From Verrucomicrobiaceae bacterium (GTDB taxonomy: Bacteria > Verrucomicrobiota > Verrucomicrobiia > Verrucomicrobiales > Verrucomicrobiaceae): a stretch of DNA of 64,000 nt. Below are positions 1 through 64,000 of the stretch, piece by piece. Every line of letters starts with the position of its first letter. Within the stretch, counting starts at the first letter, position 1. The stretch lies in NCBI GenBank assembly GCA_016795365.1, contig JAEUHN010000041.1, positions 1 to 64,000 on the forward strand, in the 5' to 3' direction. Made by a program: the position numbers and the translations under genes. The notes beneath the pieces are model-generated. The model worked only from the letters and a program-made list of their open reading frames with translations, made no database searches and was not told the DNA's origin.

Positions 1-415
1 AGGTGGCGATGTGCGGCAGCAGATCGCTGATGTCCATGCCGCACTGCCCGTGCTTTTTGAAGACGCGGCTCGTGCCCATCACCGTGGCCGATTCCTTCTG
101 CAAAAACGCAAACTTCGCATCGCCCACGATCGAGTCCGGCAACGGCTGGCCGTCATATTTGTTCAGCAGCGGCTTCGGATCAAAGAGGTCCATCTGCGAC
201 GGCCCGCCTTCGAGAAAGATGAAGATGCAGCGCTCCGCCTTCGGCGCGAAATGCGAAACGCGAGTGGCGAGCGGGTTCGCGGGGATGCTCGCCTCCTCCG
301 CCAAGAGTCCGTCCTGCTTCAACAACGACGCCAAAGCCAGCGTCCCCAGCCCGCACGAACTCGTCGCGAGGAAATCGCGGCGCGTTTGGCTGATGTATTG
401 CTCGATGGGGGACAT
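1..415 (-). CDS. DUF1501 family protein, N-terminal part (runs off left edge)
   Basis: The frame is open from an ATG at 415 to the left edge, so only about 138 N-terminal residues are present. The start has a twin-arginine-like signal (TRRDFL, about residues 11-16) followed by a hydrophobic stretch. Next comes a segment typical of DUF1501 proteins: APKAERCIFIFLEGGPSQMD, then FDPKP and a later SDLLPHIA. DUF1501 proteins are exported, related to the alkaline phosphatase/sulfatase fold, and in planctomycetes and verrucomicrobia often sit beside DUF1549/DUF1553 cytochromes. That association is repeated in this window, where a second DUF1501 gene lies at 10306-11646. The start is 9 nt from the stop of the upstream gene, so the two are probably co-transcribed. 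The substrate is unknown. Confidence 0.85.
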   Translation of the reverse strand, partial: MSPIEQYISQTRRDFLATSSCGLGTLALASLLKQDGLLAEEASIPANPLATRVSHFAPKAERCIFIFLEGGPSQMDLFDPKPLLNKYDGQPLPDSIVGDAKFAFLQKESATVMGTSRVFKKHGQCGMDISDLLPHIAT

Positions 416-424
416 GCGGGGAGG

Positions 425-2284
425 TTACGGCTGCTTGGCAGGTGCTTTTGCGTCATCCGCAGTTTGAAGCACAAACTCCATCGCTTTCACCGTGTCGTCG
501 TAGCTCGTCGAGTGCGCGACGTCCTCGCGGTGGAGCGACAACACGCGTGGGAGCTTCTTCGCGAGACGCAGGGTGCTCGCGGGAGGCACGACGGTGTCTT
601 TGCCGCCGGTGGTGAGGGCGACGGGCATGGTGAGGCGGTCGGCGTGGAGTTCGGGGCTGCGTTTGTGGCGTTCGTCGGCGCTGCCGTAGGAGGTGTCGAT
701 GGCGTCTTTGAAGCCGGCATAATCGACGAGGTTGGCGGTGGGGTTCAGCGCGCAGACGCCAGCGATGAGTTCGGGATGCAAGGCGGCGAAAATGAGCGCC
801 GAGGTGCCGCCCATGGAGCCGCCAGCAATGAAGACGCGGTTCACGCGATGCCGTTTCTTCACTTCCGCGATGATTTGAAGCATGTCCGCCTCGGCTGCGG
901 GCCCCATCCAGGAGGTTTTGGCGCGGTAATCGGGCGAAATGAAGATCAAACCGTGCTTCGCGGCGACATCGCGCAGGCCCCGGCACTCGCCGCGCATGTC
1001 CTTGATGAACTGCCAGCGATCCGAACCATGGCCGTGGAGCGCAATGACGACCTCGCGAACTGCAGTCAACGCGGCGTCACTCGGGACAAGCTCGACATAG
1101 CGTTGTCCGGTGCCATCAAGATTGGACGTGAACGCCGCATCCTTGAGGAACATGTTCTCGGACTCGGTGACGGCCGCGCCCTTGAAGACGAGAACGAGTT
1201 TCTTCGGCGTTGGGGCCACGAAGTGGTTCTGTGTGATTTTCGCCCCCCCTTTAATGACGATGGCAGCCACACCGCCGCCGCGAATCGTGTTTTCCCTGAT
1301 CTCCGCACTCGAATCCTCCAGCACCGCGATCATAGGTGGCACACCGCCTTCACGAGAGAGTTCGTTTTCCCTGATCACCGCCCGCGCACCACCTGAGACA
1401 CCAATGGCGACGAGCTTGTTGTTGATGAGCTTGTTCTTTCGCAAAGTAGGCCGCGCGCCTTCCTCGACGCCGATGCCAGCCATGGCATTGTCGCGGCATT
1501 CGTTCCTCTCGACGACAGGTCTCGTTTCTGCACCTGTGCGGATGCCGATGCCTGCGCGACGGTTGTTGAAGCAGCGATTGCCGGTGACGTTCGGCGAGGA
1601 TTCTTCGCTAATGCCGATACCGGCGCGGATGTTGTCGTGGCAGTTGTTGTCTTTGATCGTCGGGCTTGATCCATCGCAGCCGATGCCTGCGTAGAAGTTC
1701 TCAAAGCACTCATTCTTCTCGATGAGAGCCTTGCTGCCTTTCATTGAGCCGATGCCTCCTCCCATGTTGCGAAAGCAGACGTTGTTGGCGATGCGCGGCG
1801 AGCCTCCGGTGATCGCGATGCCGGTGTAGCCGATGTGGTGCACGATGTTGTTCGTCACGGTGCAGTTCGTGGCGACCGCGATGCCCGGTTTGCCGTCAGC
1901 ACCGATGTGCTCATGCGGCTGCTCATTGCCCTGCGTGTCGAAATGATGCTGCCAGAGCTTCTCGTCGTAGATTCCGACGCCGGTGATTGTGAAACCGTCC
2001 AACACGGCCTTGTCGGCCATTTCGACGCTACCTTCGAGAATCGTCACCTCTGCGCGTGTGAGGCCGAGCTTGCCTTTTTCATCGGCCCCGACGCTTTTGA
2101 CCATTACACCGGGTTTGAGCGTCAGATTCTCTCGATACGTCCCCGACTGCACGAGCACCGAGTCGCCCGCTTTGGCGGCATGGATGGCACTTTGAACCGT
2201 TTTAAAGCCCACGGGGACACGCAAATCGGCAGCACGGGACGTGGTGGTGATCGCGAAAGTCAGCAGCAGGAGGCGGGTTATCAT
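425..2284 (-). CDS. Secreted parallel beta-helix / alpha-beta-hydrolase fusion
   Basis: The 619-aa product has an N-terminal signal peptide (about residues 1-18). Residues about 20-380 form a right-handed parallel beta-helix of the NosD/pectate-lyase-like kind, with many copies of an approximately 23-residue unit containing N-x-C-x-(D/E)-N and AGIG. Residues about 400-605 form an alpha/beta hydrolase. It has a nucleophile elbow GGSMGG, a likely acid in GGKDTVVPP and a likely histidine in EDVAHS, plus an oxyanion-type HGHGSD near its start, as in poly(3-hydroxybutyrate)-depolymerase-like or feruloyl-esterase-like enzymes. The beta-helix could bind or cleave polysaccharide and the second domain could remove ester groups. 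That role is inferred from the neighbouring sulfatase and esterase genes. The gap to the next upstream gene is 8 nt, consistent with one operon. Confidence 0.85.
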   Translation of the reverse strand: MITRLLLLTFAITTTSRAADLRVPVGFKTVQSAIHAAKAGDSVLVQSGTYRENLTLKPGVMVKSVGADEKGKLGLTRAEVTILEGSVEMADKAVLDGFTITGVGIYDEKLWQHHFDTQGNEQPHEHIGADGKPGIAVATNCTVTNNIVHHIGYTGIAITGGSPRIANNVCFRNMGGGIGSMKGSKALIEKNECFENFYAGIGCDGSSPTIKDNNCHDNIRAGIGISEESSPNVTGNRCFNNRRAGIGIRTGAETRPVVERNECRDNAMAGIGVEEGARPTLRKNKLINNKLVAIGVSGGARAVIRENELSREGGVPPMIAVLEDSSAEIRENTIRGGGVAAIVIKGGAKITQNHFVAPTPKKLVLVFKGAAVTESENMFLKDAAFTSNLDGTGQRYVELVPSDAALTAVREVVIALHGHGSDRWQFIKDMRGECRGLRDVAAKHGLIFISPDYRAKTSWMGPAAEADMLQIIAEVKKRHRVNRVFIAGGSMGGTSALIFAALHPELIAGVCALNPTANLVDYAGFKDAIDTSYGSADERHKRSPELHADRLTMPVALTTGGKDTVVPPASTLRLAKKLPRVLSLHREDVAHSTSYDDTVKAMEFVLQTADDAKAPAKQP

Positions 2285-2292
2285 GAGGGCAT

Positions 2293-3399
2293 CTATTTGG
2301 ATGAAACGGCCTCCACGTGACGACCAAGACAGACACGGAAACCATCACGCGAGTCCGAATAGGTCACGTTCTTGATGCCCAGACGCACAGCGCAGCGCGC
2401 GTTGCCGGGCACGTCAAAGTAGTTCCCGCCCTTGCACACGGGACGCGTCACGGTGCGCTGTGCCGCGTTTTCATACCAGACCTCCTCGTGCCCGCCTTTC
2501 GGATCGAAGTGGTCGATGGCGAACTCCCATACGCCGCCGCACATGTCAGCAAGGCCGAAGCCGTTGCGGCCTTTCTCGCCGTAGTGATCCACCGGCGAAA
2601 CGAAGGCGAAACCATCGCTCCACGGCACCTTGGCCAGCGGCCATGCCTTCGTGCGGCCCGGCAGCACGTCCATGCTAGAGATGTTCAGCCTGCCCTGGCC
2701 TTCCTCGATCTCATTTCCCCACCAGAAGGCGAGGCTCGCCTTGCTACCGCCCCGACAGCCGTATTCCCATTCCGCCTCCGTCGGCAGACGGTATTCCATG
2801 CCATCCGGCACACGGCCTGCCTTGCTCTCGCGTTCGGTGAGCCACGCGCAAAAGGCCCGCATGTCATTGTAGCTCACGCACACGACGGGAAAGTCATCGC
2901 GATTCGGAAAACCCCAGTTCGGATCGCGCCAGCTTTTGCCCTTCAACGACTTCCATGGATGCACGACGCTGGTGGTGAGGTGGTAGCCGTCCCATTCCGG
3001 GAAAAAGACCTGCGTCTCGCCGCCAGGTTGCTCCGCGTCAGTCACAAAGCCGGTCTCTTCGACGAAGCGCTTGAACTGCCCCACGCAAACTTCCGTGCGC
3101 CCCATCCAGAAACCCGCTTTCACTCGCGTCAGCCGCGCCTTTTCACCCTCGAACGACTCGCGACTCGTGTCGGGCTGCGCTCCGCCTTCGATGCCCGTCG
3201 CCCACGCCTTCTCCTCCGGCGAACTGCCCATCATGAACTCACCCGGCGGGATAAAGACGACTTCCATCGTCACACCGCCGCCGAGATCGAGCTGCTTGGC
3301 CGCTCCTTTGACCAGGGCCTCAGCGTGAGTGAAAACGGCGGTGCATGAGATGCCGCAGATCAGGAGCCGGAGAGTCGTGATGGGGAATGGATGATTCAT
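2293..3399 (-). CDS. Formylglycine-generating-enzyme-like (SUMF1 domain) exported protein
   Basis: The product is about 368 aa from the ATG at 3399; an in-frame TTG at 3426 would add 9 residues ahead of the signal peptide and is less likely. After the signal peptide comes a full SUMF1/FGE-sulfatase domain, with IPPGEFMMGS, the LPTEAEWEYGCRGG block and a C-terminal GFRVC. In oxygen-dependent FGEs the GGS segment is followed by a C-x4-C pair that does the chemistry. Here the segment reads VCKGGNYFDVPGNARCAV, with no such pair. It may therefore be a SUMF1-fold binding or structural protein rather than a sulfatase maturase. It lies directly downstream of a sulfatase, which makes the missing cysteines noteworthy. 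Confidence 0.8.
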   Translation of the reverse strand: MNHPFPITTLRLLICGISCTAVFTHAEALVKGAAKQLDLGGGVTMEVVFIPPGEFMMGSSPEEKAWATGIEGGAQPDTSRESFEGEKARLTRVKAGFWMGRTEVCVGQFKRFVEETGFVTDAEQPGGETQVFFPEWDGYHLTTSVVHPWKSLKGKSWRDPNWGFPNRDDFPVVCVSYNDMRAFCAWLTERESKAGRVPDGMEYRLPTEAEWEYGCRGGSKASLAFWWGNEIEEGQGRLNISSMDVLPGRTKAWPLAKVPWSDGFAFVSPVDHYGEKGRNGFGLADMCGGVWEFAIDHFDPKGGHEEVWYENAAQRTVTRPVCKGGNYFDVPGNARCAVRLGIKNVTYSDSRDGFRVCLGRHVEAVSSK

Positions 3400-3459
3400 G
3401 GGCGTGCTGGCATGTGTTTCGATCAAGAGTAATAAACAGGGCAGTGGGTGGAAGAACCA

Positions 3460-4836
3460 TCACTTCGCTTTCCGCTTCCCCGGTTTCTCCGCATCACCGT
3501 CTTCGCTCTCGGTGGTGTCTTTGAAGCTGGGGCCGACGGGTGGCATTGTGGTGGACCAGTGCTCGTGCAGTTCGCGTAATTCGTTCGCCTTGTCGGGATG
3601 TTGCGCGGAGAGGTCGGTCGATTCTTTGGCGTCCTTTGACAAATCAATGAGCCGCCATTCGCGATGCTCTTTGCCGCGCACCAGTTTCCAGTCACCCTGG
3701 CGCACGGCTTGCTCGGATCGCCAGCGCCAGAACAAGGCGGTATGCGGATCGCCTGACTGCCCGTCTTTGAGAAACGGCAACAGGTTCACGCCGTCGAGTG
3801 CGGTGTCGGCGAGCGGCTTCGCACCAGCGGCAGCCAACGCGGTCGGCAGCACGTCGAGCGAACTGACGGGGCGGTCGTAGGTCTTGCCAGCGGGCAGGGT
3901 GCCGCGCCATTGCATGAGAAAGGGAAGGCGGATGCCGCCTTCGAGTGTGGTGCCTTTGTCTCCGCTGAAGGGTGTGTTGAGCGAGCCCGTGACGTGCTTC
4001 CGCTCGCCCTCGCTGCGTCGCGTGCCGCCGTTGTCGCTGAGATAAAAGATGAGAGTGTTCTCCTCCTGCTTCAGTTCGCGCAGCTTCGCCAGCACGGTGC
4101 CCACGGCCTCATCCTGCTGCACCATGACCGAGAGCACGCCGATGCGGTCTTTCGGCGCATCCGGGAAGCGCGCTCGATAGCCGCCGAAATCCACCTGCTG
4201 CGTGTGCGGCGCATGGAGCGCGAGATAAACAAACCACGGCGCATCACGACGCTTCCCGATGAACTCCGCCGTCTTGCGCGCGAACACGCGATCATCATAG
4301 GCATGAGGCGCGGGCGCGATGTCGCCGCCCTTCTTCGCCACCTTCTCGTAATCGTTGTAGCCGAAGCTCTCGTCGAACCCGTGCTGCGTGGGCAGCATCT
4401 GGTCGTTGCTCGCGGCGATGTCCTTCGGTGCAGTGCCGAGATCGGAGAAGCCGAGATGCCATTTGCCAAAGTGTGCTGTCGCATAACCCGCAGCCTTCAA
4501 ATGATCCGCCATCGTCCTGCCGCCGCGCATGAGCATCAGCGGGAAATTGGGATTCCCCTCGTGGCCAAACTGCTGCTGATACCGCCCGCTCAGCAAGCCC
4601 GCACGCGATGGCGAGCACTGTGGCGCGGTGACGTAGCCAGCCGTGCAGCGAACACCATTCAGCGCGAGCGAGTCGATGTTCGGCGTCTTCACATCCGGCG
4701 AACCCTGGCAGCCGAGATCAGCATAGCCGAGGTCATCGGCGAGAATGAGCAGCACGTTCGGCGAAGCCGCGCCGAGAGGCAGCGCAAAGAGCGTGAGCGT
4801 GGCGAGAATGGCTTTGAATGCGAGGCGGTGGTTCAT
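3460..4836 (-). CDS. Secreted type I sulfatase
   Basis: The product is about 458 aa from the ATG at 4836, which gives a clean signal peptide (cleavage near LGAAS); an upstream in-frame start at 4905 adds only polar residues. The core begins PNVLLILADDLGYADLGC, with metal-binding aspartates at about D34 and D35. The sulfatase signature CSPSRAG lies at about residues 74-80, where C74 would be converted to formylglycine. Later landmarks are GKWHLG and LSDNGG. This is the S1 family (arylsulfatase A-like), which hydrolyses sulfate esters of polysaccharides or small molecules in the periplasm or outside the cell. It sits between an SGNH esterase and an FGE-like gene in a minus-strand cluster of exported hydrolases. 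The exact substrate cannot be told. Confidence 0.93.
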   Translation of the reverse strand: MNHRLAFKAILATLTLFALPLGAASPNVLLILADDLGYADLGCQGSPDVKTPNIDSLALNGVRCTAGYVTAPQCSPSRAGLLSGRYQQQFGHEGNPNFPLMLMRGGRTMADHLKAAGYATAHFGKWHLGFSDLGTAPKDIAASNDQMLPTQHGFDESFGYNDYEKVAKKGGDIAPAPHAYDDRVFARKTAEFIGKRRDAPWFVYLALHAPHTQQVDFGGYRARFPDAPKDRIGVLSVMVQQDEAVGTVLAKLRELKQEENTLIFYLSDNGGTRRSEGERKHVTGSLNTPFSGDKGTTLEGGIRLPFLMQWRGTLPAGKTYDRPVSSLDVLPTALAAAGAKPLADTALDGVNLLPFLKDGQSGDPHTALFWRWRSEQAVRQGDWKLVRGKEHREWRLIDLSKDAKESTDLSAQHPDKANELRELHEHWSTTMPPVGPSFKDTTESEDGDAEKPGKRKAK

Positions 4837-4880
4837 GAGGGCTGATTCTGTGGGAGGTCGCTCACTTCGCGTCTCTCTAG

Positions 4881-6083
4881 TCATGGTTTTATCGTGGCGA
4901 TCCATTGGGCGAGAAAGTCGGGCAAGGGTGACTGGTCCTCTGGCAGACGCTCGATCAGGCTCAAGTCCTGCGCATGAACCAAACGCCGCGCGAGGGCTTC
5001 GTTCTCTCGCTCAGCATCATTCAGCGTCGGCTTGGCTGCTGACGGCAAGACCACGACGACATCCCACTCCTGCGGACCGAAGCTGAGAGACCAGTTCATG
5101 ATCCAGGAGTAGCGCTGATGAAAGGCCTGCGGCGTTTTTTCGGTGAGATTACCGGGCACGGCGATGAGCACGAGGTTCGGCTTCATCGCACGAACGGCTT
5201 TAGCGGCTGTTTCGAGTTCGGCGAGCGTTTTGCCCTCCGTGGGCCATGGCTTCACGGTGATCTGCACATTTGGATGCAGCTTCTTCAAAGCGGCCTCGAT
5301 GTGCTGATCGTAAGGAGGCATGGCGAAGACGGTGATCGGCTTGTCTTTGCCGAGCCGTTTCAGCGTGTGTGCGAGCGGGTTCGGCGGCGGACCGACATCA
5401 CCTAGCGACACGTCCTTGCCTGTGATCGTCTTCGCGATGGTTTCGGCGAAGAGTTTGTGGCCGTCCATGTTCGGGTGAATGGCGTCGCTGAGCAGCAGGT
5501 TCCATTCGAGCGGATCCTTGGCTCGCACGGCCTCATAAGCCGCGAAGCAGTCGGAGAGGCCAAGCGATTCGGCTTTCGCGAGGTCACGAATCGCCTGCGA
5601 ATACTCGGCGAGCTTCGCTATGGGCCGCTGCGGCGAGTTCACGATGCTGTTCTGCGTGCACAGCACGACTTCCGCGCCTGCATCGCGGCAACGCTGGATG
5701 ATCTGCCGCATGTTCACGACGAAATCGGCCACCGGCACGCGCACGAGGTCGTTCATGCCGAACATGATCGTCACCAGATGCGGCTTGTGAGCCAGAACAT
5801 CGCGATCCAGCCGCGCGAGACCGCCTTTGCTCGTATCGCCGCTGATGCCCGCATTCCGCACAGTGACCTTAGCCTTCGGATGGAGCTTTTGCAGCGCGAT
5901 TTGAAGCATCTCCGGATACGCCCGCATGCCGCCGCTGTGATAATAAACGCCCGTGATGCTGTCGCCGATGCAGACGATGCGCACGGGCTCTTTGGCCTCG
6001 GTGAGGAGCTTGCGTGTTTTGACAGGATCTGCGGTGAGCCAGGTCGCTGTGAGACAGAGAAAGCAAATGAGGCGACTGATCAT
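4881..6083 (-). CDS. SGNH/GDSL-type esterase with C-terminal extra domain
   Basis: The product is about 400 aa from the ATG at 6083, which overlaps the stop of the upstream gene by 4 nt (ATGA) and starts a signal peptide; the longer frame to 6146 adds a polar leader. All four SGNH blocks are visible: GDSITG with Ser42, NAGISGD with Gly, FGMND with Asn111, and DAIHP with Asp200 and His203. The catalytic domain ends near residue 225. Residues about 240-400 look like a second alpha/beta segment without the catalytic blocks. Enzymes of this type deacetylate carbohydrates or act as lysophospholipase-like esterases. Given its neighbours, deacetylation of glycan is the more likely role. Translational coupling with the 6080-6991 gene is expected. 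Confidence 0.88.
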   Translation of the reverse strand: MISRLICFLCLTATWLTADPVKTRKLLTEAKEPVRIVCIGDSITGVYYHSGGMRAYPEMLQIALQKLHPKAKVTVRNAGISGDTSKGGLARLDRDVLAHKPHLVTIMFGMNDLVRVPVADFVVNMRQIIQRCRDAGAEVVLCTQNSIVNSPQRPIAKLAEYSQAIRDLAKAESLGLSDCFAAYEAVRAKDPLEWNLLLSDAIHPNMDGHKLFAETIAKTITGKDVSLGDVGPPPNPLAHTLKRLGKDKPITVFAMPPYDQHIEAALKKLHPNVQITVKPWPTEGKTLAELETAAKAVRAMKPNLVLIAVPGNLTEKTPQAFHQRYSWIMNWSLSFGPQEWDVVVVLPSAAKPTLNDAERENEALARRLVHAQDLSLIERLPEDQSPLPDFLAQWIATIKP

Positions 6084-6991
6084 GGAGCAGGAATGAAGTT
6101 GAGTTTCGCCGACCACAAGAGCGCGGCGGCTTTCCACTGCTCCCACAGCGGGCCCTTGCAGCCGTTGAAGCCGTGGCCGCCGGAGGGAAGTTCGAGCAGT
6201 TCAACGGGGCGTTGGTGTTTGTGCATCTCGGCAACGAATTGACGGCTGTTTTCAATGGGCACGGGTGTGTCGTCGATGGCGTGCGCAATGAAGACGGGCG
6301 GCGTGGTGTCGCTGACTTGCAGCTCATTCGAGTAGAGGCGCACGAGATCGGCAGATGGGTTGTCGCCGAGAAGTTCCTTCTTCGATCCGGTATGCGTGAA
6401 CTCGCCCATGGTGACGACGGGATAGACGAACCACGCGAAGTCAGGGCGCGAGCTTTGCTTCTCGATGGGATCTGTGGCGCTGGCGTTGCCTGTGTCGAAG
6501 TGCGTCGTGGCTGTAGAGGCCACATGACCACCCGCAGAGAAGCCGAGTATGCCGATGCGCTGTGGATTGATCTTCCACTTTGCCGCATTGGCTCGTGTGA
6601 GGCGGATCGCGCGTTGAGCATCGAGCAAAGGCACGGCGTGGCGGAGCTTAGGCAGCCGGTATTCGAGGATGACGCAGGCGATGCCGTGCTCGTTCAGCCA
6701 TTGTGCAATGGGATAGCCTTCCTTCTCCGTGACATGCCGAATGTAGCCACCGCCAGGGCAAAGAACGATGGCCGCTCCGTTGGCCTTAGCGGCGGGCGGG
6801 AGGAAGACTTCGAGTTCCTTCGTGCTGTCTTCGAAGGTGCCGTCACCATTCGGTGCCCTGCCCGGCCATAGGGCGATGCGCTCGATGGGAATGGGGCGAC
6901 TGACTGGTGCTTGGTGTTCCGCGGCCTTGGGCCACTTCTTGATCACCACGAAGGAGATCGCAGCGATGGCGAGAACGATAAGTCTTTTCAT
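6080..6991 (-). CDS. Alpha/beta-hydrolase, acetyl-xylan-esterase/carboxylesterase-like
   Basis: The 303-aa product has an N-terminal hydrophobic segment (about residues 3-17) that is either a signal peptide or a membrane anchor. The fold is alpha/beta hydrolase with oxyanion-hole sequence CPGGGY, nucleophile elbow GFSAGG (Ser152), acid near Asp240/Asp241 in AIDDTPVP, and catalytic His273 in GGHGF. This arrangement is typical of the xylan-esterase-like/BD-FAE group found in polysaccharide-use clusters. It is 12 nt from the DUF1549/DUF1553 gene upstream and overlaps the SGNH esterase downstream. Two esterases plus a sulfatase in a row suggest stepwise removal of ester groups from a complex glycan. 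Confidence 0.87.
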   Translation of the reverse strand: MKRLIVLAIAAISFVVIKKWPKAAEHQAPVSRPIPIERIALWPGRAPNGDGTFEDSTKELEVFLPPAAKANGAAIVLCPGGGYIRHVTEKEGYPIAQWLNEHGIACVILEYRLPKLRHAVPLLDAQRAIRLTRANAAKWKINPQRIGILGFSAGGHVASTATTHFDTGNASATDPIEKQSSRPDFAWFVYPVVTMGEFTHTGSKKELLGDNPSADLVRLYSNELQVSDTTPPVFIAHAIDDTPVPIENSRQFVAEMHKHQRPVELLELPSGGHGFNGCKGPLWEQWKAAALLWSAKLNFIPAP

Positions 6992-7003
6992 GGATGGGGG
7001 CGA

Positions 7004-9208
7004 CTAGGGTCGATTGATAAACTCATCGAGGTTCATCAGAACCCGGGCCGTCGCGACGAGTGCGGCAGCTTCTTGAGCCTGGGATGGCGGAACCAAAGGC
7101 AGTTGCGCTCCGAGCAGCTTGAGAGCCTCGGGTCCGGTGCTGGTGATCAATTTCTTCTGCTCATCATGAAAAGCCTGGAGACGTTCCAACTCTTCGGGTC
7201 GAGGTCTTCGATTTAAAGTCACTTGAAACAAATCCGCGAGGCGAGAAGAGATGGAAGATGATGGCACTCGAAGCACTCGCAAAGCAAGTGCACGAGCTGC
7301 CTCGACGAAAACGCCGTCGTTCATCATCGTGAGGGCTTGCAGCGGTGTGTTGGAGCGCTCGCGACGAACACAAGCATCAGCAGCATCCGGTGCGTCGAAG
7401 GTGGTGAGCGTGGGATAGAGCACGCTGCGCAGCGTGATGATGTAAAGGCTGCGGCGATAGATTTCGTCGCCGGGGCTGGCCTGCCAGTTCGACGAGCGAC
7501 CGACGTCGAAGACATCTTCTGGAAGTGGTGGACGAAAGCTGGGGCCACCAATCGTGGGCTTCAACAAACCGCTGACGGCGAGGGCGGAATCGCGTAGGAC
7601 TTCGGCATCAAGGCGGATGCGGTTTTGGCGAGAGAGCAGACGATTCAGAGGATCAAGCTGAGAGCGTAGGGCGAAGAGCTTAGAGCCAGAGGATTCGCTG
7701 GCTTCGTTGCCTGTTTCGGACTCTACGCCCTTCGCCCTTTGCTCTCCGCTGTTTTGCCGATACGTTTCGCTCATTACGATGCGCTTGATGAGCCTTTTGC
7801 GGCTCCAGCCACTGCGCATAAAATCGGTGGCGAGCCAGTCGAGGAGTTCGGGGTGACTGGGGGCTTCGCCGCTGGTGCCGAAGTCGTCGGGTGTGCGGAC
7901 GAGGCCGTTGCCGAACAGCTTGCTCCAGAGGTGATTCACGGCGACGCGGGCGGTGAGCGGGTTTTGCGGCGAAACGAGCCACTTGGCGAGTTCGAGTCGC
8001 GTGTTGCCAGCTTGAGCAGGCAGCGCAGAAAGCGTCGCGGGCATAACATCAGGGCCGCGGCGGGTGTAGTCGCCCGCGAGGTGGACGTAGGTCTGGCGGC
8101 GGCCTTTGGAGACCTCGGCGAGCAGCGGCGCTTTGGTCTTCGAATCGTCGCGGTCCTCGGTGTTGTCGAAGAAGGCGTAGAAGCTGTAGTAATCGCGGAT
8201 GGTGATCGGATCGTATTTGTGCGTGTGGCACTGCGCACAGCCGATGGTGAGGCCCATCCACACGCGGCCGATGGTGTTGACCCGATCGACGAGGTTTTGG
8301 TAGCGAGCTTCTTCTTTATCGACGCCCGCTTCGGTGTTCAAGGCTGCGTTGCGGTGAAAGCCGGTGCCGGGTGACAGTTCACGGTGCTCCGTTCCCGGTT
8401 CCCGGTTGTCCAGAAGGTCTCCGGCGATCTGCGCGATGGTGAACTCATCATACGGCATGTCGTTGTTGAACGCCTTGATCACCCAGTCGCGATAGCGATA
8501 TGCATTCGGTCGCAAACCATCGCCGAGGAAGCCGTTCGAATCCGCATACCGCGCCATGTCGAGCCAGTGGCGGCTCCAGCGTTCTCCGAAGCGGGGATCG
8601 GCGAGGAGTTGATCGACGAGCGCCGCGTAGGATGAGTCTGTTAGTTCGGACGGGATGGATAGGTCTGCTGGTGGAGGAAGGCCGATGAGATCGAGGTAGA
8701 GCCTGCGGATGAGTGTGGGGGCATCCTCGCGGGGAGCGGGCCGGAGGCCGGACGTGGCGAGCTCGTCTCGAATGAAGGCGTCGATGGGATGCCCGCTGGG
8801 CGATTGCGGATCAGCCGTCCTCGGCACCAGCGGACTGCGGATCGGCTGGAAGGCCCAGTGCTCTTCGTATTCGGCACCCTCGGCGATCCAGCGGCGGAGA
8901 AGCTCACGTTCGTTGCTCGTCAGCGGCTTGGGCGAGGAAGGTGGTGGCATCACCTCGTCTTTATCATGTGAAGAGATGCGCTTGATCAGCTCGCTGCCAT
9001 CCGGCTTGCCGGGCTTGATCGCTTCCTTCACAGCCTCGGCACGCACGTCGAGCCGAAGATCGCTCTCGCGTTTGTCTTCATCGGGTCCATGGCAGGCGAA
9101 GCACTTGGAGGCCAGGATCGGCCTAACGTCGTGATTGTAACTAACACGCGCGGGTGGTGCTGCGAGTGCGCTGGCTGTGAGGAGCGATAGGATGACGAGG
9201 GCGCGCAT
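7004..9208 (-). CDS. Planctomycete-type cytochrome c, DUF1549/DUF1553 protein (PSCyt1-PSCyt2-PSD1)
   Basis: The 734-aa product has a signal peptide (about 1-17). Near residues 25-85 lies a planctomycete cytochrome C domain with the haem motif CFACHG (Cys36, Cys39, His40). DUF1549 follows (about 125-330) and includes a second CAQCHTH motif (CxxCH). The C-terminal half is DUF1553 (about 400-690), with PLTARVAVNHLW and DDFGTSGEAPSHPELLDWLA. In this family the gene is usually next to a DUF1501 gene; here a PhoD-like gene lies between them. The function is unproven. Haem binding in the periplasm and a link to sulfated-polysaccharide use are the common suggestions. It starts 3 nt after the PhoD-like stop. 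Confidence 0.93.
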   Translation of the reverse strand: MRALVILSLLTASALAAPPARVSYNHDVRPILASKCFACHGPDEDKRESDLRLDVRAEAVKEAIKPGKPDGSELIKRISSHDKDEVMPPPSSPKPLTSNERELLRRWIAEGAEYEEHWAFQPIRSPLVPRTADPQSPSGHPIDAFIRDELATSGLRPAPREDAPTLIRRLYLDLIGLPPPADLSIPSELTDSSYAALVDQLLADPRFGERWSRHWLDMARYADSNGFLGDGLRPNAYRYRDWVIKAFNNDMPYDEFTIAQIAGDLLDNREPGTEHRELSPGTGFHRNAALNTEAGVDKEEARYQNLVDRVNTIGRVWMGLTIGCAQCHTHKYDPITIRDYYSFYAFFDNTEDRDDSKTKAPLLAEVSKGRRQTYVHLAGDYTRRGPDVMPATLSALPAQAGNTRLELAKWLVSPQNPLTARVAVNHLWSKLFGNGLVRTPDDFGTSGEAPSHPELLDWLATDFMRSGWSRKRLIKRIVMSETYRQNSGEQRAKGVESETGNEASESSGSKLFALRSQLDPLNRLLSRQNRIRLDAEVLRDSALAVSGLLKPTIGGPSFRPPLPEDVFDVGRSSNWQASPGDEIYRRSLYIITLRSVLYPTLTTFDAPDAADACVRRERSNTPLQALTMMNDGVFVEAARALALRVLRVPSSSISSRLADLFQVTLNRRPRPEELERLQAFHDEQKKLITSTGPEALKLLGAQLPLVPPSQAQEAAALVATARVLMNLDEFINRP

Positions 9209-9211
9209 GTC

Positions 9212-10255
9212 TCAGCGGGGCTGCAGGTCGCGGAGGGCAACGGTTTGCTCGATCTTCGTTCCGCCATCCTCGCCAATGACCCTGGCGGTGATTGTGCCTG
9301 ACGACCAGTCGATGTGCAGGTGCCCGAAGTTGGGGAAGTGGTAGGTCTTTGGCACGGTGCGGTTCTTGTTGGTCGTGGGCGTGCCGCGCGGATGCTTCTG
9401 GGTCATCGAGCTGGAAGTGAAGTCATAGATCGGATAGCCCAGTGGACCTTCGATCTTGGAGAATTCGCACCAATGCCGATCCCCGCTGAGGATCACGACG
9501 CCAGCCGCGCGCGTGGTCTTGAGCAGGTTGAGGAAGCGCTGTTGTTCATGCGGGAAATTGGCCCAGCATTCTCCGCCGTGTGCCTCGGGAGCGAACTGCA
9601 CAGACGAGATCACCAGCCGGAGGTCCGCAGGCTCGCGAAGCACCTGCTCCAGCCAACGCCATTGAGCTTCGCCGAGGAAGGTCGTGCTCGTGTCATCCGT
9701 GGGCACTGAGTTCCCGCCGAGCATGGCTTTGTCCTTGGCCACCTTTTTCATCGGGCTGCGGAAGTAGCGCGTATCCAGCAATATCACCTGCACCCGCTGG
9801 CCTTCAGGGCCGAAGGACTCGGAGTGATACACACCTGGCTGCTTGCGGCGTGGCGAATCGACGGGCTCATCCAGCCAGTTCCAGAACTCGACCTGTGCTT
9901 CGTCCTTTTGCGCATACTCGGAGCCACCATCGTTGAGGCCGAAGTCGTGATCGTCCCAGGTGGCGACGATGGGTTTGTTCTTCAGCCCGGTGAAAAAGCG
10001 GCTCTGCTTCAGGAGTGCATACTTCTCCCTCATCATCGGAATGCCGCCCTTGTCTGCATAAACATTGTCGCCCATGAAGACAAAGAGGTCGCGGGGCAAG
10101 GTGAGGGCGCGATCGAGCAGTGGATGATCGTGCGTGTCGAGGCAGGATCCGAAGAGGACGTCCTGAAGCGGCGACGCGGCATCACCACGGGCACCCATCA
10201 AGCCAAGGGCTGGAAGTGCGGCAAGGAAACGGCGGCGGGGCAGGGGAGCGATCAT
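9212..10255 (-). CDS. PhoD-like metallophosphatase, Tat-exported
   Basis: The 347-aa product begins with a twin-arginine-type signal (RRRFLAALPALGLMG). The body matches PhoD-like alkaline phosphatase/phosphodiesterases: FGSCLDT, FMGDNVYAD, WDDHDFGLNDGG, LLDTRYFRSP and LSGDRHWCEFS, which together supply the aspartate, asparagine and histidine ligands of a calcium/iron centre. Family members cleave phosphomonoesters or phosphodiesters outside the cytoplasm. It is short compared with Bacillus PhoD (over 500 aa) and is the compact form common in planctomycetes and verrucomicrobia. It sits between the DUF1549/DUF1553 and DUF1501 genes. It could serve phosphate supply or act on a phosphorylated glycan. 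Confidence 0.9.
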   Translation of the reverse strand: MIAPLPRRRFLAALPALGLMGARGDAASPLQDVLFGSCLDTHDHPLLDRALTLPRDLFVFMGDNVYADKGGIPMMREKYALLKQSRFFTGLKNKPIVATWDDHDFGLNDGGSEYAQKDEAQVEFWNWLDEPVDSPRRKQPGVYHSESFGPEGQRVQVILLDTRYFRSPMKKVAKDKAMLGGNSVPTDDTSTTFLGEAQWRWLEQVLREPADLRLVISSVQFAPEAHGGECWANFPHEQQRFLNLLKTTRAAGVVILSGDRHWCEFSKIEGPLGYPIYDFTSSSMTQKHPRGTPTTNKNRTVPKTYHFPNFGHLHIDWSSGTITARVIGEDGGTKIEQTVALRDLQPR

Positions 10256-10305
10256 CTAGTGACAATCGTTGCGATCAAGGCGTGCCTTTCCGTGGCATGC
10301 GAAGA

Positions 10306-11646
10306 TCACGCGATGATCGGCTGCACCACCTGACCGCCTTGCAGTCCGGTGAGTCGAATGCGACGCCCACCGGAAACGACGGCGAGGTTTTCGTGATCAA
10401 GGCCGAGCAAGTGAAGGATCGACGCGTGGAGATCGCGGAAGTGGACCTTGCCATCGGCGGGGTTGCTTCCTGTTTCATCGGTGCTGCCATGAACATGCCC
10501 GGCCTTCACGCCACCACCAGCGAGCCAGAAGGTGAAGGCGCGGTGCTGGTGACCTGTCTGGTCCTTGTCCTGTCCTGGCGTGAGTCCAGGGCGACCAAAC
10601 TCGCCACCCCAGACCACGAGCGTGTCTTCGAGCAGGCCGCGTTGATCGAGATCATCGAGCAACGCGGCGATTGGGGCGTCAGTGGTGGCGCAGTTGGCGG
10701 TGAGATCACGCCGATGATCGGTGTGCTGATCCCAGCTGCCATGCGTGATCTCGATGAAGCGCACGCCCGCTTCGCAGAAGCGTCGCGCGAGCAGGCACTG
10801 GCGGCCGAAGTCGCTCGCCTTGCAGGTGCCAGCCGGGTAGTTCTTGCCCACCGCATAACGTTCCAGCGTGGCCTTGGATTCGGTGCTGAGATCGAGCAAA
10901 TCGGGGGCTGCGGCTTGCATGCGGAAGCCCAGCTCCAGCGTTTGAATCACACCCTCCAGGCGCTCATCATCCGCACGCGGCGCGAGGTGATCGCGATTCA
11001 GCGTTTGGATCAGGTCCAACTGAAGACGCTTCACCGCGAGCGGCAGATGATCGCCTTGAATGTTGCTGATGGTGGCCTTGCTCATGTCCTCGCCATTGAT
11101 TCCGATGGGCGTGCCACCATAGACCGGAGGCAATTGCGCGGCGGCGTATTCGGAGGGCTTGGCGGTATTGAAGCTGATGAAGCCGGGCAGGTTCGAGTTC
11201 TCGGTGCCGAGGCCGTAAGCCACCCAGGCACCCATGCTGGGGCAAGGACGCAGCCGGTCGCCGGTGTGCAGTTGCAGCATGGACTGCGCATGGATGCTGG
11301 TGTCTGCCGTCATCGCGTTGAGCACGCAGAGCTTGTCGGCGTGGCGTGCGATGTTGGGCAGTAAATCCGAAACCCACAGCCCGCTCTGGCCACGGCGCTT
11401 GAAGGCTGCGATCGAGCCCGCATGCGGCTTCTTTCCCACCTGCGGCTTGTAGTCAAAGGTATCCATCTGGGCCGGACCACCCGCCATGTTCAGGAAGATG
11501 ACACGTTGCGCACGAGCGCGGAGGCGCGGTGGACGTGCCTCGAGTGTGGATGCGGCTCCCGCGATGCCTGACATCGCGAGATAGCCGAAGCCGCATGAGG
11601 CAGCGCGCAGCATCTGGCGGCGGGACATGGAACCGGGGGACATCAT
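10306..11646 (-). CDS. DUF1501 family protein, Tat-exported
   Basis: The 446-aa product has a double methionine start (ATGATG at 11646-11641), so the start could be either, or the Met at residue 7. [10 protein letters not shown] is a twin-arginine signal. Family landmarks follow: [48 protein letters not shown] and [13 protein letters not shown]-type sequence (here [18 protein letters not shown]). It is a full-length paralogue of the truncated protein at the left edge. DUF1501 proteins belong to the alkaline-phosphatase-like superfamily, but their reaction has not been settled. The gap of 50 nt to the PhoD-like gene and the common strand argue for one operon beginning here. Confidence 0.92.
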
Positions 11647-11700
11647 GGCGAACGAGCCTCCACTACGCCCGCTCGAAGAGCTTACTTTCCAGGTGCTCGG

Positions 11701-12042
11701 CTACTTCTTCTGCGAGGCCTTGGCCTTGGGATTGTAGGCCAGAGCCAGGTCGAGCCAGTGCTTCAGCTGAGTGTCGGACTGATGACCGGAAGCATCGACG
11801 AAGACATAACCCTTCATGGGGCGTCCGGTGAAGTCCATCGGTGCGCAGCCTGGCTTCTGAAGGGCGGAAGCCTCCTCTTCGGGATCAAGGCGCACCATCA
11901 GCCGCGAATCGAGGATGCCCAGACACATTTTGTCATTCACCATGTAGCACAAACCGCCGAACATTTTCTTGGTGCTAAACGACACGCGGCGAGCGGTGAG
12001 CGCATCCGTGACACGGTCGGCGAGAGCTGGATCGTAGGCCAT
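11701..12042 (-). CDS. TfoX N-terminal domain protein
   Basis: The 113-aa product matches the TfoX N-terminal domain alone: KKMFGGLCYMVNDKMCLGI, then LMVRLDPEEEA, a proline-containing M-x-F-x-GRPMKGYVFV segment, and a lysine-rich tail (KAKASQKK). The C-terminal TfoX domain is absent, as in most small proteins of this family. TfoX of Haemophilus promotes competence, but stand-alone N-domain proteins have no settled role. It is 32 nt downstream of the metallophosphoesterase stop and could be read from the same transcript. There is no signal peptide, so it is probably cytoplasmic. Confidence 0.85.
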   Translation of the reverse strand: MAYDPALADRVTDALTARRVSFSTKKMFGGLCYMVNDKMCLGILDSRLMVRLDPEEEASALQKPGCAPMDFTGRPMKGYVFVDASGHQSDTQLKHWLDLALAYNPKAKASQKK

Positions 12043-12074
12043 GCCGCGAAGGTGGGCTCGGACGGTCCGGTTCG

Positions 12075-13538
12075 CTACTTCTTCTTGATCATGTAGCTAT
12101 GCTCCACGGTGCCATTGTCGATGCTGTCGCGTGTGACGCCTGGCACGATGGATCGGACGTAGTCCACCTTGGCTTCGGAGGGACTCACGGTGATGCGCAT
12201 GTGGCCTGAGCTGCCGAGAATGACTCCGGTGTAGCCATACTCCTCAGCACTTCTGGTGCCGCCGCTCGCGTGGCAGGGCTGCGGGACTTCCTGGTAGATG
12301 ATCCCGTCGAGTTCCTCCTTCACGAAGAGGTGATCGTGGCCATGAAACATGATGCTGGTGCCATGCTTCACGAGCAGCTGATGAATCGGCAGCGCCCAGC
12401 CTGGACGCTGCCTGGCGAAGCCTTCGCTGCCATCCGAGTTCTTGCCGCCCCATTCGCCGTAGGGCGCCGCGGCCACACCACCGCGCACATCGCGACCGAT
12501 GCCACCCACGAGGTGATGAAGGAACACAAGTTTGAACGGAGCGCGGCTGGTCTCGAGCGTCTTCGTCAGCCAGCGATACTGAGCCTCGCCGAGGGTCATG
12601 CTCCAGTTGTCTTCGGACGTGCGCTTGCTGGTGGCCCAGAATGGATCGAGGACGATGAACAAGGCGTTGCCCCACTCCCAGGCGAAATAGTTCTGCAGCA
12701 GTCCTGCGTTTTCAAAGGGAGTGGAATTGCCCGTGTAGCTCCCGCCGGGCTCGGGATTGGGGAAGAATTTCTTCCTCATGCCCAGCGACCACAGCGGCAT
12801 CGAGCCCTGCTTACCCGTGAGGCGTTCGGCTTTCTCGCCGTCATGATTTCCAAGAGCAAGGAAGATGGGCACACTGTGCGCGATGCGCCCGATGTGGTAT
12901 CGCTGCGCCTGATACTGCGACTCGGCCCTTGTGTAAAAGCTGCCGAACTTGTCCACCATCGTGGTGTCGCCCAGATCGACCATGAAGTCGGGCTTGTCGG
13001 CGAGCATGTTGGCCAGCGTTTGTTGATACACCCGGACGTCGGTGTTGGTGTCCAGATGAGAGTCGGCCTGCGTGACAAAGGTGAAGGTGGAGCCTGCCTT
13101 CCGCTGCGTGTGAAAGTTGCGCAAGATATCCGTCGCAGGCTCGCCTCCATTTCGCCGGTAGGTGAGCTGATAGGTGTAGCTCGTGTCCGGTTTCAGCTTG
13201 CTCAGCATGACCGACTGGGTTTCGCCTGCGTCGATCTTGACGGTGTCCGTGCGCTGCTTCAGCTGGCTCCCATCCTCGCCGTAGGTGATGAACGCTTCGA
13301 GTGGTTCCCAGGCAATGATGCTCGCCGTGATGGACTCGGCTTCGGGTCTGCACAGCCACACATTGAACAAGTAAGGCGGCACCACGGCGGGCTCCACGCC
13401 AGCGCCACCGCCCTTGCCGCCACCGCCCTTGCCGCCACCGCCCTTGCCGCCACCTTTCCCACGCGGTGGATCATCAGGTGCGGCAACGAGCGCGGCTAGG
13501 ACGGAAAGCGCGAGCAGAACGGGTAAGAGCTTGGTCAT
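12075..13538 (-). CDS. Secreted metallophosphoesterase with N-terminal fibronectin-like domain
   Basis: The product is about 487 aa from the ATG at 13538 (MTKLLPVLLALSVLAAL signal peptide); ATG 13559 or an upstream frame start at 13700 is less likely. A run of K-G-G-G and K-G-G-G-G units follows the signal. Next is a purple-acid-phosphatase-like beta domain with SVMLSKLKPDTSYTYQLTYR. The calcineurin-like catalytic domain has QADSHLD, DLGDTT, LGNHDG, LHHLVGG and HGHDH, supplying the two-metal site. It would hydrolyse phosphomonoesters or phosphodiesters outside the cytoplasm. The gene diverges from the BatA-like gene with 146 nt between starts. Confidence 0.88.
   Translation of the reverse strand: MTKLLPVLLALSVLAALVAAPDDPPRGKGGGKGGGGKGGGGKGGGAGVEPAVVPPYLFNVWLCRPEAESITASIIAWEPLEAFITYGEDGSQLKQRTDTVKIDAGETQSVMLSKLKPDTSYTYQLTYRRNGGEPATDILRNFHTQRKAGSTFTFVTQADSHLDTNTDVRVYQQTLANMLADKPDFMVDLGDTTMVDKFGSFYTRAESQYQAQRYHIGRIAHSVPIFLALGNHDGEKAERLTGKQGSMPLWSLGMRKKFFPNPEPGGSYTGNSTPFENAGLLQNYFAWEWGNALFIVLDPFWATSKRTSEDNWSMTLGEAQYRWLTKTLETSRAPFKLVFLHHLVGGIGRDVRGGVAAAPYGEWGGKNSDGSEGFARQRPGWALPIHQLLVKHGTSIMFHGHDHLFVKEELDGIIYQEVPQPCHASGGTRSAEEYGYTGVILGSSGHMRITVSPSEAKVDYVRSIVPGVTRDSIDNGTVEHSYMIKKK
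13400..13460 (-). repeat. Tandem repeat encoding Lys-Gly3/Gly4 linker
   Basis: On the plus strand the unit (ccgcccttgccgcca) recurs about four times. It encodes a glycine/lysine linker just after the signal peptide of the metallophosphoesterase. Such a repeat can change copy number by slippage; boundaries are approximate. Confidence 0.7.
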
Positions 13539-13684
13539 GCCATGATTGAACGCTGGCATTGTCAGTGGCGCATCGAGATGTCGAGAGAGTTTTGTCAAGG
13601 TTGCGTCAGTTCGCGACGAGGTGGCGCGCGGTTCACCTTGGCGCGCGACAAGCGGTGGTTTTTGGCTCCAATGCGCAGCGTCTG

Positions 13685-15535
13685 ATGCATTTCCTGGCAC
13701 CGAGCTATCTGAACTTCCTCTGGCTGGCGGCGATCCCGCTGGTGCTATGGCTGTATCGTCGTCGGGCCAAGCGGGTCACGGTTTCCACCTTGCTCTTCTT
13801 TCGCACCCTCGCGCGTGAGCACAATGAATCGGCCTGGCTGCGGCGGCTGAAGAAGTGGCTCTCGCTCGCGATGACGCTGCTGGTCATCATCCTCGCAGCG
13901 CTGGCATTGGCGAGGCCTACTCGGGAGGCTTCAGGGGACACGCCCGGCGGTGTGGTGGTGATGATGGATGTCTCGGCTTCGATGGCGGCGACCGATGGCA
14001 GGCAGTCGAGACTCGATGTGGCGCGCAAGCTCGCGCGTGAGCGGGTGCGTGAACTTCCGGACAACGTGGTGGTGTCGTTGCTCGCGTATGACGCCAGACC
14101 TTCAGTGCTGCTCTCACGCAGTCGGAATCGACGCGAGCTGGTTCGCTTGATGGACCAGTTGCAAGTGGTGCCGATGGAAGGCGATGCCGAGTCCGCCTGG
14201 GTGGCGGCACGACGCCTTGCCGCACTGGATCAGCCGGGGCAGGTCTGGCACTTCGGTGACGAGCGGCTGAGCACCGCAGACAAGGTCGCAGGCTATCGCT
14301 TTGCTGATGTGGCGCTGCCCAAGGTGACCAACGTGGGCCTCACGGGATTCCAACTGCGCAAGGCACCCCTGGCGCGTGATCGGTATGAAGGCTTCGTGCG
14401 TGTGAGTGCCTCCACAAGCAACGAGGCACCTGTGGCGGCCACCCTCGAGGCCCGCATCGGAGGACGCATCGCGCAACTCCGCGAACTCGATCTCAAGCCC
14501 GGCGAATCGACGGCTCTCATCCTGCCGCTCGAGGGCGTGCATGGCGAGATGCTGGAACTCGAAGTGAAGTGCGTGGGTGATTGCCTCGGTCTGGACAATG
14601 CCGTGATCGCGCCGCTGCCGGAACTGCAACCACTGCTTGTGGCCTGGCTCGCAGAGAAGCCTGATCCCTTCACTGATCTCGCCCTGGCGTCGCTCGTGGA
14701 AGCTGGCCGGCTCGAAATATGGAAGGGCGATCCCAAGGCATGGCCGCTCAAGGACAAGCCGGACGTGTATGTTTTTGAAAACTGGGTGCCGCCCACCTGG
14801 CCTGAGGACCGCCCGGCCATCGCCTTGATGCCAGCGCAGTCGGTGGGGCCGCTCAAGGTGCGACCACTCGAAGGCGGTGCCGTGCCATTGGACACGGTGC
14901 GCAGTGTGGCTGCCGAGCATCCCGTGCTTTACCGAGTGAACACGACACGGCTCTCGCTCACACAAACCGTGTCCCTTGATGCTTCATCATCGCTGGAGAC
15001 GCTGTGGATGGCGGGCACGGAGCCAGTGCTGGCCGCAGGAGAATTCAATGGTCAGCGCGTGGTGACCACGGCCTTCTCACCGAGCCGCTCGGAACAGCTC
15101 GCCCTCATGCCCGCGTATCCGCTGCTCCTCGGTAACGCACTTTACTGGTGCGCCGAAAACAGTGATGCGCTCAGCGATCTGAAGCCACAGCGAACGGGCG
15201 ACTTCATGCCGGTCAAGGGCTCGATGGAATGGCAGACCTGGGATGGCCGGTCCTTCATCCGGCAAGTTGATGAACCAGCAGGTGCCTTGCATGAGTTGAA
15301 GCACGTCGGTGCGTGGCAGACCAGCGATGGTCATGCGGGAGCTTGTGTGCTGGCATCCATGACCGAGACGAATGTGAAGAAGGTGGCTGATGAAGTCACA
15401 GTTGGAGGTGCTCCAGCACTCACTGCTCAAGGCCACCTCGGACGAGGCTGGAGCTGGGCACAGATCCTCCTCTGGAGTGTGGTGGCGGTGCTCCTGCTAG
15501 AGAGCTTTCTTTTCCATCGCAAGGCCGTGTATTGA
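13685..15535 (+). CDS. BatA-like VWA-domain membrane protein
   Basis: The product is about 616 aa from the ATG at 13685; the frame is open further upstream but the conserved BatA N-terminus begins here (FLAPSYLNFLWLAAIPLVLW). The first helix is about residues 8-24, followed by the arginine-rich RRRAKRV and STLLFF. A second helix lies at about 58-76. A von Willebrand A domain follows with MIDAS motif DVSASM (Asp95, Ser97, Ser99). The large middle is extracytoplasmic, and a third helix lies near the C-terminus (ILLWSVVAVLLL). Relatives in the aerotolerance (Bat) type operon occur with MoxR and DUF58 genes, but none is beside it here. The role is therefore unclear. Confidence 0.87.
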   Translation: MHFLAPSYLNFLWLAAIPLVLWLYRRRAKRVTVSTLLFFRTLAREHNESAWLRRLKKWLSLAMTLLVIILAALALARPTREASGDTPGGVVVMMDVSASMAATDGRQSRLDVARKLARERVRELPDNVVVSLLAYDARPSVLLSRSRNRRELVRLMDQLQVVPMEGDAESAWVAARRLAALDQPGQVWHFGDERLSTADKVAGYRFADVALPKVTNVGLTGFQLRKAPLARDRYEGFVRVSASTSNEAPVAATLEARIGGRIAQLRELDLKPGESTALILPLEGVHGEMLELEVKCVGDCLGLDNAVIAPLPELQPLLVAWLAEKPDPFTDLALASLVEAGRLEIWKGDPKAWPLKDKPDVYVFENWVPPTWPEDRPAIALMPAQSVGPLKVRPLEGGAVPLDTVRSVAAEHPVLYRVNTTRLSLTQTVSLDASSSLETLWMAGTEPVLAAGEFNGQRVVTTAFSPSRSEQLALMPAYPLLLGNALYWCAENSDALSDLKPQRTGDFMPVKGSMEWQTWDGRSFIRQVDEPAGALHELKHVGAWQTSDGHAGACVLASMTETNVKKVADEVTVGGAPALTAQGHLGRGWSWAQILLWSVVAVLLLESFLFHRKAVY

Positions 15536-15579
15536 AATCGAAGTTGTGTTTCCGCAGCAGTCCGTTAGGATCGCCGCTC

Positions 15580-15681
15580 ATGTTCGCCCTCAAGCCAGCC
15601 TATCGTATCATCGTCCGCTTTGCGGAGCGCATGGGCATGGTCAATCGTCATCACTGCTCCACTGCGCGAACACAGATCTAG
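15580..15681 (+). CDS. Candidate 33-aa leader peptide
   Basis: This short ORF starts at ATG 15580 and ends with TAG at 15681. AGGA lies about 9 nt before the start, as a usable ribosome site. The peptide ends in NRHHCSTARTQI, with His-His-Cys near its end. A TCCGC-ttt-GCGGA hairpin lies inside the ORF. A strong intrinsic terminator follows at 15715-15753, and the MFS gene starts 9 nt after that. This order of leader ORF, terminator and structural gene is what transcription attenuation looks like. The ORF is short, so coding is unproven. Confidence 0.45.
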   Translation: MFALKPAYRIIVRFAERMGMVNRHHCSTARTQI

Positions 15682-15714
15682 TCCAGCTCCCCCTCCATTT
15701 TCATTTCATCCATT

Positions 15715-15753
15715 GCGGGCCGGACTTTCGACAAGTCCGGCCCGCTTGTTTTT
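15715..15753 (+). terminator. Intrinsic terminator just before the MFS gene
   Basis: A perfect 13-bp stem (GCGGGCCGGACTT paired with AAGTCCGGCCCGC) around a 5-nt loop, followed by TTGTTTTT. The T tract ends 9 nt before the MFS start codon, so read-through is required if transcription begins upstream. Confidence 0.9.
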
Positions 15754-15762
15754 GGCCCTCTC

Positions 15763-16932
15763 ATGTCCACGTTTTATCAATCGCTGAAGCTCCTGCCGCG
15801 CCCGTTCTGGGTGCTGATCGGAGCGACCTTCGTGAACCGCTTTGGCGTGTTCGTGTGGCCTTTCCTCACTCTCTTCATGACCAGGAATGGAAACACTGCA
15901 GCCCAGGCAGGATGGGCGGTGTCAGCCTACTCGGCGGGTAGCTTCGCTGCGGCCTGGCTGGGCGGATGGATGGCCGATCGATTGGGGCGGAATGTGACGA
16001 TGGCCGTCTCGGCTCTGGGCAGTGCGGTGTGCATGATGGCGATGTCGCAAGCGACCGGATGGCAGGTGCTTTCTTTGCTTGCGTTTATCACAGGCGTGGT
16101 GGCGGAATGCGGTAATCCCGCAGGCAATGCCTTGCTCCAGGACCTTGTGCCCATTGAGCATCGAGTGACGGCGTATGCCGTGCAAAGATTTGCCGTGAAC
16201 CTCGGATGGTCGCTGGGCCCGATCTGCGCGGGCTTGCTCGCTGAGCATTCGTTCTTTTGGTTGTTCGCCGTCGATGCCGCCACTTCGGCATTCTTTGGCG
16301 TGATTGCCTGGGTTTGCCTGCCCCGAGGGAACAAGACAGCAGCTCACCTCGCGGGCTGGGCGGTGGCCTGGGATTCGATCAAACGCAATCATGCCTTCCT
16401 CGCCTTGTTCGTGGCCTGCATCTGCGGCTCGTGGTCCTTCAGGCAAACCGCCACCACCTTCATGCTTCATCTGGAAAGGTCGGGTCACTCGCCCAGTGCA
16501 GCGGGTTACATCCTGGCGATCAATGGCATCATGATCGTGGCGCTGGAGATGCTGCTCGCGGCGAGCACACGCCGGCTCGCCGCACGCACCATGCTGGCAA
16601 TCGGCTACATCATGATGGGGGGATGCTTCCTGGTGCTTCTGGGGGCGAGCCCACTCTGGAGTTTCGTGCTCGCGATCGTGATCTTCACCATCGGCGAGAT
16701 GTTCGCCTTCTCGCGGCAGCAGGCTTATGCGGCCAGTCTTGCGCCTGATGAAATGCGCGGGCGCTACTCGGGCTTCCTCAGCTTTGCCTGGGCCATCGGT
16801 GGCATCGCAAGCTCCGCTGGAGGATTGCAGCTCTATGATTTCAATCCGGCGGCGGTGTGGATCTTGAGCGCGGTGCTGGGAGTCGTTGGGGCCTTGGCTT
16901 TGTTCGTGGTGCGGGCCAAGGCGGAGACGTGA
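15763..16932 (+). CDS. MFS transporter (MdtH/multidrug-efflux-like)
   Basis: The 389-aa product has about 12 hydrophobic helices and the MFS motif A at the loop between helices 2 and 3 (GGWMADRLGRN). Helix 5 carries a glycine-rich antiporter-like segment (NLGWSLGPICAGLL). Size and layout match proton-coupled drug or metabolite exporters of the MdtH/YceL type; the substrate cannot be named. No clear ribosome site precedes the ATG. Instead the terminator hairpin ends 9 nt upstream, so expression is probably controlled by read-through. The stop is 10 nt from the stop of convergent ispH. Confidence 0.88.
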   Translation: MSTFYQSLKLLPRPFWVLIGATFVNRFGVFVWPFLTLFMTRNGNTAAQAGWAVSAYSAGSFAAAWLGGWMADRLGRNVTMAVSALGSAVCMMAMSQATGWQVLSLLAFITGVVAECGNPAGNALLQDLVPIEHRVTAYAVQRFAVNLGWSLGPICAGLLAEHSFFWLFAVDAATSAFFGVIAWVCLPRGNKTAAHLAGWAVAWDSIKRNHAFLALFVACICGSWSFRQTATTFMLHLERSGHSPSAAGYILAINGIMIVALEMLLAASTRRLAARTMLAIGYIMMGGCFLVLLGASPLWSFVLAIVIFTIGEMFAFSRQQAYAASLAPDEMRGRYSGFLSFAWAIGGIASSAGGLQLYDFNPAAVWILSAVLGVVGALALFVVRAKAET

Positions 16933-16942
16933 TGCCCGGCGG

Positions 16943-18184
16943 CTAGGTGTTCAAGGAGGCGAGCACATCATCCATCGCGATGCCGCGAAGCTGGAACACG
17001 CGCTTGATCGTGTCTTCGATCAGGTTGTTCGGGCAGGAAGCGCCGGCCGTGATGCCGACGACGATCGGCTGATCGCTCGAGAGCTTCTTGGAGTAGCTCT
17101 CGACCTCGGCCTTGGAGTGCAAATCAAAGTGCACAATCTGCTCCAGCGAGCGCAGGCAGTCGGCGTTGCGGATGAAGAAGGTGGGCAGCTTCTGCTCGCC
17201 GATCTCGACGAGGTGAGTGGTGTTGCTGCTGTTGTAGCCGCCGACGACGAGGAGCACATCCATCGGCTGATCGAGCATCTGGAACAGCGCATCCTGGCGC
17301 TCTTGCGTGGCACCGCAGATGGTATCGAAGACCTGGTAATTTTGCTTCGCAAGCTCTGGCCCATCGCGATCCACGACGGCCTGCTGCACGCGACGCTGGA
17401 CTTCTTCGGTCTCGCTCTTGAGCATGGTCGTTTGGTTGGCCACGCCGACGCGCGTCAGATGTTGATCGGGATCAAAGCCATCGGAGTGCGCACCTTTGAA
17501 GCGTTCGAGGAAGGCCGTCTTGTCTCCACCCTTGCGGATGTAATCGCAGACGTAGTCGATGTCGCCCAGCGTCAGCACAACGAGGTAGTGGCCATTGCCT
17601 TTCTCACCCAGTGCGCGCGAAGCTGTAGCGCGAGTTTCCTCGTGTGCGGCCTTGCCATGAATGATGCTGGTGATGGCCTGCTGGGCGTAGCCACGAACGC
17701 GCTTCCACACGCTCATCACATCGCCGCAGGTGGTATCGACCACCATGCAACCACGCTCGGCGATAAGCTTCATCAGCCGCGTCTCGGCACCGAAGGCAGG
17801 CACGATAACGACATCATCCGCGCTGAGTGTTGCCACCGTCTGCTCCTGCTGGCCGAGAGGGATGCTGATCACACCCATCTCGGTAAGCTGGCGGTTCACC
17901 TCGGGATTGTGAATGATCTCGCCGAGGAGATAGACCTTCTTGTCATCAAAGACCTTCCGCGCGGCGTAGGCGAGGTCAATGGCCCGCTCGACCCCGTAGC
18001 AGAAGCCGAAGTCCTTGGCGAGACGCAGCGTCGTATTGCCAATGGTGAGCTGGCCACCGCTCGCCTTGATGCGCTCCACCAGCGGGCTGCGGTAGTGCGT
18101 TTCCACCTGGGCCTGGACACGCTCCATGACCTCCGGTGTGCGGACATTGACGCGGCGGCTGCGTTCGGTGGCGGTTTGCTGCAT
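16943..18184 (-). CDS. ispH: 4-Hydroxy-3-methylbut-2-enyl diphosphate reductase (long, plant/cyanobacterial-like type)
   Basis: The product is about 413 aa from the ATG at 18184. IspH reduces HMBPP to IPP and DMAPP, the last step of the MEP isoprenoid pathway, in the cytoplasm. The three cysteines that hold the iron-sulfur cluster are visible in DFGFCYGVERAID, VVDTTCGDV and GASCPNN. Other family landmarks are GEIIHNPEVN, DTICGATQERQDAL and VVGGYNSSNT. At over 400 aa it belongs to the longer group seen in plants and cyanobacteria rather than the roughly 316-aa E. coli type. An in-frame extension to 18301 runs through a low-complexity repeat and is not counted as coding. Confidence 0.95.
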   Translation of the reverse strand: MQQTATERSRRVNVRTPEVMERVQAQVETHYRSPLVERIKASGGQLTIGNTTLRLAKDFGFCYGVERAIDLAYAARKVFDDKKVYLLGEIIHNPEVNRQLTEMGVISIPLGQQEQTVATLSADDVVIVPAFGAETRLMKLIAERGCMVVDTTCGDVMSVWKRVRGYAQQAITSIIHGKAAHEETRATASRALGEKGNGHYLVVLTLGDIDYVCDYIRKGGDKTAFLERFKGAHSDGFDPDQHLTRVGVANQTTMLKSETEEVQRRVQQAVVDRDGPELAKQNYQVFDTICGATQERQDALFQMLDQPMDVLLVVGGYNSSNTTHLVEIGEQKLPTFFIRNADCLRSLEQIVHFDLHSKAEVESYSKKLSSDQPIVVGITAGASCPNNLIEDTIKRVFQLRGIAMDDVLASLNT

Positions 18185-18243
18185 GGACGTGAAGGTGAGA
18201 GGGAGGGGGAGCGGAGCGAGGAGAAAATCGGAAGGCGTGCTGT

Positions 18244-18301
18244 TCAATGACGAATTAAGAATGACCAATGACGAAGGAATGCTTGAAGTCCGAATGACCA
18301 A
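18244..18301. repeat. GTCATT-rich dispersed-repeat-like element
   Basis: Read on the minus strand this 58-nt stretch has four GTCATT copies with spacers (GGTCATTCGG, CGTCATTGG, GGTCATTCTT, CGTCATTGAA). It is AT-richer than its surroundings and lies upstream of ispH. From memory, similar TTCGTCATTGGTCATTC strings are scattered through genomes of this phylum. Only one copy was noticed in this window. Confidence 0.5.
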
Positions 18302-18405
18302 GTGATTGGCCTGCTTCGCTAGAATTGCATTGCAGAGCTGTGTTCGTCATTACTAAGGTTTGCCAGCGCAGTCAGCCTGCGATGAAAAGCCCCGCTGCCG
18401 GAGGG

Positions 18406-19029
18406 TCAATTCTTGAACATGTTGCCCTTGTATTGGGCATCTTCGAAGAAGCGTGCGCTCCGCAGGTAGTTGCCGTCAGGATTGGGCAGCGGGCCGTCGT
18501 CGATGACGGGGAGGGTCTTGCCAATGGTGGCGTCCTCAGGATGCGAGGCGGCGATGATGAGAGGCGTGCCCACCTGGGTCATCGCGAAGAGTTTCGCTGC
18601 GGCCTTCATCGGCAGACGGATGCAGCCATGTGTGCAGGGATACGGCTTCACGAAGCCCCAGTGCATGCCATAGGCGGACTTCCATTCCTGCCAGTAAGCC
18701 ATGGGATAGCCGCGATCCGGCTCGCTCTGGCGGCGGCGCTTGGCTTCCTTGTATTGAATGCGGTAGGTGCCGGAGCCAGTGGCTCCATGAGCGCCGACGG
18801 AGCAAGGCGTGGCCATGAGGACCTTGTCACCTTCCATCACATACACGCGCTGGGCTCCGGTGCTGACCTTCACTTTCACAGCGGAGGGATTGGTCGGGCG
18901 GGTAGCGGGCGGATCGAAGTCCTGACCGTAGATCGTGCCGCTGGTGCGCTTGATGGTCGAGCAACTGCTCAGACACACGGCGGTGAGGCCGAGGACGCCA
19001 AGAAGAAGGGGGCGAAGGTGTGATTTCAT
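18406..19029 (-). CDS. L,D-transpeptidase (YkuD) lipoprotein
   Basis: The product is about 207 aa from the ATG at 19029, where a lipoprotein signal begins (LGLTAVCLSSC, lipid-attached Cys23); the frame is open to 19116 but that start precedes the signal. The YkuD catalytic domain occupies about residues 50-165. It shows GMHWGF (His123) and THGCIRLP with His134 and nucleophile Cys136. Such enzymes make 3-3 peptidoglycan cross-links or attach proteins to peptidoglycan in the periplasm. The usual SHGCIRL serine is replaced by threonine, a mild change. It is transcribed alone as far as can be seen. Confidence 0.92.
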   Translation of the reverse strand: MKSHLRPLLLGVLGLTAVCLSSCSTIKRTSGTIYGQDFDPPATRPTNPSAVKVKVSTGAQRVYVMEGDKVLMATPCSVGAHGATGSGTYRIQYKEAKRRRQSEPDRGYPMAYWQEWKSAYGMHWGFVKPYPCTHGCIRLPMKAAAKLFAMTQVGTPLIIAASHPEDATIGKTLPVIDDGPLPNPDGNYLRSARFFEDAQYKGNMFKN

Positions 19030-19442
19030 GGGGCCGTTCGCATAGCACAGCCCGGGCCACGCGCCAGTGAAGAAACGATCCTCGCGAGGGGGCATGCGGC
19101 TGCCTGCCCGTCCCATCGAATCTTGGAAAACCAGAGGCTGGAACCTGAAGCACAGCAGCGAGACGTCTTCTTTGGGACAGGGCGAGTGGTCAGATCATCG
19201 CTCCGGCTGCGTCCATTTGTTGTCTCAGTTCACGATGAAACCGGGGGCAAGAAGTCGCCCGCCAGTGCCTGTGAAGTTCAATTCGGTGGATTCAATTTGG
19301 GCACATTCCGAGCAGCACGAAAACAGCAACCGCATCGTGCGCGAGGTCTGGCCGTTAAGCTTGTCGGCAAGGGCGGTTCTGTGGAAAACATCATTCCGTC
19401 CGCCCTGCCTCATGGCCTGCTGTCGCTGGGCCGGGTAGGGCC
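19030..19442. other. Gene-free stretch between ldt and phoR-like gene
   Basis: About 410 nt with overlapping open frames on both strands (for example 19123-19446 plus) but no recognisable family, clear ribosome site or codon pattern. I see no tRNA or convincing terminator. It may hold the ldt promoter near 19030-19150. Confidence 0.5.
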
Positions 19443-19461
19443 ATGACATCAATCTGTCACC
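19443..19461 (+). promoter_or_regulatory. Pho-box-like sequence at the phoR end
   Basis: ATGACATCAATCTGTCACC matches the E. coli Pho box CTGTCATAAATCTGTCACC at 16 of 19 positions. It lies 7 nt beyond the stop of the PhoR-like gene and about 415 nt upstream of the L,D-transpeptidase start, so its target is unclear and chance is possible. Confidence 0.3.
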
Positions 19462-19467
19462 TGAGAC

Positions 19468-20600
19468 TCAATGACTTGTTCTCGCAGGCACGTGCATCAC
19501 AAAGCTCGTCTCCACATTCGGGATGCTGAGCAGATCGATAGTTCCACCATGGGCTTCCACCGCACGCTTCACGATGCTGAGGCCGAGACCAGTGCCTTTG
19601 GTTTCAAAAGCACGATCTTTACCGCAGCGGTAGAACCGTTTGAAAACGAAAGGCGCATCGTCTGGCGGAATCCCAATGCCATCGTCGCTGACCACGAAGA
19701 CAATTTCATCAGTCGTCCACTCGCCGCTGATCTTGATGTGAAGGCCCGTGCGTGGATTCTCTTTGAGGGCGTTCTCAATCAAATTGGTGAAAACCTGATC
19801 CCAGTAGAATCGGTCCCCGTTCATCACTCCACCGTCAGCAGGGAAATCGAGCGTGATCTGGGGCTGTCGCAGCTCGATCATCGGCGTCAGGTGCTCGAGC
19901 ACATCTTCCACGCAGGCACGGACATGGAAGGTTTCATACTTGAGCTGAGCGTCTCCACCTTCCAGCCGGGAGATGGTGAGCAGGTCCTCAATGATGCGCA
20001 TCATGCGCTTGCTATGCTTTTCCATCACCTCCAGGCAGCGCTGCATGGAGGGGCCGCCTTTGATCAATCCGCTCTGAAGCGTCTCGATATAACCATGGAT
20101 CAGGGAGAGTGGAGTGCGCAGTTCATGGCTGGCATTGGTAACAAAATCTCTCCTTATCTGCTCAGTGCGAACGTGATCGGTCACATCGTCCAAGATGCAC
20201 CACGCGCCGTCGGCACTCTCCACAGGCGCGGTCACGACGCGATAGATGCGTTCCTCATCGACACCCTGTGCAAGCGGCAAGGAGAGCCGTATCTCACCGG
20301 TTACCTGTCTGCCACTCCCGATGGCTTGCAAAAGCAGTTCGCGTAGCCCGACTGTCTCCTCGTTTTCCGAGAGATCGGCCTCGTCTTTCAGAGTGCCAGA
20401 TCGGAACATGAGCGTCGCGGCGAAATTCGCATACATCACGCGCAGCTCCGGATCGACCACGATCACACCCTGCTGCGTTTCATCCAGAAGGGTGGCGTAG
20501 AGCTTCTGCGGTGCGGGGCATCTGCGCAGATGGTTTGCAGCGGCTTTCACTGAGCGGGGCTGGGAGTGCGTGGCGGCTCCTGGTGCTGACAAGGTGACTG

Positions 20601-20604
<4 letters not shown>
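19468..20604 (-). CDS. phoR: PAS-domain sensor histidine kinase, PhoR-like
   Basis: The 378-aa product has a PAS domain at about residues 36-145. The HisKA domain has phosphoacceptor His160 in NASHELRTPL. The HATPase domain shows Asn274 in NLIENALK, the DDGIGIP block near 307-313, and GTGLGLSIVK. It autophosphorylates and passes phosphate to the response regulator encoded just upstream (4-nt ATGA overlap). The kinase core resembles PhoR of phosphate signalling. Unlike typical PhoR no transmembrane helix is visible, so it should be cytoplasmic. The symbol rests on domain order, pairing with a PhoB-like regulator, and the phosphate-related genes nearby. Confidence 0.82.
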
Positions 20605-21305
<701 letters not shown>

Positions 21306-21358
21306 ATCGGGATAGGTCCACTGTGTCGGAAGAAGCACAGCTGACGCAAAGCACGCTG

Positions 21359-21384
21359 TGTGACGTTCTCGTTGCAGTTGTGAC
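21359..21384. promoter_or_regulatory. Paired TGTGAC motifs between phoB and PAP2 gene
   Basis: TGTGAC occurs at 21359-21364 and 21379-21384, 20 nt apart, in the 172-nt divergent gap. The spacing is not the 11 or 22 nt of a standard Pho box. It is listed because the same hexamer recurs before other phosphate-related genes here. Confidence 0.3.
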
Positions 21385-21477
21385 AAAAGCTCCGGGCTTC
21401 CTGGCGCTGGAATCTGAGTGACAGGAACGTCGCGCAACAAGACATGCGGTCCAAGTGTCAGGGTTCACCATGAAGCC

Positions 21478-22221
21478 ATGCTCGCCAGATGCCTGCACGA
21501 ACTGACTTCGATCCGCCGTGATGCCGTGGAGGCATTCCAATACCTAACTCGCTGGCTAGGTGCCTTCACACCGCAGTTGGCCATCGGGCTGGCCCTTTCA
21601 CTCGCGGCCATCTGGGTGCTTCATCCTTGGGATGAGCTGATGATGGAACGCGCAGCCGATTTTAGGAAAGACGTGCCGCAAGCGATCTTGATCGCGCGCT
21701 GGCTGAGTTACCTGGGCGACTTCTTGGGCTTCAATGTGTTGCTGTTTGTGATCCTTAGAGTGGTAGGTCGCACACTCGGCTCACAACGACTGGCACGGCT
21801 GGCCGTCGCCAGCCTGTTGTGCGCCTGCCTTGCGGGAGCTGCGGCCAACGTCTCAAGAACACTCACGGGTCGCCCACGTCCCAGCACACCTCTTCCCGAT
21901 GGCCTCTATGGGCCTAGCCTTCATTCATCGATGCATGCGTTGCCTTCAGCTCATGCGGCAACGGCGTTTGGTGGTGCGCTGCCTGCGGTGATGATCGACC
22001 CACGGATCGGAGTGCCGCTTACCCTCTTCGCCGCCAGCGTGGGATGGTCGCGGATGCAACTCAACCGCCATCATCTGACTGATGTGCTCGTGTCATTGAT
22101 TCTGGCATGGTCCTTTTCTCTTCCGCTGTCGCATTGGGCGCTGCAACGCAGGCACCCCTTCCGCAAAGCCGCACCTTCGTTGCCCTCTAATGAACTTGCC
22201 ACTTCCCGCCATCCTCTCTGA
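21478..22221 (+). CDS. PAP2-family membrane phosphatase
   Basis: The product is about 247 aa from ATG 21478. It has several membrane helices and all three PAP2 signature blocks: RTLTGRPRP, PSAHAATA (the usual PSGH variant), and SRMQLNRHHLTDVL, in which the histidines and aspartate act in catalysis. These enzymes remove phosphate from lipid phosphates such as phosphatidic acid, phosphatidylglycerol phosphate, undecaprenyl diphosphate or lipid A (LpxE/LpxF type). The gene diverges from phoB and overlaps the ArnT-like gene by 32 nt. A role in trimming phosphate from lipid A or recycling undecaprenyl phosphate is inferred from that pairing. Confidence 0.88.
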   Translation: MLARCLHELTSIRRDAVEAFQYLTRWLGAFTPQLAIGLALSLAAIWVLHPWDELMMERAADFRKDVPQAILIARWLSYLGDFLGFNVLLFVILRVVGRTLGSQRLARLAVASLLCACLAGAAANVSRTLTGRPRPSTPLPDGLYGPSLHSSMHALPSAHAATAFGGALPAVMIDPRIGVPLTLFAASVGWSRMQLNRHHLTDVLVSLILAWSFSLPLSHWALQRRHPFRKAAPSLPSNELATSRHPL

Positions 22222-23872
22222 AGAGAAATGCCAGCGTCATGGTTGGTGGTTGCTGCTCGCAGTCACAGCGTTGCTCTACTTGCCGGGACTTGGTATCCTG
22301 CCGATGATGGATCGCGATGAGCCGCGCTTCGCCCACGCGACGGTGGAGATGATGCAGCGCGACAGCTGGCTCGTGCCCTATTTCAATGGCGACTACCGGT
22401 TTGACAAGCCGCCGCTGACTTATTGGTGGATGCGGCTGCACTATCATCTGCTGGGCGTTCATGAGTTCGCAGCGCGCCTGCATACCGTGGTTTCCACCTG
22501 GCTGGTGGCAGTCTTCATTCTGGGCATCGGTCAAAGGCTTGGCAGTGCGCGGATGGGGATGCTGGCGGGAATCGCATGGCTGCTCACTTTGCAAGTGCTG
22601 GTGCATGGGCGGCTCTGCGTGGCCGATATGCCGATGGTTCTCTTTGTAACGATGGCACTGCGCGCTGTGCTCGAACTTCTCATGAAGCCGCAACGCCGCT
22701 TCATCCGATGGCACTGGGTGCTTTTCATTGCGCTGGGACTCGGATTCCTCGCCAAAGGTCCGATTGCCTGGATCGTGCCAGCGCTCGCTCTGTTGCTGCA
22801 TCGCTTCGTGTTCTGGGGGCGCCACACTGAGTGGTCGTCGTTTCACTTCGGCAAAGGCATGACCCTCGCCTTGGCGATTGTCGGTCTGTGGGGAATACCT
22901 GCGCTGATCCAGACTGGGGGCCTGTTTTGGAAGGTGGGGATGGGCGAACATGTGGTGGAACGGGGTGCCTCGGCCCTGAATGGCCGCTTCCCTGTGCCAG
23001 GCTACTACTTCGTCACCGCAATCCTCAGTCTCTTTCCATGGATCGCATTGTTTCCGCAAATATGGCGGCGAGTGGCCCAGCGGTGGACGATGACAAACGC
23101 GCTTTTGCTCAGCTGGTTCGTTGCGCCGTATGTGATCTTTACCTTCTACGCCACCCAGTTACCTCACTACGTGATGCCCGGCTTCCCGGCTGCTATGTTG
23201 CTACTGGGCAAAGGCCTCGATCTCCGGGTTAAGTCACGGTGGCGTTGGTGGTCGTGGGGCGTGGTGGCGGCAATGGCCCTCGCACCGTTGATCGCACTTT
23301 GTGCCGGGCTACATCCAGCGATGCCGCCGGCGCTGCGTCCGCTGCTCCTCCATGGAGCGCTGACTCTGACGTTGATCGCCTTCGTCGGCTGGCTGGTCGT
23401 CAAGCTCAGCCAACGGGGGACCCGCACAGCTTATGGAGCACTGGCGGTTGCAGTCATCTGCCTGCCCCTCAGCTTCGCCATCGTGATGCGAGACATTCGC
23501 AACATTCATCCTGCTGTGCAGTTGCGGTGCGTGCTTGGTCCTGTGGCTCCCAATACCCAATGCCTCGGCTGGCAGTTCACCGAGCCGAGCCTCGTCTACC
23601 ACTTTGACCACCCATGGCGGTTCACTTCCAAGCAGGAGACGGTGGAGAAACAACTCCGTAAACCCGGCGACACGATCTTGGTGATGCTTCGTCGCGAGTG
23701 GACGCTCAGTCATACGCTTCGCAACGACGGTCCCGCCAAGGACTTTAGCAAGGAAGTGGATCAAGTGCTGGCAGCGCATCCTGAATTTCACCCTGTCGAG
23801 GTCCACGGATTCAATGCCGCTCGAAGCAGTTGGGTGGAACTCATGGCTCTACGGGCCGCCGTCTCGCCCTGA
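22190..23872 (+). CDS. ArnT-like (GT83) lipid-linked sugar transferase
   Basis: The 560-aa integral membrane protein has about 11 to 12 helices. Near the N-terminus is the acidic DRDEPRFA motif, typical of the GT83/PMT-like transferases that take sugars from undecaprenyl phosphate. PYFNGDYRFDKPPLTYWW follows, also characteristic of ArnT. The last 130 residues are a soluble periplasmic domain. ArnT itself moves aminoarabinose onto lipid A phosphate; the sugar and acceptor here are unknown. The start lies inside the end of the PAP2 gene, and the stop abuts the next start (TGAATG), so three genes form one unit. Confidence 0.88.
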   Translation: MNLPLPAILSEEKCQRHGWWLLLAVTALLYLPGLGILPMMDRDEPRFAHATVEMMQRDSWLVPYFNGDYRFDKPPLTYWWMRLHYHLLGVHEFAARLHTVVSTWLVAVFILGIGQRLGSARMGMLAGIAWLLTLQVLVHGRLCVADMPMVLFVTMALRAVLELLMKPQRRFIRWHWVLFIALGLGFLAKGPIAWIVPALALLLHRFVFWGRHTEWSSFHFGKGMTLALAIVGLWGIPALIQTGGLFWKVGMGEHVVERGASALNGRFPVPGYYFVTAILSLFPWIALFPQIWRRVAQRWTMTNALLLSWFVAPYVIFTFYATQLPHYVMPGFPAAMLLLGKGLDLRVKSRWRWWSWGVVAAMALAPLIALCAGLHPAMPPALRPLLLHGALTLTLIAFVGWLVVKLSQRGTRTAYGALAVAVICLPLSFAIVMRDIRNIHPAVQLRCVLGPVAPNTQCLGWQFTEPSLVYHFDHPWRFTSKQETVEKQLRKPGDTILVMLRREWTLSHTLRNDGPAKDFSKEVDQVLAAHPEFHPVEVHGFNAARSSWVELMALRAAVSP

Positions 23873-25591
23873 ATGCATCCCCTTTGTCTCATCGACGCCA
23901 TCGGCCCGTTCTTTCGCGGGCTGAGCAAACGCACCATCAACTGGTCGAAGATTCCCTTCGAGCACTTGCGTGAGGCGGATGAAGCAACGTGGTCGCGCAT
24001 TCATGGGGACCTTAACCACTTCACGCAGCAGGTGAGCGCGATGGGTTTCAATGCGGCATCACTGGATGATGTCTGGCATCTGGTGGATCACGAGGCGTAT
24101 GAGCCAGTGGTGCGGGGCCGCATCAGTCGCTACGTTGATGAGTTCCGCCGCTGCTTTGCGACACTGTGGGATCAAGGGATGCAGGTCTTTGTGACGATGG
24201 ACTTCTTCTCCGCAACGCGAGCGATGCGCGCCTGGTTGCAGCAGCGGCGCATCTCACCGGTCGAGTTCACAACACGGATACTGCATCAGTTCCTGACTGA
24301 TTTCCCCGAGGTGGAAGGCGTCATCGTGCGCATCGGCGAGTCGGATGGCCGCGATGTGAACGATGACTTCCGCAGTGAACTGCTGCTTAAGACCGCGAGG
24401 CAGACGAACGCCTTCCTGAGGCATCTGTTGCCTGTCTTTGAGCGACATGGAAAGAAGCTCATCTTCCGCACCTGGACCGTGGGCGCGTATCCCATCGGTG
24501 ATCTCATGTGGAACCGGCGCACCTTCGCCCAGGTGCTGAGTGGCATCAGCAGTGACGCACTCATCGTCTCGATGAAATACGGCGAGAGCGACTTCTTCCG
24601 CTACCTGCCACTGAATCGAAACTTCTTCCGCACCAAGGTCGCCAAGATCATCGAGCTGCAAGCACGCCGCGAATACGAGGGCTGCGGCGAGTATCCGAGT
24701 TTCGTTGGCTGGGAATACGAGCGCTACATCCAGGAACTGCGTCAGGCAGAGAACGTCGTGGGCTGCATGGTCTGGTGTCAAACCGGCGGCTGGGTGCCGT
24801 TTCGACGGCTTGCGTTCATCGATGGCACCGCGTTGTGGACCGAGCTGAATACCTTCGTCACGCTGCGCTTGTTCATGGGCGGTGCGCTGGTGGAGGATGC
24901 GGTGCGCGAGTTCGCCCAGCGCATCGAGTGCCAAGATGCGAATGCCTTGCTGGAACTCCTGCGCCTGTCCGACGAGGTGATTCGCGAGCTGTTGTATGTC
25001 GAAGAGTTCGCGCGGCAGAAGCTCTTCTTCCGCCGGCTCCGCATCCCGCCAATGCTGCAAGTGTATTGGCACAACATCTTCATCAGCCACAGCGTGCGGC
25101 GCATCCTTCGCTTCTTCGTTCAAGACCATGATGGCTGCATGAGAGCCTCGCATCGTGCCATGGACCGCCTGGCTCAAATGAAGGCGCTTGCGATCAAAGC
25201 GGGGCTGCTAGTGGCCGATATCGAGTTCATGCAGGATACCTTTGCCCTGTTGGTGCTCGCCCGTGAGTATGTCTTCACCGACGACAGCGAGTCGATGCAA
25301 CAGCGCATCCGTGAAGCCAAGCGCGCCTACAAGCAGAAGTATCCGAAGAGCGGTCCGCGCTACCGATACCGTGTGAAGCTTGACTTCACACTGCTCATGC
25401 TTCAGCCCCGTTATCTCCGCTGGGGCATCAATCTCCTCTTCCGTCGTCAACGCGGCTATCGGCTGGTGGATCGACTCATCACATTGCACCTCCTGTCGTT
25501 GATCTATCGCCTCATCGCCAAGCGCCGCCCGCAATGGGTGCCCTCCTTTGCCAAAGACAGCGCGATGGGCGTGGATGTGGTGTTTCGGTAA
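23873..25591 (+). CDS. Conserved hypothetical 572-aa protein, possible TIM-barrel glycosidase-like
   Basis: I do not recognise this protein. There is no signal peptide or clear membrane helix. The N-terminal half has alternating strands and helices with polar ends (VFVTMDFF, GVIVRIGESDGRD, KKLIFRTWTVGAY, DALIVSMKYGESDF, NVVGCMVWCQTGGW). That pattern resembles a TIM barrel of the glycoside-hydrolase kind with acidic residues at strand ends. The C-terminal half is helical and rich in Arg and Lys. It begins right at the stop of the ArnT-like gene and so is co-translated with it. It may act on the same glycolipid or surface glycan, but that is a guess from context. Confidence 0.75.
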   Translation: MHPLCLIDAIGPFFRGLSKRTINWSKIPFEHLREADEATWSRIHGDLNHFTQQVSAMGFNAASLDDVWHLVDHEAYEPVVRGRISRYVDEFRRCFATLWDQGMQVFVTMDFFSATRAMRAWLQQRRISPVEFTTRILHQFLTDFPEVEGVIVRIGESDGRDVNDDFRSELLLKTARQTNAFLRHLLPVFERHGKKLIFRTWTVGAYPIGDLMWNRRTFAQVLSGISSDALIVSMKYGESDFFRYLPLNRNFFRTKVAKIIELQARREYEGCGEYPSFVGWEYERYIQELRQAENVVGCMVWCQTGGWVPFRRLAFIDGTALWTELNTFVTLRLFMGGALVEDAVREFAQRIECQDANALLELLRLSDEVIRELLYVEEFARQKLFFRRLRIPPMLQVYWHNIFISHSVRRILRFFVQDHDGCMRASHRAMDRLAQMKALAIKAGLLVADIEFMQDTFALLVLAREYVFTDDSESMQQRIREAKRAYKQKYPKSGPRYRYRVKLDFTLLMLQPRYLRWGINLLFRRQRGYRLVDRLITLHLLSLIYRLIAKRRPQWVPSFAKDSAMGVDVVFR

Positions 25592-25668
25592 CTCAAGAAG
25601 CGTGATCGTGACGACATCGTAGCACCTCACGAGATGCGTGTCGGGTGAATCACCGTGATGACAGAGCC

Positions 25669-25863
25669 ATGCCGATCACAAACCTAACACCTTCGTCGCC
25701 TCGCCGTCGCAAGATCAAGGTGCCTCTGCCGGGGATGGCGTTCTGGCTGTTTACCTGTGTCGGCATTTTGCTAGGCACGCAGTTCGACGACTACGGCACC
25801 TGGGTGACATTTGGCTTGATCGTGGGGCTCGGGATGGACATGGCGCTGAGGAGTCAACGCTAG
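25669..25863 (+). CDS. Small membrane protein (about 64 aa)
   Basis: The open frame starts either at GTG 25645 or ATG 25669; neither has a strong ribosome site and I chose the ATG. A basic segment (RRRKIKVPLP) is followed by two hydrophobic stretches (GMAFWLFTCVGILLGTQF and WVTFGLIVGLGMDMAL), giving a likely two-helix inner-membrane protein. No family is recognised. It follows the 572-aa gene on the same strand by 77 nt. Confidence 0.5.
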   Translation: MPITNLTPSSPRRRKIKVPLPGMAFWLFTCVGILLGTQFDDYGTWVTFGLIVGLGMDMALRSQR

Positions 25864-25952
25864 TTCAGCTTGTTCTCCTCTGGAGGGAACAGTGGCGGAC
25901 GGACACACTCCCATGCATCCGCCCGCCGGTTTATCCCGCGTCAGAGAGCCGA

Positions 25953-28900
25953 CTATGGCGCAGAAACTTGCAGGCGCATGAAGCGGCGCGTGTTGGCATT
26001 GTCCCGTGGATTGCTGTCACCAATTTGCACGACTTCATACGGGGCCTGCACGCTGGTGTAGATGCGGATGGAGCCGCCAGCCAGCCATGTCCAGGCTCCG
26101 GTGCCGGTCTTGCGGGCGACATCCGTCCAGGTGCCGAGGCTGTCGCTCGCTTGCACAGTATAGGTCACGTCTGCCGGTGCTGTTTGTGGGATGCTGAAGC
26201 TGAGGTAGAGACGGTCTTGCAGCAGGGGCTGATCGCTTGCATTGCCGCTGATGCCTTCGGGCAGCGCGCCGATGCCGTCGTCGCCATTGATGCTGGCAGG
26301 GTTCGCGCCGAGGGCGTATTCAAGAAGGTTGCTCACGCCATCGCCGTCAAAGTCGGCGGTGTTGGCTGCATTGCCGCTGTTCGCGTTGCTGCCGAAGTAG
26401 GTCTGACGCCAGCCATTGATCGGAGTGGCGATGGTCATCGTTCCTGGCGAGCCGATCCCGTTCGCATCATTGACGCTTGCGAAGGCACCGTTGTAGCCGA
26501 TCTCGCTGAACTGCGTGAGCAAAGCATTCTCCGCTGCTGCTGAGTTGTCGAAGGTCTTGAAGGGCGCAGCAACGGTGGAGGCACCGAAGAACACCTTCGC
26601 CCGGCGCACATTGTTGCTGTCGAAGAGATTCACTGCATCGCCGCCAGTGCTCAATCCAATGCCTGAGCCGGTGTAGCTGCCGATCTGCAAACCCGACGGA
26701 GGGCTAGCTCCGAACCAGGTGCTGCGGAAACTATTGATGGTCGTCGTGGGCGTCGCGGTCTCCAAGTAGATCACGGACTCCCCAGGCGCGATGCTGGCAA
26801 TGCCCGTCAGCGCAGCAGCGGCAGCGGGAGACTCCGAGCTGTCATCAATCTTCCAGCCGGTCATGTCTATGGAGCGGCCACCGATGTTCGTTACTTCGAA
26901 CCAGTCTGCCAGGTAGGGACTGCTGCCACTGCCCCAAGGCGCAACCTCAGTGATACGCAGCACGGGTGGCGCGCTGTAACCAGGTGAACCGACTTCGCTG
27001 GCATTCGCAGGTGCGACAAAGGCTCCATTCACTCCGGCTTGGCTGAGCAAGGAGACAGTGACGTTGTTCTGCGCGAGCGTGTTGTCGAAGGTGCGATAGA
27101 CCGGACCTGTGGAAGCTCCGAAGCTCACGCGGCACTGCTCTGTGCCCGCAGCATTGAAGATAATGACTCCATCGCCACCGCTGCTGAGGCCCACGCCGCT
27201 GCCGGTGTAATTGCCGATCTGCAAGCCGGAAGGTGCGGTGCCGCCAAACCACGTATTGATGAACGCAGTGGTCTTGCCGGGAAGGTCGGAGGTCTCGATG
27301 AAGATGACTGACTCACCAGGGGCGATGGTCGTGATGCCATTGAGCGCGACCGCACTGCCGAAGGTGAACGAGTTGTCGTCCATCTTGTAGCCCGTGAGAG
27401 TGACAGCGTTCGAACTGACGTTGGTGAGTTCGAACCAGTCAGCGAGAACGCCTGGACTGTTGCTGCTGGACCAGGGAGCGACCTCGGTGATCACCAGCAC
27501 GGCAGCAGGCGGTGTCTCGACGACTTGATCTTGCACATTGAGCGTGAAGGCGACACTCGCATCCGGCGTGCCGCCCACGGTGGTGTCATCCGCATGGATC
27601 GAGATCGTGTAGCTGGTCTTGGTCTCGTAATCGAGCACGACACCAGCCTTGAGGAACAGCTCTGTGCCGGTGAGTTCAAACGAGGCCGCGTCCGCGCCGT
27701 TGATGCTCAGCGTGTTCGTGCCAAGCCCATCATCGGTAACGACGACATCACCCACTTTGATGCGTGCTGCGGTGCTGGTGTTCTCCATGATCGAAGTCAC
27801 GCCATTGCTCACGGCCACGGCTGTGGCTGGCTGATTCGGCATGGCGGAAGGTGAGTAAACCCAGAGCTGCGGGTAGTCGATGCTGCCACCGCCGTTCTCA
27901 TTGACGATGTAGATGTTACCCACGCGGTCCATCGTGATGCCCTCGTGTTGCTGACCGGCCGGGGTCAAAGGATTGCCCACATCGGACTGAATGGTCAGCG
28001 TGCTGTGAATGTTGCCACTGCGGTCCACATTAATCACACGCGCATTCTCCTGGCTGAGCACGATCAGGTTGCCCGACTGCGTCTGGCCGTTCAGCGCGGT
28101 GAGATTCGACAAGGCATAGACATCCGCTGTGTCCGTCATGCCCAGCAACGCAGGGTCGAAGAGATTCGTCGAGTTCACCGTTGTGGGAGAGCCGTTCGTG
28201 GCGGTGCCAGCATTGAAGTCCACGCCTGTGTGGAAGATGCCCATGGGTGTGATCTCCTTCAGCACGATGAAGCCGCCTGTCTGTGGATCCCATGAGAGCC
28301 CCTCGGTGCCTACATTGTCCACGAAGGTGCCGATCTTCACCGTCTGCACTCCGGGGCTGGTGCGGGACAAGGTCGTGCCAGCGGCATACGTGAACTTCAC
28401 GAGCTGACGATCACGTTCCTCGCTCATCACAAACTGCCCCCCGCCGATGTAGGTGAGGCCTTCAGGATCATAAAAGTCAGTGCCTTGCGGGCTGCTCCCG
28501 AGCGCGAGCGTCATCGTATCAATGAGCGCTCCCGTTTTCGAGACCTGTGTGATCGAGCGACCGCCGTCGCCGGTGATGAAGAGCGAGTCAGTGTCCCAGT
28601 TGTAAGTCACGGCAGAGGCTTCCTGGCAGAGCAGGTTGCTCGTCGGTATGCCGGGAGGTAACGATGTGCGAGTTGGCTCTGGCAAATCATAGCGACCCAC
28701 ACGCACGTAGTTCGCGAGATTTACGCTCACGTCGTTGTCCGTGATGGACACGCTGGCTGTGACGTTCGCACCGAGGTCGTAGTCCACGGTGTCCGTGATC
28801 GTGAGTTCCGCGGTCTCATCGCCTTCCAGCAACAAGTCATCGACCGGTGTGATGGTGATGTCCGTGAATGACTCGCCTGCATTGATCACCGCAGTCCCAC

Positions 28901-29729
28901 TGAGCGCAGGCGTGTAGTCTGTCGCTGCCGCGCGCCCGGTGCCGGTGGTGATCGTGTAGTTCACGGTCAGCGCACTCGTCGTGCTGCCTGCGCGGCTGAT
29001 GCGGAAGGCGCCGGTGTCGGGCACAAAGGCTTCCGCTGCGCTCGCATCGGTGGCGGTGATCGTCACCACGGGCGTCGCTGGCGGGATCGCAGCACCGGGA
29101 GTGCCGAGCATGTTGGTAGCACCATTCAGCCAGGTGGTGCCAGTGGTTGTGAGCACACCTGTTGCAGATGAGGTGCTCGCACCCGTGGCATCATACGTCC
29201 AGCGGTAGGTTGTGCCCGTCGTTGCTGCGCCGAACGTCACACGAATCAATCCACCGAAGGGGCCGGCAAGTTCAGTGCCACCCTTCGCTGAGGTGTTGCT
29301 GAAGACGGTCACGCCATCACCTGCGGAACTCAATCCAACGCCGGTGCCCGAGTAGTAGCCTACCTGCACGGAGGAACCGAGTGACCAGTTGGTCTTGAAG
29401 GCAGCCACGCCAGCACCTGCGGCACTTTCAATGAAAACCACGGATTCACCCGGAGCGATGCTGGTGACACCCTGCAAGGCCACGGATGTGCTTACATTGG
29501 CGAAGCTGTTGTCATCCATTTGATAGCCAGTGATCGAGGCAGCAGCATCGCCGTAGTTGGTTAGTTCAAACCAATCGGACGTGTCGCCATTCGACATGAC
29601 TTCCGTGATGCGCAGAATCGGTGCCGCGAATGCGGGCGATGAGAAAGCGAATAAGCTGAGGATCAGGCTGAGCGCGATGATGCCGGGAGATTTTGGCAAG
29701 CGTGCGGGCAGAGGATAGCGGTGAGTCAT
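25953..29729 (-). CDS. Giant secreted protein: lamin-tail, Calx-beta and SdiA-regulated-type domains
   Basis: The product is about 1258 aa from ATG 29729, which begins a signal peptide ending near SSPAFAAP; an in-frame extension to 29897 has no signal. Three lamin-tail domains are seen at about 36-180, 743-910 and 923-1090 (RITEVxxxx...DWFELTN...GYxMDDNSF...IAPGESVxFIE). A Calx-beta repeat lies at about 215-335. A beta-propeller like the SdiA-regulated/esterase-phytase group spans about 340-625 (DPEGLTYIGGGQFVMSEERDR, LTPAGQQHEGI). A cadherin-like segment follows. The last 150 residues (WRQTYFG, DFDGDGVSNLLEY, NTRRFMRLQV) are closely shared with the 1704-aa PhoX-like protein. Extracellular phosphate or nucleic-acid scavenging is possible; no activity is proven. 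Confidence 0.85.
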   Translation of the reverse strand: MTHRYPLPARLPKSPGIIALSLILSLFAFSSPAFAAPILRITEVMSNGDTSDWFELTNYGDAAASITGYQMDDNSFANVSTSVALQGVTSIAPGESVVFIESAAGAGVAAFKTNWSLGSSVQVGYYSGTGVGLSSAGDGVTVFSNTSAKGGTELAGPFGGLIRVTFGAATTGTTYRWTYDATGASTSSATGVLTTTGTTWLNGATNMLGTPGAAIPPATPVVTITATDASAAEAFVPDTGAFRISRAGSTTSALTVNYTITTGTGRAAATDYTPALSGTAVINAGESFTDITITPVDDLLLEGDETAELTITDTVDYDLGANVTASVSITDNDVSVNLANYVRVGRYDLPEPTRTSLPPGIPTSNLLCQEASAVTYNWDTDSLFITGDGGRSITQVSKTGALIDTMTLALGSSPQGTDFYDPEGLTYIGGGQFVMSEERDRQLVKFTYAAGTTLSRTSPGVQTVKIGTFVDNVGTEGLSWDPQTGGFIVLKEITPMGIFHTGVDFNAGTATNGSPTTVNSTNLFDPALLGMTDTADVYALSNLTALNGQTQSGNLIVLSQENARVINVDRSGNIHSTLTIQSDVGNPLTPAGQQHEGITMDRVGNIYIVNENGGGSIDYPQLWVYSPSAMPNQPATAVAVSNGVTSIMENTSTAARIKVGDVVVTDDGLGTNTLSINGADAASFELTGTELFLKAGVVLDYETKTSYTISIHADDTTVGGTPDASVAFTLNVQDQVVETPPAAVLVITEVAPWSSSNSPGVLADWFELTNVSSNAVTLTGYKMDDNSFTFGSAVALNGITTIAPGESVIFIETSDLPGKTTAFINTWFGGTAPSGLQIGNYTGSGVGLSSGGDGVIIFNAAGTEQCRVSFGASTGPVYRTFDNTLAQNNVTVSLLSQAGVNGAFVAPANASEVGSPGYSAPPVLRITEVAPWGSGSSPYLADWFEVTNIGGRSIDMTGWKIDDSSESPAAAAALTGIASIAPGESVIYLETATPTTTINSFRSTWFGASPPSGLQIGSYTGSGIGLSTGGDAVNLFDSNNVRRAKVFFGASTVAAPFKTFDNSAAAENALLTQFSEIGYNGAFASVNDANGIGSPGTMTIATPINGWRQTYFGSNANSGNAANTADFDGDGVSNLLEYALGANPASINGDDGIGALPEGISGNASDQPLLQDRLYLSFSIPQTAPADVTYTVQASDSLGTWTDVARKTGTGAWTWLAGGSIRIYTSVQAPYEVVQIGDSNPRDNANTRRFMRLQVSAP

Positions 29730-29848
29730 GGTGGAGTGTGGAGTTGAATGAACCCTGCCATGAGTGTGTTCAGCGCATCGACTGACAAACTCGCTTGCGT
29801 GACAATCCGGCCCCATGGCGAAACCGTTGCAGACCCACGTGCTCCTTG

Positions 29849-29870
29849 TGTGACAACTGTGTGATCTGCT
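29849..29870 (+). promoter_or_regulatory. Pho-box-like 11-nt direct repeat (distal) before btaA
   Basis: TGTGA at 29849 is repeated at 29860 (TGTGACAACTG then TGTGATCTGCT), exactly 11 nt apart, the spacing used by PhoB. It lies between the divergent 1258-aa gene and btaA and could serve either. Confidence 0.45.
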
Positions 29871-29896
29871 CATCATGTTCACTGCACTCGTGGTCA

Positions 29897-29916
29897 CAGT
29901 GACGGGATTGTGACCT
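29897..29916 (+). promoter_or_regulatory. Pho-box-like 11-nt direct repeat (proximal) before btaA
   Basis: GTGAC at 29899 is repeated at 29910 (AGTGACGGGAT then TGTGACCTCGA), again with 11-nt spacing, about 75 nt before the btaA start. Confidence 0.45.
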
Positions 29917-29986
29917 CGACATCGTGGTCACCCTTGGATCCGACCTCTATGCTGCTGAGCAGCCTGACAACCAGCGATCACCTATC

Positions 29987-31174
29987 ATGTCGAACCGCAC
30001 GCTCACTCCCCCTCGCCAGAGCCTTCTCAAACAAACGCACGATCTTGTCTTCAAGCGTGTGCATGGCTCTCATCTCATCTACAATTGTGCGTGGGAGGAC
30101 CCCCGTATTGATCGACATCTTCTTCAACTCAACAGCACAAGCCGTGTGGTGATGATCACCAGTGCGGGCTGCAATACGCTCGATTACCTGCTTGATGAGC
30201 CGGCCGAGATTCATGCGGTGGACATGAACTATCGCCAGAATGCGGTGCTCCATCTGAAAATGGCATTGATTCGCCAGGGCGATCACGAAGCGCTCTTTGA
30301 GATGTTTGGGAATGGGGCATCCAACAACTATGAATCCATTTACCGTTCTGTTCGCGAGCAGCTGCCGTTTGATGCGCTGCGATACTGGGACCAAAACATT
30401 CGAATGTTCGATCCTGCCACGATGAGAGGGAGCTTTTACTATCACGGCACGGCGGGAACTGCCGCGTGGCTGATGATGAAGGCACTGTTCCGCTCGCGGC
30501 ACACGCTGCGAGATCTGGCTTCATGCCTCCTTGAAGCCGAGAGTCTCGAGGAGCAGGCCGACATCTATCGCCAGATCGAACCCGAGATCTGGAACTGGCT
30601 TTGCCGCTGGCTGGTGCGTCAACCAATGCTGATGGCGATGCTCGGCGTGCCGCGTCCGCAGATTCGCATCATCGAATCGCAGTATCCGGGCGGCTTGAGT
30701 TACTACGTGCGGGACAAGATCAAGCATGTGCTCACGGAAGTGCCGATCGCCAGCAACTACTTCTGGAGGGTTTACATGATGGGCAGCTATCAGAGGGACT
30801 GCTGCCCCAGCTATCTTCACCACTCGAACAGGCATCTGCTAGCCAAACGATGCGGGAGAGTCACAACCCACAACACAACTGTGTCCTCTTTCTTGCGGGA
30901 GCATCCTGGCCAATACACCCACTTCGTCTTGCTGGATCACCAGGACTGGCTGGCGGCACACGATCCAGAGGCTCTGAGGGAAGAATGGGAACTCATTCTA
31001 CAGAACTGCGCTCGTGGTGCGAAGGTGCTTATGCGATCTGCCGGGCTGACAGTGGGCTTTATTCCCGAGGACATCCGCAAGATGCTCCGCTTTCATCCAG
31101 CGGTGACCACCGAACTGCACAAGCAGGATCGCGTGGGCACTTATGGCAGCACACATCTCGCGGAGGTTTTGTGA
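29987..31174 (+). CDS. btaA: S-adenosylmethionine:diacylglycerol 3-amino-3-carboxypropyl transferase (DUF3419)
   Basis: The product is 395 aa from ATG 29987; the frame extends to 29924 without family match. It matches DUF3419/BtaA along its length: VHGSHLIYNCAWEDPRID near the start, then ITSAGCNTLDYLL, the SAM-site-like HAVDMNYRQNAVLHLKMA, and FVLLDHQDWL with CARGAKVLMRSAG near the end. BtaA moves the aminocarboxypropyl group of S-adenosylmethionine to diacylglycerol, making diacylglyceryl-homoserine, the first step of betaine-lipid (DGTS) synthesis. This lets cells replace phospholipid in phosphate shortage. It is followed after 1 nt by btaB. Pho-box-like repeats lie upstream. Confidence 0.93.
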   Translation: MSNRTLTPPRQSLLKQTHDLVFKRVHGSHLIYNCAWEDPRIDRHLLQLNSTSRVVMITSAGCNTLDYLLDEPAEIHAVDMNYRQNAVLHLKMALIRQGDHEALFEMFGNGASNNYESIYRSVREQLPFDALRYWDQNIRMFDPATMRGSFYYHGTAGTAAWLMMKALFRSRHTLRDLASCLLEAESLEEQADIYRQIEPEIWNWLCRWLVRQPMLMAMLGVPRPQIRIIESQYPGGLSYYVRDKIKHVLTEVPIASNYFWRVYMMGSYQRDCCPSYLHHSNRHLLAKRCGRVTTHNTTVSSFLREHPGQYTHFVLLDHQDWLAAHDPEALREEWELILQNCARGAKVLMRSAGLTVGFIPEDIRKMLRFHPAVTTELHKQDRVGTYGSTHLAEVL

Positions 31175-31175
31175 A

Positions 31176-31811
31176 ATGGCTGTGAGTGCCCCACCTCTGC
31201 AGCGCTACTATCAGATGCACTCACGCATCTACGATCTTACAAGATGGAGCTTTCTGTTCGGACGTGAGATGCTGCTTAGGCAGGTCGCACGCCTGCAATC
31301 TCCACGTCAGATCCTGGAAGTTGGATGCGGCACCGGGCGAAACATCGAGTCCATGTGCCGGCTCTTTCCACAAGCTGAGATCACAGGCATTGATCTTTCG
31401 GTGGAGATGCTGGCAGTCGCGCGACGCCGCCTTGGTCACAAGTCGGATAGAGTGACGCTGATTAATGACGGCTATGACCGTCCTGTGCATAGTCACGGGA
31501 AGCCTTTTGATTTGGTGGTGTGCTCGTATGCCCTTTCTATGTTCAATCCTGGCTGGGAGCGGGCGATTGAATGCGCGAAAAAAGATCTGGCAGATGATGG
31601 CTTGTTTGCACTGGTGGACTTCCATCGGACACCGGTTCCAAGCTTCCGACGCTGGATGAGCATCAATCATGTCCGCATGGAGGGACATCTGAGGCCGCTG
31701 CTCACCAACTCATTCAAGGGAATGATCGACCGCACGACCGCAGCGTATGGTGGGCTTTGGCAATATCTGATGTTCGTCGGACAGAACGCCCCGGATGCAT
31801 CTCGGATGTGA
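31176..31811 (+). CDS. btaB: Diacylglyceryl-homoserine N-methyltransferase
   Basis: The product is 211 aa from ATG 31176, with GGAGG about 10 nt upstream, which decides the start over the longer frame from 31143. The Rossmann methyltransferase motif I is LEVGCGTGRN (about residues 48-57). GIDLSVEMLAVARRR is motif II and FDLVVCSYALSMFNPGW is motif IV. BtaB methylates the amino group of diacylglyceryl-homoserine three times with S-adenosylmethionine, giving DGTS at the membrane. Function follows from its size (Rhodobacter BtaB is about 210 aa) and its position 1 nt after btaA. Confidence 0.9.
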   Translation: MAVSAPPLQRYYQMHSRIYDLTRWSFLFGREMLLRQVARLQSPRQILEVGCGTGRNIESMCRLFPQAEITGIDLSVEMLAVARRRLGHKSDRVTLINDGYDRPVHSHGKPFDLVVCSYALSMFNPGWERAIECAKKDLADDGLFALVDFHRTPVPSFRRWMSINHVRMEGHLRPLLTNSFKGMIDRTTAAYGGLWQYLMFVGQNAPDASRM

Positions 31812-31882
31812 CAAAAGCTTTGCACGGCTTCGCTATCCATTGCGATCCGATAGTCCGAACATCGGACATCTCCAGCCTGCGA

Positions 31883-33007
31883 ATGCGACTGCTCATCGTC
31901 TCTGATACCTTCACTCCCGACGTCAACGGCGTCGCTAGATCGCTTCGGCAGTTTGCCATGGGCTTGTTGGAACGAGGTCATCATGTGGAGATTGTGACGA
32001 CGTGCGAAGATGACTCGGATACGCTGCCCCGCCATGTGGTGAAGGCACTTCCGATACCTGGCTACACCACGATCCGATTGGGGTTTGCTTCGCGTCGATG
32101 GTTCATGAGCCTGTTTGAAACGGTGAAGCCAGACGTGCTTTATGTCGCCACAGAGACTGCGCTCGGCATTGCGGCGATCTGGGCCTCACGAATCGCTGGC
32201 ATCCCTGTGGTGTCGGGCTTCCACACGAACTTTCACAGCTATGCCAAGGACTATCGTCTCGCGGCGCTGCAGCCTGCTGCAGAAGCCATCCTGCGTGCTG
32301 TGCATAACCACACCGAGCGCACTCTGGCCCCTTCCGTTCATACGGCAAGGCAGCTTAGGGAGATGGGTATCGAGAATGTGGGAGTTCTTGGACGCGGTGT
32401 GAACACGGAGTTGTTTGCACCGGATGCGAGGTCGATGGCACTGCGCCGATCGTGGGGTGCGGACTCTGAGACGCCGGTTGCGATCTATGTCGGACGGGTC
32501 GCGGCGGAGAAGAATCTCTCGTTACTCGAGCGGGCTTTTACAGGGTTTATCCAGGCGGTGCCTGGCGCACGATGTGTGGTAGTGGGTGCGGGCCCCATGC
32601 TGGAAGATCTGCAAGCGCGACATGGGAATTGGATCTTTGCTGGAGAGCGCAGTGGCCGGGATCTTGCTAGTCACTTCGCCAGTGCTGACGTGTTTGTCTT
32701 TCCCAGCGAGAGTGAGACGTTTGGTAATGTGGTGATCGAGGCATTGGCCAGTGGTCTCGTGACTGTGGCTTACAACTATGCGGCCGCGAACGAGCACGTG
32801 CGGCATGGGATCGAGGGCTTGCTCGCTCCGCTCGGAGATGAGGACGCCTTTCTACAGCAGGTTCGTGAGGCCGCTCGTCTCTGGGATGATGATGCCATTC
32901 GCATCCTGGCCCGAGTCCGGGCGCGTCAGCTCGGCTGGGCGACCCAGGTTGAGCACTTCGAGAATCAGCTGCTTCAAGTTATCTCCTCCCACACACCCAC
33001 GACATGA
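31883..33007 (+). CDS. GT4 glycosyltransferase, glycolipid synthase type (Agt/SqdX/MgtA-like)
   Basis: The product is 374 aa from ATG 31883 (MRLLIVSDTFTPDVNGVARS), the normal start for this family; an upstream frame from 31757 overlaps btaB. The N-terminal domain has GFHTNFHSYAKDY. The C-terminal nucleotide-sugar domain has YVGRVAAEKN and the E-x7-E block FVFPSESETFGNVVIEA. This is the GT4 group that includes SqdX, MgtA and the alphaproteobacterial Agt, which glycosylate diacylglycerol when phosphate is scarce. The gene overlaps plcP by 4 nt, the same pairing known in marine bacteria as agt-plcP. The sugar donated (glucose, glucuronate or mannose) cannot be told. Confidence 0.87.
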   Translation: MRLLIVSDTFTPDVNGVARSLRQFAMGLLERGHHVEIVTTCEDDSDTLPRHVVKALPIPGYTTIRLGFASRRWFMSLFETVKPDVLYVATETALGIAAIWASRIAGIPVVSGFHTNFHSYAKDYRLAALQPAAEAILRAVHNHTERTLAPSVHTARQLREMGIENVGVLGRGVNTELFAPDARSMALRRSWGADSETPVAIYVGRVAAEKNLSLLERAFTGFIQAVPGARCVVVGAGPMLEDLQARHGNWIFAGERSGRDLASHFASADVFVFPSESETFGNVVIEALASGLVTVAYNYAAANEHVRHGIEGLLAPLGDEDAFLQQVREAARLWDDDAIRILARVRARQLGWATQVEHFENQLLQVISSHTPTT

Positions 33008-33858
33008 AAACGAAACTCCGCGTCAAAACCCTCATCATGTCCGATGTGCATCTGGGCATGATCGACTCCAAAGCTGTGCAAGCTGCGCACATGCTTCGAC
33101 ACGTCGAGTGCGAGAAGCTCATTCTCAATGGCGACATCGTGGACGTGTGGGCACTCAAGTCCGGTGGCAAGTGGACACCTGAGCACACTCACTTCGTGCG
33201 CAGCGTGCTGAAGAAGATGGAGAAGGAGGGCACGCAGGTCGTCTATCTGCGCGGCAACCATGACGACATCATGGAGAAATTTCTGCCCTTCACGATTGGC
33301 GGGCTGAAGCTGGTCGATGAACACATCCACGAGTCACCGCACGGTCGCTACCTGGTGGTGCATGGAGATGGCTTTGATCACGTCACCACGAACCATGTGT
33401 GGCTGGCCAAGGTGGGAGCGGTGGGCTACAACGCACTGCTCCGTCTCAATCGCATTTACAACATGTGGCTGCGCTGGCGCGGCAAGCCAGGCTTCTCCTT
33501 CAGCTCGTATGTGAAGAAGCGGGTGAAGCAAGCCGTCGCCTTCACCGGGCGCTACGAGGAGCAACTCAAGGACCTCGCTACCTGGAAGGGATGTGCGGGC
33601 ATCATCTGCGGTCACATTCACACGCCTGCGGACAAGAGGATCGAAGACATACACTACCTGAATTCAGGCGATTGGGTGGAGAGCATGACCGCCATCGTGG
33701 AGCACCTCGATCGTTCGTTCGAGGTGCTAAATTACCACGATTTTTGCAAGCTCACCGGACGTGATCCAAAAGGCTCCGACGCCAGTCTCGATGTCGGTGC
33801 CATCAAGGAGAAGCCGCTGGCCTTGCCCGCGCCGATGCCTGTGTCGGCGGCCGCTTGA
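33004..33858 (+). CDS. plcP: PlcP-like phospholipase C (metallophosphoesterase)
   Basis: The 284-aa protein is a calcineurin-like phosphoesterase of the UDP-2,3-diacylglucosamine hydrolase group. It has all the metal motifs: SDVHLG (Asp14, His16), NGDIVD (Asp44), GNHDD (Asn85, His86), HGDGFD (His120, Asp122) and GHIHTP (His204, His206). PlcP of rhizobia and marine bacteria cleaves phosphatidylcholine and related phospholipids to diacylglycerol, which then feeds BtaA and Agt. Here it is the last gene of btaA-btaB-GT4-plcP with ATGA overlap, so this reading is favoured over LpxH. A lipid A role would need a check that lpxH/lpxI is present elsewhere. The C-terminal tail is Ala/Pro-rich. Confidence 0.85.
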   Translation: MKTKLRVKTLIMSDVHLGMIDSKAVQAAHMLRHVECEKLILNGDIVDVWALKSGGKWTPEHTHFVRSVLKKMEKEGTQVVYLRGNHDDIMEKFLPFTIGGLKLVDEHIHESPHGRYLVVHGDGFDHVTTNHVWLAKVGAVGYNALLRLNRIYNMWLRWRGKPGFSFSSYVKKRVKQAVAFTGRYEEQLKDLATWKGCAGIICGHIHTPADKRIEDIHYLNSGDWVESMTAIVEHLDRSFEVLNYHDFCKLTGRDPKGSDASLDVGAIKEKPLALPAPMPVSAAA

Positions 33859-33869
33859 GACACCTACGC

Positions 33870-34316
33870 CTACTTCTTCTTCACCGCGACAGGCTTGGGC
33901 TTCTTGCTGACCTTTGCCACCTTGTCCTTCGGCTTGTCTTTAGCTTTCTCCTTGCTCGCACGACTTGCCTTGCGGAACGCCTTGGCTGCGGCTCGTGCGG
34001 CTTCACGATGCTGTTTGGCATGTCTGGCATCCGCACGCAGCGATGCATCGGATTTCGCGGACACACGGAAGCGCTCGAACGACTCGTTGATCACCTTGGC
34101 TGCCTTCTTCTTCACGCGAATGTCCGTGTGCTTCGCGTCGGCTTTGAGCAGGCCGGCCTCGATGAGGTGCTTCACTTGAGTCGAAAGAGACTCGGCGGAT
34201 TCCTTCAGCACACTGGAGAGATCACCAAGGCTGCAACGGTGGGCCTGAACAAGGGCCAGGATGCGAAGACGAAGAGGATCAGCGAGGGCAGAGGCAAAGG
34301 AGAGCAGTGCTTTCAT
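33870..34316 (-). CDS. ArsR-type winged-helix regulator with lysine-rich tail
   Basis: The 148-aa product has an ArsR-type winged helix in residues about 1-85 (DPLRLRILALV, CSLGDLSSVLKES, LSTQVKHLIEAGLLKA). Residues about 95-148 form a tail almost entirely of Lys, Ala, Arg and Pro (KPKDKVAKVSKKPKPVAVKKK), like eukaryotic histone H1 tails. No metal-binding cysteine pair of the ArsR type is obvious (one Cys only). The gene converges on plcP, with 11 nt between stops. An 18-nt inverted repeat, TGTGACA-n4-TGTCACA, lies 60 nt before its start and could be its own operator. Confidence 0.8.
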   Translation of the reverse strand: MKALLSFASALADPLRLRILALVQAHRCSLGDLSSVLKESAESLSTQVKHLIEAGLLKADAKHTDIRVKKKAAKVINESFERFRVSAKSDASLRADARHAKQHREAARAAAKAFRKASRASKEKAKDKPKDKVAKVSKKPKPVAVKKK

Positions 34317-34375
34317 AAATTGATGGGCCGCGATGCTAGGCGAGTCCTGGAGACGGCTCGATCAGTTTCTGTCTA

Positions 34376-34393
34376 TGTGACAAAGGTGTCACA
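34376..34393. promoter_or_regulatory. Perfect inverted repeat TGTGACA-aagg-TGTCACA
   Basis: A 7-4-7 palindrome that overlaps the last codon of the 70-aa gene and lies 60 nt before the ArsR-type start. It is of operator size and uses the TGTGACA sequence seen before phosphate-related genes in this window. Confidence 0.5.
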
Positions 34394-34601
34394 AATCAGA
34401 AGCAACATTGGCAAGCGGCTCCGTGGGATCGTCAACTGGCTGGGTGCGACCCATCTGCCAAAGCAGTGCCGCGGCGAGGATCGTGAAACCAATCGCGATG
34501 ACCGGGCCGCCATACTTGCGTAGGAGGCGGGTCTTGCGACGCCAAAGGAGATAGGCGTCAAGGCTGGAGTCGCCGGTTTGAATCAGACTGGGGGAGTGCA
34601 T
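34389..34601 (-). CDS. Small single-helix membrane protein after ECF sigma gene
   Basis: The product is about 70 aa from ATG 34601; the frame is open to 34670 but that part lies inside the sigma gene. A basic segment (LLWRRKTRLLRKYGG) precedes one hydrophobic helix (PVIAIGFTILAAALLWQM). It starts 19 nt after the sigma-factor stop, where an anti-sigma factor would be expected. It has no recognisable zinc anti-sigma domain. Function unknown. Confidence 0.6.
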   Translation of the reverse strand: MHSPSLIQTGDSSLDAYLLWRRKTRLLRKYGGPVIAIGFTILAAALLWQMGRTQPVDDPTEPLANVASDL

Positions 34602-34620
34602 TGGAGATTGATGGGATGAT

Positions 34621-35187
34621 TCAGAGAATGCCTGCAGCGCGCATTTCACAGGCCTGATCACGCAGGGCACGATGACTGCGCATCAGTCGAACACGGACAT
34701 TGCCTTCGCTTAGCCCAAGGCTTTGCCCCACATCGCGAGCGCTGCGGTTCTCGATGTGAAACATGGTGAGCATCTGACGGTCCTGATGTTGCAGGCGGGA
34801 CAGAAGCTGATCAATGCCACGTTCGATCTCCTCGTCTTCGCTCTCTGCTTTGTCAGAGGTGACGAGCATCTCGCTGTAATCGTCGATTCCGCAGTCCGTG
34901 AGAGGTCTGACGATGTTTCGTTGCCAGCTGCGAAGGTGGTTGGCGCATGTGTTGCGTGCAATGGTCGAAAGCCAGGCCGGGAGATTGCTGGCACTGCTAA
35001 TGCGGTGCATGGACTTGAATGCCTTGATAAAAGTCTCCTGCACCACGTCTTCGATCATGTGGGGACTGGGCAGCCAGCGTGCCACGACACTCCGCACGAG
35101 AGTGACATGCATCTCGACAAAGTGTCGAGCGGAGGATTCACAGCGTCGGTCCAGCCAGCCGGTGATGGCGTCGTTGGAAGTGATCAT
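34621..35187 (-). CDS. ECF-type RNA polymerase sigma factor
   Basis: The product is about 188 aa from ATG 35187; an in-frame GTG at 35232 would add 15 residues and lies inside an inverted repeat. Region 2 is visible as IEDVVQETFIKAFKSMHRI followed by LPAWLSTIARNTCANHLRSW. Region 4 shows LQHQDRQMLTMFHIENRSARDVGQSLGLSEGNVRVRLMRSHRALR. It directs RNA polymerase to a small gene set, often for envelope stress. A 70-aa single-helix membrane protein follows and may be its partner. Target genes cannot be read from sequence. Confidence 0.88.
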   Translation of the reverse strand: MITSNDAITGWLDRRCESSARHFVEMHVTLVRSVVARWLPSPHMIEDVVQETFIKAFKSMHRISSASNLPAWLSTIARNTCANHLRSWQRNIVRPLTDCGIDDYSEMLVTSDKAESEDEEIERGIDQLLSRLQHQDRQMLTMFHIENRSARDVGQSLGLSEGNVRVRLMRSHRALRDQACEMRAAGIL

Positions 35188-35218
35188 GAGTCGGGATAGG
35201 GGAAGTGATTCAACCGTG

Positions 35219-35257
35219 CTCGTCTGCTTCACCTTAAGCAGCGCTGAAGCAGACGAG
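35219..35257. promoter_or_regulatory. 13-bp inverted repeat upstream of ECF sigma gene
   Basis: CTCGTCTGCTTCA at 35219-35231 pairs perfectly with TGAAGCAGACGAG at 35245-35257. There is no T tract on either strand, so it is a poor terminator. It overlaps the alternative GTG start of the sigma gene and could be an operator or an RNA hairpin controlling translation. Confidence 0.5.
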
Positions 35258-35265
35258 AACGAGTG

Positions 35266-35304
35266 AAGAAAAGGCGCGCGGCCATGGAAGGCTGACCGCG
35301 CGCC
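35266..35304 (-). terminator. Intrinsic terminator after the PhoX-like gene
   Basis: On the minus strand a perfect GC-rich stem (GGCGCGCGG with CCGCGCGCC, 35273-35304) is followed by TTTTCTT. It lies 14 nt past the stop of the 1704-aa gene. Confidence 0.88.
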
Positions 35305-35318
35305 AGAGTCGATACTCC

Positions 35319-38300
35319 TTACGGAGTAGTCACTTGGAGCTGCATGAAGCGGCGGGTGTTCGTGCTGTTGCGCGGCACCAGATCGCCCACCTTGAGGAGC
35401 TGATACGGAGCCTGCACACTGGTGAAGAGACGGGAAGTGCCGCCGCCGAGCCAGGTCCAGGAACCGTTGCCGATCTTGCGAGCGACATCGGTCCAGGTGC
35501 CGAGGCTATCAGTAGCCCGCACCGTGTAGGTCACATCAGCCGGCGCACTCTGTGGAATGCTGAAGCTGAGGTAGAGACGATCGGCGAGCAGTGGATCATC
35601 GCTGACGCTGCCGCTCACGCCGACGGGGAGGCCAGCGACACCGGCCACGGTGGGGTTCAAGCCCAAGCCGTATTCCAAGAGGTTTGACACGCCATCACCA
35701 TCGTAGTCCGCAGTGTCGGCGGTGAGGCCGCTGTTGGCGGTGGTGCCGAAGTAGGTCTGACGCCAGCTCTGCACGGGAGTCGCGACGGAGTTGATCGTGA
35801 TGGTGGCAACTGCAGGCGCACCGGTAGTGGCATCCGTTGGAGCCGTGCCGGCGACGAATGTGTAGAATACGCGTGTGGCTGCACCAGCGCCGAGGCGGTC
35901 GGTGATGGTCACGTTGACATTCTTCGTGCTTTCGCCAGCAGCGAAGTTCACCGCGAAGCTGCTCAGTGCCGTGTAGTCCGTGCCGGACAATGCAGTGCCG
36001 TTGGTGGTGGTCACGCTGGCCGTTGCAGGCTGCGCGAGATCGCCAAAGCGATTGATCGTGAGCGTGACCGGACCGGCGTTCTCATTCACAGCGGCAACCG
36101 CCGAAGCGAGCGAGAAGGCGACACGCGGCGTGTGACGGACGAGCAGGAGCTGCCCGCCTTCCACCAGTGCGCCGGTGATCGAGTAGTGCGCCTGATCAGC
36201 GACGAAATACACATGCTCGCCTGCGGCGGTGTTGCCACCGAACATTGCGGTCACGTCAATGACGCCGGAGCTTTCCTCGTCCTGGGTGAAGGGCGCGGTG
36301 GCTGCGGTGGTCACGCCAGCAAGGTTGTCACCGAAGCGGGCAGTGTCGTGGCGCAGCACCTTGGTCAGCGTTCCGGTCACAGGATCATAGGACCACACCT
36401 TCGCGTTGTGCGGGGTGTTGCCCGGATCTTCCTGGAGCATGAGCTTGCCATCATAAGTGACGCAGAGGTTGTCCCACATATTGGCGTCGTTGCCGATGCC
36501 GCCCGTCAGGAGCAAATCAATGCTGCCGCCGAGATCAGGATTGGTGATGTCATCGAAGGTCAGCTTCCACAGGCGTGTGCGGCCGATCTGGCTGCCAAGT
36601 CCAAGCGTGGCGGTATCGATTCGATCCGTCGTCACGAAGTAGAATTCGCGCGGATTCGATGGATTCCACGCACCGTCTTCGGGGCGCGAGAACACCGTCG
36701 AAGTCGTGGCGCTGAGCGAGAAGCGTGTGCCGCTCGTGATGTTGGTGGCGCGCGTGGTGGCGTCAACGATCTCGGCAGCATTGCCGGTGACGTTGATGAA
36801 CTTCTGCACGCCATTGGTGAGACCTGCCTTGTCGGCTTCGGTGCCGGTGTTGGTTTTGGTGCCCACATAAACGGAGACCGCATTGGCCATGATGCCGGTG
36901 CCGCCATCATTGGTGCCAATCACAACCGTTTTGTCCTGTGCAAAGGGATTCGCCAGGAGGTTCTCCCAGCCGCCGACGGCGGTGAGGCCCGAGCCATTGG
37001 TGCTCAGGTTGAACTTGCCCAGGATGTAGGTCTTGCCCTTGTTCGCACCGGTGGCGACGTTTGCCAAGGCCCAGCCGTTGGCTCCGCCTTCCTCCCCGTT
37101 CATGTAGATACGCTCCTGCGTGCCGAGGCCCGAGGCTGCATTGTAGAACGCCGTTACCGGAGGCAGGTCAGCCGAGCAGGGACGATTGAAGGCGAAGGTG
37201 CCCGTGGTCGAGTTTGACACTTGGTTGGTCGCATCCCAGCCATAGACGGAGGTGATCAGATCGCCCGCCGAGACCACGGCGAGCGTGTTCTTGTTGATGA
37301 TCCACTCGGACACGAAGCCGCCAATCGCACCATGGGCGCGAGCGACACCGAGCGTGTTGCCGATCTCATGGTTCACCAGGAGCGTCACCGTTCCGTTGCC
37401 GTTGTCATACACGCCAAGACCATCGGCGAGACCAGACATCTGGTAGGTGCCGCCACCGGTCTTTGGCACGTTGTCGCCCACCGTCGTGATGGAAGTCGTG
37501 GCGTAATCAGGATGCATCGACACGAGGTAAGGCGTAGCGCTGCTGCTGGGGCCGGTCTGTGCTGCCGTCTGCTGCACGAGCAGGAGCTGGCCTCCTTCCA
37601 CCATGGGAGCTGCGATGGAGTAGTGCGACTGATCGGCGATCAAGTAGTAGCGCTGGCCCGTCGTGTGGTTGCCACCGAACATCGCCGTCACATCAATGAC
37701 GCCAGAGCTTTCCTCATCCGCATTGAACGGAGCCGTCGCAGGCTGCGAGGTGCTGCCGAAGCGGGCCGGATCATGCTGCAATGCCTTGGTGAGCGAACCG
37801 GTGGCCGGATCATAGAACCACACCTTTGCATTGTGCGCGGTGTTGCCCGGATCTTCCTGGATGACGAGCTTGCCGTCGCCGGTGACGCAGAGGTTGTCCC
37901 ACATCGTCGCGTCGTTGCCCACGCCACCCGTGGCAAGAAGATCAATCGTGCCGCCAAGATCAGGATTGGTGATGTCGGTGAAGTTCAGCCTCCACAGGCG
38001 AGTGCGTCCGATCTGTGTGCCAAGGCCCAGCGTTGCCTGATCAAGACGATCCGTCGTAACGAAGTAGAACCGGTTCGGATTCGTCGGATCCCACGCGCCG
38101 TCTTCAGGACGGGAGAACGTGGTGCAAACCGTGGTGCTCAGGGTGAACGCCGTGCCGCTGGTGATCGCGGTGGTGCGCGTGGTCGTGTCGGAGAGTTCGT
38201 CCGTGGTGGTGCCGCTGTTGTCAGCGAAACCGGTGACAGCGATGAACTTCAGCGTGCCGTTGGTCAGGCCCGCCTTGTCAGCATCCGTGCCGGTGTTGGT

Positions 38301-40433
38301 CTTGGTGCCGACGTAAACGGAGACGTTGTTGGTCATGATGCCTGTGCCACCATCGTTCGTGCCGATGACGACCGTCTTGTCCTGCGCGAAGGGGCTGGCG
38401 AGAATGTTTTCCCAGCCGCCCACATCGGCTCCACCGGAGCCGTTGGTGAGCGTGTTGAACTTGCCGAGGATGAAGCTCTTGCCCTTGTCCGCGCCGGTAG
38501 CGACGTTGGCGAGCACCCAGCCGTTGGCTCCACCTTCTTCACCGTTGAGGAAGATGCGGTTCTGTGTGCCGAGGCCGGAGGTGGCGTTGTAGAACGCGGA
38601 AACGGGAGGCAGATCGGCTGAGCAGAGACGATTGAAGGCAAAGGTGCCCGTGCTGGCGTTGGACACTTGATTGGTCGCATCCCAGCCATAGACCGAGGTG
38701 ATCAGATCATTGGCGGAGACCACGGCGAGCGTGCTCTTGTTGATGATCCACTCCGATACGAAGGCACCAACCGCACCATGGGCGCGGACGCTGCCGAGGG
38801 TGGTGCCGATCTCATGATTCACCAGCAGGGTGAAGGTGCCATTGCCATTGTCATAAGCACCCAGGCCGTCCGCGAGGCCAGACAGCTGATAGGTGCCGCC
38901 ACCCGTCTTCGGAACCGTGTCGCCCACCGTCGTGACCGCGGTGACGTTCCAGTTGTTGTTCAGCGCGCGGAGATAGGGCGTAGCGCTCGACGATGGACCG
39001 GTCATCGCGGCCTGCGCGTCAGCTTCCGTGATGGTCACGGTCGCCGTGGAAGGCGAGCCGAGGAGACGAGGCGAAGTCACTGCATCAATACCGGCGGAGA
39101 ACGTGCGGCTGGCACGAATGCCAGGGCGGTTCGTCATCGGGATGCTGATCGTCTTGCTCGTCTCGCCGATCGCGAAGGAGACAGACGTGGCGGTCTGGAT
39201 CGTGAAATCCGTGCCAGCGAGGCCCGTGCCGTTCACCGTGCTGACGGTGACGCTATTGGCGACATCCGTGCGACCGGTGCGGTTGATGGTGAGCACCACG
39301 CTGCCAGCGGCTTCGCTGACGGTGGCGGTCGAGGAGGCGAAGGCAAAGCTGCTCTCGCTCTCCGTGATCGTGATCTGTGCGGACGATGAGCTGCCCAACG
39401 CCGAAGCCACAGGACCCGACAACTGCACGCTGAAGGTGCGGCTGCCATTGATCCCGGCGCGGCTCGTGATGGGAATGTTGACCGTTTGCGTGGTTTCACT
39501 TTCAGCGAATTCCACCAGCACGCTGCTCAGCGCGGTGAAGTCCGTGCCGGCAACAGCGGTGCCGTTCACGGTGCTCACCAGCACGGAGGACGAACCGGAG
39601 AGGTCGCCTTCGCGATTGATGGTCACGCTCAGCATGCCAGCGGACTCGAGGACCGAGATAGACTGGTTGTTCAGCGCATAGAACGGCTGGCCGGGAGTGA
39701 AGGTCACCACACCGGACGTGGCGATGGAGAACGAGCCGAGGTTGTCGCCATTGGTGCCCGCAGGAGCGGACGCCGTGGCGGGCCTCAGGCGGAACAAATC
39801 GAGCGTGCCTGCTGGTGTGGTGTCCACCGTGGCATTCCACGTTGCAAACGCGATGCCAGGTGCGGGACCCGAGTTGGCCACCGTGCCGCCCGTTTGGAAC
39901 GAACCCCAGGAATTGGTGTCCGACTTGTTCTGTTGCACGCCATTGCTGGCACCACCGGAAGCAGTGCTCACATTGAACGCGCCCATCATCGAAGTGATCT
40001 TCGAAACGGTGGTGCCCTGTGCGGTGGAACTCTGCCGCGTCCAGGGAATCGCAGGTGTGGCTGGAGCTGGACGTCCGCGCGTGGCGAACAAGGTCTTGGC
40101 CGGCTCAACTCCCATCGTCGTGAAAGCACTGGTGGAACCCGCGATGCCCCAGAAGAGATCGCTGCGGGTGTTCCAGTTTGCGCCGTAGATGGCCGTCAGA
40201 TCGGCACCCACCGTGCCCAGCGACAAGGTCGTGGGGGCGGAGCCGCTGGTGAATTGCGAGTAGCTGCCCAGATTGATCACGACGTTCTTCGTCGCGCCTG
40301 TGCCACCGGTCGCACGGAAGCCGAGAAACAAGTCCCCCTCGGCAGAGGTGGCTGCGTGGGCAGCCGGTGCGATGCACGCCACACCCGCAAAGAGCGCGAG
40401 CAGGGACATCGACCGCAGTTTGGAAAAGTTCAT
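35319..40433 (-). CDS. Giant secreted protein with two tandem PhoX-like (DUF839) modules and Calx-beta repeats
   Basis: The 1704-aa product has a signal peptide (about 1-27). An N-terminal domain (about 28-250) begins GDLFLGFRATGGTGATK and is shared with the 1080-aa protein. Two Calx-beta repeats follow (about 255-470). Then come two nearly identical PhoX-like beta-propeller modules at about 476-956 and 961-1433, each with NHEIG, NGEEGGANGW, FSRPEDGAW, FYFVTTDR, QEDPGN and DEESSGVIDV. A third Calx-beta repeat (about 1438-1544) and a C-terminal module shared with the 1258-aa protein end it. PhoX is a calcium/iron alkaline phosphatase induced in phosphate shortage. Activity of these copies needs testing. 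It is 42 nt downstream of a PstS-like gene. Confidence 0.85.
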   Translation of the reverse strand: MNFSKLRSMSLLALFAGVACIAPAAHAATSAEGDLFLGFRATGGTGATKNVVINLGSYSQFTSGSAPTTLSLGTVGADLTAIYGANWNTRSDLFWGIAGSTSAFTTMGVEPAKTLFATRGRPAPATPAIPWTRQSSTAQGTTVSKITSMMGAFNVSTASGGASNGVQQNKSDTNSWGSFQTGGTVANSGPAPGIAFATWNATVDTTPAGTLDLFRLRPATASAPAGTNGDNLGSFSIATSGVVTFTPGQPFYALNNQSISVLESAGMLSVTINREGDLSGSSSVLVSTVNGTAVAGTDFTALSSVLVEFAESETTQTVNIPITSRAGINGSRTFSVQLSGPVASALGSSSSAQITITESESSFAFASSTATVSEAAGSVVLTINRTGRTDVANSVTVSTVNGTGLAGTDFTIQTATSVSFAIGETSKTISIPMTNRPGIRASRTFSAGIDAVTSPRLLGSPSTATVTITEADAQAAMTGPSSSATPYLRALNNNWNVTAVTTVGDTVPKTGGGTYQLSGLADGLGAYDNGNGTFTLLVNHEIGTTLGSVRAHGAVGAFVSEWIINKSTLAVVSANDLITSVYGWDATNQVSNASTGTFAFNRLCSADLPPVSAFYNATSGLGTQNRIFLNGEEGGANGWVLANVATGADKGKSFILGKFNTLTNGSGGADVGGWENILASPFAQDKTVVIGTNDGGTGIMTNNVSVYVGTKTNTGTDADKAGLTNGTLKFIAVTGFADNSGTTTDELSDTTTRTTAITSGTAFTLSTTVCTTFSRPEDGAWDPTNPNRFYFVTTDRLDQATLGLGTQIGRTRLWRLNFTDITNPDLGGTIDLLATGGVGNDATMWDNLCVTGDGKLVIQEDPGNTAHNAKVWFYDPATGSLTKALQHDPARFGSTSQPATAPFNADEESSGVIDVTAMFGGNHTTGQRYYLIADQSHYSIAAPMVEGGQLLLVQQTAAQTGPSSSATPYLVSMHPDYATTSITTVGDNVPKTGGGTYQMSGLADGLGVYDNGNGTVTLLVNHEIGNTLGVARAHGAIGGFVSEWIINKNTLAVVSAGDLITSVYGWDATNQVSNSTTGTFAFNRPCSADLPPVTAFYNAASGLGTQERIYMNGEEGGANGWALANVATGANKGKTYILGKFNLSTNGSGLTAVGGWENLLANPFAQDKTVVIGTNDGGTGIMANAVSVYVGTKTNTGTEADKAGLTNGVQKFINVTGNAAEIVDATTRATNITSGTRFSLSATTSTVFSRPEDGAWNPSNPREFYFVTTDRIDTATLGLGSQIGRTRLWKLTFDDITNPDLGGSIDLLLTGGIGNDANMWDNLCVTYDGKLMLQEDPGNTPHNAKVWSYDPVTGTLTKVLRHDTARFGDNLAGVTTAATAPFTQDEESSGVIDVTAMFGGNTAAGEHVYFVADQAHYSITGALVEGGQLLLVRHTPRVAFSLASAVAAVNENAGPVTLTINRFGDLAQPATASVTTTNGTALSGTDYTALSSFAVNFAAGESTKNVNVTITDRLGAGAATRVFYTFVAGTAPTDATTGAPAVATITINSVATPVQSWRQTYFGTTANSGLTADTADYDGDGVSNLLEYGLGLNPTVAGVAGLPVGVSGSVSDDPLLADRLYLSFSIPQSAPADVTYTVRATDSLGTWTDVARKIGNGSWTWLGGGTSRLFTSVQAPYQLLKVGDLVPRNSTNTRRFMQLQVTTP
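36130..39005 (-). repeat. Tandem duplication of about 1.44 kb encoding PhoX-like modules
   Basis: Two adjacent units (roughly 37,565-39,005 and 36,130-37,560) encode proteins that match over nearly their full length, both starting TGPSSSATPYL and ending EGGQLLLV. Boundaries are approximate. Confidence 0.8.
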
Positions 40434-40475
40434 GCGTTCAGTCGATAGAGAAGTGGATGATCCGATTTTGAACGA

Positions 40476-41852
40476 CTAGTAGTTCGGCGTGATGAGGCCG
40501 CCGTCAGATGCGCGACCGACGCGCATCGAGCTGAGGAGCACAGGCGAATCGACGTTGATGATCTGGTTGGCCAGGGCATCAGCCACGGCCTTCTCAGGAG
40601 CTGGGATCGACGTGCGATAGGACACGAACTGGTAGCACCAGAAGGGATACTGGCCGTTGCGCACGCCTTCGAGGGAGTAGTAGGTGCCGTTCCAGCTCAA
40701 TTCTTTGGCACCGCCGTTGATCGCCGTCGCGGCATCATTTACTGACATGTAGCTCACGTAGTAGCCATTGATGCCACTGGTCGTTGCGGTCATGTAAGTC
40801 ACCAGATTGCCGCCCGAGGACTGGCCGCCGTTGCCCGTGGTGTAGGCGATGCCGTTGAAGGTGCCTGCGGGCCAGGGGATGTGGCTGGTCACAGCGCCAC
40901 CGCTGATGGTCGGCTGATACTGCACGACGGTGGACGTCACGCCGATTCCGGACTCGGCAAACGTGGTGAGACGCGTGCCTGAACCCGGATCGCGACCGGT
41001 TGCCCAGACATCAATCGTTTCGTGGGCTGGGTTGTTGGTGAACAGTGCGAGTGGGATGCGGCCATTGGCAAACAGAGCCTGCGCGAGCTGGTTTGAGATG
41101 TTGCTGATCGGCGAGGACGCAACGGCGACGGCCGCATTGCCTGACGATGTTGTGGCCGCATTCTTGTTGGCGGCGACACCGATGTTGGCGTCCACCAAGG
41201 TGAACGTGTTGCCGTCGAGGACTGCACCAATCTTGCTGGCGGTCGGGATGTTCGTGCCCGTCACGGTCATGCCTGCAGAGAGGCTCGCGGTGCTGCCCGT
41301 GGTATAGACGTTGGAACCATTGACCGTGTCCACCGTGATGGCGATTTGTGTGGAGCCGCGGTTGGTCAACCACTTGAAGCCGATGACACCCACCTTGGTT
41401 TCAGTCAGGGGATTACTGTTGAAGGGCGTGGAGTTTTGGAAGGTGTCCGCCATGCCAACATTCGGTGCCGAGACATCGGCCCCAGAAGTCGAAGTGGTCA
41501 CTGCGGCAACGCTGGCCTGTCCGGCGATGGTGCCGACGACTGAATCCGGCAGGAAGGCGATGGGCACGCTGTTGGACACAGTGTTGGTGCCATCGACGGA
41601 GCCCGACCAGGAGCACTTGATGATCACAGGATTTCCACCCTGCGTGCCGTGGAAGATGGACTGATTCGCGCTGGAGAACGTGGTGCCCGTGTAGGCGTAG
41701 GTGTGGCCGGAGGCGAGGATGTTGCGGATCGCGCTGTGCGTGTTAGCACGGAATGCGGTCGAGCCGGTGAGGCGGATATAGGTCTGGGCGTTGGCCGCAG
41801 TGGAGATCGCGAAGAGGGCGAGTCCCGCGAGGAGAGTTCTGGCTGGGTTCAT
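40476..41852 (-). CDS. PstS-like periplasmic phosphate-binding protein, copy 1
   Basis: The 458-aa product has a signal peptide ending near ANAQ. The mature protein begins TYIRLTGSTAFRANTHSAIR, the start of PstS/PBP-like-2 proteins. Further blocks are IKCSWSGSVDGTNTV, VGMADTFQ and DPGSGTRLTTFAESG, where the GSGTR loop corresponds to a phosphate-binding loop of PstS. A Thr/Ala/Ser-rich insertion (about residues 167-247, with SLSAGMTVTGTNIP) interrupts the fold. PstS normally delivers phosphate to the PstCAB transporter; no pstC, pstA or pstB gene is in the window. The paralogue at 45819-47192 is very similar. It may instead be a surface phosphate sensor or trap. Confidence 0.8.
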   Translation of the reverse strand: MNPARTLLAGLALFAISTAANAQTYIRLTGSTAFRANTHSAIRNILASGHTYAYTGTTFSSANQSIFHGTQGGNPVIIKCSWSGSVDGTNTVSNSVPIAFLPDSVVGTIAGQASVAAVTTSTSGADVSAPNVGMADTFQNSTPFNSNPLTETKVGVIGFKWLTNRGSTQIAITVDTVNGSNVYTTGSTASLSAGMTVTGTNIPTASKIGAVLDGNTFTLVDANIGVAANKNAATTSSGNAAVAVASSPISNISNQLAQALFANGRIPLALFTNNPAHETIDVWATGRDPGSGTRLTTFAESGIGVTSTVVQYQPTISGGAVTSHIPWPAGTFNGIAYTTGNGGQSSGGNLVTYMTATTSGINGYYVSYMSVNDAATAINGGAKELSWNGTYYSLEGVRNGQYPFWCYQFVSYRTSIPAPEKAVADALANQIINVDSPVLLSSMRVGRASDGGLITPNY

Positions 41853-42476
41853 CGTGTTGTGGGTTGAGTTGGGATGCGTGTGTTTGTCGTGTCATTGAGG
41901 AGCAGGCCAGTGAGCCATCTCCGTCGCCCATTCATGGACTCATCCCGTGCAGTGAATCGACAGATCCACTGTCACACTTTGGACAGTGAGTTTGTCGTCA
42001 CAGTTTGCGTGTAACGAATCGTGACATGTCTGTGCACCCGATGGATTGGGGCACCGAGAGCATTGCGGCTTTCGGCAAGACATCGTCTCGCAACATCTTC
42101 GACACCGATGAGGCAGATGATGGGGCGCCCTGCATGTCGGACACATCGTGTTCGCATCGTGCTCAACTGTCTCAGCCCGAATGTGATGCATGGCCGATAA
42201 GCATCATTGGATTTCAGACTCTCAAGCGAGCGTAAGTCGAAGGCGACAGCGAAGATTGAGGCCTTTGATCGACGTTCCCGTGGGTGACGGGCCAATGCTG
42301 CGCATGTGGAGGAGGGGACCCGAGATCGTGTCACTGCCTGATGAGCCCTTGGCTGATGGGGGGGCGCATCGAACCAGCGCCCTTGCCTTTGGGTATCGGT
42401 CAGCAGAGCATCTATCTACAGTGCCGGTCGCTTGCACCCGACTTCCTTGTCAAGGTTCACCATCGCTACATTGCAC
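41853..42476. other. Gene-free stretch upstream of PstS-like copy 1
   Basis: About 620 nt without a convincing gene. Near 41,960-42,030 lie several GTCACA/TGTGAC-type motifs and an inverted repeat, so the promoter of the PstS-like gene is probably here. The overlapping frames on both strands (for example 42190-42615 plus) resemble no family. Confidence 0.5.
41967..41988. promoter_or_regulatory. Inverted repeat CACTGTC-n8-GACAGTG before PstS-like copy 1
   Basis: A perfect 7-8-7 palindrome about 115 nt upstream of the start, followed by GTCGTCACAG near 41995 and TCGTGACATG near 42020. It is a candidate operator in the same sequence family as the TGTGACA sites. Confidence 0.4.
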
Positions 42477-42510
42477 AAAAAACTGCGAGCCCCTCACGAG
42501 GCTCGCAGTT
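42477..42510 (-). terminator. Intrinsic terminator after the 1080-aa gene
   Basis: On the minus strand AACTGCGAGCC pairs perfectly with GGCTCGCAGTT around an 8-nt loop, followed by TTTTTT (42477-42482). It lies about 30 nt past the stop at 42540. Confidence 0.9.
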
Positions 42511-42539
42511 CTCAAGGAACCGAACAAACAAAATGCGTC

Positions 42540-45500
42540 CTACTTGTGGGTGAGGGCCACCTTGCCCGACTCACCGGCACCCGTGATCACCGCCGGGGCG
42601 ACAGACAGGAAGTGACCGTGGCCGCCTGCGTTAGCGCCCTTCTGAACGATGACCCCTTTGAAGGCAGGCTTGGTCAGATCGGAGTGGGTGAAGGTGCCCG
42701 ACAGGAGGCCAGTTGCAGCGGTCAGTGTGACTGTGTAGCTGGGGTCCGCTGGAGTGCCCAGTTTCGTAATCACATTGGTCGTCGAGATATTGAAGTCCTT
42801 GGACACCGAAGCCGTCAGCAAGCCGTCCGTGAACAAGATGTTCGCGTTGCCCGTGGTGAGATTCACCGCTGGCAGACCTGGCACCACACTCTGTCCTGTG
42901 ACGACGTTATACTCGGCGCCAACCATATCGGTGAGAATGCCTTCGGGCCAGCCATACGGGTAGTGATGAACTGCCTGATATGGGCGGAACCAGAACATGT
43001 CGCTGGCACTAACTTCCACATAAGCACCCGGCTTGGCGATGGTGACTTCGCCACCAATGCTGCCGCGAGTGCTGTAGAGCTGCGAGTAGAAGATGGCTTT
43101 GTTTGATGCGGAGAGCAGAGCCGTTGCCGATGTGATGACAGTGCCGTCAGCAAGCACGGAAGCGAAGGTGACGCCGCCGATGTTGGTCACTGCCACGGTG
43201 GTGTAGCCGGAACCTTTGGGAACTTCGTTCGCGGCGAAGGTCACGGCAGGATCGAGTGCCACGGTGGAGACCGGGCGGGCAGGCATCACAGCGGTGTAGT
43301 AGCCACTGGTGGGAACGACCCCCACGAGCTTGTTCAACAACATCCCTGGCACCTTGGCTGTGGCCGAGTAGGCCGCGCGATCCGCGATGAACTCCGACTG
43401 TGTAGCAAAGCCCGTGCGGGCCGTCGCTTTCAGAGTTCCGGTGATCTGCTTGGTCGTTGTGTTGAGGCTCATGGCGAGCACGTAAGGCGTGTTGTTCAGA
43501 CGGGGAATCTGAATCGTCGTGGAACGTGCCGCGCCAAACTTTGCCACACCTGCGTTGTCGAAAACACCAGTCAGTGCGATCGGAGCCGCGGCGACCGTCA
43601 TTTTGGCCAGCGATTCACCACCGATCTTGACGGTAGCCGTGAACGCACCGGTGCCGACGGTGACGTTCACGTTGATCAAGCCATGCGTCGAGTTGCTCGG
43701 CGTGGTGCCGGTGCTCGCCTTAACAAGGCCTGTGTAGGAGCCTGCCACGTTGGCTGCAGAGGCATAAGGATTGCTGACAAAGGTGGCGGTGATCACGGGA
43801 TTGGCAGCCAGCGCAGGAGTGAAGACAAAGGTGATCTTTGCCAATTCCGTTGCGGGTGCTGTCAGGCCAGTGGCTGCCCAGTTGTCGAACGCGATGGTCG
43901 AGTTCGCAGGGACAGCCGTGAACGTGTAGCTCTTGCCCACTTCGTAGGGTGCGCTGCCTGTTAGCTTGCCAGTGATGGTGCCGCTGGAGCCGCCTGTGGG
44001 TCCTGCGATGTTGACCGTCAGTCCGCTCATGATCTTGTAAGTGAAGCTGCGCGTGACCACGGTCGAAGTATTGCCTCGACCGTCCAAGGCGCGAACCTGG
44101 ATAGAAGTGAGGCCACCCGATGGATTCACCGAGATGGACCATGCAGCACCGCCTGTGGTAGGCGTCAGCGTGGCATCAGCGAAGGCACCGCCATTGATGG
44201 CGACCTGCACCTTGTCGATGCCCTTGGCATCAAGAGACGTGCCGGTGATGGTGACAGAACCACCGAGTGTTCCTGGCACCACGGCACTAGCTGCGGGCGA
44301 GGTGATGGCGACGGTTGGAGCGACGGCATCGAGCGCGAGGATGCGGACCGAAGCTGATGCCTGGGCACCAACGCTGGCATTCGCACCTGGATTCGACAGA
44401 GTGACAGTGAACTTCTTGTTGGCCTGGTTGCCGGTAGGCGCACTCAAAGTGACGGTCACATTGACGCTGTTCGTGTTGGCTGGGATGTTCACCGTTTGAT
44501 TGGTGATCGCGGTGTAGTCTCCTGGAGCAACGGCGGTGTCATCCGACGTGCTGAGCTGCACCGTGACGGCGGAACTGCCTCCCGTGCGCGAGATCGTGAC
44601 CTGAACGGTGGTGGCCTCCTGGTTGGCATTGAACGTCGCTGCGCTGAATTGCAGCGTGCTGGGTTCAATGGCTTCCTGGATGGTGACCGTCGCACTGCCC
44701 GTGGTGCCAACGGTTGCGCTGGTCGGGGTGTTGAGGCTGACGGTGAAAGCGCGATCACCTTGGAAACCACTGCGATTGGTCACGCTGATCACGACGGTCT
44801 TGCTCGTCTCATTGATACCGAAGTTGACCACTTGATTGGTCACTCCTGTGAAGTCGGTGCCGCTCAGGGCCGTGCCATCCGTCGTGCTGAGCTGAACACT
44901 GCAGGCTGAGGAGACATCACCCGTGCGATTCACCGTGATGGTGATGCTGCCATCTGCTTCACCCACAGTGCCCGTGGCCGAGGCCAGTTGCACCGTGCTA
45001 GCGCCAAAGGAGGCCACGGGGATGAAGGTGAGGGCCGCACTGTCATTCAGGATGAAACGACCAATATAGTCGCCTGCCGTATCGATCGTGGGACCGGAGC
45101 CCGGAGCCATGCGATAGAGATCGAGAATGGAGCCTGCAGTGCCAGCGCCGAAGGTGCCTTCAACACTTGGATTGAAAGCCGCGAAGCTCACTCCAGGTGC
45201 GGGGCCTGAATTGGCCGTGGTGCCACCGGGTTGGAATGAGGCCCAGCTGTTGGCGTCCGTGGTGTTCTGGGAAACCGCATTGGTAGCGGTGGCCGCAGGA
45301 CTGCCATTGAAGGCAGTCATCATGGAGACCATCTTGGTTGTCGTCGTGCCCTGAGTGGTGTCACTCTTGCGCACCCATGGAACGCTCTGCGTTCCCGGTG
45401 TGAGCTGCTTGCGAGTGGCATAGAGGGTCTTCGCCGGATCGCTGCCCACAGGATCAAAGGATCCTGTGGTGCCTGCGATGCCCCAGAAGAGATCGGAGCG

Positions 45501-45782
45501 CGAATACCACGGTGTGACGGCTGAACTGGAACCGAACAAGGTGCCGAGGTCAGCACCGACGGTGCCGAGGCTCAGCGTGAGCGGACCAGTCGCATTGGTG
45601 AACTGAGATGCCTGACCGAGATTGACCATGTAGGTCTTGGTTGCACCAGTGCCTCCTGTCGCGCGAAACCCGAGGAACAAGTCCCCGTTCGCGGAGGTGG
45701 CTGCGTTAGCAGCAGGTGAAACCAACGCCGCGCTCGCAGCCAGTGCGAGCAGCGTCATTGATCGTAAGTGGGTGAAGTTCAT
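42540..45782 (-). CDS. Large secreted Calx-beta / Ig-like protein with GDLFLGFR N-terminal domain
   Basis: The 1080-aa product has a signal peptide (about 1-27). Its N-terminal domain (about 28-255) starts GDLFLGFRATGGTGATK and closely matches that of the 1704-aa PhoX-like protein, including SDLFWGIAG, SGPAPGVSF and DLYRM. Two Calx-beta repeats follow (about 257-480), then an Ig-like domain (about 484-580, PTVAITSPAASA) and a repeat-like region (AFDNWAATG). The C-terminal half is an all-beta region of unknown type, with a GxLxATARTG-like pattern found in verrucomicrobial surface proteins. It starts 36 nt after the PstS-like copy 2 stop. No enzyme motif is seen; adhesion or matrix function is a guess. 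Confidence 0.8.
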   Translation of the reverse strand: MNFTHLRSMTLLALAASAALVSPAANAATSANGDLFLGFRATGGTGATKTYMVNLGQASQFTNATGPLTLSLGTVGADLGTLFGSSSAVTPWYSRSDLFWGIAGTTGSFDPVGSDPAKTLYATRKQLTPGTQSVPWVRKSDTTQGTTTTKMVSMMTAFNGSPAATATNAVSQNTTDANSWASFQPGGTTANSGPAPGVSFAAFNPSVEGTFGAGTAGSILDLYRMAPGSGPTIDTAGDYIGRFILNDSAALTFIPVASFGASTVQLASATGTVGEADGSITITVNRTGDVSSACSVQLSTTDGTALSGTDFTGVTNQVVNFGINETSKTVVISVTNRSGFQGDRAFTVSLNTPTSATVGTTGSATVTIQEAIEPSTLQFSAATFNANQEATTVQVTISRTGGSSAVTVQLSTSDDTAVAPGDYTAITNQTVNIPANTNSVNVTVTLSAPTGNQANKKFTVTLSNPGANASVGAQASASVRILALDAVAPTVAITSPAASAVVPGTLGGSVTITGTSLDAKGIDKVQVAINGGAFADATLTPTTGGAAWSISVNPSGGLTSIQVRALDGRGNTSTVVTRSFTYKIMSGLTVNIAGPTGGSSGTITGKLTGSAPYEVGKSYTFTAVPANSTIAFDNWAATGLTAPATELAKITFVFTPALAANPVITATFVSNPYASAANVAGSYTGLVKASTGTTPSNSTHGLINVNVTVGTGAFTATVKIGGESLAKMTVAAAPIALTGVFDNAGVAKFGAARSTTIQIPRLNNTPYVLAMSLNTTTKQITGTLKATARTGFATQSEFIADRAAYSATAKVPGMLLNKLVGVVPTSGYYTAVMPARPVSTVALDPAVTFAANEVPKGSGYTTVAVTNIGGVTFASVLADGTVITSATALLSASNKAIFYSQLYSTRGSIGGEVTIAKPGAYVEVSASDMFWFRPYQAVHHYPYGWPEGILTDMVGAEYNVVTGQSVVPGLPAVNLTTGNANILFTDGLLTASVSKDFNISTTNVITKLGTPADPSYTVTLTAATGLLSGTFTHSDLTKPAFKGVIVQKGANAGGHGHFLSVAPAVITGAGESGKVALTHK

Positions 45783-45818
45783 GCAGATGTAAGGTGGGGT
45801 TGGTGGAGGGGAAAGAGG

Positions 45819-47192
45819 TTAGTAGTTAGGAGTGATGAGACCGCCGTCGGAGGCACGGCCCACGCCCATTTCGCTGAGCTTGATCGGCGCATCGACGGTG
45901 ATGATCTGGTTCGCGAGAGTGTCGGCCACGGTCTTGGTGGTTGTGGCGATGGAGGAGCGATAGGTGATGAACTCGTAGCACCAGAAGGGATAGGAACCTT
46001 CCTTCACACCATCGAGACTGTAGAAGCTGCCATTCCAGCTCAGTTCCTTCGCGCCGCCTGCGATGGCGCTCACGGCGTCATTCACCGAGAGGTAGCTGAT
46101 GTAGTAGCCATTGATTCCGCTCGTGGTGGCCGTGAGATACGTCACCAGGTTGCCACCGCTCGTCTGACCGCCGTTGCCTTGGGTGTAGTTGATGCCGTTG
46201 AACGTGCCGGCAGGCCAGGGGATGTGGCTGGTGACTGCACCGCCGCTGATGGTTGGCTGATACTGAACGACCGTCGAATTCACACCAATGCCGGACTCAG
46301 CGAAGGCGGTGAGACGTGTGCCGGATCCTGGATCGCGACCTGTGGCCCACACGTCGATGGTGCGATGAGCGTTGAGGCCGGTGAAGAGGGCGAGCGAGAG
46401 CTTGCCATTCGCCCACAGCGCTTGAGCAAGCTGAGTGGACAGACTGCTGAACGGAGCAGGTGCAACGAACACGGTATTGACACCCGAGGCGGTGCTGGTG
46501 GCCGCACGAGCGGTTCCGTCCGAGTTCTTCACGATGGTGAAGGTGGTGCCATCGATGATCTGTCCGATCTTCGCGTCGTTCGGAATGTTGGCATTGCCAC
46601 TGATCGTCATCCCTGCGCTCAAGGTTGCCGTGCTGGCCACGGTTCCGATGTTTGACGAGGCGTTGGTGTCCACTGACAGGGTCAGTTGGGTGAGACCACG
46701 GTTGACGAGCCACTTGAAGCCAATGACGCCCACCTTGATCTCGGTGAGGGGATTGGTGTTGAACGGTGTGGCATTCTGGAAGGTGTCTGCCATACCGACA
46801 TCCGGGGCGCTCACATCAGCGCCTGATGTGGAAGTGGTTACAGCCGCGATGCCGCTCTGCCCGCCAGCAGTCTGCGTGGTGCTGTCAGGCAGGAAGGCGA
46901 TCGGCACGCTGTTGGACACGGTGTTGGTGCCATCGACAGAGCCCGACCAGGAGCACTTGATGATCACCGGATTGCCACCCACGGTGCCAGTGAAAATTGA
47001 CTGGTTGGCGCTGGAGAACGACGAGCCGGTGTAGGCGAAGGTGTGGCCCGACGCCAGGATGTTGCGAATGGCGTTGTGGGTGTTGGCACGGAAGGCTGTG
47101 GACCCGGTCAGGCGAAGGTAGGTCTGCGCTTGCGACGCAGCGGTGGAGGCAAAGATGGCGATGGCCGCCAGGAATACTGAGAAGGCTCTCAT
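45819..47192 (-). CDS. PstS-like periplasmic phosphate-binding protein, copy 2
   Basis: The product is about 457 aa from ATG 47192 (signal peptide MRAFSVFLAAIAIFASTA); the frame is open to 47261 but without signal. It matches copy 1 nearly throughout: TYLRLTGSTAFRANTHNAIR, IKCSWSGSVDGTNTV, VGMADTFQNATPF, GRDPGSGTRLTAFAESG and the same C-terminal VGRASDGGLITPNY. The middle insertion differs most in sequence but sits in the same place. It is followed after 36 nt by the 1080-aa gene, mirroring the copy 1/1704-aa pair. Role as for copy 1: binding of phosphate or a similar oxyanion, without transporter genes nearby. Confidence 0.8.
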   Translation of the reverse strand: MRAFSVFLAAIAIFASTAASQAQTYLRLTGSTAFRANTHNAIRNILASGHTFAYTGSSFSSANQSIFTGTVGGNPVIIKCSWSGSVDGTNTVSNSVPIAFLPDSTTQTAGGQSGIAAVTTSTSGADVSAPDVGMADTFQNATPFNTNPLTEIKVGVIGFKWLVNRGLTQLTLSVDTNASSNIGTVASTATLSAGMTISGNANIPNDAKIGQIIDGTTFTIVKNSDGTARAATSTASGVNTVFVAPAPFSSLSTQLAQALWANGKLSLALFTGLNAHRTIDVWATGRDPGSGTRLTAFAESGIGVNSTVVQYQPTISGGAVTSHIPWPAGTFNGINYTQGNGGQTSGGNLVTYLTATTSGINGYYISYLSVNDAVSAIAGGAKELSWNGSFYSLDGVKEGSYPFWCYEFITYRSSIATTTKTVADTLANQIITVDAPIKLSEMGVGRASDGGLITPNY

Positions 47193-47305
47193 GGGTATCG
47201 TTGTGTTCGGTATTGTGGTTTGGAGTCGATTCGTGAAGGCCCCTGGGAGTGAGTTCTTCACGCTTCTCTTTGTCTCCGATCAGCCGACGATGACGATTCG
47301 TTTGC

Positions 47306-47339
47306 TGTGACAGTTCGCTCACATGACGAAGCTGTCACA
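47306..47339. promoter_or_regulatory. Inverted TGTGACAG sites before PstS-like copy 2
   Basis: TGTGACAG at 47306-47313 faces CTGTCACA at 47332-47339 (18 nt between), with TCACATGACG in the loop. It lies about 115-150 nt before the start, similar in distance to the copy 1 sites. Confidence 0.4.
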
Positions 47340-47400
47340 AAGCAGGGCTTGGCATCCATCAAGGCGCTGAAGATCCAGCACATTGACAAGCAACTGCGCC

Positions 47401-50400
47401 TTACTGCGCCTTGCGCTTCTTCTTCAGCTCCTCGTCTTCCTCTTCGCCCTCGCCCCCACCGTAGCCGATGACTTCCACGGTGATGATGCTCGGCAGTTCT
47501 TCCTGTGACTGCGTGGTCGTTGCCTGTTGCTGGGCGGCGGCCTTTCCTGCCTGTGCTTGAGCGGTGTTGCTCGATGCCGCAGCAGCATTGGAAGATGACG
47601 TCATGCCTCCCACATTGGGGGCCGATGCGACTGGGGCTGCCGGTGCTCCGGCAGTGCTGCCGCCGACGCTGATATTGCTCGCATTAAGGACGCTGACGGC
47701 AGCGATGTTGAGATTGCCCGACGAACGAATGCCGGCATCACCTGCATCGATCGTTCCGCGCGGCGCGATGAGGTCCACGCTTCCGGGTGGAACGCCAGCC
47801 ACCGTTGCAAGAACGCCAATGCCGCCACCCGTCGCAAGTCCGGCAAGGTCAGTCTTCACATCACCGCTTTGCGGATCAATGATCACGCGTGTAGGCGGCG
47901 CTGACTGCACCGTCTTCGATGATGAACCGGCTGCAATGTTGCCCTCGGATGACCAGATCACTTCATCGCCACCACGGAGGGTGAAGATACGAGCGATACC
48001 GATGTCCACATCGCCTTTGGTGAAGATGTGAATCGATCCACCACCTTCCGTGATGATGCCTGGAGGTGCGAGCGGAGTGCCAATCACACTGTCTGCCAAG
48101 GTCAACCCACCTCCGGGGGCCAGCAATGTGATGCCGCCTCCGCTCTTGGTTCGAATGTCGCGGGCTTGGGTGGAGATCTCGCCGTCCCACGAACTGCCTT
48201 TGAATAATGTCGTGACCGCAGCCTCGCCTGCGCTGTAATTGCCGAAGCCAGGTGTGCCTGCGATGTTGTGGTCGCGACCGGCATCTCGCAGCACCATGAA
48301 GAACAGGCCGAGGGCGATCCGCTTCTGCTCTTCGTCGCTGAGCTTGTTGTAGTCGGCGAGCGTCTTGACCTTGGGATCGCCCAACTCGGCAAAGTAGTCG
48401 TGACCACCCGATGTGCCACTGCCAAGGGAGCTGACGAAGGCATCAAAGTCGAGTGCACTGCTGCTGAGATCGAACGAAGGGCCAATGCCTGCTGCGGCGA
48501 TGATGTTGGCTCCGTCGAATGGCAGGCTCGGGTTGCGTCCGTTGCCGATGCTGGTGATCCCCACGCCTGTGCCGTCGGCATTGTTCCCGCCCGTGCCCAG
48601 GTCGAGGTTGCGTCCCGCCAGCACTTCCAGAGTGCCCGGACCACTGATCTGAATGTCGCCAGCGAGCGGCCCCTCGTTGATGTTCAATGCGTTGCCAGTG
48701 CGAGTGGCGAGAGTGCGCAGCGGAGAACTGGCGTCGTAGGCGATGATGTCGCCGCCGCTTGCCACGACGCTCACATCATCAGTCTTGGTGTTCTGAATGT
48801 AGAGCGCGATGTCGGTGATGTCTTCGCTGGCCACGACCCGTGCCGCTTTCGCCGAGAAGAGCGTGATGCCGGAGATGTCACCGCCCGCAGCGTAGATGCG
48901 CAGCGGCTGCGTGTCGTTGAGGTGAAGAATGCCTTGGGCGTGCAGGGCTTGCTTGGTTTGCAGCACACCGAAGCTGCCCTCGGTCGAGCCTGACTCACGG
49001 AACTGCACATCAATGAACTGCAGGAAGGCATCGCCGGTCGAGTTGGCGAGGCTTTGTGTCAGGCCAGCGATGGTCTGGTAAGCGAACGGAGTTGTCGCTC
49101 CGGGGAGTGCTGCTGGATTGGCATCGGAGAGATTGATGCGGGAGGCACCCCAGGCCTTGGTCGAAACGCTGTTGATGTTCGTGCTGCCATGAATCTGGAG
49201 TCCATTCACCGCACCACGGGCGAGAAGGTCGAGGGTGCCCGTTGGTGAAGGCGCAAGCGTCAGGGAGCCCACTACATTCACGTTGCCTCCGAATGCAGTG
49301 ACCTGAAGCGATCCAGGCTGGAGACTCGTGGTGGTGGCGAAGGGATCGACCCGCGACTCAGCCAATCTCAACCACGGATGGTAGAACGAAGCCGTGGGCG
49401 TGTTGGCATTGAAAAGTTGCACGTTCTGCGTCCACGCCTGGAGCATCGGAGTGGCCGCCCCATTGCCAGTCACCGGCATCGTAACCGCGTTTCGCAGAGT
49501 CACATCGCCGCTCAGCGACTTGATGCTCACGCCGCTGCTGGCCGAGTAGGTGTTGAAGTAGGTCTTATACCAGAACGTGTTATTGAATCCCTGAGGCAGC
49601 AGGAAGACGTTGGCCGTGGGACCCATCAACACGCTGCCACGAGCGTTCACATCAAACTGACTGCGGCCCACAAAGAGAGTGGTCGGTAACCATGTCTCTG
49701 GTGCGAGAGCAGCGCTGTTGGTGACGATGGTGAGGGAGGGAGAACGCGTGCTGTTGGTGATGATGCTGCCAGCGACGTTTAGATTGCCGACGCCGCGTTC
49801 CACGTAGTAGATGCCCGCGTCAAGGTTGCGACCCGTGGTGACACGCAAGTCGCCGCCACCCAGTTCGACCAAGTTGGCAGCGTTGGGCGTGCCCTTGCTC
49901 ATCCGTGCATTGGTGGGAATCACGGCATCCACGTTGGCGATGTCGCGCCCTGCATTCATCGTCACATTGCCACCGCCCAGCGCGCCCACGCCTTCAAAGA
50001 AGTTGCTGTAGTCCACCCACCACGCTGTGGAAGCGATGTCGCCAGCCTTCGCGGCACCAAACTGACCCGTGAGGGGATCGACGTAACCACGCCGATAGAG
50101 CCAGTTGTTTGGCAGCTGCCGGGATGAATCTGCAATCAACTGCCCCGATCCATTGCGGGTCAGATGAGTGATGTCGTTGCCCGCGTTGATGCTCACATTG
50201 CCACCCGCCATCGTGAACTGAGCCGCATAGCCGGGAAGCTGCTGCACCGATCCAAGGCTTCCCATCAGGCCGGAGAGACTGGTGTTGGGAGTATCGAAAG
50301 TGCCTCCCAAGGTAGGGTCAGCCACCTGCGTGCCTGCGGTGTAGATCGTGGCGAACTGGTTCAGCAGTTGCACATCCTTGGCCGTGTTGATGTCAATGCT

Positions 50401-53400
50401 GCCGCTGCCTGTCCGAATCACCTGGAACTTCCCGGCCACGGCGGCTGCGGTCTTGGCGTTGGTGCCGATGTTGGAAGCCGAGTCATTACCAGTGCCCGCA
50501 TCGCGACCCAATAGCAATGAACCCGTGCCTGACGTGTTCACCTGCCGCACATCTGCGGCGGTGAGATCAGCCCCCGCCGTGAGACGGTAGGACCATGACT
50601 GCGCGTTGGCGGACAGCTGGTTGTTAAACCCGAGCAGCGTCGCATCATACGAAGCACTTTGGAAGCCATCGCTCAGCGCTTCATAAAAGACGAGATTGCC
50701 AGCGGCCCGCATCGTCAGCACGCCAGGTGCTTGCTTGGTGCCGAAACGGAACGTCGAGAGGTCCCAGGCACTGCTGCTGCCTCCCGGCGTCAGATTGCCG
50801 AGGGTGATGTCGCCCGTGCTGATCAGTTCGGCTCCCACTTGAACGCTGACGGCACTGTTGCCCGCAAGCACGCGATTGGCGATAGCAGCGGCGTTGTTGC
50901 CAAGAGTCGTGCCGTTGCTCGAGATGCTAGTGCGAAGAGCGCTCGTGATGAGTCCTGTGCCCGAGAGGCTGTAAGTCTTGAAGCCTTCCAAGACAATGCT
51001 CGATGCGCCCAGCACACTTCCACCAATCGCGTCGATCAACACGTCGGTTGCGGCGGCATTCTGAGGCGCACGAAGATGGAGAGTGCCCGCAAACTGTCCG
51101 AGCTGTGCTGTTGATCCGACTCGAAGATCAACCGTAGATCCGGTCGCGATGTTGATGGTGGCTCCGCTGTCCCCGCGCGTTTCAAGTGTGATCGCACCAC
51201 CTTTGCCAGCGTTGTCGAATTGGGTGGCCGACGCGTCGAGCTTGGAACCTGCCAGAAGGTTGAGTCCTTTGAAGGCCACAAGGTGGATCGTTCCGCCCGT
51301 TGTGCCTCCGGCGTTGATGAGGCCAGTCACGTCAATCTTGCCTGCATCGGTCGAGAGCGTGAAATTATGGGCGTTGGAGGTGCCGTCGATGACGACGTCT
51401 CCGGTGCGCACACGAATCGCTCGCGAGTCGGTGAAGCCTGCGCTGTTGAGTGTGCTGCTCAGCGCGCTGATCGTTGGCAGGGTCTTCACGTCGAGTGCGA
51501 AGGAACCATCGCGTCCACCGGTGCCGCCTTGTCCGAGCAGGGTGCCATTGAATGCGACTGAACCTTGGGCTGCGTTGACCTTGAGTGTTCCAGCGTTTCC
51601 GCCGCCGGTTGCGGCTGCGAGGTTCAGAGTAGCCCCCGAATTGATGTTCACGTTACCGGTGGTGGATGACAAGGTGATTGCGCCTGCATCCGTGTATTGA
51701 GTGACATCATAGAAGGTCTGAGCCGTCCCGCCTACATCGAGCCTGCCACCGATGTTGACATCGCCGCTGGTGGCCGTGATCGATAGACGGCCACTGGGCA
51801 GGACGATGTCGCTGTTCACCACGGCGGATGTCCCTTGAAGTGTGAGGCTGGCACCGAGGCCACCGCTGACGGCACCACTTCCGCCAGGAGAGTTGATCGC
51901 CAGTGCGCCCCCGGCTGTGAGTGCCTGCGTTGCCGAACGTGAGGCAGCGATGAAGGGGGTATTCACGTTCAGGTTCCCAACCATCGCGAGTCCACCGGTG
52001 CCATCCAGGTAAAGGCCTCGTGCGGCATTGAGGTCGAGATTGGCATACTGGTCGATCTGGAGCGCATTGGAACCAATGCGGATGGTGTCGGCCTCGAACC
52101 TCAGAGTGCCCTTGGGCGGTGTCACGACGACACCTGGCACACGACCGTTGCCACTGTTGTCCAAGGTGATGGTCTGTGCTGCAAAAGTAACCGTGCCGTT
52201 GGTGCCCTGATCGAAACCCCGGATCTCCCCAGCGTGAAGAGCCAGCTTCTTGACCGATGCGTCACCGACAAAGCCGGTGCCGAACACATCGATCGACGAG
52301 TAGCTCAGAAGGGAAAGCGAGTCCGAGGTCTGGAAGCGCTGCAAGTCGGCGCTGGTAAGGATGAGGCCATCGGTCGCAGAGTCGATCAGGCTGTGCGCAC
52401 GTGCGCCGCTGAGTTCCAGGCTGATCTGGCCGCTGTTCAATGAGACGGCCTTGCCAGTGATCTCGGCACCGAGGGTGAGATTGGTCGCGTAAGTGGAATC
52501 AACGATTACCGAGGTGCCCGAGATGTTGGATCCAATGCCGAGGTCCATGCGTGGCAGTGTTGTCTTGTTCGGCACAGTGCTCGCGTCTGTGATGCCGGAT
52601 CGGATGATCTGGGCGTTCTGATCAGCACTCACGCGGAGGAGCAGACCATCTCCGCTGCCTGCCACACTGGCAGAGCCCAACAGTAGTGTATCGGCGGGTC
52701 CAAAGTAGCCACCCGTCTGCCGGAGCACAGCCCCAGGGTCCACGGTGAGGCGCTTGTTGGCGACGAGGATGATCTCGGGTCCGGTGAGGGCATTGGCTGC
52801 ATCGTTGGCCAGCGTTAGTCTGTTCGTCTTCACGGCGACTGTGGTGCCATTGGCGCCAATGGTTCGAATGCCGCCAATGAGCAGGCTCTCCGCCCCGAAA
52901 CTGCTCAATTGCTTCGCGTCAAGCACGAGCGAGCCAGCGATTTCCGGCGTGTTCGCCGTCCCGATGATGATGTCCACCGGACTACTGATGTCGATCAAGC
53001 CGCCGCGTCCGCCGCTGAGCGAGGCGGACAGCACCTTGCCATTCAAGTCCATGGCATTGGTGGCCTGGAAAACAAGCTGTCCCGAGTCGGTGGGAAGTCG
53101 TGGCACACTGAGATTGTGCTTCTCGGCGTAGTCCTTGAAGAACGTGTTCGCAAAGAACAGCTCATACTGTGCGCGTTCCGCAATCGTCGCGGCAGGCGCG
53201 ATCTCGTAGCGACCGTAGATGACCGGATCGAGTGCTCCGTTGTAGGCGCTCACTCGATAGCCATTCACCAACGTCGCACCATCGGGCTTCAAGAAGGTGC
53301 CGATGGGCGCGCCGGTTTGAGGAGTGATCAGGAAGGCTCCCGGCATCAAGGCATAGCGAGCAGGGAGTAGGGTGTAGTAACCAGCTGAGAGGCCACTACC

Positions 53401-56400
53401 AGCATCCAGATAAATGCGATCACCCACATGCAGCTTGCTGTTTACGTAGCCGTGATCGCCATTGAGATTCGTGGCTTCGGTTGATGAATTGAAGGCACCA
53501 TATGGAGCGAAATTGAAGCCGTAGCCAGGGATCACGGCGAACGCACCAGTGGACGCCAGGATGTCGTTGGTGCCCTGCAATCCGGTCACCCAGCGGTAGG
53601 CGAAGAGATCGCCGCCGCCTCGAAGATCAATCACCGAGCCACTTTCCGTGGTCAGGCTCTGGCCCGCGAGGTTGATGCCTTTCTTCGGAGGTCCCGATGC
53701 AGTGATGTCCAGTCCGGCAGGATCAATCCAGTTCGTTCCGTTCGGACTGGTGCCGTAAGGAATGAGGATTCCCTGTCCGGTGATTGGATCAATCGCCGAG
53801 ACCGATGTGATGCTGCCATTCGTGAGAGTGAGCTGCTGCGTGATTGGTGCCGTCAGCTTGTCGCCCACAACGAGGTTGGCGGGCGCAGTGCCAGTGCCAT
53901 CCCAGCCGAGATTGATCACGCCAAAGGGTGCTCTCAGGACACCGCCTTGAGTGATGGTGGTGGCATACACATTGAGAGTGCCGCCTGCCGAGAGCGGCAG
54001 ATGCACCGTGCCATTGCTGGCAAAGGTAACGCTACCGGTATTGCCGGGGCTATCGTAGGCGGCAATGGTGAAGACGCTGCCGGTGGTCGGATAGATTTGT
54101 GCGGCACGCATGAAAAGATCGCCCGCCATGCTGAAGGTGCCGTTGCCCCGGATGTCGCTGGCAGCAGTCATGCGCACATTGCCAATGCCCGTGAGCGTGA
54201 GATTGCCGATGTCGATGAGGTCAGCGGTGATATTCAAACGGCCTGCTCCTGTGGTCGGTGCGAAGTAGTAAGGCTTGCTGTCCAGGAGGAAGGGGTTCTG
54301 CACCTGAGTGGGCAAGAGTGGAGCCTTGAAGGCGGTGCCGAGGGCGACATACTTGGCCGTCAGATTCACCGTCGAGTCTGCTGTGAGGAATCCACCATCC
54401 GCGATCTGGAGATAGCCCTGCGCATTCAAGGTGACGGGTCCTTTGAACTGCACGTTGCCGCCCAGACTGAGCGAATCAAAACCACCTGCGGCAAAGTCAT
54501 TGGCAGCAAAGTAGCCCATGCCAGGAATCACGGCACCACCGGCACCGCGAACTGCGAGACCAACACCTGCGCTGCCCGGACCGAAGAACGTGGCGGGAAC
54601 ATCCGAGCCCGTTTGGCTCACGATCAGATTGGTATCGCTCGGGAAGTGGGTGGCGCTGTTGAGGTAGAAGCGTCCAGACGATACCGCGAGTGTGCCGCCA
54701 GACGCCGTGGGGCCACCTGCCTCACCCAGCAAGCGAGCATGTGTGAAGAGCATCTGTGAGCCCTTGAGAACGATGCTGCCACCACTGCTGTCGATGGTGG
54801 TGCGGAAAGCGGCCGTGCCATACACAGGCGTCGTCAGCCCACTCGTGACAGGCACGCGGATGCTGCCGTCCAGGTAGTCGCCTGTGACAGTGAGACCGAG
54901 ATACGCAGGTGCGATGTCCAGTTCCCCGCTCGTGCCAGACACATCCAAGACAGATCCGCGCTCCATCACAATGTTGCCGCTGATGTTGATTGCTCCACCG
55001 GGCAAGACCATGCCCGTGCGTCGACCATAGGCATCGGGCGTGATGATGACGGTGCCCGCCGTCGATAGCGTGGAATTCGGACCGACATAGACCGTGCTCA
55101 GGGCATTCGGCGGATTCGGATTGTTGGTCGGATAGCTCTTTGCACCCGTGATCGAGATAAGCCCACCCGGAGCAAAGACATCACCCAAAATAGAAACGGT
55201 ATCGCCCTTGAAGTTCACGCTTCCGAAGGGCCCTGCCTTGATCACCGAACCTTCGCCCATGGTTACCGCCCCCACGGTTTTGATTTCGCGACTGAAGTCA
55301 TCCACCACGCCCAATGCACCAAAGGTGAGGCTGACTGGTGACCGCATTCCCTCGGGCATCAGCACCTCCCGCATCACCGCCGTGTCCCGGTTGTCACCGT
55401 AGAGCACTGCAACGGTGCTCTTCACCACAGGATCAATGACGGTCCCTGGAGCGATGCTGAGACCATTGATGCCTGTGAGATTGAAGGAGGCGAAACCGCC
55501 TTCACTGAAGAAGCTGGGCTGCAACACGAGATTATCCGCCGTGCTGGTGCCCGTTCCTCCGATCTGAATGCGCTGTGCTTGAAGCGACAGCGAACCTCCC
55601 AACGCGCCCATGCCAGCGATGCCCCGCAGCCATCCATTGAGCGCAAGCTCGCCTCCGATCACGCCTGGCAAATCGAGATCGCGACCGGCGATGAGGCTGA
55701 TGCCACCGGCGTTGCCATAGGTTCTCTTGCCGAACGGATCAACGCGGACACCACCGCTCACATCGATCAGACTTCCGTCATCGAGCAGGATCGAATACGC
55801 ATTGATGTTTACCTGGCCACCACTGATCGCGATGGGCAGCTCGAAGGGATCAGGCGCGCTAAGGCGATCATCGACGATGAGACCTGCCGTATCGATCAGA
55901 GCGTCCTTGCCCAGCGTCACAACGCCACGAGTGCCGCTGGCGGTGGGAGTCGATGGCGTGGTGCTGTTCTTCAACTCCTCGACCATGGAAGGCGACAAGT
56001 TGTAAGCATTCATCGTCACCGAGCCACCCGGTGCAGAGATCTGACCGAGCACATCGATGTTGGCTCCCGACAAGGTCAGCGATCCGCGAGGTCCGAGGTC
56101 GAGCTTCTCATTCTCGGCCACGATGATGCGCCCATCGACATTCTTGACGGTCACCGAACCAAAGCCGTTCTCTTTCAATGATTCCGAGGACAGCACCACC
56201 GTCTTCACCCGATCATCGCGAAGCGCGACAGGATTGCCGCTGGCATCGAGAGCGAAGGGATTTGCAGCTTGCTGGGTGACGCCCGACTGGAAGAGCACTG
56301 TCGGCGGTGTCGGAGAGAAGGTGACGTAATTCGGTGCCTGTGCCTTTTGAGCTTCGAAAGCAAGGTTGAGGGAACTCGGCGTCGCCTGGAGATCACGCTG

Positions 56401-58623
56401 TCGGGGACCGTTCACCGTGTTGCCTCGCAGCGCGCCATCGAGCGCCATTGACGGTGCATGAATGCTGATGGTTCCGCCATTGTAGCCGTAGGTATAGCCA
56501 GACTCGTAGTGCTCGCCGAGCATGAAGGGCACGGTGTAAGTCTTCGTCACACCCCAGCGCGAACTCGTCTCGGTGAAGGTGCCTGTGTAAATGCCATCAT
56601 AGATGCGATCGGGCGTGGCCTGCGAGATGTCGAAGATGTGATTGCCGTAACGGAGACGCGTGGTGCGCACCATGCCGCCATTGTAGTTGGCAAAGCCGCC
56701 CGACACATCAATGCCAGAGCCTGGCTGCATGATGACAGCGCCACCCGAGTGGATGCTCACATTGCCTCCAGCTCCGGTGAGTTGCGCCACGTCTCGCTGG
56801 ATCAAGCCCACGTAACCCGTGGCATCTGCGAGCGGCGTGCCCACCCAGGCAAAGCCGTTGTAAGTGCCCTGCTGGCGGAGGTCGAGTGAGATGTCCACAC
56901 CACGGACACCAGCGTTGTTTCGATTGAGCGGTGAGTTGGCAAACTCAGAGCCACGCAGCTGCAGCGTCACGATGTTGTCCGTCATCTGCGCGACGGCATC
57001 GGTCGAACCTGCCACATTGATCCACGCGCCCTTGTCCAGATAGACCTGCCCACCGGAGTAAATGAAATTGCTCTTCGGAGCATTCGCGCTCGCAATGAAG
57101 TCCCACTTGCCCGCTTTGATCGAGACATCAGCATTTGGTGCCAGCACCATCGCGTCCTGCTGAAGATGAATCACTGATCCCTGCATGTTGATTTGTGAGG
57201 GCAGTGCGAGCTTGGTGCCCACGACCTTCTCGGTGCTGAGCACTTCAGGCAAGATCCGCGTTACACTGTTCCTGCCAAGAGTCACCGTGCCCGCCGACTT
57301 GTAGAGGAAGGGGGCTCCGAAGGCGCTGTTCGTCGGGTCGAAGGCAGGGTTGCTCACCGCATCGTAGCTGGCATTCAGGTCGATGCGCCCGTTCAGCGAG
57401 ACGGAAGTCGTCGCGGTGAGGATGCCCATCTGATTGACACGCTTACCAGTCATCGTGATGTTGCCCCGTGGTGCATCAATGATGCCTGTGTTGGTCACCG
57501 TGCCTGCATACTCAGGCAACGCAGAGGCCGGGTCCTTGATCGCACCTACCCAGGTGTCGAGACCGCGAAGGCTGGGGTCTGACGACGAGTGCGCGGTGAA
57601 GCCGACCTGAAGTCCGGCGGCGAGAATCGTCTGACCATCCGGCGTGTTGATGCGGCCTGCGTTGGTGACGTTGGCTCCGATCAAGGCAATGCGTCCGCCC
57701 ACATGGTCAGCGTTGGTTGGAGCGGTCAGTTCGGCACCAGGATGCACGGTCACATCACCGATCTTGCCGCCCGCGAGATTCGAAGCTGGCGGCGTGAAAG
57801 CTGGTGTGCCCTTGGAACCCGCCGCCTGTGGCAGAGCACTGAACAGGAACTGCACATCTGGATTGTTGAGCAGACCACGGGAGGTGAGGTTTTCATTGAT
57901 GGGCAGCGACGAGGCCACCAGGGCATGCACGTTCACCTGGCTGGTGCCGCCGAAGATGATGCCGTTCTGATTGATCACATAGACCTGCCCCTGCGCCTTG
58001 ATCTGGCCCATGATCTGCGAGGGCTCGCCACTCGGATCATTAACCTTGTTGAACGCAATCCACTGTCCCGCGCTGGTGCCGCCCGCCGTCTGATCGTAGT
58101 AGAGCGTTGTGCCTCGTCCGACGTTGAACTTGTTCCACTCAAGGAAGGCTTGCTGCGCCGTCTGCTTCACCGTGACGTTCGCTCGCCCATTGGCAATCGT
58201 CTGCGTCGGCGCATTCGCACCGCTCACCACCTTCGATAGATTCAACCCATTCGGATTGAGTCCATCCTGCACAATGGAGAGCTGCTGGCTCGGATTGTTC
58301 GGATTGCGACCGAGATGGTTCACGCCCTTCACCGCCAGGTTGCGCGCCGCGTTCTGCATGTTGCGCACGGCATCGATGGCCTGTGTGGTTCGCGATAGCG
58401 CATCGCGCGCATTGCTTCTCGCCGCGTCGGCGGCTGCGGACGTGGCTGCGTTGTTCAGCTGCGGATTGCGCTGATTGGCAGGAGCGCCTCCGCGCAAGAT
58501 GTCACCCGCGTGAGAGGTGGTGAGAAGCGACAAGATGTGAACCGCCAGCAGGACCTTCGGTGGGAGGGTTCTGCGATGGGATTGGAGGTTCGATGGGGCG
58601 CGTTGAGGGCTTAAATCGTTCAC
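47401..58623 (-). CDS. Giant filamentous-haemagglutinin-like protein (3740 aa)
   Basis: The product starts at GTG 58623, overlapping the stop of the upstream gene by 4 nt. A hydrophobic signal-like segment lies at about residues 23-40. A two-partner-secretion (haemagg_act) domain follows at about 95-330, with NGRANVTVKQT, FLEWNKFNVGRG, VYVINQNGIIFGG and GRIALIGANVTNAGRI. Most of the rest is long repetitive beta-helix, rich in Gly, Asn, Thr and Ser, as in FHA-family adhesins with DUF3739-like parts. The C-terminus is Ala/Gln-rich and ends in an acidic then basic tail (EGEEEDEELKKKRKAQ). It is expected on the cell surface for adhesion or contact. No TpsB-type transporter gene is seen in the operon. 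Confidence 0.88.
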   Translation of the reverse strand: MNDLSPQRAPSNLQSHRRTLPPKVLLAVHILSLLTTSHAGDILRGGAPANQRNPQLNNAATSAAADAARSNARDALSRTTQAIDAVRNMQNAARNLAVKGVNHLGRNPNNPSQQLSIVQDGLNPNGLNLSKVVSGANAPTQTIANGRANVTVKQTAQQAFLEWNKFNVGRGTTLYYDQTAGGTSAGQWIAFNKVNDPSGEPSQIMGQIKAQGQVYVINQNGIIFGGTSQVNVHALVASSLPINENLTSRGLLNNPDVQFLFSALPQAAGSKGTPAFTPPASNLAGGKIGDVTVHPGAELTAPTNADHVGGRIALIGANVTNAGRINTPDGQTILAAGLQVGFTAHSSSDPSLRGLDTWVGAIKDPASALPEYAGTVTNTGIIDAPRGNITMTGKRVNQMGILTATTSVSLNGRIDLNASYDAVSNPAFDPTNSAFGAPFLYKSAGTVTLGRNSVTRILPEVLSTEKVVGTKLALPSQINMQGSVIHLQQDAMVLAPNADVSIKAGKWDFIASANAPKSNFIYSGGQVYLDKGAWINVAGSTDAVAQMTDNIVTLQLRGSEFANSPLNRNNAGVRGVDISLDLRQQGTYNGFAWVGTPLADATGYVGLIQRDVAQLTGAGGNVSIHSGGAVIMQPGSGIDVSGGFANYNGGMVRTTRLRYGNHIFDISQATPDRIYDGIYTGTFTETSSRWGVTKTYTVPFMLGEHYESGYTYGYNGGTISIHAPSMALDGALRGNTVNGPRQRDLQATPSSLNLAFEAQKAQAPNYVTFSPTPPTVLFQSGVTQQAANPFALDASGNPVALRDDRVKTVVLSSESLKENGFGSVTVKNVDGRIIVAENEKLDLGPRGSLTLSGANIDVLGQISAPGGSVTMNAYNLSPSMVEELKNSTTPSTPTASGTRGVVTLGKDALIDTAGLIVDDRLSAPDPFELPIAISGGQVNINAYSILLDDGSLIDVSGGVRVDPFGKRTYGNAGGISLIAGRDLDLPGVIGGELALNGWLRGIAGMGALGGSLSLQAQRIQIGGTGTSTADNLVLQPSFFSEGGFASFNLTGINGLSIAPGTVIDPVVKSTVAVLYGDNRDTAVMREVLMPEGMRSPVSLTFGALGVVDDFSREIKTVGAVTMGEGSVIKAGPFGSVNFKGDTVSILGDVFAPGGLISITGAKSYPTNNPNPPNALSTVYVGPNSTLSTAGTVIITPDAYGRRTGMVLPGGAINISGNIVMERGSVLDVSGTSGELDIAPAYLGLTVTGDYLDGSIRVPVTSGLTTPVYGTAAFRTTIDSSGGSIVLKGSQMLFTHARLLGEAGGPTASGGTLAVSSGRFYLNSATHFPSDTNLIVSQTGSDVPATFFGPGSAGVGLAVRGAGGAVIPGMGYFAANDFAAGGFDSLSLGGNVQFKGPVTLNAQGYLQIADGGFLTADSTVNLTAKYVALGTAFKAPLLPTQVQNPFLLDSKPYYFAPTTGAGRLNITADLIDIGNLTLTGIGNVRMTAASDIRGNGTFSMAGDLFMRAAQIYPTTGSVFTIAAYDSPGNTGSVTFASNGTVHLPLSAGGTLNVYATTITQGGVLRAPFGVINLGWDGTGTAPANLVVGDKLTAPITQQLTLTNGSITSVSAIDPITGQGILIPYGTSPNGTNWIDPAGLDITASGPPKKGINLAGQSLTTESGSVIDLRGGGDLFAYRWVTGLQGTNDILASTGAFAVIPGYGFNFAPYGAFNSSTEATNLNGDHGYVNSKLHVGDRIYLDAGSGLSAGYYTLLPARYALMPGAFLITPQTGAPIGTFLKPDGATLVNGYRVSAYNGALDPVIYGRYEIAPAATIAERAQYELFFANTFFKDYAEKHNLSVPRLPTDSGQLVFQATNAMDLNGKVLSASLSGGRGGLIDISSPVDIIIGTANTPEIAGSLVLDAKQLSSFGAESLLIGGIRTIGANGTTVAVKTNRLTLANDAANALTGPEIILVANKRLTVDPGAVLRQTGGYFGPADTLLLGSASVAGSGDGLLLRVSADQNAQIIRSGITDASTVPNKTTLPRMDLGIGSNISGTSVIVDSTYATNLTLGAEITGKAVSLNSGQISLELSGARAHSLIDSATDGLILTSADLQRFQTSDSLSLLSYSSIDVFGTGFVGDASVKKLALHAGEIRGFDQGTNGTVTFAAQTITLDNSGNGRVPGVVVTPPKGTLRFEADTIRIGSNALQIDQYANLDLNAARGLYLDGTGGLAMVGNLNVNTPFIAASRSATQALTAGGALAINSPGGSGAVSGGLGASLTLQGTSAVVNSDIVLPSGRLSITATSGDVNIGGRLDVGGTAQTFYDVTQYTDAGAITLSSTTGNVNINSGATLNLAAATGGGNAGTLKVNAAQGSVAFNGTLLGQGGTGGRDGSFALDVKTLPTISALSSTLNSAGFTDSRAIRVRTGDVVIDGTSNAHNFTLSTDAGKIDVTGLINAGGTTGGTIHLVAFKGLNLLAGSKLDASATQFDNAGKGGAITLETRGDSGATINIATGSTVDLRVGSTAQLGQFAGTLHLRAPQNAAATDVLIDAIGGSVLGASSIVLEGFKTYSLSGTGLITSALRTSISSNGTTLGNNAAAIANRVLAGNSAVSVQVGAELISTGDITLGNLTPGGSSSAWDLSTFRFGTKQAPGVLTMRAAGNLVFYEALSDGFQSASYDATLLGFNNQLSANAQSWSYRLTAGADLTAADVRQVNTSGTGSLLLGRDAGTGNDSASNIGTNAKTAAAVAGKFQVIRTGSGSIDINTAKDVQLLNQFATIYTAGTQVADPTLGGTFDTPNTSLSGLMGSLGSVQQLPGYAAQFTMAGGNVSINAGNDITHLTRNGSGQLIADSSRQLPNNWLYRRGYVDPLTGQFGAAKAGDIASTAWWVDYSNFFEGVGALGGGNVTMNAGRDIANVDAVIPTNARMSKGTPNAANLVELGGGDLRVTTGRNLDAGIYYVERGVGNLNVAGSIITNSTRSPSLTIVTNSAALAPETWLPTTLFVGRSQFDVNARGSVLMGPTANVFLLPQGFNNTFWYKTYFNTYSASSGVSIKSLSGDVTLRNAVTMPVTGNGAATPMLQAWTQNVQLFNANTPTASFYHPWLRLAESRVDPFATTTSLQPGSLQVTAFGGNVNVVGSLTLAPSPTGTLDLLARGAVNGLQIHGSTNINSVSTKAWGASRINLSDANPAALPGATTPFAYQTIAGLTQSLANSTGDAFLQFIDVQFRESGSTEGSFGVLQTKQALHAQGILHLNDTQPLRIYAAGGDISGITLFSAKAARVVASEDITDIALYIQNTKTDDVSVVASGGDIIAYDASSPLRTLATRTGNALNINEGPLAGDIQISGPGTLEVLAGRNLDLGTGGNNADGTGVGITSIGNGRNPSLPFDGANIIAAAGIGPSFDLSSSALDFDAFVSSLGSGTSGGHDYFAELGDPKVKTLADYNKLSDEEQKRIALGLFFMVLRDAGRDHNIAGTPGFGNYSAGEAAVTTLFKGSSWDGEISTQARDIRTKSGGGITLLAPGGGLTLADSVIGTPLAPPGIITEGGGSIHIFTKGDVDIGIARIFTLRGGDEVIWSSEGNIAAGSSSKTVQSAPPTRVIIDPQSGDVKTDLAGLATGGGIGVLATVAGVPPGSVDLIAPRGTIDAGDAGIRSSGNLNIAAVSVLNASNISVGGSTAGAPAAPVASAPNVGGMTSSSNAAAASSNTAQAQAGKAAAQQQATTTQSQEELPSIITVEVIGYGGGEGEEEDEELKKKRKAQ

Positions 58624-59327
58624 GGCTTCTTCGGCTGTTCGTTGGAGGCTTTCGGCTTTCCTTCGACAGCTTCGGACTTCGCAGCGCCAATCCGTTGCGT
58701 GGCAAGTTTGTCACCGTAGTCGTTGATGTAATTTTGAAACTTCACCCGCATCGAGCCCACGAATGGCTCGCGGGCGAGCAAGGCGCTGCCTAGCCCGAAG
58801 CTCTTGTAGCGTTCCAGGATCTCGGTGCCGAGTTTATACATCTCGCGGTTTTTGCGCTCATGCTCCTGGGCCTTGCGTTCAGCCGCGATAGTTCGGCTCT
58901 GTGCTTCCTCAAGCAAACCTCCACGCTGTTCGGCGGCGGCCTTCACTTGATCGAAGGCTGCCTTCCACCCCGCGTTCTTCTTGGAGGCATCGGCGATCGT
59001 TGCCTCCCTGGCTTTGATCTTTTCTTCGAGGTCTTTGATGACCTTGTCGCTTGTCTCGCGATCAGCTTTTGCCTTCTCGGTTTCGGTTTTGAGGTTCTTC
59101 ACCAGTTCGGTGATCTTCTTTTCAGCCTCGGCCAGCTTGGCTTCGGCGGCGAACTGAGCAGCTTGCGCCGTCGCCGTCGCTGCATCGGCCTGGGCAATGC
59201 GTTCATTCTGCTTCTTCATCGCATCGCGCATACGGGCGAGCGCGATGTCGGCAGGAGATTGCTGACCTTGCTGGGCGAAGGCTGTCGAGGCCATCGTCAA
59301 GAGGAGAAAGGAAAGAAGAGTTCTCAT
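58620..59327 (-). CDS. Secreted coiled-coil protein
   Basis: The 235-aa product has a signal peptide (MRTLLSFLLLTMASTAFAQQ). A long coiled coil spans about residues 25-165, rich in Ala, Glu and Lys (AEAKLAEAEKKITELVKNLK). A more globular C-terminus follows (VGSMRVKFQNYINDYGDKLA) with a Lys/Pro tail. No family is recognised. It lies 3 nt after the porin stop and overlaps the giant FHA-like gene by 4 nt, so it is made together with both. A periplasmic spacer or chaperone between porin and giant protein is possible, but this is inference. Confidence 0.82.
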   Translation of the reverse strand: MRTLLSFLLLTMASTAFAQQGQQSPADIALARMRDAMKKQNERIAQADAATATAQAAQFAAEAKLAEAEKKITELVKNLKTETEKAKADRETSDKVIKDLEEKIKAREATIADASKKNAGWKAAFDQVKAAAEQRGGLLEEAQSRTIAAERKAQEHERKNREMYKLGTEILERYKSFGLGSALLAREPFVGSMRVKFQNYINDYGDKLATQRIGAAKSEAVEGKPKASNEQPKKP

Positions 59328-59330
59328 GAC

Positions 59331-61160
59331 TTAGAACTTGGTCGTGAAGTCGAAGAAGAAGATGTCGCTCTTGAGAGGCGGACCTGTAATTTCATTGGCG
59401 CTGAACCAGCGAAGGCCGAGGCTTGTGCGTTTGGAGATCGCTACCGAGGCACCCAGGCTGAAGCCTTCCATGTTGGTGCCACCGTCGCCGAAGTCGTCAT
59501 CGTTGAAGGCATCCACGACGGCATCGCTGCCGATGTAGCGATAGTCGATCCAGGCACGCCAGTCGCCCGCCTTCTCGAACTTCCCTTTGCCAAACTGCAT
59601 CCGCGCAAACCATGCGGTGTCGCTGCCATCATACGCTCCCACCTGACCCTGCGCCGGGTCAGCACCACGATTGTTCACCGCGTAGGAATTGATCTCTTCC
59701 TTGTTCCATTCGGTGTTCTTTGCGTATTCACCGATGAGCGAAAGCTGATAGGGCTCCCAGTTGTTGAAGTCGATCTTGCCGGTGAGCACCGCTTCCTTGA
59801 AGGGCGTGGCGAGGCCGAAGTATTGATACTGGTAGCTGGTGCCGAAATTGTTGATCACACTCGGCACGATCTGGCGAAGCGCGCGATAGGTGTTGCCGCG
59901 TTGGGCGAAGAGTGGACGGGTTGAGTCGGTGTTGCCCGCGTCCTGATTGGTCAGCGGGATGTAAGGATCACTGAGCTGCCCTTCGATGCCGTGGAAGTCA
60001 TAGTAGGCAGCGGCGAACTTCGCGTGGATCTTGTCGGTGACATTGATGTCGGCACCGAACTGAGCGGCATACAGGTAGCGGTCGGTGCTCTCGAACTTGG
60101 CCGGTTGATTCGATGAGAAGTTGTAGTCCGTGTTGAACATCGGAAACGCGCCCGCTGTGAGGAAGACGGAACCATAGGAGCCCACGGCCTTGCTGCCACG
60201 AAGGGCAATGCCATCGAAGCCAATTTCATCAGCCCAGGTGAGCGGCGTGCTGAAGAAGGGATTGTCGAAGCGACCGATGCTGAGCGAGATGCCGTCTGCC
60301 AGCGCACTGCCGCGTTCATACTTCACGAAGGCGCGGTCTAGCCACAGCTGATACTTACTGAAGTTGCTGCCGCCGCCTCCGAGCGTCTGATTGCCAGATA
60401 GGGGAGTGCTGCTGTTTCCGGTGCCGATGCGGATGCCGGCGAACCAGTGCTCATCGAGATTGATGTCTGCCCCGAGACGCGCGCGCAGCTTAAACATGTA
60501 GCGATCCTGATCGACGTTGTATTGGGGTGAGAACTGCGTGCCGGCGACATCGAATGGCGAGCCCTGGTTGATCGCGTTGAAGTTGGGGAAGGCACCTGTG
60601 TTGTCATTGCCCAGCGGGAAAATGTCAGCCTCGAAGCGGGTGCGAATGTCGCCGAAGAACTTGATGCGCTCTGCCCATTCAGAAGCGAAGCCTGCGATCT
60701 CGAGGTTGCCCGATTTCACCTGTGCGAGCACGTCCTGCTTGATCAGTTCACGCATCTCGTTCTTCACGGTTTGCGGAATGTAGGTCACGCGGACATCACC
60801 TTCATTCATCGGCGGCGCGGCCACTTCGGAGATCTGGGCCTGCACGGCGGCGGCTTCCTGCTCCGCTTGCTGCACCATGCCCGTCGCTTCTTCGGCTGTG
60901 AGCACGCCCTTCTTCACCAGCGCGTTGATCAAGTTGATCGTGACATTCGAGGTCGGCGTGTGTGGCACTGATGGAGGCAGCGTCACTGATGGCAGCGAAC
61001 CAGGTGGCGGAGGTTCCAGCAGCGGATTGGACGAGGGAGGAGCAGCGACGTCGCCAGCCGTGGGCAGCGCGGGTTCGGCAGCCCGCAGTCCAATCGTGGC
61101 GGCGTGGATGAACAACAAGACGATGCCCGGCGAGGCGTAGGAGCGGAGCTTGGAAAGCAT
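59331..61160 (-). CDS. Putative outer-membrane porin with periplasmic helical N-terminus
   Basis: The 609-aa product has a signal peptide and a proline-rich stretch. A helical region follows (about 70-150), including LVKKGVLTAEEATGMVQQAEQEA, a motif common in verrucomicrobial and Bacteroidota-like 'putative porin' proteins. Residues about 170-609 are beta-barrel-like, with alternating aromatic strands (RIKFFGDIRTRFEAD, LSIGRFDNPFF, YFGLATPF) and a C-terminal Phe (DFTTKF), as in outer-membrane proteins. It lies 13 nt after the TonB-like stop. It would form the outer-membrane channel, perhaps gated or energised by the Exb/TonB genes of the operon. Confidence 0.85.
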   Translation of the reverse strand: MLSKLRSYASPGIVLLFIHAATIGLRAAEPALPTAGDVAAPPSSNPLLEPPPPGSLPSVTLPPSVPHTPTSNVTINLINALVKKGVLTAEEATGMVQQAEQEAAAVQAQISEVAAPPMNEGDVRVTYIPQTVKNEMRELIKQDVLAQVKSGNLEIAGFASEWAERIKFFGDIRTRFEADIFPLGNDNTGAFPNFNAINQGSPFDVAGTQFSPQYNVDQDRYMFKLRARLGADINLDEHWFAGIRIGTGNSSTPLSGNQTLGGGGSNFSKYQLWLDRAFVKYERGSALADGISLSIGRFDNPFFSTPLTWADEIGFDGIALRGSKAVGSYGSVFLTAGAFPMFNTDYNFSSNQPAKFESTDRYLYAAQFGADINVTDKIHAKFAAAYYDFHGIEGQLSDPYIPLTNQDAGNTDSTRPLFAQRGNTYRALRQIVPSVINNFGTSYQYQYFGLATPFKEAVLTGKIDFNNWEPYQLSLIGEYAKNTEWNKEEINSYAVNNRGADPAQGQVGAYDGSDTAWFARMQFGKGKFEKAGDWRAWIDYRYIGSDAVVDAFNDDDFGDGGTNMEGFSLGASVAISKRTSLGLRWFSANEITGPPLKSDIFFFDFTTKF

Positions 61161-61173
61161 GAGAGCGAATGGA

Positions 61174-61917
61174 TTAGCGTGAGGCCATCGACGAGGGACG
61201 ACGTGCAGAGGTGCGCATGACGATGGGCATCGGCATGTCGGCGGGAGGTGCTTCGGGCAAGGTCAGCCCCTGGAGCACATCGCCTTCGAGGATCTGCTCG
61301 GCCCCGTTCTCATCGGTGCCGGTGAAGGTGGCGCGGGTGATGCGTCCGGTGCTGTCCACCCAGACGCGTGTGGTGCCTGAGAAGGAGGCCATGCGGAGCT
61401 TGCTGTGACTGCGAATGGCGCTGGTGATCGTCGATTGCACCTTGGCCCCATACCAGCCGAACTTGCTGCCACCGCGACGTCCACCGCCGATCTGTCCTGA
61501 GCCACCTGTGCCGCCTTTGCCAGCGCTGAGCCCAAAGCCATCGGGAGGACCATTGCCCACGATGCCGGTGGTCACTGGGGGAGGTTCATCTGGCTTGGGA
61601 TCTTCTGGCTTCTCTTCGTCTTCCTTGATCTCCTCCTGGGCGACCATCTTCTCCTCTTTGACCTCTTCCTGCTGAGGTGGAGGAGGGGGCGGTGGTGGCG
61701 GCGGGGGAGGAGGTGGTGGCGGAGGCGGCATCTGGATGCTCACGATCATCTCCTGCTTCTTCACCGGCGCGGAGGGAGCATCACTTTGCTGACTGAAGAA
61801 ATACCATCCACCGCCGCCGAGTGCTGCGATGACGACGGTGGGGATCACCCATGAGTGGCGCTCAAAGAACGTGCTCTCGTCGAGGTCTTCCTGGTCCATG
61901 GTTCGTTTCGATTTCAT
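61174..61917 (-). CDS. TonB-like energy transducer with long proline run
   Basis: The 247-aa product has one N-terminal membrane helix (WVIPTVVIAALGGGGWYFF, about residues 22-40). This is followed by a run of 18 prolines, then Glu/Lys-rich and Pro/Asp-rich stretches that span the periplasm. The C-terminal part (about 155-230) has the fold pattern of TonB/TolA C-domains: YGAKVQSTITSAIRSHSKL, TRVWVDSTGRITRATF, LPEAPPADMPMPI. TonB passes proton-motive force from ExbB/ExbD to outer-membrane proteins. exbD lies 8 nt upstream and a porin 13 nt downstream, so an energised porin or surface-protein system is suggested. The alternative start at Met7 is possible. Confidence 0.87.
   Translation of the reverse strand: MKSKRTMDQEDLDESTFFERHSWVIPTVVIAALGGGGWYFFSQQSDAPSAPVKKQEMIVSIQMPPPPPPPPPPPPPPPPPPQQEEVKEEKMVAQEEIKEDEEKPEDPKPDEPPPVTTGIVGNGPPDGFGLSAGKGGTGGSGQIGGGRRGGSKFGWYGAKVQSTITSAIRSHSKLRMASFSGTTRVWVDSTGRITRATFTGTDENGAEQILEGDVLQGLTLPEAPPADMPMPIVMRTSARRPSSMASR
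61675..61728 (-). repeat. 18-codon polyproline tract in TonB-like gene
   Basis: Fifty-four nt of CCN codons encode 18 prolines in a row just after the membrane helix. It can form a stiff polyproline helix and, with uniform codons, may change length by slippage. Confidence 0.9.
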
Positions 61918-61925
61918 AAGGTGAG

Positions 61926-62333
61926 TCAGTTGGTTGGCTTGGCCGTGGCGAGTCCCACCTGCGTGATGCCGAGGCGTCCGAGCACGTTCAGCACATCCAT
62001 GATGGCCTGATACTGAGTGCCCGAGTCGCCACGCACGACGGCGGGGAAGTCAGGGGTTTGGGCTTTGACGGAAGCGAGCTTGGATTCGAGATCGGCGAGT
62101 GAAGAGACGGCCGTGGCGTTGAGCTTGAGATTGCCTTGCCCATCCACCGTGATGGCCTGAATCTTCGGAGCATCCATCTTCTTTGCGGCTGCGGCACTGG
62201 CCTTGGGAAGGTTCACTTTGACGCCCTGCACACCGGCGGTGGTCATGATGATGAAGATCAGCAGCAGCACCAGATACAGGTCCACCATCGGGGTGACGTT
62301 GATGTCGTCGTAGCTCTTGGAATCGGCTTGCAT
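61926..62333 (-). CDS. exbD: ExbD/TolR-type proton-channel protein
   Basis: The 135-aa product has the ExbD layout: a short cytoplasmic start (DDINVTPMVDLYLVLLLIFII), with the membrane Asp of the proton path in MVDLYLVLL. One helix is followed by a periplasmic domain with VKVNLPKAS, ITVDGQGNLKLN and VVRGDSGTQYQAIMDVLNVL. It works with ExbB as a proton-driven motor for TonB. The gene lies 3 nt after the ExbB-type gene and 8 nt before tonB. The length is normal for the family. Confidence 0.92.
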   Translation of the reverse strand: MQADSKSYDDINVTPMVDLYLVLLLIFIIMTTAGVQGVKVNLPKASAAAAKKMDAPKIQAITVDGQGNLKLNATAVSSLADLESKLASVKAQTPDFPAVVRGDSGTQYQAIMDVLNVLGRLGITQVGLATAKPTN

Positions 62334-62336
62334 GGC

Positions 62337-64000
62337 TTACTCCTTGTAGTGCTCTGCCATCTTCGCGACGAACTCGTCGATGAAGGTCTCCATGTCGGTG
62401 ACGGCATCCTTGATGCGGGTGGCGATGTAGCTGTAGGCAAAGAGGCAGGGAATGGCGACGGCAAGGCCGGCCACCGTGGCGAGAAGAGCACCCGCGATGC
62501 CCGGTGCGATGCTGTTGACCTCCACCTGACCGCTCTTCGCGATGACGGCGAAGGTGATCATCACCCCGATCACGGTGCCCAGTAGTCCGAGGTAAGGACC
62601 GCCAGCGATGCCAATGGTGAGGAAGACAAGTTTGCCATTCAACTTCTGCACCTCGCGCATCAGGCCGCCGTGCAAGGTGGCTTTGATCGCCTGGATGCTG
62701 CGGCCCGAGAGCCCCTTCTGAAACTTCGGGGCGTTGGGATTCAGCGAGAGCTTCTGGAAGCTCTGCATGCGCTTCTGCACCTCCACGCATCCGAGATGGT
62801 AGATGTGATAGAGCGGCGACTGATGCATGAGCTTCAGCGTCTTCTTGCTCTTGGTGGAGCCACCGAGAGACTTGATGCTGTCGTCGTCCGCATCATCCAG
62901 CACGGTGAGGTCGCTGGCCACCTTCTCCCACTGCTCCAGGAAGGCTTCGCTGGCCTTGCTGATCTTGTTCAGATACAAGACTTTGCCCACGGCGATGAGT
63001 CCACCCATGATGGCCAGAATGGTGCAGGCTCCGATGACCGCCCAGCCATCCACGGTGAGATCCTTCGAGATGTCGAAGAGCAGATGAACGTGTTCCTCGA
63101 TGATGCCCGGCTTATGAATCTCTGCGGCTTCATCCATTCCGAGGCTAACAAGCTTCTGTGCATCACTCGTGATGCCCTGCGAGACAGCGGCAAACTTCAA
63201 CCAGCTCTCTGGACTTGCCGTCTTGGAGATTTGCAGTTCATCCATCTCACCCACGAAGCCAGTGCCGGTGGTGTCCTTGCCGATTTGAGACGGGCCTTTC
63301 AGCGCAGGCAAACCAGCGACGAGCGTGCCATAGGGTGTGCCATCGACGAAGACCTTGGTGTCTGTGCCATTGACGACAACGGCAAGGTGATGCCACTGGG
63401 CAGGCGTGAGCGCCGTGCCTGCCGTCGAGCGCTGTTTGTTGATCTCCACATACGGCGTGCCGTTGTCCACCAGCACCACGAAGGAGTTCGCACCATCGCG
63501 GCGACTGAAGATCGACGCGTTCGGCTGCAAGGCCGTAGGCTTGAACCAGATGGACCAGGTCAAGGCACCGCCTGCAGCCCATTCGTTGTCGGTGGTGCCT
63601 GGGATCGTGACCGGAGCCTGGCCGAGCACGCGCAGTCCACCGGCTGCGAGAGAACTGGAGACGGGTGCACCGGCTCCTTCGAGAGCGCCGCTCTTGCCCG
63701 TGGCATCGCTTGGATCATTGAAGTGATACACGGCCACCGTGGAGTCCGAGTAAGTGGCCTTGGCATCGGCGACGTTCGCCGCGTCCGTCACATTGCCGCT
63801 GTAGAGCCAGATCTCGCGACTGGCAGACCCCTTCAAATCTGGCACCTGCACCCACACGTAGGCCTCATTGAGCAGGCCATCCCACTTTTCGATGTGGTGC
63901 TTCAGCAAGGTCTTGTGATCGTCGGCGACGAAGCGCAGATCACTGCCGTCTTCCTTCGAAGAGAGAAAGGAAAAGACGCCATCGTGAAGGCGGAGCAGAA
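62337..64000 (-). CDS. DUF2341/LamG-ExbB fusion protein (runs off right edge)
   Basis: The frame is open to the right edge; an in-frame TTG at 63908 is not the start, since upstream residues (LRFVADDHKTL) match DUF2341. At least 554 residues are present. DUF2341 sequence (AVYHFND) leads into a LamG-like jelly roll (ALTWSIWFKP, QWHHLAVVVNGTDTKVFVDG, FVGEMDELQI). The C-terminal 270 residues are a MotA/TolQ/ExbB channel: one helix near DGWAVIGACTILAIMGGLIAV, then LVFLTIGIAGGPYLGLLGTVIGVM and APGIAGALLATVAGLAVAIP. The N-terminal part should lie in the periplasm and may bind glycan. It heads the exbB-exbD-tonB-porin operon. Confidence 0.9.
   Translation of the reverse strand, partial: LLRLHDGVFSFLSSKEDGSDLRFVADDHKTLLKHHIEKWDGLLNEAYVWVQVPDLKGSASREIWLYSGNVTDAANVADAKATYSDSTVAVYHFNDPSDATGKSGALEGAGAPVSSSLAAGGLRVLGQAPVTIPGTTDNEWAAGGALTWSIWFKPTALQPNASIFSRRDGANSFVVLVDNGTPYVEINKQRSTAGTALTPAQWHHLAVVVNGTDTKVFVDGTPYGTLVAGLPALKGPSQIGKDTTGTGFVGEMDELQISKTASPESWLKFAAVSQGITSDAQKLVSLGMDEAAEIHKPGIIEEHVHLLFDISKDLTVDGWAVIGACTILAIMGGLIAVGKVLYLNKISKASEAFLEQWEKVASDLTVLDDADDDSIKSLGGSTKSKKTLKLMHQSPLYHIYHLGCVEVQKRMQSFQKLSLNPNAPKFQKGLSGRSIQAIKATLHGGLMREVQKLNGKLVFLTIGIAGGPYLGLLGTVIGVMITFAVIAKSGQVEVNSIAPGIAGALLATVAGLAVAIPCLFAYSYIATRIKDAVTDMETFIDEFVAKMAEHYKE

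Follow-up and report, generated by a model that had tools for sequence, protein, structure and literature searches.

A btaA-btaB-GT4-plcP gene run in one verrucomicrobial genus and its predicted role in phosphate-responsive membrane-lipid replacement

Gene content and enzyme assignments

The window, i.e., the whole stretch of 64,000 nucleotides analysed here, comes from a Verrucomicrobiaceae genome (6.7 Mb, 97% complete) that encodes BtaA and PlcP in a single copy each. Positions 29987-33858 comprise four open reading frames, all on the plus strand, in the order btaA-btaB-GT4-plcP (Table 1). The start of btaB is the ATG 1 bp past the btaA stop codon, btaB and GT4 are 71 bp apart, and GT4 and plcP overlap by 4 bp; for GT4, the listed TTG start at 31757 was ruled out because homology to the relatives begins at the ATG at 31883. 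A previous reading of the same DNA, made without database searches (the sequence-only reading), described four genes in one direction with tiny gaps or overlaps. The open reading frames agree with this description, and an identical order is found in the congener, MAG KLAP44 (genome G157, loci L028/L078), so that the layout is not a matter of chance. Compared with the congener locus L028, protein identity (third-position identity in brackets) is 97.5% (74%) for PlcP, 76% (43%) for GT4, 84% (50%) for BtaA and 57% (38%) for BtaB; recent recombination at plcP is possible, judging from these values. A very large protein with lamin-tail and SdiA-regulated/phytase-like domains is encoded between X588 and btaA (25953-29897, minus strand), and further giant open reading frames occupy 35319-40433 and 47401-58623 (-).

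Table 1. Coordinates of the features discussed, in positions of the window
Feature	Position	Strand	Evidence or remark
phoR-type histidine kinase	19468..20604	-	orthologue adjoins plcP or GT4-plcP in relatives
phoB-type response regulator	20601..21440	-	true start near 21305; orthologue adjoins plcP in relatives
Pho-type box TGCAACGAGAACGTCACA	21359..21376	.	phoB/divergent PAP2 intergenic, score 14.3, ~55 bp ahead of phoB
PAP2 family lipid phosphatase	21418..22221	+	PF01569 66 bits
ArnT/PMT-like membrane glycosyltransferase	22190..23872	+	PF13231 58 bits; NF009784 118 bits, below cut-off
X588, family-less, predicted GH67 alpha-glucuronidase fold, recurrent GT4-plcP partner	23873..25591	+	predicted model and synteny
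GTGAC-N6-GTGAC direct repeat GTGACGGGATTGTGAC	29899..29914	.	5' of btaA; weak as a Pho-type box; shared with congener
btaA, S-adenosylmethionine:diacylglycerol 3-amino-3-carboxypropyltransferase	29987..31174	+	DUF3419
btaB, betaine-lipid headgroup N-methyltransferase	31176..31811	+	
Pho-type box TGTGACAAAAGCTTTGCA	31807..31824	.	within operon, btaB/GT4, 76 bp before GT4 start, score 11.4
GT4 glycosyltransferase, presumed diacylglycerol glycosyltransferase	31883..33007	+	PF13439/PF13692
plcP, metallophosphoesterase/phospholipase C type	33004..33858	+	PlcP homology and tree

A profile search matches BtaA to PF11899 (DUF3419) with 345 bits over positions 7-383 of 385, and an alignment with the BtaA of Rhizobiaceae shows 29-30% identity and many invariant columns. 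This full-length match is accompanied by an adjacent btaB, which in most relatives also lies immediately 3' of btaA. By profile, BtaB is a SAM methyltransferase; it shows 36% identity to the S. meliloti methyltransferase that adjoins the btaA match there. Judged from these sequence comparisons, the BtaA-BtaB assignment is well supported. A divergent second DUF3419 subfamily (L058-L062, L265), about 24% identical to BtaA and without btaB, occurs across other families of the order; such low-scoring proteins were dropped as BtaA candidates because no btaB adjoins them.

The fourth protein contains calcineurin-type metal-binding motifs (SDVH, GD, GNHDD and GHIH, where DxH, GD, GNHD/E and GHxH are expected) and is 43% identical to P. 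aeruginosa PlcP and 38% to S. meliloti PlcP. Its homologues are named LpxH in public annotation records, and among NCBIfam models it matches LpxH best (41 bits), as would be expected of a second UDP-2,3-diacylglucosamine diphosphatase of lipid A synthesis. However, this score is far under the cut-off of 134, and GNHDD stands where E. coli LpxH has GNRDF. Moreover, a tree of 73 rows parts six LpxH sequences from all PlcP rows at 100/98, with the window protein on the same side of this split as the PlcPs of P. aeruginosa and S. meliloti, and LpxI is encoded elsewhere in the genome, so that lipid A synthesis needs no LpxH here. On these points an LpxH identity was rejected; we consider it extremely improbable. 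The sequence-only reading named a grouping with LpxH as one outcome that would count against it; the tree separates the two, and profile matches, homology and the tree uphold its identification of BtaA, BtaB and PlcP. The third protein, GT4, is 33-36% identical to Agt-type enzymes adjoining plcP, and its invariant H114 corresponds to the catalytic histidine (H104) of GTcp. At the first acidic position of the EX7E motif the window GT4 reads SESETFGNVVIE, with Glu, and the Agt-type rows TDT; the Asp of Agt is absent from the window GT4 in this alignment. In SAR11 GTcp, an Agt homologue, this residue (D256) is essential (PMC8231724). Given that Glu sits where the Asp of the SAR11 enzyme is essential, GT4 is, on this alignment, a sister group of Agt and not an Agt orthologue; the original description as Agt/SqdX-like calls for correction, the likeness to SqdX not being borne out. 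PimA enzymes are the closest solved relatives, and among NCBIfam models that for N-acetylglucosaminyl-PG synthase comes closest (144 bits vs a cut-off of 480), which might point to a phosphoglycolipid product or to another acceptor, of the PimA or GlcN-PG-synthase kind, in place of diacylglycerol. The constant coupling, and even fusion, of GT4 to PlcP, the diacylglycerol-releasing enzyme, instead favours a diacylglycerol acceptor, so that the use of another one appears unlikely.

Distribution in the order

Among 240 genomes of the order, PF11899 is detected in 93, PlcP in 172 and GT4 in 165. In 118 of the 123 listed genomes with both genes, plcP is preceded by GT4 at a distance of no more than 500 bp, and the GT4-plcP pairs are on the same strand in all cases (119/119). 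In 22 of the listed genomes, both share a single open frame, 640 aa or longer, that encodes a GT4-PlcP fusion; five of these fusions (L036-L040) were read directly. The fusion polypeptides, of about 650-740 aa, belong to families f2 and f5. No paper on plcP fusions was found in the literature searched, which in itself is no proof of novelty. Because the GT4-plcP pairing is order-wide, it appears to be an old unit of the order, with btaAB as the later partner. PlcP has been reported in one verrucomicrobium (PMC4796936), and no PlcP is reported for the verrucomicrobial methanotrophs (PMC9239053).

BtaA is encoded within 10 kb of GT4 in only four genomes of the order, namely those of the window and KLAP44, G186, where the two are divergent, and G025, where BtaA is 5 kb off on the same strand. 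A scan of named genomes with the BtaA profile yields 80 loci and reveals btaAB joined by plcP in Competibacteraceae, Victivallales, Planctomycetes and Saprospiraceae. Across the order survey and these 80 loci, all four genes on one strand and in this order are present in the window and KLAP44 only. The search for the same gene order in other Verrucomicrobiota, suggested with the sequence-only reading, accordingly leads to the congener alone, and the proposed module of this phylum has to be narrowed: the one-strand, four-gene form is known from one genus only in these surveys, whereas GT4-plcP extends across the order.

A PlcP 70-80% identical to that of the window is found in about 20 genomes, mostly of the largest sister genus, in which it is a second, orphan copy. 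It groups with the window PlcP in the tree and in many of those genomes adjoins orthologues of the window phoB-phoR. btaA accompanies this PlcP in 19 of 20 genomes; among the remaining genomes of the family, 26 of 45 have btaA (counted by hand; Fisher 0.003, uncorrected for relatedness).

Pho-type motif, regulators and the X588 protein

In 37 non-redundant btaA promoters, Gibbs sampling identifies a shared 18-bp motif with an information content of 18.6 bits, vs about 10 in shuffles; when the window and its congener are left out, the resulting matrix reads TGTGACGAAANCGTCACA. This motif sampling took the place of a scan for exact repeats, in which exact 6/6 11-bp repeats were found in the btaA promoter of the window and in none of the relatives. 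In the host genome, this motif is common to pstS, where it lies just ahead of the conserved part, phoB and GT4 (scores 25.1, 14.3 and 11.4, respectively, compared to 6.7 as the 95% point for stretches of 330 bp). Direct repeats of the PhoB type had been noted ahead of btaA; a repeat does exist there, but it is weak, scoring 2.8 on the lineage's own motif, below the 95% null, and the GTSAC-N6-GTSAC pattern occurs twice in 64 kb vs 0.5 expected, with as many in 7 of 100 shuffles. The good Pho-type boxes instead lie in the phoB/PAP2 and btaB/GT4 gaps. In the relatives, scores above 10 are obtained for 11/11 phoB starts, 11/13 starts of GT4 or the fusion and 5/9 X588 starts, compared to 20 of 296 control starts; related species are not independent, so that P values for these counts overstate the case. 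Some of the high-scoring controls are themselves phosphate genes, e.g., the Porin_O_P gene near btaB in G186 (box 18.8). Another tally places a box at 17 of 20 GT4-plcP promoters. Two fusions from genus g12 (L037 and L038), tabulated under PlcP, have no box (scores -4.5 and -5.6). The location of the motif at pstS and phoB suggests that it is bound by PhoB.

The phoBR pair, placed 9 kb away in the sequence-only reading, is indeed present, about 8.5 kb from the operon, with family scores below the cut-offs (PhoB, 235 bits against TIGR02154 with a cut-off of 296; PhoR likewise under its own). A connection to the Pho system is supported by the genomic context, which includes phoBR, phoU after X588-GT4-plcP in G140, a PhoX gene inside the btaA-GT4-plcP cluster of G025, the phosphate porin and the pstS box. 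The highest-scoring Pho-type box of the window (15.8, at 34376-34393) lies 60 bp before the start of a short gene (33870-34316, minus strand), convergent with plcP, whose HTH product is ArsR/MarR-like and has a lysine-rich tail.

Divergent from phoBR, with the box in between, is the run 21418-25591, in which the PAP2 gene overlaps the ArnT-like gene and X588 abuts the latter. The PAP2 protein, too, could feed diacylglycerol, from phosphatidate. For X588 (572 aa), neither Pfam (E<=5) nor NCBIfam gives a match, and a sequence search against solved structures yields nothing meaningful. Orthologues are found in 128 of the 240 genomes; in 16 genomes X588 is no more than 2 kb from GT4 or plcP, and in five no more than 3 kb from btaA; one genome belongs to both sets, so that about 20 genomes show one or the other proximity. 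Besides G140, examples are GT4-plcP-X588 in G162 and, in G186, btaB-btaA divergent from GT4-plcP-X588. A Foldseek search started with the AlphaFold model (pLDDT 84.8) identifies GH67 alpha-glucuronidases as the top matches (E 9e-11), and all nine GH67 entries take ranks 1-9 of the VIA structure ranking, with Z of 18.1-18.9 over 394-419 residues, followed by 17.3. Profile-profile comparison with GH67 gives an E of 3.5e-5 and a probability of 72% (unrelated-family controls, 0.38 and 0.28), and a search with X588 retrieves a Persicobacter protein (E 7e-9) whose sole Pfam match, a weak one, is GH67 (E 0.029). Two motifs, MKYGESDF (D240) and ELQxRREY (E267), are invariant and align with the catalytic-base motifs of GH67; the catalytic acid would be E156 or D158, the alignment being ambiguous there. 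X588 resembles GH67 in predicted fold and, by this alignment, in the two base motifs. In contrast to GH67, it has no apparent N-terminal secretion signal, lacks the GH67 N-terminal domain, shows 10-12% identity and adjoins lipid genes, not xylan genes.

Agt-type enzymes produce alpha-glucuronosyl-diacylglycerol (PMC8231724), hence the proposal that X588 removes glucuronate; UDP-glucose dehydrogenase-type genes are present in the host genome. From its predicted fold and genomic association, X588 may take glucuronate off a glycolipid, and it is likely a fifth function that the first reading missed. Only tentatively do we suggest the fuller scheme, in which X588 would be an intracellular, lipid-directed alpha-glucuronidase acting on the product of the neighbouring GT4, so that the lineage would possess a forward and a reverse arm, the former being a single GT4-PlcP channelling protein in some families. 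No paper on glycolipid glucuronidases was found in the literature searched, itself no proof of novelty.

Proposed lipid replacement and comparison with known systems

The observations that bear on function are the gene content and order, the homology, the PlcP/LpxH split, the coupling and fusion of GT4 and plcP, and the common promoter motif. They are best compatible with a phosphate-responsive membrane-lipid replacement operon, a reading that we hold with considerable confidence and in which the reactions, products, low-phosphate induction and single transcript are predictions. Apart from the corrections given above, most of the sequence-only reading is upheld. PlcP would cleave phospholipids to diacylglycerol and the phosphate-bearing headgroup. 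Part of the diacylglycerol would be glycosylated by GT4; the other part would receive a homoserine group from SAM through BtaA and three methylations through BtaB, yielding the betaine lipid DGTS. The nearby PhoR-PhoB would control the genes through an operator of the GTGACG-N4-CGTCAC type. Historically, btaAB would have come to sit upstream of the older GT4-plcP unit in this genus.

Several findings run against lipid replacement: the low score (2.8) of the window's own box before btaA; the lack in GT4 of the Asp essential in the SAR11 Agt homologue, which leaves sugar and acceptor uncertain; the sub-cut-off scores of PhoB and PhoR in a genome with many OmpR-type regulators; and the many relatives that have GT4-plcP without btaA. 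The presence of GT4-plcP in most of the order, with or without btaA, and the boxless fused GT4-PlcP of the small-genome genus g12 (L037 and L038) would also fit a constitutive glycolipid or envelope pathway with no phosphate response, which btaAB joined through chance rearrangement. Such a pathway is hard to reconcile with a pstS/phoB-type box at most GT4-plcP promoters (17/20; 11/13) and with the adjacency of phoBR, phoU and phoX, and we regard it as improbable. Phosphate-responsive lipid replacement, as proposed here, involves parts of known kinds; what is new is the gene arrangement, the common control signal and the probable sugar-removing partner. It would widen the known range of phosphate-sparing lipid replacement by an entire order of bacteria, bring the betaine and glycolipid branches into one gene run in this genus, and yield a candidate Pho operator of this lineage. 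The natural GT4-PlcP fusion could pass on diacylglycerol within one protein, and X588 is a candidate enzyme for reversing the lipid swap, a step on which no paper was found in the literature searched.

Known clusters are of the plcP-btaA-btaB or the plcP-agt type (PMC4796936). The type 1 cluster of Phaeobacter sp. MED193, for which Pho-box control and betaine lipid under phosphate limitation are reported (PMC4796936), shares PlcP, BtaA and BtaB with the window but has no glycosyltransferase, starts with plcP and encodes a PlcP of the Proteobacterial branch. Type 2, plcP-agt, known from Agrobacterium, SAR11, P. aeruginosa and Methylosinus, resembles the window in the coupling of PlcP to a diacylglycerol-glycosylating GT4, an activity that is predicted for the window enzyme (PMC4796936, PMC8231724, PMC9239053). 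It differs in the reverse gene order (GT4 comes first in the window), in the GT4 subgroup and in the lack of btaAB; no fusion of this type is described in the papers found, whereas GT4-PlcP fusions occur in the present order. A further similar arrangement is btaA-btaB-plcP with an adjacent GT4 in Competibacteraceae (Contendobacter, L094), which brings together the same four functions; there, however, GT4 is on the opposite strand and PlcP is of the Proteobacterial branch, which argues for an independent assembly of the four functions.
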